Assembly (NCBI RefSeq): GCF_910592395.1
Contig: NC_088318.1
Location: 8,866,349-8,930,348, forward strand
Direction of reading: 5' to 3'
Length of the DNA: 64,000 nucleotides
Origin: Lineus longissimus
Lineage: Eukaryota; Nemertea; Pilidiophora; Heteronemertea; Lineidae
The notes below the pieces were generated by a model. The model worked only from the letters and a program-made list of their open reading frames with translations, was not told the origin of the DNA and made no database searches. Positions 1 to 64,000 of the stretch are shown piece by piece. Position 1 is the first letter of the stretch; every line of letters begins with the position of its first letter. Position numbers and translations under genes: made by a program.

Positions 1-419
1 GCGAAAGTGATATCTCCTCCTAGACCATTCAAGGTACCAACTTGAAACTTTGGTACATGTTCAGCACTTCTCCACTGATGGGCACAATAGCTTTAAAATT
101 CTGTATCTTGCCACAAGGGGCAAAATTCACTATCTTGCTTATACTCTAGAATCCCGCGGCAGAGAACAGATCTTCTGCACCAGCGACATAACCGGCAATT
201 GACTAATTCATTGAAAGACCTGCACACATATTTACCACCAGCTCTATTTAACCAATCAGTATCTCTGACCATTTGGCTTCTGTGGTAATTCCGGCTTATT
301 ATAATATCATGACATGCATAGGTATGCATATCACAAGTTAGATTATTGACATTCATGGTTATGAACGACCAGTTTCATTCAAATCTAACACGTGCATAGG
401 CAATTAAACTTGTGATCAC
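1..419. other. No gene recognised
   Basis: I see no convincing coding or repeat structure here. Short open frames exist on both strands but lack family motifs. Confidence 0.4.
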
Positions 420-675
420 AGATTAGTCAGCAGTAAACAATGATTAACCTCATGTCCCCAATACAATTCGATGAAACTTCTTTCTGGGATGTATTGGTCA
501 CTTATTAGCTCACCACAGGTCCGTCGTCGTCTGTATCCAGTTTCAAAAACAGTGGCATGTTTCTTAACCGCTGGAGCTATGAACTTTGTACAGAAGACCC
601 CCCCAGGCAAGGTGACCTCTGACAGTGCATTTCGGTCCGATTTGAAGTACTTTAATTTTGGGGAAAATATAAGAA
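420..675 (+). repeat. Single diverged copy of the ~302 bp repeat family
   Basis: The stretch around 535-650 (a run like gtggcatgtttcttaaccg, then a 'gctatgaactt' word, then 'tttcggtccgat') matches the tandem units at 50.3-51.9 kb. It is interrupted on its right side by the truncated LINE that starts near 676. Any open frames inside it are by-products of the repeat. Confidence 0.7.
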
Positions 676-792
676 AATAGATTACTATCTTTTATTAGAA
701 TATCCAAAGCTGTATAATAAATAACAAGCACGGTTCAGATAGGTTCGCATTAGGGAGAGAAGTCAGGCAAGGAGATCCCCTCTCCCCATATA

Positions 793-818
793 CTGTCTTC
801 TCCCACTTAACCGAGCGC
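793..818 (+). repeat. Left TIR of pogo-like element
   Basis: Perfect inverted match of 26 bp to 3432-3457. It begins directly after the TA at 791-792. Confidence 0.95.
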
Positions 819-1259
819 CAGGAAAATGGCTCGAAAATGACTAAGTCCAGAAACATGGCAGTCTGTAGTTTTTACCGGGGGGCTGCAAACATTCAATATG
901 ACAGCCAATTATATTCATCAATGGTTATAGGAAGACAACCTTGTAAATGTTGTCAATTCAATAACGCCTGGTCGCGGTCAGGGCCAGTAATCCCTGCAGT
1001 CAGGGTGATGATTATTGAAGTTACGTAAGTCCATGTAAATGGTTGACCAATCCAGAGTCTTTCAAATGAATTTATTTTATCTTATCGATTATGGAATCGT
1101 TTTCTTGTGGGGGAAATCCAATAAAGGGCACTTTCGTGTCAAATGTCATAATTGTTGTCTGCCATCTTGCTTTGACCACGTTCTTCTTGTAAGATGCACG
1201 CAATGGGATGGATTTTGTGGGTAGGCCTAGCAGGCACCCTGATGATCTTAACGTATGGA

Positions 1260-1316
1260 ATGGAGCATGGCGATGATGTTGACAGCCCTGACCCTGATAC
1301 CACTACTGATGATGAA

Positions 1317-1374
<58 letters not shown>

Positions 1375-3053
1375 TAGATGATGCTAACCAGGCTGTACCT
1401 GGTGCACGTAGGCACCAGAAAAGCTACAGTCTCAATCAGAAGATTGACCTTATCGAGACATACCAATTGAAGCATGCTACAGGATTACATCATGCTGAAA
1501 CTGCGACATCCTTTGCTAGACACCACCGCATAGCACCGCAGACATTTAGACGTTGGTTAAGCACACAGGATGACTTGTTTGCCCTCCGAGATAGATCAAC
1601 TCAAGACCATAGAAGGCGGAGGAGACGACGACAACACGGCACTGATGCACAAGGTAGTGTTTCTATAAGCATTATATTCCTCGCTAAATGAATTTCCTTC
1701 TTTTTTGGCGTATACCGACCGGAATAAGTCCGCTTCTGTGTCATGGAGGGAAGAATAAGTCGCACTATACATCAAAGCGACTGACCCTAACCATGCCTTT
1801 AACAATATCAGTATTATTGTTCCTGGGACCTTTATTCCTCGGACTAACAATTCGTTCATACCTGTGGTTATCGGCAATCAATATTTCCAAAGATGTTAAA
1901 CGTGTTAGCTTTTTTATTTCAGCATACTGGCCCGAAATGGAAAACAATTTGAACACCTTGTTCCTTGAGCGCAGACGACTTGGTTTCCCTGTTGCCGACT
2001 ACCGGGGAGATTTTGCCGACCTCATCAGAGACGCTGATTTTGATGTCATCATGAACATGAATGAGACGTTCGTGTTGTTTGATATGGTGCCAAGATCAAC
2101 AATGGAAGCGACTGGGTCTCAGAATGTTGACATTAGATCATCCCAAGGCAACCCGAAACTTGGATGCATGGTGACTCTAGTAGTTACGACAGACGGACGA
2201 AAAGGACGAGCCGAGGTCAACTTCAGAGGCTTGGTACCAGATGGTGACGTCATTCGGCAGCTTCAGGTGGATGCTCCAGACAATGTGCGAGTGAGTATTG
2301 GCATAGAATACAAATCCGTGCTTGTAGTACAGGACATGTACCTGACGTCATCAGTGTTGTCATTGACGGTCATTCTAGTTAATGGTAGTATTTTTTAGGA
2401 AAATCAGAACTTCTATGACTAAAATTATTATAGGTTTGTCATGGATGGAACCAAAACATTGTGCAAGTCTAACTGTTCAGAAAAGTAATGTAAATGTTCA
2501 TACTTGTTGTTTATTTTTCCAGGCAACTAGTAGTCCACAGGGTTGGGCCCGACACCAATCGCTAATCGAGTGGTTGCAGGCCCTTATTGTGCCATTTGTA
2601 GCAGGGGCCACGTTCCTGTTACTTTTAGACAGGTATCCGGTGCATCGAAATCACCAATTTCGTGATGCAATCACCGCAGAGAATGGGACAGACACTTTCA
2701 TCCCAGGACGGTGTACTTCGCTGCTGCAGCCCTTGGACTTGACCGTAAACAGGAGCTTCAAGTGTCACCTGAGGACCATTTGGAAAGTGTGGAAAATCGG
2801 CCACACCGATGATCAAGAACATTGTGAGCGGATCACCAGGCGGGATGTGGTCAGGATGATCAGCCTCGGCTGGGAAAGGGTCACACAACAGACAATTATG
2901 AACGGTTGGAGAGCCAGTGGCCTAGTTCCTGAGGACAATGACGAAGTCGGGGAGGGGGTAGAGATGGTAAATGATGAGCTTGAGCAGTTTGTTGAGGGGA
3001 TTGAGTTTTCGGAAGGAGAAGAGGATGATGATGTTTTTGATGATGACGTGTAA
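1260..3053 (+). CDS. Pogo-like DDE transposase, three exons
   Basis: Exons are about 1260-1653, 1923-2290 and 2523-3053. Each intron has GT/AG ends and the phases match (1 base then 2; then phase 0). An upstream in-frame Met exists at 1194; I prefer 1260 because the segment before it is hydrophobic and unlike a transposase. Exon 1 encodes an acidic run (GAT repeat, about 1305-1372) and a CENP-B/psq-type helix-turn-helix (YSLNQKIDLIE to FRRWL). Exon 2 holds the first DDE strand, exon 3 the LLLLDRYPVH and SLLQPLD blocks, 35 residues apart between the Asp residues, then an acidic tail. The first catalytic position reads NMNET where pogo/Tigger proteins have Asp, so activity is doubtful. The second DNA-binding helix-turn-helix of CENP-B proteins appears to be missing. 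A polyadenylation signal AATAAA lies just after the stop, near 3066. Confidence 0.85.
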
Positions 3054-3431
3054 ATCCCGTTTGGATAATAAAAATTGATTGGTAAATTGATAAGTAAATC
3101 TGTTCTTTAATTTATTCGTTGACAGCAAGACTTCTTTATTGGGACATTCTGCAGACCCATGAAGCTGGCTTTATCATAGACCCTAGATTAGAAATTTCTG
3201 GTCAACGAACACTATAGGCATGAAAAGAGGACGCTAGTTGTATTGTATTCATTCATTCAGTACAGGACTACCCATGTCAATGTTCATGTCTTTTATCCAC
3301 TAACGTGGAAGGCATTGGCATTGACCACGAAAAGGGAGTCAATTATCAGCTGTGGCTGTTCTTTCTAATGTTCGCCTGCCACCAGTGAAATCGGCCTATT
3401 CATTTGGACTTAGTCATTTTACGATTCAGCC

Positions 3432-3457
3432 GCGCTCGGTTAAGTGGGAGAAGACAG
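3432..3457 (-). repeat. Right TIR of pogo-like element
   Basis: Perfect inverted match of 26 bp to 793-818. It is followed by the TA at 3458-3459. Confidence 0.95.
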
Positions 3458-3459
3458 TA

Positions 3460-3803
3460 TGTTTCTTCTGGCTGCAAAGATCCTTGCCAATTCAGTCATT
3501 AACCAAGATATAAAAGGCATGAAAATAGACAACTCAGAAAATTTAATTAGCCAATATGTGGACGATACAACTCTATTTCTTAACAATACAGAACACAACA
3601 ATAGATCCTGTATGAACCTCCTGGATCGTTTTTCAGAAGTGATAGGATTAATAATAAATTACACCAAAACATTAGCTATTAAGATTGGGCTTACTGAACA
3701 ACCGTTACTCATTGAACACCTGGTCTTCAATTATGATGGCTTTCAGTGGGTGTCTTGTTCCACAACCATGAGTGAGTGTAATGTTAGTGTTGTTGCGACA
3801 TAG
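3460..3803 (+). pseudogene. LINE reverse transcriptase fragment (palm, YVDD)
   Basis: An open frame carries the RT palm. The YVDD motif sits about 40 residues in and is followed by an NYTKT-type block. L1/Tx1-like proteins have the same order. The frame continues leftwards across the pogo-like insertion: omitting that element plus one TA leaves an uninterrupted GDPLSP-to-FLLAAK reading frame. The frame ends at 3803. Later LINE coding is in other frames, so this copy cannot make a full enzyme. Confidence 0.8.
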
Positions 3804-4452
3804 GACGCATGGGAAAGGAAGGGAATGCAGGGAGACTACCGATAAAGCAACAGCCCTTCTAACGACCGATCGGGGGTGTTACCATCGGTGAAGTACTGAT
3901 ATAAATTACGACTTTGTTGAGGAAAATTTCAGTGAAAAAAACTATATAGACAAAATTAGGGAAGTTTCGAAACTACTAAATACCAGGACAGGGAGAAATC
4001 TAACTATGTATGGGAAAATTTGCATTATCAGGTCATTAGCACTATCTAAATTATTACATCTGTTTACAGCACTGCCAAATCCACCAAAAGAATGTTTTAA
4101 AGAGCTAAAAAAGATCTGCTTTCCATTTTGTTGTCCCAGATGAATTTAAAAGATAAAAAGAACAACGTTGTGTAATGATTATGATGATGGTGGTTAAAAA
4201 ATGGTAAATGTAAAATATCTCTGTATTGCACAAAAAATGACTTGGATAATGAAAGTACATGATGATCTAAACTTTTCTGACTGGAAAACTCTTTTCTGAC
4301 ATTGCTAAACATGGTTGAAATTTGATCTGGCTTTCAAGAGACCAACACCCAAATTTTAAACAAACTTTAAACCCATTCTTGCAAGAGGTCTATGAAGGTT
4401 TGATTACTATGGCTGGTTCAAAAGAAGAACATCCTCTTAAAAAATTGATTTT

Positions 4453-4735
4453 TTGAATTTTCATAATGATAATATTGAAATAAACAACAAAACAATCTTC
4501 TATAATGATTGGTTCTTACATGACATTAAGTATTTAAATGATCTGGTGGATGAAGCTGGGAACTTCTATACATGGGGGCCATTCTCAAGAAAATATGGTA
4601 TTCAAACAGGACCTTTCAAACTAGTAGCTGTGCTACACGCAGTACCAAAAAACTGGAAGAAAAGAATAAAAAAGTGGGATATAGAATATTACCTGTCAAT
4701 AGCTGACTATACAAATGTTGCCTCACAAACACCCC
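4453..4735 (+). pseudogene. LINE ORF2 C-terminal fragment
   Basis: The frame encodes a block containing NNKTIFYNDWF and a KYGI-type segment. Such blocks occur C-terminal of the reverse transcriptase in L1/Tx1-like ORF2 proteins. It is separated from the RT fragment by frameshifts and stops. The remainder of the open frame to 4830 passes through a C run and has no family resemblance. Confidence 0.6.
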
Positions 4736-4740
4736 CCCCC

Positions 4741-6340
4741 CCCTTCGAGGACCATTGCCTCCCCAAGGGCGAAAAAGCTAGCCACAGCCATCTAAAACTC
4801 AACTTGCATACTGCCACCACATGTTGCTAGTTAGATATGCTAGCAAGCAGCAACGACCATTGTAAGCGTGATAGCTTTTTATAAAGACTGAGCGCTAATT
4901 TAGACAAAAACTGAAAGGCCTGAAAACACACCAATGTGTTTCACACAGTGTTTTATCGCGACGTGGGAAAAAACCTTTGTTCGAAGGCATCTTTGTCAAA
5001 ATTGATTTTATTATCTTAAATTAATGCACATTCAATAACATTTAATTACAACTTGAAATCATACTTGTAGCTGTACCGGTTGATGTGTAATACACAAAAG
5101 CACTCCTCAAAACAACTGTATTTCTATTAGGTTTTGAATCTTCGATTGTGTTTTTCTCGGAACGACCAAAATGTCAGATGCAACCAGATTCTGGCAGTGA
5201 CGCGACATATGACATAGCCAAGAATCCAGGGTCTATGGTGCAGCCATTTTGAATTCCTAATCAAGTTGACCCCCGTTTTAGAGGTTGAGTCAATGGGGCT
5301 AAATTTTCACAATTTTAAATGTTAACGATTTTAAACCTTTTAGGATTTACGAGGACTAAATTCAGCGTTTAAGATCATAACTTGAAGGTTAATGCATTAG
5401 AAAGGAAATGTTCACAAGATTAAATTTGTTGTTTGACCCTCTAATAGCGAAAATAGCAAAAATAAAACTGGCAATAATTTCAAGGTTTACCGTACACGAT
5501 TTACACAGTGTGTAGCAATAATCTATGTCCTCCAGATTGAATCTGGGGTACGTAATGTTTGCGATATTACTCAAGTTTTTGTAAAATTCTCGTTCGTTCT
5601 GCATCATTTGATTTTTTTTCCCTGCCTATATCAGAGAGTGCATATCAGTGAACACACTCATTGAGACCATTTTCACGATTGAACAAAATACACTGCTTTA
5701 ACATCGAATTTTCGTTGATTTGTATGTTCAAAATGTGATTTGTTTTAATAACTTCTTAAGTATGTGCGCATTTTGCGCTGTATCATTAATTGGTGATCAA
5801 GCATCTAGTTAATGAGGTATCGCCTTCAGAATCTGAAGTAACGAAAGTGTACGCAGATGTACACATATTGGTGTACGCTGATCTACGCAAAAAGCACGAA
5901 AGTGAAAGCATGCAAGAGGACCAACTACGTCTTTCAAAATAAAGTCAAATTTGCCTATCAATATTCTACCGAAAGGCATTTTAAATGAAAATGTCATTTG
6001 AAATGATATAATATAAAACAGTCTGAAGGGTGTCAGTGACCAGTTGCTGAAAAAATAGATTTTGGGTCAAGTTCCTTCGTCAATTAATTGTCAGACAGAA
6101 AAAAAATTTGAGGCAGTCGACATATTGTCTGGAAATGAGTAATGTTGTACTGAAACTTAATCAGCACTGTCTAGATGAACGAGAGCCATGTCCCCTCCAA
6201 ATACTAAAGGTATACAGGAGTTCTTTGGCGCACGTCAAAAACGTGTTTTCCCAGCAATGCGCCGAGTCACATCTGAGAACTTATACTCTTAAGTCTACAG
6301 ACATGATAGTGGTGGATGTACGTGTCTTTGATTCAAACAA
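4741..6340. other. Unassigned region
   Basis: AT-rich DNA with only short, motif-free open frames on both strands. I see no gene, no TIR pair and no tandem repeat that I can support. Confidence 0.4.
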
Positions 6341-6790
6341 TCAATAGCTTTTTTGCTCACAGTAGGGGCGTCTATACAACACCACAGTGTCTATCGTCTG
6401 TCGTCCGTCAGCGTCGTCATATCCTATTTTATTAAAAGAAGTGGCACGTTTCTTAACCGCTGAAGCTATGAACTTAAAACTTTGCACGCAGGTGACCTCT
6501 AACAATGAATTTCGGTCCGATCTGATCCTTGACTTTGCCACCAGGGGGCCAGAAGCGGAAACCTAAAAAGTGTGATATCACCCTTATGAGTGACTCGTTT
6601 TTCAATAAAATTTTTATGGTAGATTCTCCTAGCAAGGACACATCACATAACATGCAGATTTTTAACTTGACCTAATTTTCAAAGTCAAAGAGGTCAATTA
6701 GCCACCAGGGGGCCAGAAGCGGAAACCTAACAAGTGTGATATCTCCCTTATGAGGTCTCGTTAGGGAGTCTTACCCAAATGTACGCGATG
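6341..6790 (+). repeat. Copy of the ~302 bp repeat family with its leader
   Basis: The segment starts with a 'gtctatacaacaccacagtg' leader and a CGTC-rich stretch. The same order is seen at 50.33 kb before the tandem array. Then come the 'gtggcacgtttcttaaccgc', 'ttcggtccgatctgat' and 'ccaccagggggcca' words, the last one twice (about 6540 and 6703), so slightly more than one unit is present. Confidence 0.75.
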
Positions 6791-8870
6791 ATGACGTGCC
6801 CCATTAACAGGACGTAACATCTATTTTAAAATGCGTTTCCAAAGTGAATGCATGAGGACAACCCATTTGTGTCGTATATCACTGGAAACGCCCGATTCCC
6901 CTGATTCTGCAGGTGTTAAATCGGGCATTTTAGTTCTTTAAATAAATAATAAGCGTCGCATTTGCTCCTAGCTCTGTTCACCATCCCATATGGCAATATT
7001 GCTAATTGGGCCGGACAATCACGAGAAACCCCAAATATTATACTTTTCTTCCTGAATAATTCTTACAGTGACCATTCTCCCATGAAAGACTTCTTGTGCT
7101 ACACAAAAATAAAAAAAAATCGAGGGTCAACCATTGAATTTTTGAGATATGTTGAATTTTGCACAAATCAGCGAAAAATGCACCAACTGGCACTGGACGG
7201 CATTTCAACACGGGGCTGACGCACATCCCAATTTCAATGTACACATACGTCGGGAACATCATTATATCCGTAGTTTCTTGTTAGCCGCCTATTGAGTAGC
7301 GCTCTAGGTTTCAGAAACTCCAAAAAAACATGTCTTTGCCAAAACAACTGCTGAATCAACACTGACATACTGTGAGGACCGAGAAATCAATGTTTTTAGG
7401 AACTACGGTTAGGGGTTGGCCGCGCATGAATACAAAAAAGTCCCTAATGAGACCTTAAGGTAAGGTTGACATTACCCTGACAGCGGAGCTTACGGTTTGT
7501 ACTGGAACTGGCCGAAAGTAGTTCCAGCAAAATAGTTGCATTTTCATCCGAATTTGCTGTAGTTGGGCTAGAAAATGTGCCAGGATACCACTATTTTGAA
7601 CTCTTGTTTCGATTGGATTAAAGCTATTCACAGCAGAAAAAGTAAACGCCCCGTAATTGGCAGTAATTGGCAGATTTTAAGCTGGAAATTGTCGTCTGGT
7701 CGAAAGTGCAAAACAGCCTCGATCTTACCTGTCTCTGTAATGTACTGAACGCGCTACACATAAGGCACTGCCCTGAGGCATCGCAGTCGAGGCTGATAAA
7801 GTGATGGCCATTTTGCGAATCTATATAGAGTGTGTACATTCACTTCAAAACATAGTTCCAATCTAAATTTTTCATAACGAGCAGTTAGAAAGTGGTATTT
7901 CGCCTATATTTTGATTCGCAATTTTAACATGTCGTTTTGTGGGGTTATTTTGTCTAATTCTTATTAATATTGCCGATAAAAGACACGTAGAACAAAAACC
8001 CAGATTCATATGCTCAGTTCATCTCCGTACGGTAGACGTTTTGACAAAAAACCAGGGTGAGTTTTCTCTGTAATTTCTCTTGATTTGCTAGGTACAATTG
8101 GCCATGACAACTGTTATTTGAAAAGTCATAGTATAGAATGACTCCCGTAGCTTGTTTACATAGGAAGTGTTACCGTTTTTGGCTTTCTGTCTCGTTAAAT
8201 TTGCTCAGTCATTGAGTCGAAGTGGAAGATCAAAACACACATGAACGCCATAGTACATTTTATACACAAAATGGTGTTGCAAAAAATTCTTCCCAATCAT
8301 CAGAATGAAATAATCGTAATACTTCACAATAATCTATTACACATAAATATAACAACTGCAGGAGAATGACTTTGAAATCCAGACAAAACTTTGTTGTAAG
8401 AATAGCCTCTTTGTATTTATAAACATCATCGACGTAATCAAAACAAACCCGAACGCTAGATAGACGAACAAACATGGTGGACCGCTTCACAAGAAGTTGA
8501 CGTTTCCTCATGTTTCTTGTCAAAATAACAATGATATCGTAGACCTTTGATAGTGACACTGGTCAGAGTACACAAATAATAGCGACGAAGTAGTCTGCTG
8601 GAATTGCGAGGTATTTTTAGCGAACAATAAAACTGCCATTCTCAGTCTGTGCTGATATGGAAAACCGTGAAGAGCTGCATGAACTGGGCCTACATTATTT
8701 ACCATACATTACAGTTACATACCCGACCCGGAACATGAACAAATGCAATACTCTGCAACATATGTGTAGGGAAGTAAAGTATGCATTGCAAGCCATGTGT
8801 CCAAACTCTACCAAGGTGAACGTTAGTAAATAAGGGTGAACTTTTTCAAATTTAACTTTATTTTATCCCC
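6791..8870. other. Unassigned region
   Basis: No conserved motif, long open frame or inverted repeat was found. A C homopolymer lies at about 8867-8880. Confidence 0.4.
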
Positions 8871-9108
8871 CCCCCCCCCACCAGTTCACTAGTTTTTCAC
8901 AAAAGTTTTGATCTTTTTTTGTACATTTATGTTTTACCTTACCGCCAACATCAACAGCAAACCATACAGGGTTGTATATCCTCTCACGGTTTTCTCGTAT
9001 CAGCACAGACTGCTCATTGTTTTGGTAACATAATCGGGAATGTTAATAATAAATATCTTATTTGGATGGTGTTTTTTTTACAAAGTGCTATTTTTTCTCA
9101 TGTTCACA

Positions 9109-9330
9109 GGATGATGCAGTCTATCATCGACGAGTCATTCCGGTGGTCTCCACTGGCAAAGTGGTGTTACTGTGCATGCTGTGGAACTGGTGACACAAAA
9201 TCAATCCACCAGTCAGCTATGAGGTTGACAGGATCAGGAAAGAAGACGCTGTATCTTAGCTGACTCGTCCTTCACGTTTTGGTCTTGTTTTACTGTATTA
9301 TACAAGTTGATTGAATAAAGAAGCCTTGAA
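9109..9330 (+). other. Possible 3'-terminal exon of an unidentified gene
   Basis: A pyrimidine-rich stretch ending in AG (near 9108) precedes an open frame of about 50 residues that ends at 9263. An AATAAA polyadenylation signal follows at 9314. No domain is recognisable and no upstream exon could be joined, so this may be chance. Confidence 0.2.
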
Positions 9331-9444
9331 ATTGAATAGGCATCTCTGAATTTTTATTCATTATAATATTAAAAAATAAAGCTTGCCTATTAAACCTTAA
9401 TGGTTCTTGAACATGCAACCTTTAACCCTTATACTAGTGTTATG

Positions 9445-9506
9445 CTCGACCTTAGGTCGAGTTAAAATTCCTACCCCTTTACTGTCGCGCTCGACCCTGG
9501 GTCGAG
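9445..9506. repeat. Two near-identical palindromes 45 bp apart
   Basis: CTCGACC-tta-GGTCGAG lies at 9445-9461 and CTCGACC-ctg-GGTCGAG at 9490-9506. Arms are 7 bp and perfect in both, with 3 bp spacers. Function unknown. Confidence 0.7.
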
Positions 9507-9689
9507 AGAGAGGTTAATGCCTCAGAAAATAAATTATCCATGGCGCATTTGGAGTCCTTTATGTTTAGTTTATCCGCCAGTGTAAAGACGTGTAAAAGAT
9601 CATTTGATACCAGGAAACCAAATTGTTTCTACATGAAAATTTCCCGCAACTTGCAACTGGAAGTCAAGCAACTTTTCAGAAGAGGTCGG

Positions 9690-10075
9690 GCAAGGGGTAT
9701 GGTGATGTAAGAGACGTCATCATGCCTCATGTCAAAATCAAGTAAGAGACCGCATTGTCACCTTAATGATATGAGACAAGAGGGTGATGTCACAATCAAG
9801 TAATTGACCACATTGTAGCCTGATCGATATAAGAGAAGAGCGTGAAGTGTGAGACGTTATCATGCCTGATGTCACAATCAAGTAGGCTTTGTTGTAGCCT
9901 GATTGATAAAGAGAAGCAGGTGATGCAAGAGACGAAGGCATCATGCCTCATGTCACAATCAAGTAAGAGACCGCATTGTAGCCTGATTGATACGAGAGTA
10001 GAGAGGGTGATGTTAGAGGCATCATGCCTTATGTCACAATCTAGAGACTACATTGTAGCCTTATGGGAGGGAATA
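9690..10075 (+). repeat. Minisatellite, about five units of ~75-85 bp
   Basis: The phrase 'catcatgcctcatgtcacaatcaagta' in variants, followed by 'gaccgcattgtagcctgattgata', recurs five times with small indels. Open frames across it reflect the repeat. Confidence 0.85.
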
Positions 10076-10095
10076 GGGCAGTGTCACAAGAACTG

Positions 10096-10480
10096 AACTC
10101 AAGGTAATGAACAAGAGATTTCTACTGACCTACTTTTATGACCTTCTGCCCTACTTTGAGACTGTTATAGCTAAAGTAGTCGTGTTTGGTATCGAACTAA
10201 AGATAATGAGCAATAACCCATTTTCATTACCAATGACCTACTTGGAGATGGTAACAGCGAAAGGTGTTATCCGTGTTTGATATCAAACTAAAAGTGTTTA
10301 AGAGTAGGTTTACGATGATATACTTTTATGACTCACTAAACAACTTGAACACTGTTAGAGGAAGGCAGTCACATTAATGGTATCAAACTAAAGGTATTGA
10401 AAGAGCAGTTTTTCGCTGACCTGCTGAAACACAGTTGGAGCAAAGGCACTGAAGGTATTGAAGAGCAGTTGTGACAAAAG
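10096..10480 (+). repeat. Diverged ~120 bp tandem repeat
   Basis: The words 'gacctacttttatga', 'actgttagag/actgttatag' and 'tatcaaactaaaggtatt' recur three to four times in the same order, with heavy divergence. It directly follows the minisatellite. Confidence 0.6.
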
Positions 10481-10796
10481 AACCCCTCAACTACTTCATT
10501 CACTGCAGTTCAAATGAAACCTTCACAACTGTCATCCACCCTAGGGGTCAAATTCATTAGATGTGTGTAACTTCTCCCTTATTAGTTATAGGGCCTATTC
10601 ATATTCTGTGAAGATTTACATGAAGGACCTGAATCCGTCTATTCAGTAGTTAAACGCTGTTTTAAGCTGAACGCTCTTCATGAATTTGGCCCCATTTGTC
10701 TAGGCTTGATTCCATCTAGTCTGTCCACATCTCCCTGTCTACCATAAACGTACATTCTGGTACTCGCATATACTACTTGCTGCATTTTCTTGTCAT

Positions 10797-10831
10797 TATA
10801 GACCCCACATACAACAAATGTGGGGTCTATA
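10797..10831. repeat. Perfect 14 bp hairpin
   Basis: TATAGACCCCACAT and its exact reverse complement are separated by a 7-base loop (10811-10817). No T-tract follows it. It could be a MITE relic or a structured RNA element. Confidence 0.75.
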
Positions 10832-10974
10832 TTGAGATTACTCGGAGAAGGTACTAGGCTTCTGCATTCTTCCCAGGTTATATTATGGAGGTAGTCCAGC
10901 AAAACTGCTATTTCAACTAAAAAACTGTCACCCCTGTCCCATCAAACTAAACTCGATCTAGTGCACCTGGCAAA

Positions 10975-11140
10975 GATTTTTTCGAGATTCGTATAATTTT
11001 GATGACATTGAAGCGTTTTTATGCGCCGATTTTCTAATTTGCTTTCAAATCTCCGGCACAATTCTGTCAATCACACGTATATTAGCATAAGCTCCGCCCC
11101 GTAATGGTGACGTCATATCCTCATGCATCATGGCGGCAGT
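10975..11140 (+). repeat. Dispersed repeat, inverted copy at about 49.23-49.40 kb
   Basis: A core with 'attgaagcgtttttatgc' and 'gattttct', then 'ggtgacgtcat', has a reverse-complement counterpart at 49230-49400 with the same order and spacing. Confidence 0.65.
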
Positions 11141-11504
11141 ATCTCTTTGCCGAAGTGGCGAGCTGTCGAGTATTTTGAGCAAAGAACGACGGTTGACATG
11201 GTTGAATGAAGCAATAAAATAAAGGAATAGCCTTAAATGCTTATCGATGATCCATCCTGCCCATCTGAAAAGGTTAGGGTGCTGTTTAAATGTTACTGAG
11301 CATGTGATTTTGAGAAAGCGCGAGCGTGTTTGTCCCGAAATAGATCATCCGCGAAATGGAATAGACTTCACTCCTCCATACGTGTACTGTGTGGGCCGGT
11401 GGGGGCTATCAAATTTGCTGACAAGCAAATTTCAAATTTCTAGTTCATCTCATTCCTTGCTATTAAATTCCGCCAGCGTAGCTATTCAGGCCGCCAGGCC
11501 TCTA

Positions 11505-12380
11505 GTTATGCCCCCGCCAATGCGTAAAGCATTGCGGAGGCATTATGTTTTACCGATGTCCGTCAGGCATCAGGCATCTGTAAACTTTTCGTTTCTGGTC
11601 ATTTTTAAGGAGAACGCTTTTAGCGATAACCACGAAACATTTTTTGTGGGTTGACCTTTACTAAAGGAAGGTTTCTTTTGAAAACGGGCTTGTTGTGATT
11701 CTCGTTAAGGCCTCCAGGGTGGCGTGCTGGAAATTGGTTTCCGTCAATTTCGAGGAGAACTGTTTGTCCGATCAAATTCATTTTTGGTATGTACGTTGGG
11801 GGTGTCTAGAGGAAGGTTCCTTTCGAAAACAGGCTCATCCTGATTGTCAATATGGCCACCTGGGCAGCATGCTTGAAATCGGTTTCCGTCAATTTTGAGG
11901 AGAACCGTTCGTCCGATCAAATTAATTTTTGGTATGTACGTTGGGGGTGACTAGAGGAAGGTTCCTTTCGAAAACAGGCTCGTTCCGATTGTCAATATGG
12001 CAACCAGGGCGGTATGCTTGAAATCAGTTTCCGTCAATTTCGAGGAGAACCGTTCGTCCGATCAAATTGTTTTTCGGTATGTACGTTGGGGGTGACTAGA
12101 GGAAGGTTCCTTTTGAAAACAGGCTCATTCGGATTGTCAATATGGCCACCAGGGCGGCGTGCTTGAAATCGGTGTCCGTCAATTGCGAGGAGAACCATTT
12201 TTCTGATCAAATTCATTTTTATCCCCCCGCCAATTCATAATGCATTGCCGAGGCATTATGTTTTACCGATGTCTGTTCGTCCCGTCTCTGCGTCGGGCCG
12301 TCTGTGCATCCATTTGCCGTCTGTAAACTTTTCGTTTCCGCTCATTTTAACGAGAACGCTTTGAGTAATAACCATGTAAC
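11505..12380 (+). repeat. Tandem array of ~143 bp units flanked by two related border motifs
   Basis: About four units run from 11666 to 12215. Each contains 'gaggaaggttcctttcgaaaac', 'caatatggccaccagggcgg' and 'gaggagaaccgttcgtccga' with minor changes. Related borders (cccccgcc...gcattgc.gaggcattatgttttaccgatgt) lie at 11511 and 12224. The open frames here are by-products of the repeat. Confidence 0.85.
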
Positions 12381-12389
12381 TTTTTATGT

Positions 12390-13200
12390 GGGTAGAAAAA
12401 GATAACATGTACAGCGGGCATTACTGACCAATAACTCTTTCACGATGTCAACTAAACCCAGTCAGCTATGACTCCAGCTGCCCGGTTGTCTGAAAAACAC
12501 TTCACTTTCCTAATACACCAACTCAATGTGCTCACACGGGCATATGCCACGCCTTGCGTTGCTATTGTTTTAGTAGTTACAGACTAGCTCATATTAATAT
12601 CAACACATGTGACTTGTGATATCTCCCAAAATACCAGACTGATTTCAATGTGGTTTGGACAGGGTTTCCACACAAATCTTATTGTCTATATGAACATTCT
12701 AATCTGAATGAAATGCGTCATTGTTGTCACTATGTAATCAACCATTTGAAAAAGGTCCACAAAATAACTTTCTTTTTTCAGGAAAAATTCCACTAAAAAA
12801 CCAATAGTGTTGTAGTGCAGCAATCTGGGGTGTTTTCATGTTGATATCATATCTTGATTTCGAGCTATCCTGCTTTTTCTGCAGAAACTAGCATATACCC
12901 GTGGCGAGGGCTGTTTGAGGTATTAAAATCGGATTGTGTGGGTGCTGGTATGTTGTGGGTTTGGTGTAAATGGGGTGCTGGTTTGTGAGTAAAATCTCCG
13001 GGCATTATCTATATTTACGTCAATGGCGACAGTGGTATATTGATATTGATAGATGATATGTTACTCAGAGTCATAAAATTTCCACTGTTTTTCTGTGTAA
13101 AATGTCTCCAGTGTTGTTGTTGTTGCTAACAGTAAACTATGATGCGGCCTTACTGGAATCCCCTACTTACTTATACTTCTAACAACAACAACACACAACT
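12390..13200. other. Unassigned region
   Basis: No gene or clear repeat. TGTTGTTGTTG near 13115 and AACAACAACAAC near 13185 are complementary and may be part of an inverted structure with the region downstream. Confidence 0.35.
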
Positions 13201-13217
13201 ACTGCAACTACCAACTG

Positions 13218-13252
13218 GAAGACATTTTTTCCTGCACCTTAGAGGCATAGTC
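13218..13252 (-). repeat. Inverted copy of the 14.3-14.6 kb repeat core
   Basis: The reverse complement of this segment (actatgcctctaaggtgcag followed by gaaaaaatg) matches the starts of the repeat units at about 14307, 14360 and 14600. It may be the other arm of a larger inverted-repeat element spanning 13.2-14.4 kb. Confidence 0.6.
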
Positions 13253-14279
13253 GATTAATATTCATACTAATTAATATTCATGACGTCATTCTCAATTTTC
13301 ATTGGTTCTTCCAAATAAGGCTCGACGAATGAGCATCGATGATAAGTCTTCCGGCAACAAAAACACGTGCTTAGCGCAATGACAGTTCAGAAACATTTAG
13401 TACAGGGTAAACCATAATGAATGTAACAAAATGAATGTTTTGGATTGTATATTATGGTCCGTATATCATGGTCCATTGGTCCAGGGCCATGATGAGGGGG
13501 GGGCACACCCCTCTTTTCCCAAATCTGCATGGAAAACATGAGGTCGCAGGGAGGAGGGGGGGGGCAGTTCTCAGCCCACACTATTATTACAGGGCTTTGT
13601 ACAGCCCTTCGAGTATAATACACGGGGGGGGGGGGGGCTGGTGATGCGAGTGGCGATGTGATGATCAATTCTGTTCTGGATGTACAAATAATTGCAAAAC
13701 TTGCCCTTTCAATTAGTTGAACAGGACGTCATCATAGGTTACATGTTGCCAGTAGGCATAATGTGGAAGAGAAGTGATATAAAAAAAGTATGTAGCCTAG
13801 GCCTGCCCTAGGCCTAGCCTAGCTAGTATATAGCCTAAACATGAGATTTTCTCCGCTAGGCCTACATGTAGCCTACCTATCTGGCTGTAACATGCACATC
13901 ATCATGACAATTGTCATAGCCAGCCTCCCTACACTGCATGTAAGTAGTCATCATACATACAGATGTCACACAGGACCACAGGCATGTACATCATGTACAC
14001 GGTCTATACTACATACCTTTCTGACTTGTATGTTGGCCGAAATGATGGTCTAGTGCTTCGTGCCACTAACTGAACTTGCATGCATTGGCAATTTCATACG
14101 ACCGTATGACCTCCTTCATTCGATCTTTATCTTTAGAATACTCATGAACTTGAATAAGACCATGATATAAAGAAATATCATGATCCCAATAGGCCTGCCA
14201 CTGAGGCTGAATGACAGGCTCTTCCGCCATTTTGAACTCCCGCGAAAAATGTGACAGATAAACAGTGCCACGTGTGTAT

Positions 14280-14940
14280 CTATTTTTATAACTATGTCAC
14301 GTGACTATGCCTCTTAGGTGCAGGAAAAAATGCCTACCCATTTTTATAACTATGTCACGTGACTATGCCTCTAAGGTGCAGGAAAAAATGCCTACCCTGA
14401 TCATGAAAACTGGACTACAAAATGCATGATATTGTCGCAATGACTTTGAGTACTTTATTCAAAGTACTCAAACATACCTATTAACCTCCCTTGTGTAAAA
14501 CTACATATTGTTAGTTGATAATGGATGTCAGTAGAGGTAAAACCAGGCTTATTAAGGCATTCAACGCTAAGTGCAACTCGTCAATAGTGATGTCAGGTGA
14601 CTATGCCTCTAAGGTGCAGGAAAAAATGCCTACCGTGATCATGAAAACTGGACTACAAAATGCACGATATTGGGTGATATGAATAAAGTCTAGCAATTGC
14701 TTTTACTTCAGTTTTGTTCAGAAAGGCCCAGTGTAAATGTACATGGAGTTTTAGATAAAAGCATTTGCTAGTCTTTATTCATATCACCCATTGTCGCAAT
14801 GACTTTATTCAAAGTACTCAAACATACCTATTAACCTCACTTGTGTAAAACTACATCATGTCAGTTGATAATGGATGACAGTAGAGGTAAAACCAGGCTT
14901 ATTAAGGCGTTCAATGCTAAGTGCAATTCGTCAATTATAA
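14280..14940 (+). repeat. Tandem duplication, ~240 bp units, with a partial third copy
   Basis: Unit 1 (about 14345-14590) and unit 2 (about 14590-14935, enlarged by a MITE) share the order 'gactatgcctctaaggtgca', 'gatcatgaaaactggactac', 'caaagtactcaaacatacct', 'aaaccaggcttattaaggc', 'ctaagtgcaa'. A partial copy precedes them at 14280-14340. The units differ by a small number of substitutions and an 8 bp indel. Confidence 0.88.
14672..14789. mobile_element. 118 bp palindromic MITE with 3 bp ATT duplication
   Basis: The ends GGGTGATATGAATAAAG and its complement begin ~34 bp arms that differ at a few positions. The sequence is flanked by ATT at 14669-14671 and 14790-14792. The sister unit at about 14436 reads straight through gatattgtcg, giving the empty site and proving both the insertion and the 3 bp target duplication. 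It contains no coding capacity. A 3 bp duplication is seen with Harbinger-type and some other DNA transposons. Confidence 0.9.
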
Positions 14941-15689
14941 TAGTAGATGTCAACATGCAATAGATACTATTTCTATTGACCTTTGAAATCTCCCCCAAAA
15001 CTTTCACCACCTCAACGTTATACATGTATAGGGTCCTGTGTTAACCAGTAAAGTTTTAATAGGTTATTCTTTTTAGTATTCCAATTATTGCACAACAATA
15101 TTCAAATCTCATTCAATGAAGTAGGGACTGAATTATCCCACTCATGGGCATACCTTTTTTAGGGTATTTGATACCGTAATGTAACTTGACATGTCAGTTA
15201 TTACACTCCTACAGCTGTTGAATAGATGTGTTTTAGCAAGAATCACAAAGAATATTCTTTGTTAAATCTTGTTGGTAGTGTCTTTGGAAGTCTTTGTAGT
15301 CTTTGGAAATAATTGTGTGTAACCAGTTCCTTGGGGGAGTAGCCATGTTCTGACCTTACAGTCTAGTGGGACAGTTTTAGAAGTCACCACAAATATGAAT
15401 TGGGTTGATTTTCAAACAGAAAAAGTATGTTATTTCAGAACCAGTGTAAGATATCAACATGAAAACACACCAGGCAGTCTTATTTTTGGACCTTTTGTAA
15501 ATCGACGATTACATAATGAAGACAATAATGCACATCATTGTAATCCTCATGATCATACAGACACCAACATTCGCGACAACCCTGTGCAAACCTCATTGAA
15601 AACTGTTGAATAGTTAAGAATATATCATGAGTTGTAGGTGTTGATATTAATATGAGGTAGACTGTACTCCAAGAAAGGATTCATCACAT
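14941..15689. other. Unassigned region
   Basis: An open frame of 72 codons at 15395-15613 has no recognisable motif. No other structure was seen. Confidence 0.35.
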
Positions 15690-16049
15690 GTCATACAGAT
15701 TTTGATTTTACCTGCACTTTTCAAGGTCACAGAGGTCAAAGCGCATAAATTGGTTGTTCTGCCTTAACTATGGCACGTTTCTTAACTGCAGTGACCAATG
15801 ATCTCACATTTAGTACACATTTACGGTACCCTATTGTCAGATGATCCCGGGGACTGATTCATCCCTGGGCCACCAGGGAGCCGAATCTGAATACCTTTAA
15901 AATGCAATTTTATTGCTGAACTACTTGCCCACCAATCTGATATCATGGGTACATCTAACCACCACGGTATGATATGTCACATCGGATTTTAAATTGATCT
16001 ACTTTTCAAGGTCGCAGATATTAAATGGCATAACATTTTCATTTGGCTA
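15690..16049 (+). repeat. ~302 bp repeat copy, interrupted by the mariner-like element
   Basis: The words 'actatggcacgtttcttaac', 'tggtacac/agtacac', 'ccaccagggagccga' and 'aaggtcgcag' occur in the same order as in the 50.3-51.9 kb units. Sequence after the mariner-like element (from 18343, 'gattcttaacc') appears to resume the next unit. Confidence 0.65.
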
Positions 16050-16051
16050 TA

Positions 16052-16400
16052 CAGGGTGTATCAGAAAAAATTAGACTGTCGAAAAAATCATCATAAAATG
16101 AACATAGGGAGGAGTTTTGAAAAACTGGCTACAACCCTTTGTAGAAGGTATGATTCTGCATCGTATTATACCAGTGTCATCGTTAACACTTTACGTTCCA
16201 ATGAGCATGGACAATTTGAAAAATTAAAGTCCTTTGCGCACGGGAATGTGAGGGTTAAAATTGGATGTGTCAAAGTGAATGAAAAATTTAGATGGAGTTT
16301 TACTCGCATGCCAAAGCGTTTTTTAAATAATTAACCCTTTCACCCTCTAATCCTGAAACAAAACTATCTCATTTCTGAGTGTAGATCTTCATCAAGGGGT
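16052..16400 (+). repeat. Left long TIR of mariner-like element
   Basis: About 349 bp, the inverted counterpart of 17986-18340. The inner edge is 'tcttcatcaaggggt'. Confidence 0.92.
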
Positions 16401-16591
16401 TAACGCAATGGCATGAAGTGGTCGTGACCATAAGAACCATAAGTCCTATCTTGTCAATTTCATATTTTCTTCAAATAGCTACCTTATGTTGGTTAGATAA
16501 TAGGCCTAACGTAATTCCTGGCCATAAATCTGTGAGCATCTGTGCATTTTGTCCTCACTGTTTGGCTTGTGTCCTGTGGTATGGATGCAAA

Positions 16592-17725
16592 ATGGTCAGG
16601 CCACAGTACACCCCTCATCAGAGGTCTTTTCTGGTTACTGAATATCTCCAAACCAAAAGTGTCCCTACTGTTCTTGAGCGGTGCCAACGTCAATTTCCAA
16701 ATGTGAGAGTTCCAAGTCATGCCACTGTCTTCAACAACGTCAATAAGTACCGTACTTCTGGAACCAGCCACAATCTCAACAAAGGGAGGTCGGGTCGACG
16801 AAGGACGGCACGTACTCCAGCCAACATTGAAGCAGTGAGGACCCTCCTCGACGAACACCATGTCGGACAAGAGAGAGAGGAGACCATCAGCTGCAGAAGG
16901 AACGGTCTTGGCATGTCGTCAACCACACTCAATCGTATCACGCGCCTTGACCTGCGATTCCACCCGTACCAAATGATTAAGAGGCATCAACTTCTTCCGG
17001 GCGATTTGGCACGTCGCCCACGATTCTGCCAGTGGTTGCTTGGACAGCGGCAACGTTTCCTCGATGACTTTATCATCGGAGATGAGTCTGGCTTCACCAT
17101 GAATGCTTTTGTGAACAGCCATAAGGTAAGGGAATATCGCCCGAGGGGAGAGCAGCCACTTGATTTTGCATACGAGCGCAATGACGCCCGGCACAAGGTA
17201 ACGGTCTGGATTGGCTTAGTCGGCAACGGAGCCATCGTCGGACCTTTCTTCTTTCGCCAAAACCTGAATGGCGAGGACTACCTCCAAATGATCAATGAAC
17301 GTGTGGTTCCCGCTATCAACAGAATGCACAGGTTTAGGCCACAAGGAAGGGATGCCATCGAATTCCGGCGCGCTTGGTGGGCGCAGGATGGCGCGCCACC
17401 CCACAGACGGAGGGTTGTTACCGAGCGGCTGACAGAACTGTTCGGAGACAGAGTTGTTGCGTTGAACAGACCAGTGGAATGGCCTCCGCGGTCTCCCGAC
17501 CTTACACCACTCGACTACTTCCTGTGGGGCCACCTTAAATCAAAGGTTTATGTCACACCCCCTGCCAACCTGGATGATCTTGAGAGAAGGATCACAGCCG
17601 AAGTTGAGATCTTAAGGGAAGACGGAGGGAGCGGTGATAAGGCGTGCTGTTGGGCACATGTTGCGAAGGGCACAAATCTGCGTTCAAAGAAACGGTGCCC
17701 ACGTGGAGGACTAAGGAACTTTTGA
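16592..17725 (+). CDS. Mariner-superfamily transposase (DD41D-like), frameshifted near the C-terminus
   Basis: The preferred start is the Met at 16592 (MVRPQYTPHQRS); the open frame extends upstream to 16418 but the added part lacks family features. N-terminal helix-turn-helix segments come first. The catalytic core follows with IIGDESGF (first Asp), WAQDGAPPH (second Asp) and RSPDLTPLDYFLWG (third Asp). Forty-one residues separate the second and third Asp, so I call it DD41D, as in rosa-like transposases; that assignment is from memory. Near 17630 one surplus base (or two missing) moves the last ~28 codons out of frame. The other frame encodes the usual tail (MLRRAQICVQRNG) and stops at 17712-17714. 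As it stands, the protein ends in an unrelated tail at 17725. Otherwise the gene is intact and intronless. Confidence 0.88.
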   Translation: MVRPQYTPHQRSFLVTEYLQTKSVPTVLERCQRQFPNVRVPSHATVFNNVNKYRTSGTSHNLNKGRSGRRRTARTPANIEAVRTLLDEHHVGQEREETISCRRNGLGMSSTTLNRITRLDLRFHPYQMIKRHQLLPGDLARRPRFCQWLLGQRQRFLDDFIIGDESGFTMNAFVNSHKVREYRPRGEQPLDFAYERNDARHKVTVWIGLVGNGAIVGPFFFRQNLNGEDYLQMINERVVPAINRMHRFRPQGRDAIEFRRAWWAQDGAPPHRRRVVTERLTELFGDRVVALNRPVEWPPRSPDLTPLDYFLWGHLKSKVYVTPPANLDDLERRITAEVEILREDGGSGDKACCWAHVAKGTNLRSKKRCPRGGLRNF

Positions 17726-17985
17726 TTGTCCCATTGCACCATGACAGGAAATTCCAGAAAGTACGAGAACTTTGTAAGGAGAATTGTGTGATTTGACAGT
17801 TTAATTCATTGTACATTTACATGTACATGTACATTGTGAATGCTTTGTTAAAAATGCCAATGGGCTACTGTACAATTAGGTTATTTTTTCTTTTAAGTAA
17901 TCTTCCTCAGCCGAACAATGACGGTGTACGCTTACATTCATGTAAACCTTACAGTCAGTACATGTAAAACAGTTTAAGTTTCTTG

Positions 17986-18340
17986 ACCCCTTGATGAAGA
18001 TCTACACTCAGAAATGAGATAGTTTTGTTTCAGGATTAGAGGGTGAAAGGGTTAATTATTTCAAAAACGCTTTGGCACGCGAGTACAACTCTATCTAAAT
18101 TTTTCATTCACTTTGACACATCCAATTTTAACCCTCACATTCCCGTGCGCAAAGGACTTTAATTTTCAAAATTCAAACTGTCCATGCTCATTGTAACGTA
18201 AAGTGTTAACGATGACACTGGTATAATTCGATGCAAAATCACACCCTCTACAAAGGGGTGTAGCCAGTTTTTCGAAACTCCTCCCTATGTTAATTTTATG
18301 ATGATTTTTTCGACAGTCTAATTTTTTCTGATACACCCTG
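17986..18340 (-). repeat. Right long TIR of mariner-like element
   Basis: About 355 bp, the inverted counterpart of 16052-16400. Small indels and substitutions suggest the insertion is not recent. Confidence 0.92.
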
Positions 18341-18344
18341 TATA

Positions 18345-19417
18345 CTAAACATGATTCTTAACCATCATGATTTGCAATTTGTCTACTAAATAACTTTACT
18401 CTGAGCACAATGGCCCCTGGCATTTGATTGATCATTTCGCACAACACCCGCACCCACTAAGCCAAATTCACCTTCATCATCTGTGGGCTGAGGGGTCATG
18501 ATCATGTTGCACTGCAACTTTTCGTGTGTATTTGTGAACAATGATATAGTGCAATGGATTTATACTTTTTCTGCTTAATTTGAATTTCATGGCACATCTG
18601 GGTCGAATCATTGTGATAATTTTTCATGTCCATCACCTCATCTGCCAAGTCTGAATAAATTATCCAGTTGATCACAAAGGACCATTCGGTTTTGCTGGAG
18701 TACCGGACAATCCTACACCTTGAAAATTCTGTCTGGTTTCGAAGGTCAGATAAAGAGAACCAATGTCAAAGAAATTGAACTAGTAGTGCGGATGTAGCAT
18801 TTTCGGATAAACTACCATAAAATCATATTTCCTACCAGGAAATGGAAAAACCTACACCCTTTGAGGATCCAGCTACCATTCCTAAGCGGTCAGTTTGGAT
18901 TTGTCCTGGACTTTCTATGCCACATTCTAAGATTAGTCCAAGACCGTTAAAAGAATTTGATGTAATTCTCTCAGTACTCTTGCAATGAGTGTTCATGTAC
19001 GCAAAATTGAATGTGTTGATTTTGTAACAGAGGTTTTTCTTTTTCAGATTTCTTGCTCCTCATCACATTGACCTCAAGTGTGCTCGTCATATCGGAAATT
19101 CGAAAGTTGATTGAAAGAACTTTAGAAAAACGTCACAACTTGCAATTAGGAAGTACTTATCATTATGACAGGGACCATAACCAGTATGTCTGACATTCCT
19201 GCTTTGATATGTTTTTGTGAGTTGTTGCCGCATTTGTATGCCGATGGTATTTGAAATGAGCAATTACAGTAATAAGTAGCACAGTGGTAGTTGGGTGTGC
19301 TGCAAGCACCTTACAAGATGTAGTCTAATGATGAAACGGACCTTTCATAAATTCTTGGAGTCTGGAGTCTGGTCCCTTTTCTAGGCATATGTGCATTATG
19401 AAGTGACTGCAACCACT
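18345..19417. other. Unassigned region
   Basis: AT-rich DNA without recognisable genes or repeats, apart from possible continuation of the 302 bp repeat at its left edge. Confidence 0.35.
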
Positions 19418-19923
19418 GAATTTCACTCTGGAGAATGAGTTCTGCGATTGCCGAGCATCTACCATCTGACCTAGCAGACTACCCTCGATAGTGCTTCTTG
19501 AGGCCTGGGAGAATGGCTGCCTCTAAAGAAAAACATCCAAAATTTGTGCTCGTTCGTAAATATTTTAAAATGAACTGGATCCATTTGGTAACCTGGACAA
19601 TATGTCATCATATGCACATAATTTCGATGTAAATCGACCCGCGGGTTACTCTGTGGTGCTCGCACAAAATCAACATGCATAATTTGCAGGTTGTTTGCTT
19701 TCCATAGGACAAACCAGCAGTTCATTTTTTCTCTATATTTGATGCAAATCATGCTTAAAGAACCTTATGACCAGATAAACACAACAATATTTCGTTGAAA
19801 GACCCAACAACACAGTTCTTCAAACTTTATGAAATAACATTTCTTTTCCCAGGCAAGCTCGGCAAACTGGAAGGCCTGATAAGATGCTCGGCAATGTGGG
19901 GAATTCATTCTCCAGGGTGAATT
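19418..19923. repeat. Imperfect 42 bp inverted repeat enclosing ~420 bp
   Basis: 19418-19459 (containing tctggagaatgag and attgccgagcatc) is the approximate reverse complement of 19883-19923. The enclosed DNA has short minus-strand open frames without motifs. It could be a non-autonomous DNA element; no clear target duplication was found. Confidence 0.55.
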
Positions 19924-20384
19924 TACAAGGGATGTTTCTATCAACCCTAACCAAGACAGGGTCCACAATAGCACAATATACAGGGTCATAAAACACAGCA
20001 ACAAGATTGATGATGACTTTTAGCGCACTGTTTTTGATTCATGAATGGTGTTGCATCATCAGTCAATGCTTGTGTTGCAGCGCCCCTAGAAGATGCTTTG
20101 GTAATTAAATCCTGCAGGAATGCAACACAGGAGAAACTTTTTTTGTGATGCAAGCTAAACCGTCAATAACGAGTGTAGATATTTTGCCAGTCACTAGTCA
20201 CCAGTCACCAGTCGCCAGTCATTGTAAAAAGTATACGTTGGCCTTTTAGGTATATGGCATATTTGAAGAATTTTGAAGTTTTTGATAAAGCATATAGGGA
20301 ATAAACGTGATCCTTAATGTAGGCCTGTAGCTAGCAATTATATTAATCAGATTAGACTTGGAAGCACACATAGAGTATGATATG

Positions 20385-20480
20385 CACTGGGCTAAAAAGG
20401 CCTGCCCAATGCGGAGGGTTCCACGAATACGGTGTGGGTCGGTGTGTCAGCCCGCAACGGACGAGGTCGGTGATCCTTTA
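20385..20480 (+). repeat. Dispersed repeat, inverted copy at about 48.48-48.57 kb
   Basis: The segment 'caatgcggagggttccac', 'acggtgtgggtcggtg' and 'cgaggtcggtgatc' is matched on the opposite strand at 48480-48575 with about 85 percent identity by eye. Nature unknown. Confidence 0.75.
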
Positions 20481-20619
20481 TGGTAAGTGTGTCTTTCTGA
20501 CGCCTTTCACTATGGTGACCCGATACCAGCTAAATATGGATTATAACACCTGCTACACATGCAGTGTTCGCTCAAAACTAATCCCGATTGGCTACATGTA
20601 TGCCTCCTCATTGTAGTTG

Positions 20620-21448
20620 AACTACATAGTATTTAAAGCCTACAGCTTAATTACATTCTGTAATGATTTTCATGCGAGACCGTTCAAGTTTGGAGTATGC
20701 AACGATGTACTTTTTTATTCATCATACTTCCCGAATAATCATTATTTACATGCGATCATCCTGTTTCACGTTCTGCGGTAAAATGTTTGATACAGCGAAA
20801 CGTTTAACAGCATCTTGAAAGATGTTTTCCCACATTTAAAGGCTTTCTTCTGTACCAGCATAAAATCTAAGTTGAGATCTCGTTGCCACTGACATAACAA
20901 TAACTTTACACTCAGACAATTATAGCCAGTGTAGAAGTATAAATGTCCCCCCGGAAAATTTTCCGGCCCTCCGTCGTGTCCATTGCCCTTTTGTATTAAC
21001 GGATTATGGCAAATGACCGTCATATGACCGTCGGTGCATAATGGAATCATTTGCTCCCCGGAAATTCTTTTCTAAGGACATTTCAGACTTCTACACCGGT
21101 GCACGTATTTCTTCCCAAGCGTCCCCAAGCCAAGAAAAATATCTGTCTGAATATGTGGACGTGATTGTTATCATGACTACCGGTAGCCAGCACTACTCGT
21201 ATGTTTGATCCACACTTTTTACCTGCAGAACTCCTGGCGGCTCTACCAAACTCCAATTACACTGTCTGCTGGTTTATAATTTTTTGCCCTTCAGGCATAC
21301 ATTTGCTGTGTAGACAGGTGATATTCAAAGACATATTTGGTGGCATATACTCATTCCTCATATCGGTCAGTATACTCATTATTACCACAAAAAATCCCTT
21401 ACTATCAACTGACTTCATTCTTAAAATAAAATTATTGCGAAAAAACAC
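20620..21448. other. Unassigned region left of the DIRS element
   Basis: No gene or repeat recognised. Confidence 0.35.
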
Positions 21449-21628
21449 ATTTTATGTCGTTCATACTCTACCCAGGTCAGACTTTTGCATGTGTACTCCA
21501 TTCGGACACACCCGAGGAAGAAATAATCTATTTATAATAGAAATCTCTTAGCTAGTTCGCTTAGCTACACCTAGGCGGCGCCCCTATACAGCCTCTGCCT
21601 CGTATGAGCCGCCATCACCAGTACTTTT
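21449..21628 (+). repeat. Left inverted terminal repeat of DIRS element
   Basis: The segments 'acttttgcatgtgtactcca', 'ttcggacacacccgagg' and 'ctaggcggcgcccctataca' occur inverted at 41591-41827. Confidence 0.9.
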
Positions 21629-22954
21629 TCCTCGGCCCACTGTAACACACTGTATTGAGTTTTCTGACGTCGTTTTCGCCCAATTTTGGCTGATTCCACG
21701 CTAAAGAAGGACACCCCGGGACACCTTCAGGAGGCTTATTTATTCTAGGAGACGGGTGAGATCGTTCTTTTGCAATCCCCCCTCGATTTCTACTGTTGGA
21801 GCGTGCTTTTTCTGCCGTTCCCAAGAAATTTTTTCTCCGTTCTCCCGGGCTGTGGGTCACGTGACCCGTTCGTTTTTTTAACTTTAGTGGTTTTTTCCGA
21901 TAGAAAATCGGCATAATGGTATCTTTATTGCCGTCTTTTCTCTCTTCTCTGGGTGTTCCACCCTTTGTTTTGGACCTCCTGCCCTTCAGGGCGGATTTTC
22001 GAGGTCCTTTTACGGGTGTATCGGGGATTCATAGTCCTCGGCCCGGTTCTTCCCCCTGTCGGGGTGCGGGTAGTTGGACCCTTCCGCCCCCGGGATGCCT
22101 TCCTCTTCTCCCGGCACTGCCGGCAAGAAGACGAAGAAGGTGAGGAGAGGGGCGCGACCCTCGAAGGGAAGGGGGTCTTTGACCCTCTCTCCCTCGCCCT
22201 CCTCACGGTCCCCGCTAAGCGGTGAGGTCCACGGGGCTCTGGGGGAGTTTCGACCCCTACCGACCCCTCCCCCAGGCCGGGCACCCCTCTTTTGGGGGTG
22301 TGCCCCCTGGGGAGGCCTTGGGTTTGAGTGTTGGTGACCCTGGTTCAGGGACACTCCCCAGGGCTAGACCTGCCCCCTTTCCAGGGGGCACGGCCCCGGT
22401 TGGGACTCTGGACATTTTACGTCCCGATCCCCCGCCGACGCCCCCACCTGTCATGGGTTGGTGAGCAGCGTCGTCACCGGTGAGCCGCCTGTTTCAGGCA
22501 TGCTTGCCGGCGGCGACTGGCACTGCCAGCGCCACAGTTGAGTCCACAAGGATCCGCCACCCCTTCGCTTTAGGGCGGGCTCCTCCGTCCGACCCTCACT
22601 CTGTGAGTTGGTCGTCTCTTCGGACGCCCCCTGGCTGGGCAAGACCGGGTTTCACCTTCCCGTCTTTGCCGCCGTTCACCGCACCCGGAGGTGTCCTGCC
22701 CGGTGTGGGCAGGGGGTTGGTGATCGACCACTAGTCACGGGCGAGGGGCCCTGGTGCCCCCCCCCCCCCCCCCGTTATGGGTGCCGTCAGACCGTCGGTT
22801 TCCCCGGTCCGACCCCACCCTGCTCTGTCGGGTATGTCGGGGTTGACGGGTGTGGCTGCCGATCAGGCATGCCCCCTTCCCCCCTCCTGTGTCTGCCCCA
22901 CGGGAGTCCAATTTGAGCTCTTAGCCTCAGCCTCTTGCTTCCTCTCTCACGGAG

Positions 22955-24228
22955 GAGCAACGGCAGTTGCTCAGGAGTCTGACGGACCGCATGGAGGCTT
23001 CCAACCTCCATGACAGGTCCTCGACTCGCCCGACCGAGAGGCCGGTGGCTTTTGACTTGGGTCATCAGCCAATGGACTGTGAGTTCAGCGACTCACAGTC
23101 TTTTTCGGACTCTCAGGCTGATTACCCCTCCGGGGGCGAGGACTCCGCCATTGTCGCGGGTATGCGCGACTTGCGCGCTCTTGTTCGGCAATTCGTGCCG
23201 CAAGACACCTGTCCTCTCCCGACGGTCAACCCCGCCCTCAGTAAGGTGCCGTTCGACTTGTTCGGTGACGCCTCCGAGCAGGATTCGGATGCGGTCCCTG
23301 ACCGGGCTTTTCAAGAATTGCCCGCGTCTCCGGCCCTGATTAGAGCCTCCACATGGTTGGCTCTCAGGGATACAGCGCCTTCTTACGGGGGTCACCAGCG
23401 CGCCCTGGTCTCGACGCTCCCGTCTACGGGACCGGGTGCCTGGACTCAGGCTGGGAAGCGATTCACGACCGCTTCCCCTCCAAGCCTGTCCTATAGACCC
23501 GATTATTATCGGGTCTCACCGTCGGGAACCGACCCGGTTTCACTGTCGCCCCTCAAGGACGACATCCAACTTTCGGGTTTGGTACCCCCTAAAGTCCTCT
23601 CTTCTTCGGCCTTAAAGGATGCGAAGAAGACCCAGGCGGTGTTATCTTACGCTGACCTGACTCTATGTCCTCTTACCAGGTCTTAAGCCGCAGATGCCTC
23701 GGAGGAACAGCGCGTTCTCGCAATGTCCCTCCAGCAATCCTTGCAGCATGCCAGTGATCTGGCTGCTAAGCAGGCGGCTAACGGCGTGCTAAAACGCCGT
23801 GACCTGCTCATCGAGGGGTTGAGCACGGTCAGGTCCCAGTTTCTGCGGGGGGCATTAAGGACCGCTCCATTGAGTGCCCCTTTCTTGTTCCATGACTCCC
23901 TGCCTGACACCCTGGGTGCTCAGGCACAGTCGGATCGTCTGATGGAGTCAGTCTCGACTCCCCAGGCCGCCCCCCGTCCGTGTTCCTACGCACAGGCCGC
24001 GGGCAGGGGACTACAGGTGGGGTCTCGACGCCCCCGAGGTTCGTCGGCTCCTCGTGGGCCCTCGTCCTCGCGTGGCTCCTCCTCCTTTCGTCCCCAAGGG
24101 CAGGCAGAAGCTGCGGCTCCCTCTCGCCGCTCCAATAAGCGCCATCGCTCCTCAGGCAGGGGTGGGAGCGGCGGGCAGCCCAAGCGTCCCTTCCAAGAGA
24201 AGGGTCGCGGGGGCAAATGCAAGTGACT
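22955..24228 (+). pseudogene. DIRS gag-like ORF1, interrupted by a stop
   Basis: GC-rich coding DNA. A frame to 23686 contains a TEEQRQLL-type start region, a PSPSGTDPVSL-like linker and ends LTLCPLTRS. After an in-frame-region break it continues at 23723-24226 with EEQRVLAMS-like and LLQQASDLA-like segments, then a basic Arg/Ser/Gly-rich tail (GRGGSGGQPKRP). This organisation fits the structural ORF of DIRS elements; no zinc knuckle is visible. The original start is uncertain because no clear ATG lies upstream in this frame. Confidence 0.65.
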
Positions 24229-24254
24229 CTTTAGTCCTTCCTCCTGCGCCTCCA

Positions 24255-24510
24255 GGTGGCGCCCCCACAGTTGGTGTCGTGGGTGGCAGACTGCGACACT
24301 TCGCAGCCTTTTGGGACCGGTGGTGTCAAAAAGACTTCCCCTGGCCGGATATGCTCCGACACGGTGTCCGATTGGACTTTTCCCGTCCCCCCCTATGACG
24401 TCGACTCCCAGCCGTCACAACCAGACAGGCAGGGTGGTTGTTAAATTGGGACAAATCCGAGCTGGACACGGCTCAGGATTATGTCTTCGTGGGGGTGCGA
24501 TTTCGCACAC
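24255..24510 (+). pseudogene. DIRS reverse transcriptase N-terminal fragment with the catalytic core deleted
   Basis: The segment starts with VGGRLRHFAAFW and ends with GVRLDFSRPP, the N-terminal RT region of DIRS proteins. It then jumps through about 35 bases into LLNWDKSELDTAQDYVFVG, which normally lies after the YxDD palm. Several hundred bases including the catalytic Asp residues are therefore missing. The nested DNA transposon begins 4 bp after its last codons. Confidence 0.8.
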
Positions 24511-24514
24511 GAGA

Positions 24515-24565
24515 CATGTCGGTTCAAATCACCACAAATGTGTGTTTTAGTTTTCTAGGCCACAG
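24515..24565 (+). repeat. Left TIR of the RAG1-N-like transposon
   Basis: An imperfect match of ~45 bp to the complement of 38760-38803. The left copy carries about 6-9 extra bases between GGTTCA and TGTGTG. Confidence 0.85.
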
Positions 24566-25178
24566 CAGTGATAATCATCAGCGGAAACGGGGTCACTGTC
24601 ATCTCCTTGGCAATACCTTTGTTTCAAAATGGCGGCCATGAATAGAATAGTGTGAGGTCTGCCACTTCTAATGACTAACAAATGTCTGTCTCTAAGTGAA
24701 CTTTGTGTTTTCTTGTTTACTGCTTCCCGTATCACATATCTGATCATTAAGGTCAAATTCTTTTCTTGCTTCTCATTCCTAAAAGTGGTTTACACGTGGC
24801 ATGACTGTAGCATTGGATTATGTGTGGTTTCCTCATGAAAGTGGATAATCTAGCATCATATTTTGGGGAGTTCTCTGGTTCTGAGGCCAATTTTGTTTCT
24901 TTTATTCAATAAAGGATATCCTCAAATTTCGGAATATATCAGCATTAGTCTGTTAGGATTTGGATATTTCATGAATTCAAGGTTATTTTGAACACCCATT
25001 TAATTGTCAAAGTACCTGTGAGTAGATTTTTCACTACACTTGTAAATTTTGTGTCTTTTCCTTTTCTTTAAGCTTGATTTCATGTTGATATGTTTTCTTT
25101 TTGTTGTTTCATTGTTTGTAGCATGCATTATTTTGATATCATTGCATTGTAATATGTCATTTTAACCCCTTTTTCACC
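24566..25178 (+). other. 5' non-coding part of the RAG1-N-like transposon
   Basis: AT-rich DNA between the left TIR and the first Met of the transposase. It presumably carries the promoter; no specific element is recognisable. Confidence 0.4.
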
Positions 25179-28100
25179 ATGCACAATCAAATTACTCATG
25201 TGAACAATATTAATAGGGTGTGCAGAATATGTCTGAGACCAGCACAATCACCAAGTCAAGCTCAGAAAAGAAAGTCACCTCTTTTGTGCAATAACTATGT
25301 AGAAGGGATTTCTTCCACCTGGTGTTTAGATATTCGGTGTGACGTTGCAGGGCAACACCCAGATAAATTGTGCATGCTGTGCTATATCTTCATGAAGAAA
25401 TATTCACCAGATTCATCTGTAGTTGCAGAGCAGAGAGTTTTGGCTGCTGATAATGAGCGGTTATTCACTCCATTCCTTCCAACTGAGGAGTCATGTAAAG
25501 TCTGTGCCAAAGTTGCTATTTATAAAAGGGGTGGGTGTAATGCGAGAGAAAAAAAGAAAGCAGGGCGACCCAGTAAGAAGAAACTAGACTTTGTTCTAGA
25601 AGATGCAGCAGATGGGATTTTTCAGCATTTATTTCCAGCTCATGAACAATGTATTCCCCTGTTAGGTGAATATGAAATTGTCGGTTTATCAGAGGAATTA
25701 AGTTCTACTTTTATTTGCTGTGTGTGTTCGAACATATATCACCCCCAGTCAGTCATAACCCCATGCCAGCATGTATTTTGTTCATCTTGTGTAAGCGTTT
25801 TGTTTCGCAACGCAAGGCTCAATACAATCAGTTGCCCTGATTGTAAAAGTAAAATTAGTTTCTGTGATATTAAGTCGGTTCCTGAAAGGTTTAGGAAACA
25901 GGTATTGCACTTGAAAGTACAATATAAACTCTGTGGTGTTCAAAATAACCTGAATCATATTCAAAAACATGAGTGCAAGAAAACCCCTGAAAATGACAGC
26001 ATTCTTGGTTTTCCACAAATTTCTACTCCGCCATCCACTCCTGCACACATTCCCGAACCTGACATGCCAGACCCACAAGAACCTGACGTGCCAGAACCAC
26101 AAGCACAACCTGACATGCCAGAACCACACACTCCTGTCATGGCAGAACCACAACCCAGAATAGCATTCCTCCATGGACAAGCAAAGACTACTAGGTCCGG
26201 AGGAAGAACGCCTGTTGACTAGCCTTGTCCGCAGGAAACTCCAGTCATCTGCCAACAAGAAATTTCTAATGTGTAAAACTGGAGGCCAGGTATGTATAAT
26301 TCCTTTTTGTTCATGAAAATGTTATTTCAAATTTTCTCAAGTACCCAATTCAGTCTGTTGATTTGAAACTCTGCGAGTACCAGTAGTCAAAATACTATTT
26401 ACAAGTTGATTCATCCTGATTACAGCAGATGTGTTTTAACAAACACATCAAACCTCGCAAGCCAACTGACAAGGTATCTTCTCCTATAAAACGTTTGCGA
26501 TCAAGAGAGATTGAAAAAACACGCAAGTTCGTCAGTGGAGGGAAGTCTCTTCTGCAACTTGGAAGAGAGCTCCGTGTCAAGAACAAAATATCGAAGCAGC
26601 TAATACTAGACCATGCAGGACTTAAAGTCGCCAAATTGGAAAGACATCAGCAATTGGCAATGAAATCGACGGTTGGTCTTTCTTGGAGACAGTTAAGAAA
26701 GTTAAAAAAGTATGATCAGTTTATAATAGCATCGTTTTCCGAATTTCTGAAAGTTAGAGGTTGTTTAATATAAATATTGTTCAGAATACATCTTTCTTAT
26801 TTTATTCTCTACAGGTTTTTCAAAGCAATAGGGGTCAAATATGAAGGCGAAGGGGCGGCAAGAGATTTAAAGAAATCACTTGTAGGTGACAACATCCGTG
26901 CAGAGATGGTTTTTTTCCAAGTGAGAGATGACCATTCTTCCGACAGCATTGGTGGTTACACCCTAAGGAAGGCTCCATATGCATATGCAGTTAGCCTGGA
27001 AAACTTGGTCTGTGATCACGTGGATGCCCATCTTAAGTAAGTCCCAGCATAATTATCCGTTTCCCTGCAAATTGAAAGTTCCTCTTTTTGCCATTTAACT
27101 TCTCAATTTCGTCACACACTTTGGTACTTGTAACGGTAGTATGTCTATTTTGCAGGCTTGGTAATTTGAGGTGGCATGGAAACATGCCAAAAGATGAGAT
27201 TTGGTTAAAGATTGGCGGTGACAAGGGAGGGGACACAGTCAAGCTAGAGTTCCAAATAGCAAATGTGGAGAACCCAAATGCTGCTGCAAATACAATTGTA
27301 TATTGCTATTATGAAGGCAGCGACAGTTACACGAACTTGCAGATAGCCTTTGACAGGTTCAAGGAAGACGTAAAAAATCTGCGACTCTCTGCATGGAAGT
27401 AGGTCCTTATTTCGACTATATTTCTTTTTAATTTATATTATACCTTTACTAGTAGCACTCAGTTTTTACCCAAGCTCCCTCCGTTTCGGGCAAAATCTGG
27501 CATGTTTTTTGATAGTATACTTTTTTACTTTCAGCGACAAGGAAATCAGAATGTTCCTTTTTGGCGACTACGAGTTTTTAACTAAGGTTTACGGGCTAAG
27601 CGGAGCATCTGGTAAGCAAAACAATATGTTGTATTTTCTACATTGTATGCTGTCAAAACACTTATATATTTCTTTATTATGTATCATATGAAACAATCAG
27701 AAGTTGCCAATCTGATTTTTAGGTCGTCATCCCTGCCTTTGGTGTGAAGTGTCCAGTCAGGAGATGCAAACTCCGTTGGGTGCAAGAGGACATGCAGCAA
27801 AACGATCAAAGCACACATTAACTCGTGATCACCGTCGATTCTTGAATGAAGGAAAGGGGATGATAAAAGATGCCAAAAACTACAACAATGTCATCAATGA
27901 AAAACTAATTGGTATTCGTTTAAACCAGGTAAGGGATCAGTTTCACTTCAATGACTTGAAACAAATGCTTAACACATTTAATTTCATAAAACAACTTTAT
28001 TATTGGTTATTCATTTTATTCATTGGGTGCAAGAGGACATGCAGCAAAACGATCAAAGCACACATTAACTCGTGATCACCGTCGATTCTTGAATGAAGGA

Positions 28101-29576
28101 AAGGGGATGATAAAAGATGCCAAAAACTACAACAATGTCATCAATGAAAAACTAATTGGTATTCGTTTAAACCAGGTAAGGGATCAGTTTCACTTCAATG
28201 ACTTGAAACAAATGCTTAACACATTTAATTTCATAAAACAACTTTATTATTGGTTATTCATTTTACCTGCAAGCATTTTGTTCTATTTTAGGTGTGTGTC
28301 CCCTACCTCCACATTCTGCTGGGTGTTGTTAAGAAGCACCATGAAATGCTAGAAGAGGAATGCCACACCCTCGATCTGCTAATTGCAGAAGACCAGGCCA
28401 GGCATGGTGGTCTTACCAATGAGGAAGGCCTTTATGCCACCTATGTTGAGAGCGTAAGGCGCTTACAGAAATTAGAAAGCAGAATCAGCCGGAAGAAAGC
28501 TGTTCTTGAACAGTATGATGAGAATACCACAATAGGACAGCTTGCTCAGCAAACTGGAGACAAAAGATCATTAGAAAAAAGAATAGAAAAGCTTGTGAGT
28601 ATACAAACAGTTTTATTGTTAGTTCATTGAGAAACAGTACCAGGTTGGGTGTATTCAATAACAATTTCCAATATATTTTCACCATGTACCGGCATCTTTT
28701 TTTCAGGAAAAAGAAAAGACAGACTTGCAAAAAACTGCTGTGTTACATAAAGGAACAGGGAAGGTGGCATCAGAGCTGGATGTCGTGCTGAACCGACACA
28801 ATATCTGCAGACAAGTCTATCGTGGGAAAAGCTTCATTGGAAATCACTGCGCACATTGCCTCAAGGTAAGCCCATCACACTATCAAATGGATTTAAATTT
28901 CTTACACTCCTTAATATAACCTAAATGGTACAGTAATTAATATTATTCTTTCATTTCTTTTAGCCTGTAGTCTTTGAAGATCTAGGAACAAGTCTTATGG
29001 AAAAAACAGCAGAACCAAGTGGTGACGCTGACATTAACCGAAAGGCTGAAGTTATTGCTGAAAAATTCAACACCCTGAATTCCTTGCTTTCTGAAGTTCA
29101 TGAGAAGGTTGGCCACGCCAAGCCAGTCCCTGAAGACGAGATACAGATGATCGGTAAATACTTACATCATTTTGATGAGTCAGTTAATTTACTGTGTTTG
29201 ATATTCATTGAATCATTGCGATTTTGATTTCAGTATAGATTATAACATTCATAAGAATAAAACCTTGTTTTTTTCAGAAGTGTGCATTCAGAAATATCTG
29301 AATTTCTGTCGAAGACGACTCAAAGGAAGAATCTTCCCAAAGCTTCATTTTCTTGAATACCATGTTGTTGCATGGATAAAGTTATGGGGCTTTGGTATGG
29401 GTCTGATGGGGGAACAAGGCGGCGAGTCAATCCATGCAGAAATTAACAGAATTCAGAGGATTAACTGTGCAGTTTCGAACAAACTTCAAAAGTATGCTTC
29501 TATCCTAAAAGAGCACCATAGTCGCAACCATCCAGAACTGAAGAAGAAGGGAGCCGAGGTGTGTGGATCAAATCAG
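25179..29576 (+). CDS. Transposase: RAG1-like zinc-finger N-terminus fused to a DDE core, ten exons
   Basis: Exons: 25179-26289, 26426-26709, 26815-27036, 27156-27398, 27535-27611, 27723-27928, 28292-28594, 28707-28865, 28964-29153, 29278-29576 plus 37803-37850. All introns are GT-AG with matching phases. Residues 15-68 hold CRIC and CMLC pairs, 106-109 CKVC, 125-135 an AT-hook-like AGRPSKKK, 180-222 a RING (CVCS, CQHVFCSSC, CPDC), 252-266 a C2H2-like finger. This order matches the RAG1 N-terminus. A Pro/Glu-rich linker follows, with a frame change near 26164-26188. The core has WLKIGGDKGG (first Asp), MFLFGDYEFL (second Asp) directly followed by CLWC, PYLHILLG, GKSFIGNH and GLMGEQGGESIHAEIN (Glu). 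Predicted length is about 1,045 residues. The role is cut-and-paste transposition. The start Met is the first in frame; an earlier exon is possible. Confidence 0.85.
27776..28266 (+). repeat. 247 bp tandem duplication across an exon-intron border
   Basis: Copy 1 (27776-28022) covers most of transposase exon 6, its donor site at 27929 and the first intron part. Copy 2 (28023-28266) repeats it essentially without change, including the donor at 28176. Copy 2 lacks its own consensus acceptor, so splicing from the first donor to 28292 would still give a normal message. The near identity indicates a recent event. Confidence 0.95.
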
Positions 29577-30444
29577 TGTACCATAGCTACATGAAAAAAA
29601 CACTACTAAATTACCAGAAGAAACACAAACCCTGAAGCTGTTTTACACAAATACACAAACACACTTTATTCACAATAACAGGAACAAGCCAGGTAAACAT
29701 AAACATATTATAAGTGTCAACACCACCAGAGCTCATTGAATGCTAGGAGAAGTTCGCTCCGTCTGTAACTGAAGACACATCCGCCAGTAGAAACACAGTC
29801 ATGTACATGTAGAGATGACGTCACGAAAAAGAACAGGATGAGTGCAAGTCCGGTAACGGAAGTGAGTGACAAAGAGAAGTCACGGTTTACGAAGGCCTTG
29901 AATGACAAACAGGAAGTACACATCCAACAGGAAGTACATATATCTAACAGGAAGTACGACAACACGTACACGTACACGTAAACGTAAAGTGCCCCTCCTT
30001 GCGGCCGCCACAGAGACTTGTTTTAAACGACTTTACGAAATAGCTGTATCACATGTGCACGAGTCTATGTCGGTCTGTGCCAATACATAGTTTGAAATAT
30101 CCCTCGAGACACACAGCCCGACACACAGTTAGAAAAGCATTCTTTCCATTTATAGGCTTGGAAAGAATTAATCACAAACGTCGAACCTTGGAGTAAATTG
30201 TCCAAGAAGGAGAAACAGGAGCAAACGTTCTTCTGGTCTCCACACCACAGAGCTCTGCACACGAATGGCCGAGTGTAGAAAACTAATAAAATGAACCTAT
30301 GCACTTACGTAAGAAGGTAAGTGCATAGGCCTAAAATAAACTGTGTTTGTAAACAAGTCTCTTGATGGCGTCCACCACAAGCCAGCACCATACATGTTGT
30401 AATAAAATAATTAACTCAGGTCCTATTTGACCAACAACCGAACA
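29577..30444 (-). repeat. 3' LTR of BEL/Pao element
   Basis: 868 bp and apparently identical to 36930-37797, which dates the insertion as young. It begins next to the purine tract at 30445-30456. Confidence 0.97.
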
Positions 30445-30456
30445 TCCTCCCCTCTG
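30445..30456 (-). promoter_or_regulatory. Polypurine tract of BEL/Pao element
   Basis: CAGAGGGGAGGA on the minus strand, immediately before the 3' LTR. This is the usual site of plus-strand priming. Confidence 0.85.
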
Positions 30457-30656
30457 AAAATCGAATTAACCCAAGTATAAAGATTTTTACTACAAACTAA
30501 AAACAAAATCTCTCTGTTGCTTGCGCGCGCTACGCTTGTAGCATTTTACTATATGAATCGTTTGAACAAAGTATACTAGTAGTGCAAACATTATCATCGG
30601 AAATTGCAATGACTTCATCATGTCCTAATCTATAAGTAATAATCGTACGCGATAAT

Positions 30657-32528
30657 CTACTGATTATCTACTGGTTCAAGTAACCTTAACTTCTGTACTG
30701 GTCGCCGTCTCAGACCAGCAGCTGTCCTCACTGTCACGGACCTCACTAAGTTGTCCCTGCCTGGGTGCAACTCTTCCACTTTGGCCAACGTCCAGTCTCC
30801 CTTTCGCATCCCTTCTTCTGCCAAAAATACAACGTCCCCAACTTGAAGGTTGTCCCTTACATCGGTCCACTTCCGCATCTGCTGGAGTTGGAGAAGGTAC
30901 TCTGTTGTCCATCTGTTCCAAAATTGCTTCATAAGAGACTGTTGGTACCGCCAACGCTTGCCAAGTGTGGTCTGTGCTGTAACCTTGTCAACCTCCGGAA
31001 GAGACTGGGGGGTTCGTCCTATGGCAAGGTGCCCCGGAGTGAGGGGCAACCAATCCTCTGTATCACTCGACACCATGGTCAATGGACGCGAGTTCACCAT
31101 TGCCTCTACTTCCGTTAAAACAGTCATCAGCTCAATCTGGGTGAGCTTCGATTTCCCGAGAACCTTCTTCAATGGTCTCTTTACCGATCCAACCATTCTC
31201 TCGTAAAACCCACCGTGCCATGGAGCACGTTCAGTGATGAACTTCCAGCGTATGCCCTCTTGTTCTAACTTGTCTCTAACATCATCCTGCTTCTTGAAAA
31301 TCTTCTGGACTATGTCTGAAGCCTTCTTAAAAGTTTTAGCGTTGTCCGACAGCATCATCCGACATCGTCCTCTTCGGCTCATCATTCTCCGCAAGGCCAA
31401 CATAAACTGCTCAGTAGTCAGTGTTTCGACAAGCTCAAGGTGTATGGCCCTAGTCACCATACAGGAAAACAGACAAATGTACACTTTGCTTGTTGATTCA
31501 CCTCCAACTGTGACCCTCACGAAGAGTGGCCCAGCAAAATCGACACCGACATTAGTGAATGCTGGTGCGATTGATATACGCTCCTCTGGCAAAGGTGCCA
31601 TTCGTTGGTCGATCTTGAGAGGTTCTCGACAGGTTTTGCACGTATTGAGTATCCGCCGCACCTCTTGTTTCCCATGGACAATCCAATATCTGTTTCGTAG
31701 ACTTGCTAGAGTCTGAGCCGCTCCAGGATGCAAGGTAATCTTATGGTAATGCATCACAATCATCTTCACGAACGAATTGTGAGTCGGAAGAACGATTGGG
31801 TGCTTCACTTCTTCTGGCAGCGGGGCATAGTTGAGGCGACCACCTACGCGGATAACTTGTGATCGCTTATCCCAATATGGGTTCAATTGGACGATGACAC
31901 TTGTCTTCTCTACACTCTCTCCAGCTTTAAGCTTCTGTATCTCCTTCTGGAAATGCTTCTCTTGGGCCCATTGTATCCAATGAAGTTCTTCCTTCCTCCT
32001 CTCACTCAATCGATCACTCCCCTCATCTGGGACAGTGTCTACATCTTTGTTTGCTTTGTATCTTCGGTATAGTGTGATCCAACTCCTCAATCTCATCATG
32101 ACTCTGATGAATTTCTCATAGTCTGAAAATTTCTCCACATATTGTTCTACCTCGGAGTCCTTGAGTCTTTGACTGGGCAAAACCGCCAACGAGGTACTTG
32201 TTGTCTTCTTCTTCTCGTTAGCCTTCTCGGCTTCATTAGAGACCACAATTGTTGGGGGCCACTCCGTTTCCTTTTGCCTCAGAAACAGTGGTCCATCCCA
32301 CCACAGTGCGGAGTCGACCACTGCTCTCGCTGTGACACCTCGTGAGCATAGGTCCGCAGGATTAAGTTTGCCGGGCACGTATCTCCAATTCAGTGGTCTA
32401 ACAAGCTGTTGAATCTCTGACACCCGATTAGCAACGAAAACTTGCCATGTATACGCTGGCTTTGAAATCCAGTGCAACACGACCTGAGAGTCAGTCCAAC
32501 AGGTTGTCTTCTCTATTAGCAGCTTGAG
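30657..32528 (-). CDS. BEL/Pao RNase H end and integrase
   Basis: Same frame as the two preceding parts. It starts with the last RNase H segment (TDSQVVLHWI, YVPGKLNPADLCSRG). A His/Cys zinc-binding region (HPGAAQTL to CKTC) comes next. The integrase core has VGVDFAGPL (Asp), LSDNAKTF (Asp) and GGFYERMVG (Glu). A C-terminal DUF5641-like region (GDVVFLAEEGMRKGDW) follows and the frame stops at 30657. The enzyme would insert the DNA copy. All catalytic residues are present, so only the two upstream stops mark this copy as possibly defective. Confidence 0.92.
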   Translation of the reverse strand, partial: LKLLIEKTTCWTDSQVVLHWISKPAYTWQVFVANRVSEIQQLVRPLNWRYVPGKLNPADLCSRGVTARAVVDSALWWDGPLFLRQKETEWPPTIVVSNEAEKANEKKKTTSTSLAVLPSQRLKDSEVEQYVEKFSDYEKFIRVMMRLRSWITLYRRYKANKDVDTVPDEGSDRLSERRKEELHWIQWAQEKHFQKEIQKLKAGESVEKTSVIVQLNPYWDKRSQVIRVGGRLNYAPLPEEVKHPIVLPTHNSFVKMIVMHYHKITLHPGAAQTLASLRNRYWIVHGKQEVRRILNTCKTCREPLKIDQRMAPLPEERISIAPAFTNVGVDFAGPLFVRVTVGGESTSKVYICLFSCMVTRAIHLELVETLTTEQFMLALRRMMSRRGRCRMMLSDNAKTFKKASDIVQKIFKKQDDVRDKLEQEGIRWKFITERAPWHGGFYERMVGSVKRPLKKVLGKSKLTQIELMTVLTEVEAMVNSRPLTMVSSDTEDWLPLTPGHLAIGRTPQSLPEVDKVTAQTTLGKRWRYQQSLMKQFWNRWTTEYLLQLQQMRKWTDVRDNLQVGDVVFLAEEGMRKGDWTLAKVEELHPGRDNLVRSVTVRTAAGLRRRPVQKLRLLEPVDNQ

Positions 32529-33527
32529 TTAATTTCTGACGTATGTCACCAGTCTAGCATTGATGAGCGCGGCAATGAGTTCCAGCTCAGGAATGCTACG
32601 TCTCTTCCCAATAGGAGACAGACGAGTCTTTGAAAAGAGCAGTGTAGAATACTTCCTTCCAGATGGTCTATCTTCAGCCAAGAGATAGATTGCACTGCCG
32701 TAGGAAGCTTCGCACGCATCGCCAAAACCATGGAGGGAGTAAATTGGATTCTGGAAATCTTCAGGTTTGAGGCATCGAGGAACTTTGATTTCATCGAGGA
32801 TCTCAACTTGTTCCTTCCAAGTCCTCCATTCATGATCTAGCTCCTCGGGTAAAGGGTCGTCCCATGTCCCTTGTGTCAGCCATGTTCTCTGGAAAATCTG
32901 TTTTGCCTTTATGGTGAACGGAGAAAGCATTCCTAACGGATCGTATACTCTGTGTAACTGCTGTAGAACAGAACGACGAGTCTCCACCGGCCTATCGTCC
33001 ATTCTCTCAAGGAAGGAAAACATGAGGACATCTTCACGTGGTGAGTATTTCACGCCCAGCGTCTTTGTGCTTTCCTCGGCAAATGTTGCAACCTTGTGAA
33101 ATGAAGCTAAGTCTCTCTCTTCTAAATGAGATAGCGCCTCTGGCTTGTTCGAAATAAATTTTCGCAAAGAAAACCCTCCGTCATACAAAACAGTCTTCAA
33201 ATCAGTTGTTAAAGTTGCCGCGTCTTCTACTAATTCCTCACCAGTAAGAACATCATCAACGAAGATGTTGTCTTCGATCTCAGCGACAGCTTTTGGATAT
33301 GATTCCTTCTTTGTCTTCACGTGGTCAAGAATCGTCTGTATACTTGAGATTGGTGATGAAGTGAGACCAAAAGTCACCGTTGTTAAACGATAAACCTCCG
33401 GTTCCTTGGACTTGTCCAAACCTCTCCATAAGAACCTCTGAGAATCCTGATCCTCTTTTCTCATTTTAACTTGAAGGAACATCTTCTCGATGTCAGCCAC
33501 TAATGCCACTCTGTGGCGTCTAAATCG
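32529..33527 (-). CDS. BEL/Pao reverse transcriptase central part
   Basis: The frame is continuous with the Gag-protease frame after the TAG. It contains ALVADIEKMFLQV, the TFGLTSSP region and the catalytic NIFVDD motif, followed by the thumb-like PLGMLSPF segment and the start of RNase H-like sequence (FGDACEASYGSAIY). It ends at a second in-frame stop, TAA at 32529-32531. Without readthrough or an internal start this part would not be translated; a Met codon follows the first stop only in the form of alternative starts. Confidence 0.9.
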   Translation of the reverse strand, partial: RFRRHRVALVADIEKMFLQVKMRKEDQDSQRFLWRGLDKSKEPEVYRLTTVTFGLTSSPISSIQTILDHVKTKKESYPKAVAEIEDNIFVDDVLTGEELVEDAATLTTDLKTVLYDGGFSLRKFISNKPEALSHLEERDLASFHKVATFAEESTKTLGVKYSPREDVLMFSFLERMDDRPVETRRSVLQQLHRVYDPLGMLSPFTIKAKQIFQRTWLTQGTWDDPLPEELDHEWRTWKEQVEILDEIKVPRCLKPEDFQNPIYSLHGFGDACEASYGSAIYLLAEDRPSGRKYSTLLFSKTRLSPIGKRRSIPELELIAALINARLVTYVRN

Positions 33528-36086
33528 CTACAAAACCCCTGGGAGATCCGGCTGCAATGCTGGCCCTGGCAGCAATGTCTCATTTAACGATACACCTTCA
33601 TATCCAATCATGGACCCATCAAAAACAACACGCACTTTGGTCGTCGTCTTATCTCTTCGCACGACTGGATGGTGAGGAAGGTACCAAACCTGATGATTGT
33701 CAGGCTCTCTATCCTCCAATACCTTTTCGGCTCTTCCAGCTGAGAGCAGGTCTTGAATCTGAGCTTCATACTCGGATGCTAATCTGGGGTCTCTCTTCAG
33801 TCTCTTCTCGAGTCCTATTAGACGATTTGTAGCTAAGGCTCTGTTGCTTTTGAGGATCCTATCCTTGTAACTTGGATGACGTGGTAATCCAGTCACATAA
33901 TGGTCTCCTACTCGTGTTGTCATCATTCGGTGTTGCTCCAAGGCCGAAGTCTCAAGTTCAGTCGAGTTCTTACTCTCATTAGGACGAATTCCCAGGTGTT
34001 CAAGGTCCCAAAAACGGGTTGCCATCTCAGTTTCATTTTGTTCTTGGAAGCTGACGCGGTGGACACAATAAGTACGGTTGACTACGGTCTGGGTTGAGTA
34101 CGGCCCACATAGGATCCAGCCTATGTGAGTCTTCTGTGCCATGGGCGTTCCTGGAGGCCCTCTGATTCTCTTCTCTTTTAAGATGTTGAGAGTGTCTTCA
34201 ATGCCCAGAAGAACATCCACTTCAGAGTTTGCCTGGACAGGAAATTTTTCCGCGAGCTGTAGACCCCTCAAATGACTCATCTTGGTGAAATCCACGTTGA
34301 CAGCATTTATCGGAGCACTTGGCTTGTCCAAAATGTACGCAGAAATTTCGAAAACTTCTCCCTTCCAGCCAGGAAGAATTCCCGATAGATAGAACTTGAC
34401 CTTCTCAGTAGTGGTAGCCATCACCTCTCCACCTGCCAAGATGAACTCACCTTCAACCTTGGGGCCTCTCAAATTCAATCTTTTTGCCATTGAACGGCTT
34501 ATGAACGTAACACCACTCCCGGTGTCCAGTAACACGCGACCTTCCGCAACCCTAGACTTTGACTCAAGTTTGACTATGCCGCTCTGCATGACGACATTCG
34601 TTGAACCAGTAGACTTGACCAGTCCTGCAGTCGATTCAACTTTGTTCTGATGTGGTACCTTTGATGTAAGGTTAGAAGAACCTGATACATTACTTCTCGC
34701 AGCGTTGTCACTTCCACTTCTTTTCTCGAAGTGGAGCAAAGTATGGTGATTCTTCTTACACGATTTGCATCCCCTAGATCGACATGTTTTTACCATGTGG
34801 AATCTCGACAAGCAATTGAAGCAAGCCCTTGCTGCTTTCACACGCTCGCATCTCTCCTCAACACGCATCTTGGAAACGGACGGACACGAATAGGATTGGT
34901 GTGCATTATCACAAAAGACACACCGACTTTCGGTACTCTCCTGTGTTTGTGGGGTCACATTCAAGGCGTGGCCAGATGGACGCCTTTCAAATGATCTTTC
35001 CTTTTTTGGATCGTTTGGAAGGGACTCTGACCTTCTAGCAACCTTCACTGCATCTTGGATCTTCTCGATCAAGTCGTCAATTCGAATTGGAAGGTTGGAC
35101 GGAGCTGTCGTTCTCTTTTCTTCTTTGATTCGTTCGCTGTCCCACTTTCTCACCAAACTCTTCGGCATCTTCCTCCTTACTAACGCAGTGAGAATCCAAC
35201 TAGATCGGATGAGCTCTGGGTCATCGTGTGTCCTCTTCTTAATGTAATTCCAGTTTGCCACCAGTGTGTTCAGCACAGGATCCAACTCTCGAACTGTGGG
35301 ACTTTTTACAACTGGAACACTAGCTATCTCATTGACAGCCTTCTCAATGCGAGCTAACACATCTCCGTAAAGATTCTCTAAGAACTCGATTATTTCTTCG
35401 TAGCTTGGGTCTTTCAAACCAGACACCAACTTTGCTACCTCTCCATCGAGTAATGAAATTACAACATGAGTCTTCTCGACGTCACTGTACCCAGGTTTTC
35501 TAACCTCTGCACCCACAAGATCTCGCCATTGATCAAATAGCTCAGTATCGCCCTTGAATTTTGGGATCTGAATAACTCGCTTCTTGTGCGTCAGCGTAGA
35601 AAGAATTTCTTCTAGTTGTGTCTCAGAAACGCCAGTGCTCACTCCGGCGAGAGCCTTTGACAAGCTTTCTGCAAACATTTCCGGGCTGAACTCAGATTTA
35701 GCAGATTTTCCGGATGCTTCACTTGCTTCCTGCACAGGTGATAAACATGCCTCTAACCCTTGTATCGAAGCACACATATGATTGTACGCTTTGAGGTATC
35801 TCACCTCACCATCATCATCTTTCACCGCTTTTAGGCGAGCATCATTGTCTGCATGATAATCTATTTGATCCTGCACTCCTGATAACTCCCCATAAACTTC
35901 CTCAACCCTTTTGAATGAAGAAAGAGCTGTACGTATCGCTATATGCACATCTTTTTCATTAGACTCATCATCAGCAACAAGTGTTTCAGCTTCCTTAGCA
36001 GCTGTATCTGTCACAGTGATATATTTTGTGAAGCGACCTCTGGTGATTCGCCTCTTCTCAAGCAACTCATTTAAACTTGCCGCCAT
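33528..36086 (-). CDS. BEL/Pao Gag, protease and start of reverse transcriptase
   Basis: 852 codons from an ATG at 36086. The N-terminal Gag part includes a DUF1759-like segment (IPKFKGDTELFDQW, roughly residues 170-240). A cysteine-rich region follows at about 390-460 with CVFC, a CFNC-type knuckle and CKSCKKNHH. The aspartic protease has LLDTGSGVTFIS near 525. The stretch HIGWILCGPYS and the N-terminal RT segment come next. The frame ends at a TAG (33528-33530); the same frame continues after it with more RT sequence, so the stop is either a nonsense mutation or a readthrough site. Products would form the particle, mature it and begin DNA synthesis in the cytoplasm. Confidence 0.92.
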   Translation of the reverse strand: MAASLNELLEKRRITRGRFTKYITVTDTAAKEAETLVADDESNEKDVHIAIRTALSSFKRVEEVYGELSGVQDQIDYHADNDARLKAVKDDDGEVRYLKAYNHMCASIQGLEACLSPVQEASEASGKSAKSEFSPEMFAESLSKALAGVSTGVSETQLEEILSTLTHKKRVIQIPKFKGDTELFDQWRDLVGAEVRKPGYSDVEKTHVVISLLDGEVAKLVSGLKDPSYEEIIEFLENLYGDVLARIEKAVNEIASVPVVKSPTVRELDPVLNTLVANWNYIKKRTHDDPELIRSSWILTALVRRKMPKSLVRKWDSERIKEEKRTTAPSNLPIRIDDLIEKIQDAVKVARRSESLPNDPKKERSFERRPSGHALNVTPQTQESTESRCVFCDNAHQSYSCPSVSKMRVEERCERVKAARACFNCLSRFHMVKTCRSRGCKSCKKNHHTLLHFEKRSGSDNAARSNVSGSSNLTSKVPHQNKVESTAGLVKSTGSTNVVMQSGIVKLESKSRVAEGRVLLDTGSGVTFISRSMAKRLNLRGPKVEGEFILAGGEVMATTTEKVKFYLSGILPGWKGEVFEISAYILDKPSAPINAVNVDFTKMSHLRGLQLAEKFPVQANSEVDVLLGIEDTLNILKEKRIRGPPGTPMAQKTHIGWILCGPYSTQTVVNRTYCVHRVSFQEQNETEMATRFWDLEHLGIRPNESKNSTELETSALEQHRMMTTRVGDHYVTGLPRHPSYKDRILKSNRALATNRLIGLEKRLKRDPRLASEYEAQIQDLLSAGRAEKVLEDREPDNHQVWYLPHHPVVRRDKTTTKVRVVFDGSMIGYEGVSLNETLLPGPALQPDLPGVL

Positions 36087-36911
36087 ATTGTACTATTGTA
36101 CTTGAGTATGAAAATAAAGACACACTGAGGGGAGGATGTTTTACACCGCACAATAATTGCTTTATACGAGATGACCGGTCGCAATTGGCACGCACCGTTT
36201 CTAATCAGCTAGTGCCAATCTCGACAAGTATGCTCCAAAGGTTCTCCACTTAAAACCCACGACGAAATGCTTAGATTCTTATTTAGAATCTCTACACCCC
36301 ATAGTCCTCGGCTCAACACTACCTTATGCACAAATATGTCACGTAACAATTTAATACCAGTGAATGAATGAAACACACGTAACGTTACTGATCACTATAA
36401 GAGTACATGTATATGCAACACATCATCAAATTATATGACCAGAGCACCGTTGCTCAAACAACTGAAAATAACAAATGCACTTATATGCATTTGGCCCATT
36501 TTGCAATACACAACTCTAAACTCATTGAATAGAACATGATACCAAAATGTCGTACCGAATGAAATATGCCGTGTGAATAGTGATGACACGCACAAAACGA
36601 CCACACCAGAATTGTAAATGAAAATGTAAGAAACAAGAAACACCTCATTCACATCTCATTCACAGTGACACACACAAGACGCATTCGCACATGACTCATT
36701 TACAATGACGCAAACGTAACGTTGCACGCACATGACGCATTCACACAACCGGTACGCTATGAAATACATGTAGGCATGAAAATTGATGTCAGAAATGCAT
36801 GAACTTGTGACATAGATCTCTACAAAGACAACAAACAATCACCAATGAATGCTCCTGGAAAGAAAAATTGATCAGCAAAACAGCCTCGAAGAATGTGATC
36901 TGGATGAAAAA
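36087..36911 (-). other. Leader of BEL/Pao element
   Basis: About 825 bp of non-coding DNA between the primer site and gag. On the plus strand at about 36126-36139 it contains gaggggaggatgtt, the same 14 bases that form the polypurine-tract/LTR junction, in the opposite orientation. Confidence 0.6.
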
Positions 36912-36929
36912 TCCGGTCGGAGAGACCAA
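36912..36929 (-). promoter_or_regulatory. Primer binding site of BEL/Pao element
   Basis: The minus strand reads TTGGTCTCTCCGACCGGA directly after the 5' LTR. The TGG start fits pairing with the CCA end of a tRNA; I could not assign the tRNA. Confidence 0.65.
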
Positions 36930-37797
36930 TGTACCATAGCTACATGAAAAAAACACTACTAAATTACCAGAAGAAACACAAACCCTGAAGCTGTTTTACA
37001 CAAATACACAAACACACTTTATTCACAATAACAGGAACAAGCCAGGTAAACATAAACATATTATAAGTGTCAACACCACCAGAGCTCATTGAATGCTAGG
37101 AGAAGTTCGCTCCGTCTGTAACTGAAGACACATCCGCCAGTAGAAACACAGTCATGTACATGTAGAGATGACGTCACGAAAAAGAACAGGATGAGTGCAA
37201 GTCCGGTAACGGAAGTGAGTGACAAAGAGAAGTCACGGTTTACGAAGGCCTTGAATGACAAACAGGAAGTACACATCCAACAGGAAGTACATATATCTAA
37301 CAGGAAGTACGACAACACGTACACGTACACGTAAACGTAAAGTGCCCCTCCTTGCGGCCGCCACAGAGACTTGTTTTAAACGACTTTACGAAATAGCTGT
37401 ATCACATGTGCACGAGTCTATGTCGGTCTGTGCCAATACATAGTTTGAAATATCCCTCGAGACACACAGCCCGACACACAGTTAGAAAAGCATTCTTTCC
37501 ATTTATAGGCTTGGAAAGAATTAATCACAAACGTCGAACCTTGGAGTAAATTGTCCAAGAAGGAGAAACAGGAGCAAACGTTCTTCTGGTCTCCACACCA
37601 CAGAGCTCTGCACACGAATGGCCGAGTGTAGAAAACTAATAAAATGAACCTATGCACTTACGTAAGAAGGTAAGTGCATAGGCCTAAAATAAACTGTGTT
37701 TGTAAACAAGTCTCTTGATGGCGTCCACCACAAGCCAGCACCATACATGTTGTAATAAAATAATTAACTCAGGTCCTATTTGACCAACAACCGAACA
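36930..37797 (-). repeat. 5' LTR of BEL/Pao element
   Basis: 868 bp, apparently identical to the other LTR. It contains an AATAAA on the minus strand about 130 bp from its end. Short open frames within it occur identically in both LTRs and are not genes. Confidence 0.97.
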
Positions 37798-37802
37798 ATC
37801 AG

Positions 37803-37850
37803 AAAAAGGGAACAGGAAAGCTTAAGAAGACAGACAATTTCAATGACTAG
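37803..37850 (+). CDS. Last 15 codons and stop of the RAG1-N-like transposase
   Basis: Directly after the right ATCAG duplication of the BEL/Pao element, the last-exon frame of the transposase continues through a Lys-rich stretch (KKGTGKLKK) to TAG at 37848-37850. The LTR insertion thus cut the gene just before its end. Confidence 0.85.
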   Translation, partial: KKGTGKLKKTDNFND

Positions 37851-38759
37851 TTTGAACACTTATACACCTGCTTGGTGATTGAATACTGCCTGATCTGAAG
37901 TGTGATTTGTCAGTTTTCTATTTTATTCTGTGCTTAAAGCTATTGCACCTTATGTTCGTTGTGTGAATTTATACAATATCAGTTTTAATTCTTCTGGGAA
38001 TTTCGGTTTTAACAGAAAGAAGATTATGATATTGATTACAATGTAAGTTTGTGCATTGTGTGGCTTGGATGGAGTTCATATTTTCATTTGTTATAACCAA
38101 TAATGAATTTGATTTCCTGACATTTCATCATCAGATTTTTGAATTTCAGATATTAAAAGTAGTGGGTTAACGTACTATGTTTTTGCTGTCAAATTTACAA
38201 AAACCTGTTCATTTGATATTTAAATCCATAATGAATGTTTCTGTCATTTAATACACCATTGTAACACTGTTAAACATCAATATTACCCACAGTATACATT
38301 CACCAATAATGCTAACATTTGATGTGCAAGCGGCCACAGACTGAAATGGAGTAACTTTCAATTGCAAAAGTTGATCAGGGAGGTAAATCCTAACACCAGT
38401 TTTTACTGTTTCTGAAAGATGAAAAGATTCTCTTGATTATGGTAACTAAATTGTGTTCATAAGAACCAGAGATCAGTTATCAAAAGATTAATTAAAACAC
38501 GCATAATTTACATGCAGAAAAATACTCGCAGAAGTTCACTTGCTTGTAGCTCAGTAACTACTGAACCGATTTCAGTGATTCAAACACCCACTTATAGCCT
38601 GGAATGTCTATTTCAAGACACACACTGTCCCACCTCGGTAACCCCATCCAGGAAGCAAGTAAAAATAGAATAATATGTGAGCCCCAGTCATGCGAGGTCA
38701 GCAGTTGATTGTCTGAACTCCAAGTAGGCCAGTCTAGATCATTGGAATGCGATAGGTAA
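37851..38759 (+). other. 3' non-coding part of the RAG1-N-like transposon
   Basis: AT-rich DNA between the transposase stop and the right TIR. No second gene is apparent. A stretch near 38550 resembles the 'tcagtaactactgaaccgat' word of other repeats. Confidence 0.45.
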
Positions 38760-38803
38760 TTACTATGGCCTAGAAACTAAAACACACACACTGAACCGCC
38801 GTG
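38760..38803 (-). repeat. Right TIR of the RAG1-N-like transposon
   Basis: Read from the outside inwards it is CACGGCGGTTCAGTG followed by TGTGTGTTTTAG and CTAGGCCATAG, paralleling the left end. Confidence 0.85.
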
Positions 38804-38807
38804 GAGA

Positions 38808-40929
38808 GGGCCTGATGTCCCCCCCTCCGGACCGAATTCGCCAGATTCGGTCCTTGGTGGGGATTTTTCGCCGTCAGGACGGCGCCACAGCCCGACAGTT
38901 TCTGTCGCTGCTGGGGCTGCTCAATTCGGCAGTGGACCAGGTTCCTTTCGGCTGCCTGTATATTCGCCCACTCCAGCTCCTCCTGCTGTCGAGTTGGCAT
39001 CCTTTTACGGACTCCCTCGACCAGCGGATATTTATCCCGGGGTCCCTCCTGGGGGAGGTGTGGAGTTTCTGGGGTTCGGAGACGGAGCTCCTCTGCGGAG
39101 TGCAGCTCAGCCCTCCGTCACCCCAGATGTCCCTGTTCACAGAGCCTCCCTTTATGGTTGGGGCGCCCATTTGAACGAAGGGGACCTGACCACCAAGGGC
39201 ACGTGGTCAGAAGAGGATGCGCGTCTCTCGATCAATATCCTCACAGGGTTTCTCTTTTCTCCGACAATTCGACGGTGGTCGCTTATTTTCGGAGACAGGG
39301 GGGGACGAGATCCGACACATTGTGCCGTCTCACTTGGGAGCTCCTGCAGCTTTGTCGCCACTTGGATATCGAGCTCCTCCCCCGTCACATCCCCGGCAAG
39401 AGAAATATCTTGGCCGACGCCCTTTCCAGGTCGGACCATCTGGTCCAGACAGAGTGGACCCTCCATCGCGAGGTGGTCTCTCTCCTGGGGGCCCTGTGGG
39501 ATGTTCCGGTCGTGGACTTGTTTGCGACTCGGTTGAACAAGAGGTTCCCCCTGTACTACTCGCCCCTCCCGGACTGGGAGGCCTTGGGAGTGGACAGCCT
39601 GTCGGCCTCCTGGGACGGCCTCAATGCTTATGCATACCCTCCAACCCCTCTGTTGCTACCGGTACTCAACAAGGTGGCCAGTTCACGGTTCAGACTTTGT
39701 CTGATAGCACCGTGCTGGCCGAACCAGGCCTGGTTCCCGGTTCTGCTGGAGCTGCTGACGGATCACCCCCGCCGCTTGCCGGCGTGGGACCGTCTGCTTT
39801 ATCACCCGATCGGCCGGGTTTATCATCAAGTCCCTTCTTTTTACAGGCTTCACACCTGGAGGCTGTCGGGTATTTCCTCTGAGAGAGAGGCTTTTCGGAA
39901 GACGTTTTCCGTAAAGTCGCCCAACCTCAGAGACAGTCTACCCCTTGATTCATACGATAGCAAGTGGGCTGTCTTTCGAGACTGGTGTCGGGAGCACGGA
40001 GTTTCTCTGGTCGCTTCCTCTCTTCCTAACTTCCTCGACTTCTTGAATTTTCTATTCTCGGTCCGGAAGTTTTTGGTTTAGGGAGTGAAAGGTTATCGCT
40101 CCGCCGTTTCGGTCACCTTAAAGGTGACTGAATCGTGCCAACCGTCTTGGGATGACGCTGTTTCATCGTTGCTTCGTAATATGTCTTTGGAGCATACTCG
40201 TTACATTCCGCTCTCCCCCAAGTGGGACCTCTCGGTGGTCTTAAGGGCTCTCATGAAATTTCCATTTGAGCCCATGCATCAGGCAGATTTTAAACATCTG
40301 AACTTTAAGACCGTTTTCCTGGTGGCTTTGGCCACGGCACAGCGGCGGTCTGAGCTCCATGCTTTAGCCTTTGATAAATTGGCTTTCACTGAGAGGGGCG
40401 CGGTCCTAGAATTTGTCCCAGGCTTTCTGGCTAAAACCAGGCGCCGCACACCTCCAGGCGCCCGGTTTTTATCCCCTTGTTATCCGCTACGGTCTCCAGA
40501 GACCTTCCGGACAGAAGTCTCTGTCCGGTTCGGGCATTGAAGTTCTATTCTAATAAGACTAAGGAGCCTGCTGTTCACCTAGGCAGGAAGCGCCTCTTTT
40601 TGTCTTATTGAGAGGGGTTTACAAGGGAGATAGCTGCAGCCACGGTCGCCAGATGGTTGGTGGCCACCATCCGGATGGCTTATTCTATGACACTCGTTTC
40701 TCCAGAGCTTCGTCGCCTAGGCGCCATTACGGCCCACAAGATTCAGGCCATTTCTACCTCGTGGGCCGAGTATAAGGGAGTGGCGCTGAACGAGGTTTTA
40801 GATGCGGCTACGTGGAGTTCTCACTCTACACTCTCCCAGTATTACCAGTATTATATACGTGATTGTTCCAAGTTAACAGACGGTATGCTGTCTCTTGGTC
40901 CAGTTGTCGCTGCTCAGCACGTGGTCTAG
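38808..40929 (+). pseudogene. DIRS RT end, RNase H and tyrosine recombinase, frameshifted
   Basis: The sequence resumes the RT frame (EGLMSPPPDRIRQI), then changes frame near 39170-39230 inside RNase H (LYGWGAHL, then FSDNSTVVAYFRRQGG, ADALSR). A stop at 40079-40081 precedes the tyrosine-recombinase domain (YRSAVS, ATAQRRSELHALAF). Further shifts lie near 40500-40620. The last part reads AHKIQAISTSWA and ends with SHSTLSQYYQYYIRD before a stop at 40929. The first catalytic Arg and the C-terminal Tyr region are visible. The second Arg of the H-x-x-R motif is Gln, so the recombinase was probably inactive even without the frameshifts. Confidence 0.85.
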
Positions 40930-41445
40930 GTGTTTCCTTGCCTATACCACTCGTCGATTTTCTCTCCTGCTGGCTGTCTTGTCCTCCCTCCTTTTTAAGC
41001 GGGGGGGGGGTTTGTTCTATAGACTGTCGCCGGGTCTTCGGGCCTGCGCGTTTGCCCCGTCCAGTTGTCCTAGGGTTCAGCCACCTAGGACTTTTGAGAG
41101 TTAGTCAGTGAGGCCTCTCCATGTTATTCTGGGGCGTGCTCTCCTTCTTGTAAAAAAAAAAACAATTTTTTTCCACATTGTATCTTTTGACGATATGTGC
41201 TGAGCTTATACCGTGTTGAGATTGTTTTGTCCCCGTCTAGGAGGGGATGGGTTTCCCAGTTATGCTTCCCTTTGTTTTCAAAGGGCCTGTTGACCTCTAG
41301 CCCGGGTCTTCCCCAAGCATTCTTTCTCTGGGTCCCCTGGTCTCACCCGTTGGGTTCTGCTGCGCAGCTTGGAGACAGTTCACTTCACTACATGGTAAGT
41401 CACCGTTTACCCTCCTTCCTTTGGTTGTTGGTATTCGATGTAAAA

Positions 41446-41528
41446 GTCTGACCAGGATAGAGTATGAACGACATAAAATTTCCATTTCCTGTGGAAATGC
41501 CATTTTATTAGTTCATACCTACCCAGGT
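41446..41528. repeat. Internal complementary region of DIRS element
   Basis: The left part (gatagagtatgaacgacata) is the complement of the left end. The right part (tttcctgtggaaatgccatt, ttagttcatacctaccc) is the complement of the right end. The two are fused head to tail, as in DIRS elements, where this region is thought to template closure of the circular replication intermediate. Confidence 0.88.
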
Positions 41529-41590
41529 CAGACTACCCGCCATGCCTGTCCCCACAGCAACGGGACTTACTCGGTGCGCTCGAGTAATAA

Positions 41591-41827
41591 GTACTAGTGG
41601 TGGCGGCTCACACGAGGCAGAGGCTGTATAGGGGCGCCGCCTAGGTGTAGCTAAGTGAACTAGCTAAGAGATTTCTATGATAAATATGTAGCTAAGTGAA
41701 CTAGCTAAGAGATTTCTATGATAAATAGATTATTTCTTCCTCGGGTGTGTCCGAATGGAGTACACATGCAAAAGTCTGGGTAGGTATGAACTAATAAAAT
41801 GACATTTCCACAGGAAATGGAAATTTT
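41591..41827 (-). repeat. Right inverted terminal repeat of DIRS element
   Basis: Inverted counterpart of 21449-21628. It carries an extra direct duplication of ~42 bp (gtagctaagtgaactagcta followed by agagatttctatg, at about 41646-41687 and 41688-41730) that the left repeat lacks. Confidence 0.9.
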
Positions 41828-43935
41828 CAAGTATTACAGCGCCATTTCTCGATGAATTTTAATTCTGTTTGTTAGAAATGTCAGTGTTTAAATCACTTGC
41901 TACCATTGTATATAGGGCAATTTATAAAACAAAATATATTTATAGCATTAAATGGGATTTAATGAATTTAAGTAGATGACATTAAGCGGAAGCCATATCT
42001 AAAACCTTGAAAAGTATAGACATCAATGAATACATTTCAGCTTGCAGTGTTTCTTAACTCTGGAGCATGGCTGGTACATTGTATAGTCTGAGTAGCTAAC
42101 TAAAATGTGTGATGAGTAGGATTGTATTGTAGTTGCTGTATCACACAAAATTTAAATTGTTTTAGTTATGAATATGTTGTACGGTTTCATCTTCATTTCA
42201 ATGACTCCATCATGTTATAATTACTATTAGAAATTAAATGTGTAAGTGCAGTAATCTTTTCATTCAGGACATGACATATTTTTTACCATATTGAATGTCA
42301 ATATTGGAGTTTTTTTGGAGCATTTACCAAGTTTTTTAGGTTTATTACTTGTGGAAATTGGAAGAATTACAAGTACGATAGAAATGATGTCTGGATACTT
42401 TACATGCATCCGCTGATCCGAAACTATTTTGTCCTTATTGTACTCTGTCTGCAGCTGGTTAGAGTGAATAACACACAAGAATGAACGACAGGAACAAAAA
42501 CAAATACTGAGTAATGTACTGTACTTATGATGCGGCACTTTGATAGTGGATTTGAAGAGGTGTACAACCTGGGCCAACCTTCAATGACCATTGTGTTAAA
42601 TGTAACCCAGATTTATTTATTGGTTCAGATCGGTAAAACATGTGGATTATGCCAATAAAGTGCTTACAAATCCTCTTCTTATTGTAAGAAAGGACAATTC
42701 ACTGCAAAAATTTCTTGTTCACACAGACTTATTCATTAGCCTGTCAAAGTTTGAACAGAATTGACTGAAACATAAAGTGTCCTTAAACATGATGTTTGAG
42801 ACTTTATATTAGTTTTTTAAGTTTCTTTGTGAAAGTGGGGTTTCAAAAACCTATTTTTTTCTCCAAAGATGAATGATCTCCAAGCGAAAACCATATATTT
42901 CCTTGTTCAGGAAATCATAGTCTTCAATCTGACAATGGTTTTAACAAAATTGATGCATGATTTTGTCCAATGATGAAACACTTCATTTTGTAGTTTTATG
43001 CAAAGAGAGAGAGAGCTTACAAAAAATCATCTTTTTTGTTTTCGGATGAGACATTTCACTACAAATACTGCTTATATAGTCATGTTCACCAAGACCACAT
43101 CATCAATCTGTCAAGGTTTGAACGAAATTCTCCCAAACACAAAGAACAATAACTTTTATATTTTTGTGTAAAATTACTGTTGATCAAAGACACAATTCCA
43201 AACACAACCATGTGCTTTATTTCCAGTTTCACTCACAAGTAGACCTACATGCAGCTGCACTAAACAATGGTATAGTTATAAATATTAAGCAGAGTATAAG
43301 AAATCTCAACTCAGGGGTGACACAGAATGTTTTGATGAGAGCGAGGCGTGCTTTTACACCTCTGGTTATGTAATGATTACAGTGAGAAGGGTCCTTTATC
43401 CTCAACCCATAGGAGGTGCAAAACCCGACCTGACCGTTTTGCTCTGCCCTGCTTGCCCGTTTAGTCAGACAACAAAGAGCTATAAGGCAGGTTTCGCAAC
43501 CCTTCTGAAGAGCTACGAACAACGAAGTACATGTATGTAAATGTACTTTATTGATGACTTTTTTCGAAAGTTTCCCCGATTCCTCGTACAAATTACAACT
43601 GAAGATGATTTAAGAGTGTTGCTTTAATGAATTAGTACATTGCTTGATGACACGACAGACCATCGTCGTTTGCACTTCATCGTTCGCACTTCGTCGTTCG
43701 TATGGGGTTGATTAATATAGAAATATACATTTTGCCAGCGAACTACCTACATGTAGTTTCAAAAGCATCGCAGCAAAATGTTGTACCCTTTTTTTCTTTT
43801 GTTAAAAGACAATCGCACTACTGAGTTGCTTATCTGAGTATTCATTACAAGATAAAATCTTTATAAACTCCCCAATGAGTTATCCAAACAATGAAACAAA
43901 TTCTGTGCCAACATCCCATGCTTAGGCCAACTTGC
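41828..43935. other. Unassigned region right of the DIRS element
   Basis: No gene or clear repeat. Open frames of 68-120 codons on either strand lack motifs. Confidence 0.4.
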
Positions 43936-43939
43936 CTTA

Positions 43940-44592
43940 TTATGCCCCCGCTAAAGTGGGGGCATTATGTACTTGGGTGGTTTCCGGCCGCCGCCGCGTC
44001 CGCGTCCGCCGCACTGAATTCCAGGCTATAACTCAAGAACCCCTTGCTCGGCTGACTTGAAATTTTTAGGGGGTGTAGATCTTCGCATTCCGCTCGTTTA
44101 CTAGAGAACCAGAGGTCCAACAGTCTTCAAACTTTTGTGGTGTGATGGTCTATAATATGTGAGGTTCCCTATCGATTTTGGGCCCGACCCGAAATCAAAG
44201 ATGGCCGCCAGCCACCATCTTAGATTTTGGCATTCCGCTCGTTAACTGGAGAACCAGAGGTCCAACAGTCTTCAAACTTTTGTGGTGTAATGGTCTATGG
44301 TAGGGGAGGTTCCCTATCGATTTTTTGGCCAGACCCGAAATCAAAGATGGCCACCAGGTCCCCGACTTGGTGATTTGTATTCCGCCCCATAAATTAAGAA
44401 CCGAGTGAGTGACAGACCTGAAACTTATGTGGTGTTATTACCTAGTGTAGGGGAGGTTCCCTATCCATTTTGGGCCCGATCTGAAATCCAAGATGGCTAC
44501 CAGGCCTGACTTGGTTTTTCGCATTCCGACCTGTAACTCAAGAACCAAGTGAGTGACAGACCTGAAACTTATGTGGTGTGATGAGGTTGAGT
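43940..44592 (+). repeat. Tandem array of ~145 bp units
   Basis: Four units share 'gcattccgctcgtt', 'gaaccagaggtccaacagtc', 'aaacttttgtggtgt', 'ggaggttccctatcgatttt' and 'gaaatcaaagatggccacca', diverging to the right. The leader 'gcccccgctaaagtgggggc' resembles the border motifs of the 11.5-12.4 kb array. The array is broken at its right by the 3' end of a LINE. Confidence 0.85.
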
Positions 44593-45116
44593 AGGTTTAG
44601 TTTTAGTTTTAGTTTTATTTATTTATTATAGTGACAAGTATACAGTCATAATATATGTACAGATATCTAGAAATTAACTTAAGTACACCCAGCCCTCCTG
44701 GGCTTATTTGTCACTTCGAACTAAAAAATACATAATAGTTTTTAAGTGTCCAAAACAAATAGAAAAAGTACACAATATGACGGTGAAAAATAAATAAATA
44801 ATAATAATTAATTACCACCTTTGTTTAAACAAGAGTAAAAGAAACAGCACCCACCCCAAAATATATCTCTCAGGCAGGGAAAGTACGGACCGACCTTCTG
44901 TTTATTTAAACAAAATATCAGTCCGCACCCTCCACGCCCGAGAAACAAATTTTGAGGTTTGTGTTTGCCTATTGGTGCAACAGAAAATTAACTTGGCCTC
45001 CTCGGACATTGCTACAAATTCACGATGTGAAATACTAATAGAATTGAAAAAAGTAGCCCTCAATTCGTTAAATCGAGGGCAGGAACATAAAAAGTGCTGC
45101 TCATCTTCACATGTGT

Positions 45117-46820
45117 TTAAATTACAAAGTTTACAAATTCGCGATTTTGTACAGTTTCAAGTTTCTCGAACGCTGCAAATCCCCATACTTCTGACCCATA
45201 GTCTAGTATTGGGGCCACACCAGACTCAAATAACTTAGTGTACGTACTAAATCCTATGTCTCTGAACTCACGAAATTTGTGAATAATACCACCGAGGGCT
45301 CTGCCACCACTTTGGCTTAGCAGCTCTGCGTTTGAGTTCATTTCCAAAAACTCGTCAAAAGTTATCCCTAAGTATTTATATTTATTGACTAGTTTGAGGG
45401 GGGTTTCATTTACTGAAAACTGGAATGCGGTTTGCCGCCGCCGCTTTTTTCTAAAGTGCATTACTTGTGATTTGTCCGCGTTAACCTTTAACCTCCATTT
45501 GTTACACCAGGTACCAAGATGGGAAAGCATACATTGTAGATTCTCCTCGTTCTCGCTCAAAAGAATAATGTCGTCTGCGTAGAGAAGGCAACATATATGT
45601 CGACCATCAATATTAAGACCTTTACCAAGCAAGTTTAACTCGTCTACCAAGTCATTCAAGAAAATATTGAAGAGAGTCGGAGAAAGCACATCGCCCTGCC
45701 TTACGCCTGTTGTAGTGTTAAACCATCCTGTGTAAGAGTTGTTAAGCTTCACACTGGATTGTGTACCTTGGAACAGGTTCCTTATCACTCGAAAAATTTT
45801 ACCATCAATGTTATATCGCAGGAGCTTAAACAACATTAAGTCTCTATCCACCCAATCAAAAGCTTTTTGCATATCAACAAAGCATGCAAATGTCGGCAGG
45901 CCATCCTCTAGCCTATTTCTTACCAGAGAAGTTACAGTAAAGATATGATCTGTGCACGACCTTTTCTTACGAAAGCCATTTTGTTCATCGTTATACAAGT
46001 TGAGAAACTCCATATAATCCACAATTCTCCTGTTTAAAATTGAAGTAAAGACTTTATACACAGATGACAAGAGGCTTATCCCTCTGTAGTTCAACGGTAC
46101 ACATAAGTCTAGGTTTGCATTCTTAGGAATAGGAATAATTAGCGCTCTAGACCATACTGTCGGAAAGATGCCAGTGTCAAAAACACTATTAAAGAAGCGA
46201 TATAAGGCTAGGGTGACTTCATCATTCTTCAGTGCCTCATTTGGAAGATTGTCTATGCCAGGGTTCTTATTACTTTTTGCACACAAAATTGCTTTTATCA
46301 CCTCGTCATGACTTATTTGGCCATTCACAAATTCATTCTCAACAAACTCTGGCTCTCTCATCTGGTCCTGAGCCTCTGTCATTTTCGCCTTAACCTGATC
46401 GAAAAACCGAGTATCAAATTCCCGATTTGCCTCCTGTGGCCAGTTATATAGATTACAGTACGCATTCTGCCAACTATTTAACACAGAGTTTTTATCACCA
46501 GTGAGCGTGCCGTTTTCATACACCTGTTCTGGCACACAATTCGTTTTACGGGGTCCTAATTTCTTTATCGACTCCCAGAATGCCTTTGGGTCCGATGTTT
46601 GAATCTCATCAATATCTATCAACTTACTCCTAGAGTACCTACGCTCAGTGATTCTCAACCATCGGTCAAAATTAGTCCGTGCTTCAAAGTACACCGCCCT
46701 TAAACGTTTAGCTTCGGCCCGGACCGGACACCTAACAAACGCCCGTTCCTTATTTACCAAGTCGGTCCATAAATCTGACAACTCATCGTTCCAAAACGGT
46801 TTTGCACGTCTATAACGTTT
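45117..46820 (-). pseudogene. LINE reverse transcriptase, C-terminally frameshifted
   Basis: The segment resumes with RRAKPFWNDEL and runs through the linker into the RT core: IIPIPKNANLDLCVPLNYRG, CFVDMQKAFDWV, TTGVRQGDVLSPTLFN and the catalytic LLYADDIILLSE, then LGITFDEF and EVWGF blocks. About 560 codons are open. Near 45135 a one-base shift ends the frame at 45117. The other frame carries the expected zinc knuckle (CKLCNLNTC to HFLCSC, about 45133-45060). RT is otherwise free of stops. Confidence 0.9.
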
Positions 46821-46827
46821 CTTTGTT

Positions 46828-47457
46828 TAAGGAATTGAACCTGAGGCGGAGGACCTTGGTTGAGTTACCAAGACACTCGAGGGTGGAGCTAAAATACAGT
46901 CCAAACCCGAGCCGACAGGCGAGGGTTTGGACGAAATTTTAGCTCCACCCGAGAGTGTCTTGGTAACTCAACCAAGGTCCGAAGCCGAGGGTTCAATTTC
47001 TATTCTAAAATACCTCAAACTTAAAAAGATAGGCCACGAAATAACTTGAATATGTGCGAATTTGGCAAATTCCATCCATCGCCTGCCCGGAGCGCCGGTA
47101 GCGCCGTTGTTTACATTATGTTACGGCAGCCCGTATAGGAAGTCCGGATCGGCTCGCTCAAGTGACGCTAAAATCCGCGCAAATGGGCTATTTGGAGCGT
47201 TTTTCTCAGCAAATATGTGTAGTGCTCATTAAAAAACTTAGGGTGGTTGATGCTTCCTTGGCTGATTTGTGTTTGAAGCAGTGTTTTGAGAGCCTCAAAC
47301 TTCTGAAGTGAGCTGTGTGCATGGTTCCACATTTTAGTGCAACCCGAGGGAACTTTGGTAGAGCATCTTGGTTGCGTGTCCAAAACACTCCACTCTCAGA
47401 ACGAGGCTTATGCATTTTCCATTTAAAAGTTGACTTTACGGTACCAAGGTATTTTAG
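46828..47457. mobile_element. 0.63 kb insertion in the LINE with a long hairpin
   Basis: The insert separates endonuclease and RT coding that would otherwise be adjacent. Its left part is an inverted repeat with arms of about 70-77 bp (46834-46905 and 46924-47000; shared words include aaccttggttgagttacc-type and gtcttggtaactcaacc). To the right, ATTCTAAAATACCT at 47000-47013 is inverted at about 47447-47461. No protein is encoded. It may be one or two non-autonomous elements. Confidence 0.7.
46834..47000. repeat. Long imperfect hairpin
   Basis: Arms of about 70-77 bp surround a spacer of ~18 bp. The arms share 'gagttaccaagacactc', 'gtggagctaaaat' and 'tccaaaccc' as complements. Confidence 0.9.
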
Positions 47458-48134
47458 AATTTACGACCTATTCCTGATAACCGCAGATGAGAATCCATTT
47501 CGTGTAAAATAGTTTTACAGAACTGATTGTAAACCTCATCAACGCCTTCCTGGTTTCTGCGTAATTGCAACATATTTTCTAAGATGATGTTTATAGCACG
47601 TGACCACAAGTCATTATTCATAAAAATGTCTGGGCGCCCATCAAAGAAATACCTTACACTTCTAAAGCCTTTACTGACAGGATCTTCAACCGGGTCCCCA
47701 GGATCAGTGTCTAAGCCAAGGTCATTTTCTATAAAATCTATAGTAACAGTCAGTATCGAGTGATCTGGGCTTTTGCAACGTTCAGTTAGCAGCCTTTGCA
47801 TGCCTAACGTATCTATAAGATCGGAGACTAACTCAACTCTACAACTGGAGCAGTTTTTAATAAAATCTTGTGGCACCACCAAATAGTCAACAATCGATTT
47901 GCCTCTGGGTGACACAAAAGTAAAGTTGTCCAATTCGGGAGTAATCCGCCCATTCACAACACAGAACCGTATGTCCTTTAGGAAATCAATAAATTGTTGG
48001 CCTTGGTCATTGCGAGAATTATCTAAGACCACTCGAGGTGGAGCGCAGTCCTCTCCGTCGATGACGTCACTCAAACTACCAAATTTATTTCCTCGACGAT
48101 TTTTGGTCTTATTTATTAACGATATATCACGCAC
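47454..48134 (-). pseudogene. LINE endonuclease C-terminal half
   Basis: The frame contains NFTFVSPRGKSIVDYL and a KSPDHSILTV block, matching the last conserved motifs (the SDH-type catalytic region) of APE endonucleases. The N-terminal catalytic residues are missing through truncation. The frame ends in the foreign insertion directly after IGRKF; the continuation (KKRYRRAKPFW) lies beyond it at about 46826. Confidence 0.85.
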
Positions 48135-48479
48135 TTGCCCTAGATGCCTTTGGAGGCCTTTGTAACAGAATCATGCAATTGACATTGTCAATTGTGGCAT
48201 TTTGTTATTTTGTCATGTATGGATTTGATAAAACATAGGCCTACTGTTGGTTTAAAGCAATGCATCTATCATAAAAAACAAGAAAAATTATCTCAATCCA
48301 TATCCATGTACAGTTCCTCTACAATGAACGTGGGTACACAGAAGAAACAAGGTCGCAACACAACAATAAGGAAGGGATTAGTTCGACTGAATGCTGCAGA
48401 TGCCATAATCCCTTTTAAGCTGGTATCCGGTTGAGATACCAAAACGTGTTGTAAAGACGCTCTTACCGGATGACTTACT

Positions 48480-48575
48480 GGATCACCGACCTCGACCGTT
48501 GCGGAGCAACGCACCGACCCACACCGTATTTGTGGAACCCTCCGCATTGGGTAGGACTTTTTACGCCCAGTGATA
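48480..48575 (-). repeat. Inverted copy of the dispersed repeat at 20.4 kb
   Basis: The reverse complement reads 'caatgcggagggttccac', 'acggtgtgggtcggtg', 'gaggtcggtgatcc', matching 20385-20480. Confidence 0.75.
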
Positions 48576-48579
48576 GTGG

Positions 48580-49225
48580 TATAGCTGAGAGATTAGTTGT
48601 GGTTCTTCTGCCACAGTGAATATTGGGTTGCAGGTCCCAAAACCCAATGGGGCCTCATTACACACTACCCACATGTGACCTTATTAACTGCAAACCATGA
48701 GGACAGGCATTGTTTTGCTCTGATTTTTGCTCATGTAAGTAGCTATATAGGGGGGGGGGCGTATTTGCCTGCCCTTTTAACTTTCTCCAAATAAACAATG
48801 TGGAGTCCTCCCCCCTCCCGCCATTTCAGAGGATAACAGTGACACTATCAGTGTGTGTGTCAGCACAATAGTATTTAGGAAATAGGAAAAGCCAGATGTT
48901 AAGTAGACTGAGAAATTTGCTTACCAGCAAATTTGATGGGCCCCAGGATTGTGGAGGAAGCAGTCGTGCCTGATGATGGTATCCATATGCGTAGAGGGGG
49001 TGGGGGTTATGACGAGTGCGGAGAAGGTGTGTACAGGGGAGAGTGGGAAAATGAGGGGTAAGGTGCGTATGAACTAAATGGATGGTGCCTTATAGAGAAG
49101 GCAAACCAACACGAAATGTAGAAGCGATAACCTCATTTACTGCCCGCGGCTTCAAATGCGCAAGCGTGAACCGAGTAAGCCGAGTTATAAGCCGAGTTAA
49201 CTGTTTTATATGAGAATGCTAACAC
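48580..49225. other. Unassigned region
   Basis: Low-complexity G and C runs, no gene recognised. Confidence 0.35.
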
Positions 49226-49229
49226 TCGG

Positions 49230-49400
49230 ATTGAACTCGGTTTTAAGTGATGTCATCGAATCGATCTCGTGTTACATGACGTCACCAAAACGGGTGTGGC
49301 CTAGTAAAAGTATTTGACTGAATCGCTTAGGAGATTTTCAAACAAATCAGAAAATCAGAGCATAAAAACGCTTCAAAGTCATCGAAATGATCCGAATTTT
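49230..49400 (-). repeat. Inverted copy of the dispersed repeat at 10.98-11.14 kb
   Basis: The reverse complement shows 'tttgaagcgtttttatgc', 'gattttctg' and 'ggtgacgtcatg' in the order found at 10975-11140. Confidence 0.65.
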
Positions 49401-49404
49401 GAAA

Positions 49405-50320
49405 AGTCTTTTGCGACGTTGACAGAATAGATCGGATTATGTTTGGTGGTATAGGGGTGATAGATTTTTGGTTTATTTAGCTGTTTTGGAGAACACTCGC
49501 AATAACGTTTGTGGAATTGGAACAGAAAGAAAGAAACCAGAACATGAGTGATATCAATATGGTCCCTAGACTGTGAGTCTGGTGCCAATAACAATATTGA
49601 ATTTAATAATGTAATGCACAGACACACCAGCGCATCATCAGTTCACAATGCACCGGGTGTATACAAGGGACAGGAGAGAGATTACAGTACATGTAGAAGG
49701 AAATGTGTTTGAAAGGGTAGCTGTGGCAATGTTGCTCAAATAATTATACTGTATTTGAAATTAAGAAACCTATTCATGTAACAACCAACATGTAGACTAA
49801 GAAAGCTGCCATGCTGTACTTCTGTACACAAAATGCCAAATGGTGTCACCTCTGTTTTACTTAATTTTCGATTATTTGAAGAAAAATTTGGACAATTATG
49901 TGTTTTGAAAATAGTGCCCAGATTGCATCTGAGCCAGCCAAGGAGCATGCCGAGGGAAATTCAAATAATGTTACATAATTCGTAGAACACTTCGAAGCGG
50001 AATGAGCGACGAAAATTCGGCGTGACGTCTTGATTTAAATTTATAATCGGCATGATTATATTAGAAATATCAAGTATATCCCAAGTATATAAAACTCCGG
50101 ACACTTGAACAAATTTATAAAATACTAAGTGAATCAAAATGCACAGCAATGCAAATCTAGCGTTTTGCAGCTTGGCAGACTAAGCTTGAACTCAACTAGC
50201 ACTGACAATATGAATCTAAGACTGACCTCCTCAAATCAGCGGTGTTTGACAAGACTGGTGAAGCAAAGCAAAATATTTTACACCTTTGTGCCTAATATGT
50301 GTTATAGGTACAGCCATTTT
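49405..50320. other. Unassigned region
   Basis: No gene or repeat recognised. Confidence 0.35.
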
Positions 50321-50324
50321 TGGC

Positions 50325-51880
50325 TCACCTTAGGGGAGTCTATACAACACCGCAGTGTCCGTCGTCCGTCGTCGTCGTCGTCGTATCCTATTTCTAAAAC
50401 AGTGGCACGTTTCTTAACCGCTAGGGCTATGAACTCAAAACTTTGTATGCCTGACCCCCAAGGTCAGATGACCTTTGACACTGAATTTCGGTCCGGTCTG
50501 ATTCTTGACTTGCCCACTAGGGGGCCAAAACTAAAAAAAGGAAAAAGTGCAATATCTCGCTTAATAGTGACTTCTTTTTTTTTCTTTTTTTATGGTAGGT
50601 ACTCAGAGCAAGGATACATCACATATCGTATGGGTTTTTGATTTGACCTTATTTTCAAGATCACAGAGGTCAAATGGTGTGAATTGGCCGTTTGTGTGTA
50701 ACTATGGCACGTTTCTCAGCCACTAAAGCTATGAACTTTAAACATGGTACACATGACCCCCTAGGTCAGATGACCTGTGACGCTGATTTTCGGTCCGGTC
50801 TGATTCTTGACTTGGCCACCAGGGGGCCAAAACGAAAAATTTGAATAGCGCCATATCTTGCTTATTACTGATTAGTTTTTGGTAAAAACTTTATGGTAGA
50901 TACTCTGAGCAAGGATACATCACATATGGTACAGGTTTTTGATTTGACCTTATTTTCAAGGTCACAGAGGTCAAATGGTGTGAATTGGCTGTGTGTGTGT
51001 AACTATGGCACGTTTCTTAACCACTTAAGCTATGAACTTTAAACTTGGTACACATGACCCCCTAGGTCAGATGACCTGTGACACTGATTTTCATTTCCGG
51101 TCTGATATTTAACTTGGCCACCAGGGGGTCAAACCAAAAATTTTAATAGCGCCATATCTCGCTTTTAACTGATTAGTTTTTGGTAAAAACTTTATGGTAG
51201 ATACTCTTAGCAAGGATACATCGCATATGATACGGGTTTTTGATTTGGCGTACTTGTCAAGGTCACAGGGGTCAAATGGCGTAAATTGGCCATTTTAGCG
51301 TAACTGTGGCACGTTTGTTAACCCCTAAGGCTATGAACTTGAGACTTTGTACAAATGACCCCCTAGGTCAGCTGAACTCTGACCCTGAATTTCAGTCCGG
51401 TCTGATTCTCGACTTGGCCACCAGGGGGCCAAAAGTGAAAACCTAGAAAGTGTGATATCTCACTTATTAGTGATTTGTTTTCAATAACATTTTTATTGTA
51501 GGTTCTCCTAGCAAGGATACATTACCTATCATATGAGTTTTTTCATTTGACCTGCTTTGCAAGGTCACAGAGATCAAATGGCGTAAATTGGTCGTTTGAG
51601 TGTAAATATGGCACGTTTCTTAACCACTAAAGCTATGAACTTGAAATTTGGTACACATGACTCCTTACGTTAGTTACCTCGGACACCGAATTTCGATCTG
51701 ATCTGGTACTCAACTTGGCCACCAGGAGGCCAAAACTAAAATAGGTAAAAAGTGCAATATCTCGTTTATTAGTGACTTGTTTTTGATGATATTCTTATGG
51801 TACTTACTCCAAGCAACGATACATCATATGTCATACCGACTTTGGTTTGACCTATATACTATACATTGTACAATGTTTCT
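50325..51880 (+). repeat. Tandem array, five units of ~302 bp
   Basis: The phrase 'atggcacgtttcttaaccac' in variants occurs at about 50401, 50704, 51006, 51307 and 51609, a constant spacing of 301-303 bp. A sixth, degraded start lies at about 51873. Each unit also holds 'gctatgaactt', 'gaccccctaggtcag', 'ttggccaccagggggcca' and 'aaggtcacagaggtcaaatgg'. A leader 'gagtctatacaacaccgcag' with CGTC repeats precedes it. Single copies lie at about 0.5, 6.4 and 15.8 kb. Confidence 0.95.
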
Positions 51881-53660
51881 TAACCTGGGTGAATTCCAAA
51901 GCACCAAATATCTATACGGTGAGCACAATGGCCCCTGGCTGTTTCACTGGAGTCATACAATGCTGATGCAAAGAAGACGGAATCAAACAAAGATAATAAA
52001 TGCCCATCTTTGAAAAAGGCGATTGGGACACATTGTCTTTCGCGCAAATTTCTGATCAGGAATCTACGCCAGCGAATCGTTAACACCAGCAGAAAACAAA
52101 ATGGCAACAGCTGAGACAAACTGGACAACTTGGGTAGAGAATAACCAAAATTTGTACGGAAGGCATAAACAGGCACAACTCCAAAAAAAAGTAGGAAAAA
52201 GGATAGCTAAAACCAAGCCTATGAGATTTGACAATTGGCACCTGAATACAAATGAGTAAGGAACACACTCTCCCCAGAGTAAAATTTTTAGTGGCAGCGC
52301 TTGCCAAATCTAACACATGAATGCCAAAGCCATTAGAAAGTGTAGTTTACAGGGTTCTAGCCCCATTTTCACGATATCCAACATTTCTAACATTTCCACA
52401 AAAAGTATGCATCCAAATAAATAAAAAAATAGAAAAACACACCCCCTCACATCAGATATTTCACTAAAAGTCCTGCTCCGATCACACCACAGACGATGAA
52501 AAGATGCTCATAGTTTTTAACTCAGCTGACAAAGTCAGCGAAGCTGGTAATATTGCTAGGGGGAATGGTGTCTGTCCTTCCTTCGGTGTCACTTTTGGGC
52601 ATTTTGTAACCGCAAAGCCTAGGCACTTCGTTGACGCTGCTAAATTAGGTGTAACCCAAGATGAACTCAGAAACCAAAAATCAGCGCGATCCGACCTACA
52701 TTAAGCGAATGAGGTCATCGGGAAGTTTAAACTTCATTCCTTAATACCTCAGTCCACAGAAGAAATATTGTTTTCACATCTGTCGGAATATTTTGTGATA
52801 ATTTTTACTTGTAATGGAATTAGTTAAGTTTTCACCGCCAGTTGGCGCTACAGGCACATTTAACTGATTTTTTTACGATTTAAAAGCCCGGGCTATGACG
52901 TATAGTTGCGCAGTTGTATTCTGCGCATGGAATTGGCCAAGGAACCAGGCTATATTTCAGCATACCCACTGTGACCAGCCTAATAAAGATGGAAGATTGA
53001 TTTTGCAACACGGTTACCAATTTTCTGCTAAAAAGAAGTCAAGTAGGCGATATTATCACTAGTTCCTTTTAGTGGGTAGTCATTAAGGTCTTTAGGGACT
53101 ACTTTCAGAAATTAGTTCTTGAAAATTTGGCCACAATTCTGTGAAAACGATATTAGAAGTGCATGCTCTGTTCGCGAATTATTTTGAAGTGGAGAATTCC
53201 CACAGTATGTGCAGTGAATCGGCATGATTCTGTTTGCATTTGAGTATTTAGTACTATGACTCTTACATGAGTAAAAAGTAGACATTCCAAGCAACACAAT
53301 AATGTTACTACCATAAAAATTGGTTCAAAATTGTCGGAGCTCCGGCAATTGGCAGCGCTGCTAAATCCATTGCATGCTAATGCATGCCAAATGGCACACT
53401 TTAAAAAGCGCTCATTGGACAACGTAACAAATAGATGGGTTCCCGATCGACTCACTAGGGATACGCAGTAGAGCACAATGTCATGAAAAACGACCCTTTA
53501 TAAATTCCAATCACCCGCAGGACAGGTCAATTTCTCTCAATAATGTTAATTTTGTTGACTCCTGTAATCTCTACCTTATTAAAAAAAAAGACAGTTGTGT
53601 TAGTCCCAAACTGGTCATTTCTATTTATTTTGACCTCTGTTATCTGGATTCTTCTCAATT
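51881..53660. other. Unassigned region
   Basis: No conserved coding motif. A palindromic 'gcatgctaatgcatgc' lies near 53373. Confidence 0.35.
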
Positions 53661-53664
53661 ACAG

Positions 53665-53850
53665 CATTTTGTGTCATTCAAACTTACCTATGGAACACTT
53701 TTGCATGTTACTCCATTTGGGCTCAAACACAAGAGTATCCCTTTAATTTTCTAAAGGGAGAACTGAGTTAACAGCTCGGCCGCCAGGCGGCGCCCTGACC
53801 GATCCCGCGAGATCGCACCGATCTCATGCCGCCATATTCAGTCTTTACTC
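53665..53850 (+). repeat. Remnant of a DIRS-like inverted terminal repeat
   Basis: The order 'attttgtgtcattcaaactt', 'cttttgcatgttactccatt', 'caggcggcgccc', 'ctcatgccgccat' parallels the left ITR of the DIRS element at 21449-21628 with moderate identity and similar spacing. No DIRS coding region follows, so this is an old solo end of a related family. Confidence 0.5.
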
Positions 53851-55295
53851 TTGTGCTTCTACGAAGCACATCGTTTTTTTCAAAGCTGCCGTGAATTCGA
53901 TTTAAAACCAAATTCAACCAGCCAAGTCTAGACGATTTTTGGGTTCATTCACCTACGGAGTAGACTGCCAAACTAATCTTGGCATTAGTATTGTCCAGTC
54001 TATTTAATTATAGACCTTTCTTAGCTAGCTTAGTCGACCCGGCTCCATTATTTTGATCTTGGTAGGGTAGATTTACGTAGGCTATTCTCACAGCGCCTCG
54101 AAACCGTTGAGATCAAGCAACCGCTTAGCATCAGTTCTGTCACGCCCCGCGTGGAGCGCCACTGGACGGAGGTCAATTTTTGAAGCCGGTTAAAAATCCA
54201 TTGATTTTAGTCTTTTCCTGCCTGGCCCTAACCGGGAGCTGCTGCCACCCAGCGTCCTTCGGCCTCAACAAGATCAGAATGGCGGATAGAGAAATGAAAA
54301 ATGATTTTCTCTGAATTTTATCCCAAATTTCATCAAATTTTAGGCATGGTAAGAGAACCTTTTTGGCTCAACGGAAGTGATAAATGTCAAATTTTATGAG
54401 CAGCTAGTTAGATTATTCTAACATCAACCCGAAAAGTAAAAAAAAAGGTGTTGTGTTTGGTGTATTCAATTTACACTGTGCGGAATGTCGTTGAGCAGTG
54501 CATTGAGATCTTCAAAATAGAAATAGGAAGAAAATTTGATACCTATAATTTCGGCTTTGGTGGGTCATGGCGCATGGGCCCAACGCCCATAATGGCGGAT
54601 TTAGGCCCTTGGGCTCCAGTTGACCTTGGCTATTTACAAAAATGTATGTCTGTACAAAATTGCAGCTCTTCCTACCCTGTGTTTGTGTTCCTCATAGGCT
54701 CCATCATATATCTAGTCTACCAAGGGCCATATCATTAGTGTAGGCACATGTTATTTTAATAGACAACAGAAATTATCATGACCTTGAAATGCACAGAGGC
54801 CTGAGTGCACTGGGCCTGTACATTTGCTGTACATCTCAATGGCTACTGTACTGTTGCGGCTAGAGCCTAGGGTTATGGCAGTCTATATCGGAGGGTTAGG
54901 GAGGTGGTAGGGTTAAGATTGGGGGTAGGGGCAAGGTTAGGCTGGATGGCCACTCTGGGTGCAGGAATGAGGGGTAGGGGTAGGGGTAGACCCACATGGG
55001 CGACGCCGCCAGGAGGCAGGATTGCCGAAGGGTGGGTCATTTTCTAAAGAAATCGAGGGCACAATCGGCATGATTTAGAAAGATTTTTTTACCCAGGGTA
55101 TTCACGGGCAAAATTAAGGGGGATCCCAGAGTAAGATAACTATTTGATGATGCCTTTTCTCTCCTGAAAAGATTGGTCTAGTTTAACAGGGAGTATGATT
55201 TCTCTGGTAGTTTAAGTCCATTGTGTCAAGAATTTTAAAGGCATTCACGCTTGTACCGTTACCACAACTGGATCATGATTTTCATTCCATTTCAG
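53851..55295. other. Region upstream of the bromodomain gene
   Basis: No coding exon recognised. It includes a G-rich stretch (54880-54995) with repeated GGGTAGGGG/GGGTTAGGG words. The promoter and first non-coding exon of the bromodomain gene may lie here. Confidence 0.35.
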
Positions 55296-58115
55296 AGTAC
55301 TTACATATCCAAATGGGAGTCATTCTCCTTCGGAACTGCTGTCCACAGTTGGTTTTTCCCTGTTGTAGATTTCAACAGCTTTCAGTCTGAGTAAGTATAA
55401 AGAAATGAAACAATAGGCAGCTACTTGTTCTCTTTAGAGTTGGGATCAAATGGTCCTGTTTCAGAATTACTATTTCTATTAATCAGACATCCATGACATA
55501 GATATTTTTGATGGTATTTTGATTTTGTTTTCTCAAAACACCCACTTTCAGTTCAAGGAACACTTTTCTAAATTGGTTTTAATTTTAGTAGAGGTCTGCA
55601 ATTGAAAAGAGTTTATGCTGTGTCAATATTTGTGCACGCCTTATTAACAATCTTTGGTGTTTATTTCAGTGGCAACAGCCTCCATGATGGAGTACGAGTG
55701 TCTGGGATTGCTCCAGAGGGTTGCCCACTACAGAGGAGGAAGAATGAATAGAATTAACATTGACCCATCAGTTTGGTTTAGATTACCAGGTAAATATCAC
55801 AAATCAGGCCGGAGAAATCGGGCATGATATTATGAATCTCATTCAATCTTAGGTTTTTGACTCAGTTGCCTACAGGTGTTCGAAGATATTATGTGATTGC
55901 CTACCCAGAAACATCATGTATGTATTGTGGATAAACACTTGACAGTCTGTACTCAGATATCCACAAAAGACAACTGGTATTTTCTGACACTGTGATAGAT
56001 ACTGCACACTGCTTTGAAGGAATGGGATGATCAGAGCTCACTTTTAATACACACACTGAAGACGACAAGTTAATGTTGCACTTCCACCACCACCCAGCTT
56101 TGCAATTTTGTGAGATGCCCTGGCACCTCCTGTAGTGTAGCTTATAATGTCCATTATTTCTTTATTGCTATCATCCTGTTTCAGTGAATAAAGATGATGC
56201 ACAAGGTTACTTCGATTTGATTCAGCACCCAATGGATTTTTCAACCATCCAAGGGAAAATAAAGGTGGGTAGCATTTGGATAATACTGTGGTAGCTCAAA
56301 CAATGTTTGGGAAATTCAACCCATGAAGAAGTGAATGCTAAGACCCCCTCAGAGACACCAAATTGTAGACTGGTCGAAAATGCTAGTCAAATCATTGCTC
56401 ACTGGTCCCAATTGGTGTGGTTGATTCCTCTAGGCCTCATAAGGGTGGCTGTGGTTGACTGGCATCTGCCTCTCACGATGTTCTGCTTCTGAATGACGTC
56501 ACAGCTTCAATCTGGTTGCTCCATGATGTAATGACGTTGTGTCCTCTGGCATTCTCTGTTGGCCTTGAACAGTAGTGTTTTTAAGCTGGGTGGGCGGCAT
56601 CATATTGGAAACTCACAACTTCTCACTTGCAGATCACTAAATCCTATCACTTCCATTTCAGAGTGGTCAGGACTTTCATACAGACATGCTCCTCGTCAGA
56701 GATAATTGTGTGAATTACAACAGAGATCCAGCAAGTCAGATTCGGGCTGACTGTGACACTGTCTTTGGCTTCTACACTGTGGAGTATGATAAACTGAAGA
56801 GCAGGAAACCAGCAAAGGTATTATAGAAATGATGTACATGTACTGTTTCCCCCAAGAAATATTCTTCTCCTGTCAAAGGCTAATTATACAAGACCTGTGT
56901 AGCTGATGTCGCACAAACTGCTTTCAATGCCCTCTGAAGTCACCTCTTAAAATCACAGTCTGACCATTCTTTCTTTTATTTAGCCTCTTATAGCAAGAGT
57001 ACCAGTACGCTGAATATTCCCCTGTCATCATTTCAGCTTGATTTGATTGTACCTGTAATATATTCAATTTTAAAGGGATAAAGTGAGCACTGCATTTTTG
57101 GTTCACATGTGGTCACAGATGTCAAAGTCATATGACACAGCAACCTGGGCTGTCTAAAGTTGTCCATTTCATTACATTGTTCATTTCATCCACTGGCTGA
57201 ACACAATTTATTACCGTATGCTGACCTTTCATCACTTTCGGTTCCAGAAAAAAGCTACCGGAACTGGCTAGGATATCGGGATGTATAGGCGTGCACAGAA
57301 AGAGGCAAAACTTGACATGGCCCATGCCAGTGCCATGAAAGTGGTGCAAAGCCAGGTTGAGAAGCTGGATGATGACATCAGGGAAAAGGAAGAGTGTATT
57401 CGTGATTTGACTGCTGAGGTATGTTATCTTAACAGTAATTTTACAACCAAAGACAGCAGCACTGTACGGGTATCTCAGTCTGAGATATATTATGTTACAC
57501 TGAAATTTGTTACCTTGTCACATATAATTTTGTTGCAAAGCCAGCCTTGAGGAGCAGTGTAGGCCAATACAATCTTTCTGATACATACAGGCAACCATTA
57601 CCAGTTTTGAGCCTCAATCAAGAACTGGTATCCTGAACAAACGTTTATATTGCCCTCTTAGCAACATTTTTCATCCCTTGGGACACCCAATGGGTTGTTG
57701 CGGAAAAAAGGAAACAACCGGTAATCAGCATCGAATACATTAGGCCTTCAGTTCTTTAACACTCAGTTCTTGAACGATGCATTTATCTGTATGTGCTAAT
57801 TTTGTTTGGTTTCACTTTCAGATCGAATGGAAGGAAAGACTGAGAGCTGAATTTGTACCCCCTGTTAAACTAGACCAATATGTTCAGGTAGAGATGAAAT
57901 CGAAACTACGGTGTGTGACGAACCCGACCCGAGTTCTGCCAAACGACTCTGCGAGATGCTACCTGAGCAACACAACCATGACCAAACGAGTTGACGAAAC
58001 ATGCAAGGCATTGGAACCAATTCATGGAGCTGATTCCAAATGGTTAAAAAAGCAGAGAAGGGAGCCATTCAAAAGTACTATTCAAATTTATCGAGACCCA
58101 AGGAAGGCAGAGTAA
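55296..58115 (+). CDS. Bromodomain and coiled-coil protein, gene unidentified
   Basis: Exons: 55296-55390 (mostly 5' UTR), 55670-55789, 56185-56264, 56662-56817, 57272-57418 and 57822-58115, all GT-AG with matching phases. The first coding Met seems to be formed across the first splice (A at 55390, TG at 55670); the same frame has a stop upstream. Predicted protein is 265 residues. The bromodomain spans about residues 10-115: WFRLPV in the place of the WPF shelf, YFDLIQHPMDF, and DNCVNYN with the acetyl-lysine-binding Asn. A Lys/Arg-rich charged helix follows (VEKLDDDIREKEECI) that looks like a coiled coil, then a C-terminal domain I do not recognise. It probably acts in the nucleus on acetylated chromatin. 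At exon 5 an upstream AG (57247) would add an in-frame TAG; the AG at 57271 avoids it. Confidence 0.75.
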
Positions 58116-59226
58116 CAAAGCATAAGGAACGGGTAACTGAAGTAAATGTGGTCCGGTGTGTCAAATACATGTATCGTAATGGTTCAATATCCAGTCGAAA
58201 ATACACTTCATTGCGGCAGGCACATCAATAGCCACTGGTGTATAATGCAGGAAAATGATATTTGTTGTATTGTTGTACAAGGATTCATATTTGCCAGATT
58301 TACATAGATTATCAAAAGGAAAGGAGTTCAGTTGTAAATTGGTTGATTGAAAAACATGTCCAAATGTCAAGTTTTGAATGCTCAATTTTATTGTCCACGA
58401 CTTCTTAATGTCATTCATACAAATTATTAATGAATGTCAATGATAAATAATTTATCTGGTTATTGAGTGATTGAATTTATACTTTTTCAATTATAATCAC
58501 TGTTAACCGTAAAATTTGGTGTTGTTTTGAATAGTCTTTTTTGTACATGTACATGTACATATACATGCCTGACACTAGTGAGATGTGGCAATGAACACCA
58601 GGAGAGGTTTCAACTTCACAGATGTCAAGACTGCCATGTTCAAGGGACATTTCTTTCCAGATGACATCAGCACAATCCATATGATCACCCTGCATCCATG
58701 TCAGCATTGCTGGAACTTTGGAAATGCCTCCTATAATTTGCATTTCTAGGACATTTGCCCCCTGAACATCTGCCCACTGGATGTTTGCCCCCTGACACCC
58801 CAAAGGATATCACTGTTTCTGATATAGATCCTTCAGGGTGGGGGGGGGGGGGCAAATGAACTAGGGGGAGATGCATTTCCCCGCCTACTCCAGATACAGT
58901 AGCAGATTCTTATCTTGAATCTGATTCTTCCGCAGTTTGTTGATTCTCGAATATTTGCTCCCCTGATGAAAACTGACTGATATTGGTTTATCTGAAGTCC
59001 TTCAAGGGAGAAGATGTCCCAGGGGGGCCAACTAATGTCCGGGAGGGGGGGCAGATGTCCAGGGGGAATGTCCAGGAGGGGGAGGGGGAGGGGGAGGATG
59101 TACTGATACCCAGTTTGTTAATTTGGTCAATCCTTGCTTTTCTGGTAGCATCCAGGAAATTGGAGGAACAAGACACTTGCTGGAGATCCATTCATTCAAA
59201 GAAAGGAAATAGCAACAAAAACGTTT
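58116..59226. other. Intergenic region between two convergent genes
   Basis: It contains a TACATG microsatellite near 58545-58565, a G run near 58843-58853, and C- and G-rich imperfect inverted stretches (about 58745-58800 and 59010-59095). No gene is seen. Confidence 0.5.
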
Positions 59227-60977
59227 TTACAGGGCAATACCATATTTATTCAACACCTCATATCCAGATGTGAGGAAGAGTCTCTTGGTGTTGCTATGGT
59301 ACTTCAGGGTGAAGGGGTGGCTCTCATTCACGAGGATGCTCATCTTATTTCCCTGAAATGAAAAGGAACAATCAATCAGTATCATGAGATTGAAGTCAAA
59401 TGCACTTACATCATGACATTAGAGTGTCTCACATTACATTTAAGTTCATACTCTATCAATTAAAGCCTGCTAGCAGGATCTTTACTTCACCAATTGGCCA
59501 TCATGGGAATGTAGGGAGTTATTCGTGCATTCCAAGCCTTGTCACCTTTATTCACACATCGGGATAAATTTCAGGAGGAGCCTGGGATGCAATTTACCTG
59601 TCGGTCCATCTTCCTCAGCAGGCTATTCCTTTCTAAACCCTCTTCCCTGCCCCAGAAGTTAAAAAGGATCACCACCTTCTCTGCGCTGGTGATGGTAAGT
59701 GTCAAGGTGGTTCTTGTCTCTCTAACTGTGGTCCGGAATGAGTTTGTCGTCATCAGGCCCCGGATCTGGTTGAAGACGCAACTTGGTACATCTCTGTAAT
59801 GAAACAAGAATTGCAATACATACAGCTATCATTCTAAGTGGTGGTGTCCAGGGAAACAGCTACCATATTGGTTCGGGGCGGACAAAAGACACCATTTTTC
59901 CTGTTGCCTGCCCCCCCCCACAAAAAAAACGTTTTTCTCTATTTCCGCTGAGAATAAAGAACTCATGAAGCTCATGAACCTACCGAGCAATTCGCAGACT
60001 CTTCTGTGGACCATTGGACCTCATCATGCAGAGGATCTGCTTGTGAATGAGCCTGATCTCATCCACAACCATAGGATAACTCTGGAATGACAAAAACATA
60101 TGGAAAATATGGAAAGAAAAAAACATAGGCCGCCAATTTCTTCACAAAGGGAGGGGGTTAACAATTTGGGCAATAACTTTCTATAGTAACATTTCTTTCT
60201 AATCCAAGTAGGCCGCGCAGAGGGCCTGCGCCATCTAAAGGTCTAGGGTACAGTCTCAGTTATTTCATTTGCACCTCGACCCCCTGGACGTTAGGCCCCC
60301 TGTGAGTACTAAACCCGCAGTTATATCAAACCAATATTTGCGCACTCTGGCGGGCTGCTTCCCGCTTCCCGCTTCCCGCCACATCAATTATGTCAATCAA
60401 TCAAATTTCAGGCGGTATAGGTGGTGATGTCATTATTGCAATTTGGTACCATGCCAGGACACGGCTAATCAAAGTTAGTAACTGTTTATACAGCTGATTA
60501 GAAAACAATGCGTAAGTGGCTTATGACAACATGTTATTTTCAATTTTTGATTGATTAGACTTTGCTCTTTCATAAACACAATGTAGAAGCTGACGTCAGT
60601 GTTCGCCACCTCTTGCAAATTACCATTCGGAAGGCTTCGGGAATTGTCGGCTTGGGATCAATATTTCCCTTTCTAGGCTCGGGAATGACACAAATAACCT
60701 AATTGACGTAGGCCTACTATGCTTTTGATGTCTCTGTATAAATTGGAAATTAGAAATACAACTGTCAGTTCATTACCTGCACCAGTTGGTGCTTTCTCGC
60801 CTCCGCCCGGCCATACTCGTCAGGGCTGTACTTTTGAGCAAGGCACCCTGCAACACCATCAAGTTCGTGGCAGAATGCCCTGAAAATCTCCCTTTCCTCG
60901 GCTGTCAGCAATTCGGCACAGAAACCCCTCCGAAAGTTGGAGAGAGCCCCCTTAATATGGCTGTCTAAGTTCTCCAT
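59227..60977 (-). CDS. Conserved-looking 206-residue protein of unknown function, four exons
   Basis: Minus-strand exons: 60977-60777, 60081-59984, 59793-59598 and 59352-59227. All introns have GT-AG ends and the phases agree (0, 2, 0). The protein starts MENLDSHIKGAL and ends with a TAA at 59227-59229. It is rich in helix-forming residues in the first half (LTAEEREIFRAF, DEIRLIHKQILCMM). The second half looks like beta strands (TTLTLTITSAEKVVILFNFW). No signal peptide, membrane segment or known domain is recognisable. The start is the first ATG of the open frame. A perfect E2F-type site lies ~20 bp upstream of the ATG. The bromodomain gene is tail to tail with it. Confidence 0.72.
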
Positions 60978-60996
60978 TTTTGTGAACAATTCAAAA

Positions 60997-61007
60997 TTCC
61001 CGCCAAA
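60997..61007 (-). promoter_or_regulatory. E2F-type site upstream of the 206-residue gene
   Basis: TTTGGCGGGAA on the minus strand matches the E2F/DP consensus. It sits 20 bp before the start codon in a CpG-containing stretch, where it could place the gene under cell-cycle control. Confidence 0.5.
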
Positions 61008-61009
61008 TC

Positions 61010-61420
61010 ACTCTCGGGGTCTAGCAAAGGGGTGGGGGTGTGATGGAGCCTAAACCCGAATGGCGGTCAATGTTTGTTTGTCATCTATCTTCAGAAGCAG
61101 TGCACACACCTAAAGATACACATAGGTACTCTTATATATACATGAGTTAAGCGTTTCCCTCTATCTGAGCACTTTTGTTAGGCATATCGGCCACCCATCC
61201 CCCCCATCTGTTGAAATATACTCTCCGGTAAGGACGCCGTTATAAAACCTCAACATTGGGAAATTCGGCTAATTTATTTCTGATATACTCTTAATACACT
61301 TTTTTATTACACTAATAAAGATTTTCGCAAACTTTATAAGACATAAGCAGCTATCTTAAGCAGGGCCATCATCATCATGCGCGCCTTCAACACCAAGACA
61401 CTTCCACCACGCCCTGGACC
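61010..61420. other. Intergenic region
   Basis: No gene recognised. Confidence 0.35.
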
Positions 61421-61429
61421 CGCCCTGTA

Positions 61430-61827
61430 CATTTGCATTGTGCACCACTGTGACAGAGCGGCTGCTCGACACTGGACACCTCTCCGTAAAAACAGCTAAC
61501 TCCTAAATGAAACACAAAAATTTATTATAAGACAAAAATTATTTACAATATTCACAGCTGCTGAAACTAAGGAAAGATTAGCATGTGAGATTTCAAATGT
61601 TCAGTTCAGGGGTATATCATGCCAGAGGGGAAGTAGGGTTCACTGTTCAGTGTTCACGGCAACTGAGGAAATAAAACGTCCAGTTCAAAAGGAATCCATG
61701 AATAACGTCCGAATCCAAATAAGGGCCCAGATATGGCGACATATTAAAATGATTACCACACTTCTTATGTAATTGGCTCACAACAAACTTAAGTGCTTTT
61801 AAATAAAGAAACATGGGATTCATCACA
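61430..61827 (-). repeat. 3' LTR of Gmr1-like element
   Basis: It begins TGTGATGAATCCC on the minus strand, right after the purine tract AGGGGGAAGGTA (61828-61839). An AATAAA lies near 61515. The distal border is uncertain; possible CA ends lie near 61430-61450. Confidence 0.6.
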
Positions 61828-62000
61828 TACCTTCCCCCTAAGAAAAAACTAGTTTAACAATTCTTCAAACAAGTTTTTCCTGAAACAAATTAAGAAGACA
61901 GTTAGTTAATAGACGATTGCTCTAACTTTGACTCACCACAGTAACAAGTCCAACATTTACACAGCAACCATCTGCCAATCATTCACATGATCCAAACAAC

Positions 62001-62422
62001 TTATATTCGGGACAGACAGTCAGCATTTGCATTCAATTTTCCGGGCTTGTGAAAGGGATAAAGTTTGATCCTTGTTCACTGAGAAGTTCTTCAGGTACGC
62101 CATACCTTGAGAACATCTCAACCAGGCCATCAGCTACTGCAGCAGCAGTAGTGTCTTTCAAAGGAATGGCGTCCGGATATCGGGTGGCGTAGTCAATGAG
62201 GGTTAACAAATACTTATTTCCTTTAGTACTGCGTTCCACCGGACCGACAATGTCAATTGCTACCTTGTAGAATGACCTTCCAACTACTGGTACACTGATT
62301 AGTGGTGTCTTCTCAGATGCTAGTTTTCTGGCAACGTGGGCATGTGTTACAGAAATTCTGGACATCTTTGTATAGCCTAGGCCAGTAATAATGCTGTAAC
62401 AACCTACTCCTAGTTTTGGCAA
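62001..62422 (-). pseudogene. Gmr1-like integrase core fused by deletion to the RNase H end
   Basis: The frame runs from ISVTHAHVAR through FYKVAIDIVGP (first Asp) and LLTLIDYATRYP (RNase H fold strand) to LLSEQGSNF, where a second Asp is expected but Glu-Gln is seen. Immediately after it, in another frame, come HKPGKLNANADCLSRI and a TAA at 62001-62003, the typical last residues of a Ty3 RNase H. The integrase C-terminus, all of RT and most of RNase H are deleted. A frameshift near 62313-62422 also separates this part from the zinc-binding region upstream. Confidence 0.8.
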
Positions 62423-63050
62423 TGCCTAAATGCCCAGCCAAAGATAGACTATGATCCAGTTCCATCAACTCCATTTTGTATTCCTGGGGCACCAACAACT
62501 GATCAATGTATTCCTGACGTTCCTCAACAAAGGACCTACGGTACATTAAACCATCCTGGAGGAAATAACCTGTTGAATCTTTTGGAAGGGACTTCTTCAC
62601 CTTCCCAACTAGACCTTGCAATTTAGGGTCAGCTTTTTGCCTCAAGGCAAAGTCTGAGGGTTGCAACTTCCACATGTCCACATGACTAATCAACACAGGC
62701 TCATTACCCTGACTACCAGCCTCTTGCATTCTCACTTCCTCAACATCGCTCACAAAGTCTGGATTGAGAATATCACAGTCTATGCTATCATTCCTGGAGT
62801 CAACAAGGGATGTGTCAACATCATCATGTCTCTCATCAGCATCTGGCAATGGTCGTACCAGAGTCGAACTCTCAGGGTCAAGGGATGTTACACCAACATC
62901 TGGCAACTGATCAACCGGTGTTGGCTTGGCACCCTGCTCCTGTTGCAAACGATCTGTTTCACATTCCTGTTCTCTTGCCTGTTTAGCCTTTGATTGGGTG
63001 ACAATGAAGGCAGGACAACCAGCTATGTCCTCCTTATCACCAACCAAAGG
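62313..63050 (-). pseudogene. Gmr1-like spacer and integrase zinc-binding region
   Basis: A low-complexity acidic linker is followed by a PQEYKMELMELDHSL-type segment and the His/Cys zinc-binding domain (HLGIAKTRSRLL to CNTCPRCQ) that precedes integrase cores. It lies in the same frame as the upstream Gag-protease frame, separated only by a TGA at about 63051. Confidence 0.8.
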
Positions 63051-63728
63051 TCAACCACCTACACAAGCATGAGCATGTGGACTTTTAAGTTTACCTATGT
63101 GATTGTAATCCTCCTCGGACAACAACACATCCACAGGTAAGTTGGGTAACACACCAACTTGACACACTCGTCTACCCTTGCTGCTTGAAAGGCAGACTGT
63201 TGCCAACGGCACATCTTGGGTCATACCATTGGCCAACAATATTTGAAACTGTTGGTCCACATATGCATCATCAGGGACTAAGTCTGCTCTGACTTGAGTA
63301 TTTGTACATCCAGTATCAAACAACATGGACACTGGTTCAGAATTGACATGTCCAGGGATCACAAACTTCTCATGACTTGGAAAGCCAGACCTACTGGGAC
63401 TAAGACACAGGTAACCCTTAGGCTTGTCAGACTTCTGGTCAGACTTTTTGTCTTCCTTCTTAGTCTCAGTTTCCTTTGCAGGACAGTCACTGGCGTAGTG
63501 GCCCTTTTCTTGGCATGCAAAACAAGTAATATCTTTGAGGTCTTTCTTACCTGTTTTCCCAGTCTTCTCATCCTTGTCATGTCTACCGAACTTCTTCCCA
63601 TTCTTGCCAGAACCAGTCTTAGGATCAGACGTTTTGGAAAGATGTACCTTCTTATGGGACATGACGTAGAGTTCAGCAAGCTCGGTCAACTTGTCAACGG
63701 TGTCCGGCTTCCTTTCCTTGATCCACAC
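63051..63728 (-). pseudogene. Gmr1-like Gag C-terminus and aspartic protease
   Basis: It starts inside Gag with WIKERKPDTVDKLTELAELY, which resembles the end of a SCAN domain. A basic Lys-rich linker, a CCHC zinc knuckle (CFACQEKGHYASDC) and the retropepsin motif MLFDTGCTNTQV follow. The frame ends at a TGA near 63051. The protease motif has Asp-Thr-Gly intact. The N-terminal Gag is absent; the sequence beyond 63740 does not continue it. Confidence 0.82.
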
Positions 63729-63747
63729 CTGTAAATCTGGCGATAAC

Positions 63748-63932
63748 AGGTTATTTGTGTTGGAATTTCAATTTAATGTTTTATGTGACCCACACACTCT
63801 TCTGACTCCTGAGGTAAAACAAACTCACAACTTTTTGTTTAGTTTTAAAATTGTATTGCCCAAAGAGAGAATGCATCAGCTTCCTGAATTCTGCATTATT
63901 TGTGTTGGAATTTCAATTTAATGTTTTATTTT
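63748..63932 (+). repeat. 33 bp direct repeat, about 152 bp apart
   Basis: 'ttatttgtgttggaatttca' followed by 'atttaatgttttat' occurs at about 63751-63783 and 63897-63929. It may mark a tandem duplication or the flanks of a small insertion. Confidence 0.8.
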
Positions 63933-64000
63933 GTCACACCGTCCTTGTGCCTAAGAAAAATTGGATGATGCCGCGCATATCACTGCCTAAGTAGACCGAG

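Follow-up and report, generated by a model that had tools for sequence, protein, structure and literature searches.

A damaged Chapaev-superfamily DNA transposon in Lineus longissimus with a transposase colinear with most of RAG1

Inspection of the window, a stretch of 64,000 nucleotides from the nemertean Lineus longissimus, showed that its central gene codes for a transposase and belongs to a DNA transposon of the Chapaev superfamily. The element measures 6,063 bp once a later BEL/Pao insertion is subtracted, and it sits within a larger mobile element, which we take to be DIRS-like from its RT motifs. The features of the locus are as follows.

21448..41801, + strand: DIRS-like element, insertion target of the Chapaev element (inverted repeats 21448-21634 and 41581-41801)
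24511..24514, no strand: left target duplication (TSD) GAGA, direct repeat with 38804-38807
24515..38803, + strand: Chapaev DNA transposon, ends determined by aligning it with other genomic copies
24515..24565, + strand: left TIR, outer 5 bp CATGT (CACGG in sister copies)
25179..26222, + strand: N-terminal ORF (RAG1-N-like module)
25212..25532, + strand: Chapa zinc module, homologue of RAG1 residues ~105-224
25560..25583, + strand: AGRPSKKK basic (AT-hook-like) motif
25716..25844, + strand: RING (C3HC4)
25923..25976, + strand: C2HC-type finger
26032..26153, + strand: linker with Pro-rich repeats (an expanded set in sister copy L012)
26173..26289, + strand: core start in exon 1, second frame
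26186..26187, + strand: short frameshifting deletion, approximate, relative to sister copies L009 and L010
26426..26709, + strand: exon 2
26815..27036, + strand: exon 3
27156..27398, + strand: exon 4, DUF1280, first catalytic Asp 27220-27222
27535..27611, + strand: exon 5, second catalytic Asp 27566-27568
27723..27928, + strand: exon 6, CxxC
27776..28018, + strand: tandem duplication copy 1 (most of exon 6 and intron)
28023..28265, + strand: tandem duplication copy 2
28292..28594, + strand: exon 7
28707..28865, + strand: exon 8
28964..29153, + strand: exon 9
29278..29576, + strand: exon 10, first part, H(4)H and catalytic Glu
29577..37797, - strand: BEL/Pao LTR retroelement in exon 10 (LTRs 29577-30444 and 36930-37797)
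37803..37850, + strand: exon 10, last part
38763..38803, + strand: right TIR, ends ...TGAACCGCCGTG
38804..38807, no strand: right TSD GAGA

Removal of the Chapaev element together with one GAGA copy restores an open DIRS-like reading; the inverted repeats of the DIRS-like element are 75% alike, and two of its ORFs gave no Pfam match at E up to 0.01. The outer ends in the window read CATGT...CCGTG, those of most sister copies CACGG...CCGTG. Nine further places in the genome are 91-99% identical to the element, with N-terminal DNA 96-99% alike in eight of these nine near copies, and the family is thus a young one. Among 11 places, all seven copies with both ends found are flanked by 4-bp direct repeats, within the 3-4 bp of Chapaev elements and not the 5 bp of RAG-like transposons and Transib. 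The left end begins with CAC in six of the seven (the exception is the window copy, CATG) and the right end closes with GTG in six (the exception is L017). Internally deleted derivatives of 2.4 kb also occur.

The N-terminal ORF carries the paired CxxC motifs that had been read from it (C15/C18, C65/C68 and C106/C109). In an alignment of 21 rows, the window included, five of these six cysteines are present in every row and C18 in 17. Given this signature and a profile match to the RAG1 N-terminus, we call the module Chapa, a name applied from the description in PMC4411706. AGRPSKKK is present, and the RING at residues 180-222 is matched by Pfam zf-C3HC4 (2.3e-4, 21.4 bits, cut-off 21); it follows the Chapa domain, as in the RING-bearing Chapaev subgroup. 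The finger described as C2H2-like exists but is of the C2HC type, with the His and last Cys in 12 of 12 aligned RING-bearing members. Its first Cys is Tyr (residue 249) in the window, and Cys in the other 11 members and in sister copy L009.

The core likewise agrees with the motifs proposed for it: two Asp residues, the second with CxxC, then H(4)H and GEQGGES, distributed over ten exons with readable GT/AG sites. Profile alignment to RAG1 places the catalytic Glu at 29424-29426. Exon 4 matches DUF1280 (PF06918; 1.8e-17, 64.1 bits, cut-off 25), a core equated with Chapaev in the literature, and the D, D, C(2)C, H(3-4)H and E motifs that define the CMC(T) group according to PMC12730594 are all found. 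In P0002 numbering, D623 and C642 are invariant in a 50-row alignment, and D553, C645, H946, H951, E968 and E972 are at least 90% conserved.

The original prediction of exons joining in phase fails in the window copy. Because of a frame break, the N-terminal frame ends at TAG 26220-26222, with the core in another frame; both full-length sister copies (L009 and L010) have a few extra bases near 26186. The database gene of the locus (P0001, LOC135495245), of which 605 of 605 residues were reproduced, begins only at the core. The two copies of the exon 6 duplication are identical (243/243). Exon 10 is split by the retroelement, which has 868-bp LTRs with 0 mismatches, a TSD ATCAG (29572-29576 and 37798-37802) and a Peptidase_A17 (Pao) match (6.9e-41). 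The predicted gene end at 37850 holds provided this insertion is skipped, as exon 10 continues from 37803, past the ATCAG duplication, to its stop codon at 37848-37850. An intact architecture is therefore a property of the family, where L009 (C15:3620188) encodes 1,048 amino acids with no internal stop, but not of the window copy, in view of the frame break, exon 6 duplication, LTR insertion and Tyr in the finger. We are nearly certain that what lies at this locus is a defunct member of a young Chapaev-superfamily family of cut-and-paste DNA transposons, with a transposase colinear with the greater part of RAG1; at the level of sequence, the ends, the 4-bp target duplications, the family copies, the sister full-length ORF and a three-part RAG1 homology are in place.

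The similarity to RAG1 is not limited to a generic RING, since a profile of the first module built only from Chapaev sequences retrieves RAG1 from the PDB (2.7e-13). Likewise, the RAG1-type N-terminus PF12560 is matched by 17 of 21 Chapa domains (E up to 1, the best at 1.8e-10). Taken singly, the Chapa domain of the window copy gave 0.0037 against RAG1_imp_bd, below the curated cut-off; the longer window ORF gave no RAG1_imp_bd match at E up to 1, and a search with the N part by itself among 842 candidates yielded no homologue at 0.001. For the core, neither seven window pieces nor 10 relatives matched the Pfam RAG1 core PF12940 (E up to 1), and the A2 profile had no sequence match to RAG1 cores in the PDB. 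A scan of the L. longissimus genome located PF12940 at two loci only (C7:11998413 and C16:11365392-11368190, six matches). The core fold, predicted for P0002 and not for the window protein, resembles RAG1, at about 16% identity in the structural alignment. Chapaev transposase and RAG1 have homologous Chapa, RING plus finger and DDE core parts, in the same order.

The prediction had joined a RAG1 N-terminal module to a non-RAG1 core. Its first half stands, as RAG1-N homology was found, but structural and profile evidence argues that the core is RAG1-like as well. A chimera, in which an unrelated DDE transposase took the RAG1 N-terminus or RAG1 took it from such an element, would fit the very low core identity to RAG1, the gain or loss of the RING within the family (of 26 rows whose N-terminus could be read, 12 have it and 14 lack it, with at least three changes) and a Chapa-only tree that does not separate RAG1 from Chapaev (AU p 0.377); we nevertheless consider it unlikely. 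By the structural and profile evidence, capture would not be required, the core travelling with the N-terminus being itself RAG1-like. On the alternative that Chapaev transposases are full-length colinear RAG1 homologues and not chimeras, our judgement is evenly balanced. Chapa, RING plus finger and RAG1-fold DDE core would then co-descend from one ancestral transposon, with repeated loss of the RING (in nemertean RAG1L as well as many Chapaevs), and the non-core N-terminus of RAG1 would be inherited with the core, not captured; Chapa would be distantly related to the insect ZAD domain. Joint descent was already argued from domain order in PMC4411706, and RAG1 and DUF1280 are placed in one clade in PMC3985635.

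It is very improbable that two adjacent genes are present, one for a RING protein that stops at 26222, the other for a transposase from 26173. The frames differ in the window and the database model starts at the core, but L009 has the RING and the beginning of the core in a single open exon of 1,116 nt within the spliced ORF, and relatives such as P0002, P0008, P0023 and P0025 are single proteins with the order Chapa, RING, DUF1280. A domesticated RAG1-like host gene, suggested by the several exons, their splice sites and the gene model in the database, is scarcely credible for a locus with TIRs and 4-bp target duplications that lies inside another mobile element and has nine close copies and deleted derivatives.

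In RAG1, the N-terminal part is regulatory, dimerising or ubiquitylating. The Chapaev transposase of ~1,048 amino acids consists of Chapa, RING and C2HC finger, a linker and a DDE core of RNase-H fold, in which C(2)C and H(4)H motifs are found and a helical insertion precedes the last Glu. Judging from the family, it probably binds the CACGG.../...CCGTG ends and inserts with a 4-bp stagger; the D-D-E triad would cut, with a hairpin step by analogy with RAG1/Transib. The Chapa and RING part may dimerise or ubiquitylate and thereby regulate the enzyme, being dispensable for chemistry, and full-length copies may mobilise the 2.4-kb derivatives in trans. The source of RAG1's regulatory N-terminus is part of the question of how antibody-gene recombination originated. 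A young family in which at least one copy has a full-length ORF, with deleted derivatives and two RAG1-core loci in the same genome, makes a natural system for testing the role of Chapa and RING in transposition.

Compared with vertebrate RAG1, the window element has no Pfam RAG1 core match and a C2HC finger instead of C2H2, and its TSD is 4 bp whereas experimental RAG1/2 transposition gives 5 bp (PMC8355894). The RAG1L proteins of RAG-like transposons at both L. longissimus loci also have a Chapa module upstream of a RAG1-type core, but their cores match PF12940, unlike that of the Chapaev element. No RING-like stretch above 10 bits was detected in 9.9 kb around either locus, in agreement with PMC7204232, where the RAG1L of another nemertean is reported to lack the RING domain (ZDD). 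The TSD of RAG-like transposons is 5 bp (PMC7204232, PMC8355894). Canonical Transib, such as HzTransib, is described as lacking Chapa and RING (PMC4411706), and has a 5-bp TSD (PMC8355894) against 4 bp in the Chapaev family. N-RAG-TP of Aplysia, compared by description only, is also a mobile element with a RAG1-N-like protein, but reportedly comprises the RAG1-N-like part alone (PMC8355894). Identity to the other 96 homologues among the matches listed is 27-45%. An element type with a RAG1-resembling transposase is already known: two subgroups of Chapaev with Chapa domain and RING were described by Kapitonov and Koonin 2015 (PMC4411706). The nemertean family is a separate one, compared with these by description, and shares with them the DUF1280-type core, Chapa followed by RING, CAC/GTG ends and a 3-4 bp TSD.

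The transposase gene extends from 25179 to 37850 and comprises ten exons with GT/AG splice sites. Its N-terminal ORF encodes the Chapa module (25212-25532) with its paired cysteines, of which five of six are present in 21/21 aligned rows and C18 in 17/21, together with the basic motif AGRPSKKK, a RING and a finger of C2HC type. The core carries D, D, CxxC, H(4)H and GEQGGES motifs and matches DUF1280 in Pfam at 1.8e-17. The architecture described in the original prediction is real, except that the finger had been taken as C2H2-like. A homologue search with the window core gave as best match P0001 (LOC135495245, 605 aa), a protein of Lineus longissimus which is recovered 605/605 from the spliced window when a duplicated exon is kept; this identifies the window as a locus of that species.

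In the window copy the frame of the gene is broken: a stop lies at 26220-26222 in the N-terminal frame and the core is in a different frame. Relative to the window copy, both full-length sister copies (L009 and L010) have a few extra bases near 26186. In addition, 243 bp over exon 6 of the window copy are perfectly duplicated in tandem, residue 249 is Tyr where L009 has the opening Cys of the C2HC finger, and the left end reads CATGT instead of CACGG. The window copy is dead, so the proposed intact member of this architecture is found elsewhere, in L009 (5,801 bp), which encodes 1,048 aa over all ten exons with zero internal stops and has the RING on the same exon as the beginning of the core. 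The window contains a nest of three mobile elements, listed from the outside inwards:

21448-41801, outermost element, presumably DIRS-like, with inverted repeats at 21448-21634 and 41581-41801 (self-comparison)
24515-38803, DNA transposon (Chapaev), inside the DIRS-like element, target duplication GAGA
29577-37797, BEL/Pao element, inside the transposon's last exon, target duplication ATCAG

Two ORFs of the outermost element gave no Pfam match; its reading is open across the junction once 24515-38803 is left out. The BEL/Pao element has an ORF matching Pao peptidase (6.9e-41), and its LTRs are identical over 868/868 bp; this innermost insertion is very recent. Self-comparison also revealed more diverged repeats at 50398-51853, 44076-44595 and 11506-12396.

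A search of the genome (391 Mb, 30 contigs; window on C11) with the N-terminal DNA found at least ten other places, a lower bound, nine with 91-99% identity and the tenth a 158-bp piece with 79%. The sequence of all ten was examined. Both element ends were found in 7/11 places (window included), and all seven copies show matching 4-bp direct repeats (GAGA, GCCA, ATCA, GTAG, GGTG, TGCA, GCCA). Within the stretches examined, L011 and L012 have the left end only, L016 the right end only and L018 neither. L010 is full length with three frame-changing deletions, and in L012 (C16:12215319) the linker tandem repeats are strongly enlarged, to some 1.4 kb. The same internal deletion, with 25845 joined to 29495, is seen in L013, L014, L015 and L017 (2,390-2,405 bp), which points to a non-autonomous derivative spread in trans. 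The family has CACGG/CCGTG ends and 4-bp duplications; judging from homology, the DDE core would catalyse cut-and-paste transposition at these ends with a 4-bp stagger. By analogy with RAG1 and Transib a hairpin intermediate may be formed, and Chapa and RING may, as in RAG1, serve dimerisation, E3 activity and regulation.

The RAG1 likeness extends beyond a generic RING. A profile built from the Chapa domains of 21 Chapaev rows, with RAG1 left out, matched RAG1 in the PDB (2.7e-13) and residues 105-224 of full-length RAG1, which we take to be the mouse protein (4.4e-10); the next sequence was 7po9 (LD30467p, presumably a ZAD protein) at 0.018. The Pfam model RAG1_imp_bd matched 17/21 Chapa domains (E up to 1), the window domain at 0.0037, under the cut-off. 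At family level the N-terminus is RAG1-like. The RING is not diagnostic by itself, since with a RING+finger profile RAG1 (1rmd, 1.1e-12) ranks 15th of 248 PDB rows, below RING2, RNF4 and TRAF6. The zinc module also weakly resembles the insect ZAD domain: zf-AD matched 12/21 Chapa domains (E up to 1, best 1.3e-6), and no paper connecting the two was among the literature matches listed.

In an unrooted tree of 34 cores the N-terminus was readable in 26 rows, 12 with and 14 without RING, requiring at least three changes. As the RING-bearing rows include both the window family and P0064 from the sponge Ephydatia muelleri, early presence and repeated loss of the RING is the simpler reading. The Chapa tree did not separate a module swap from none (AU p 0.377). 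The echinoderm DUF1280 transposases P0094 (Amphiura filiformis) and P0097 (Holothuria leucospilota) have a CxxC-rich, PHD-like stretch within the insertion of the core, of interest as RAG2 has a PHD; the Pfam PHD match of P0094 (0.0031) is below cut-off, and none is among those listed for P0097. At L019:1492-3258 (C11:7204222) an open frame, 589 codons or longer, has a Chapa-like start (PF12560, 3e-8) and matches nothing else in Pfam at E up to 0.01; it is possibly a stand-alone RAG1-N-like gene, as N-RAG-TP was described to be.

Lineus longissimus has two RAG1-core loci, L026 (C7:11998413, three internal stops) and L027 (C16:11365392-11368190), each with an upstream Chapa domain (35.6 and 41.5 bits with the Chapaev profile). 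No clear RING was found in 9.9 kb around either locus (best score 10.0 bits, upstream of Chapa); similarly, the RING (ZDD) is reported absent from RAG1L of another nemertean (PMC7204232). DUF1280 represents Chapaev transposases and was placed in one clade with RAG1 (PMC3985635), and the Lineus family shows the features given as typical of Chapaev in PMC4079192, namely 5'-CAC/GTG-3' termini and target duplications of 3-4 bp. The case for Chapaev and RAG1 as colinear homologues is now stronger. The value of the finding is a young Chapaev family with a full-length ORF. The kind of element is already known: according to PMC4411706, two Chapaev subgroups carry the same combination of Chapa and RING as the Lineus family, and both modules are argued to have been fused to the core already in the common ancestor of Chapaev and Transib/RAG.
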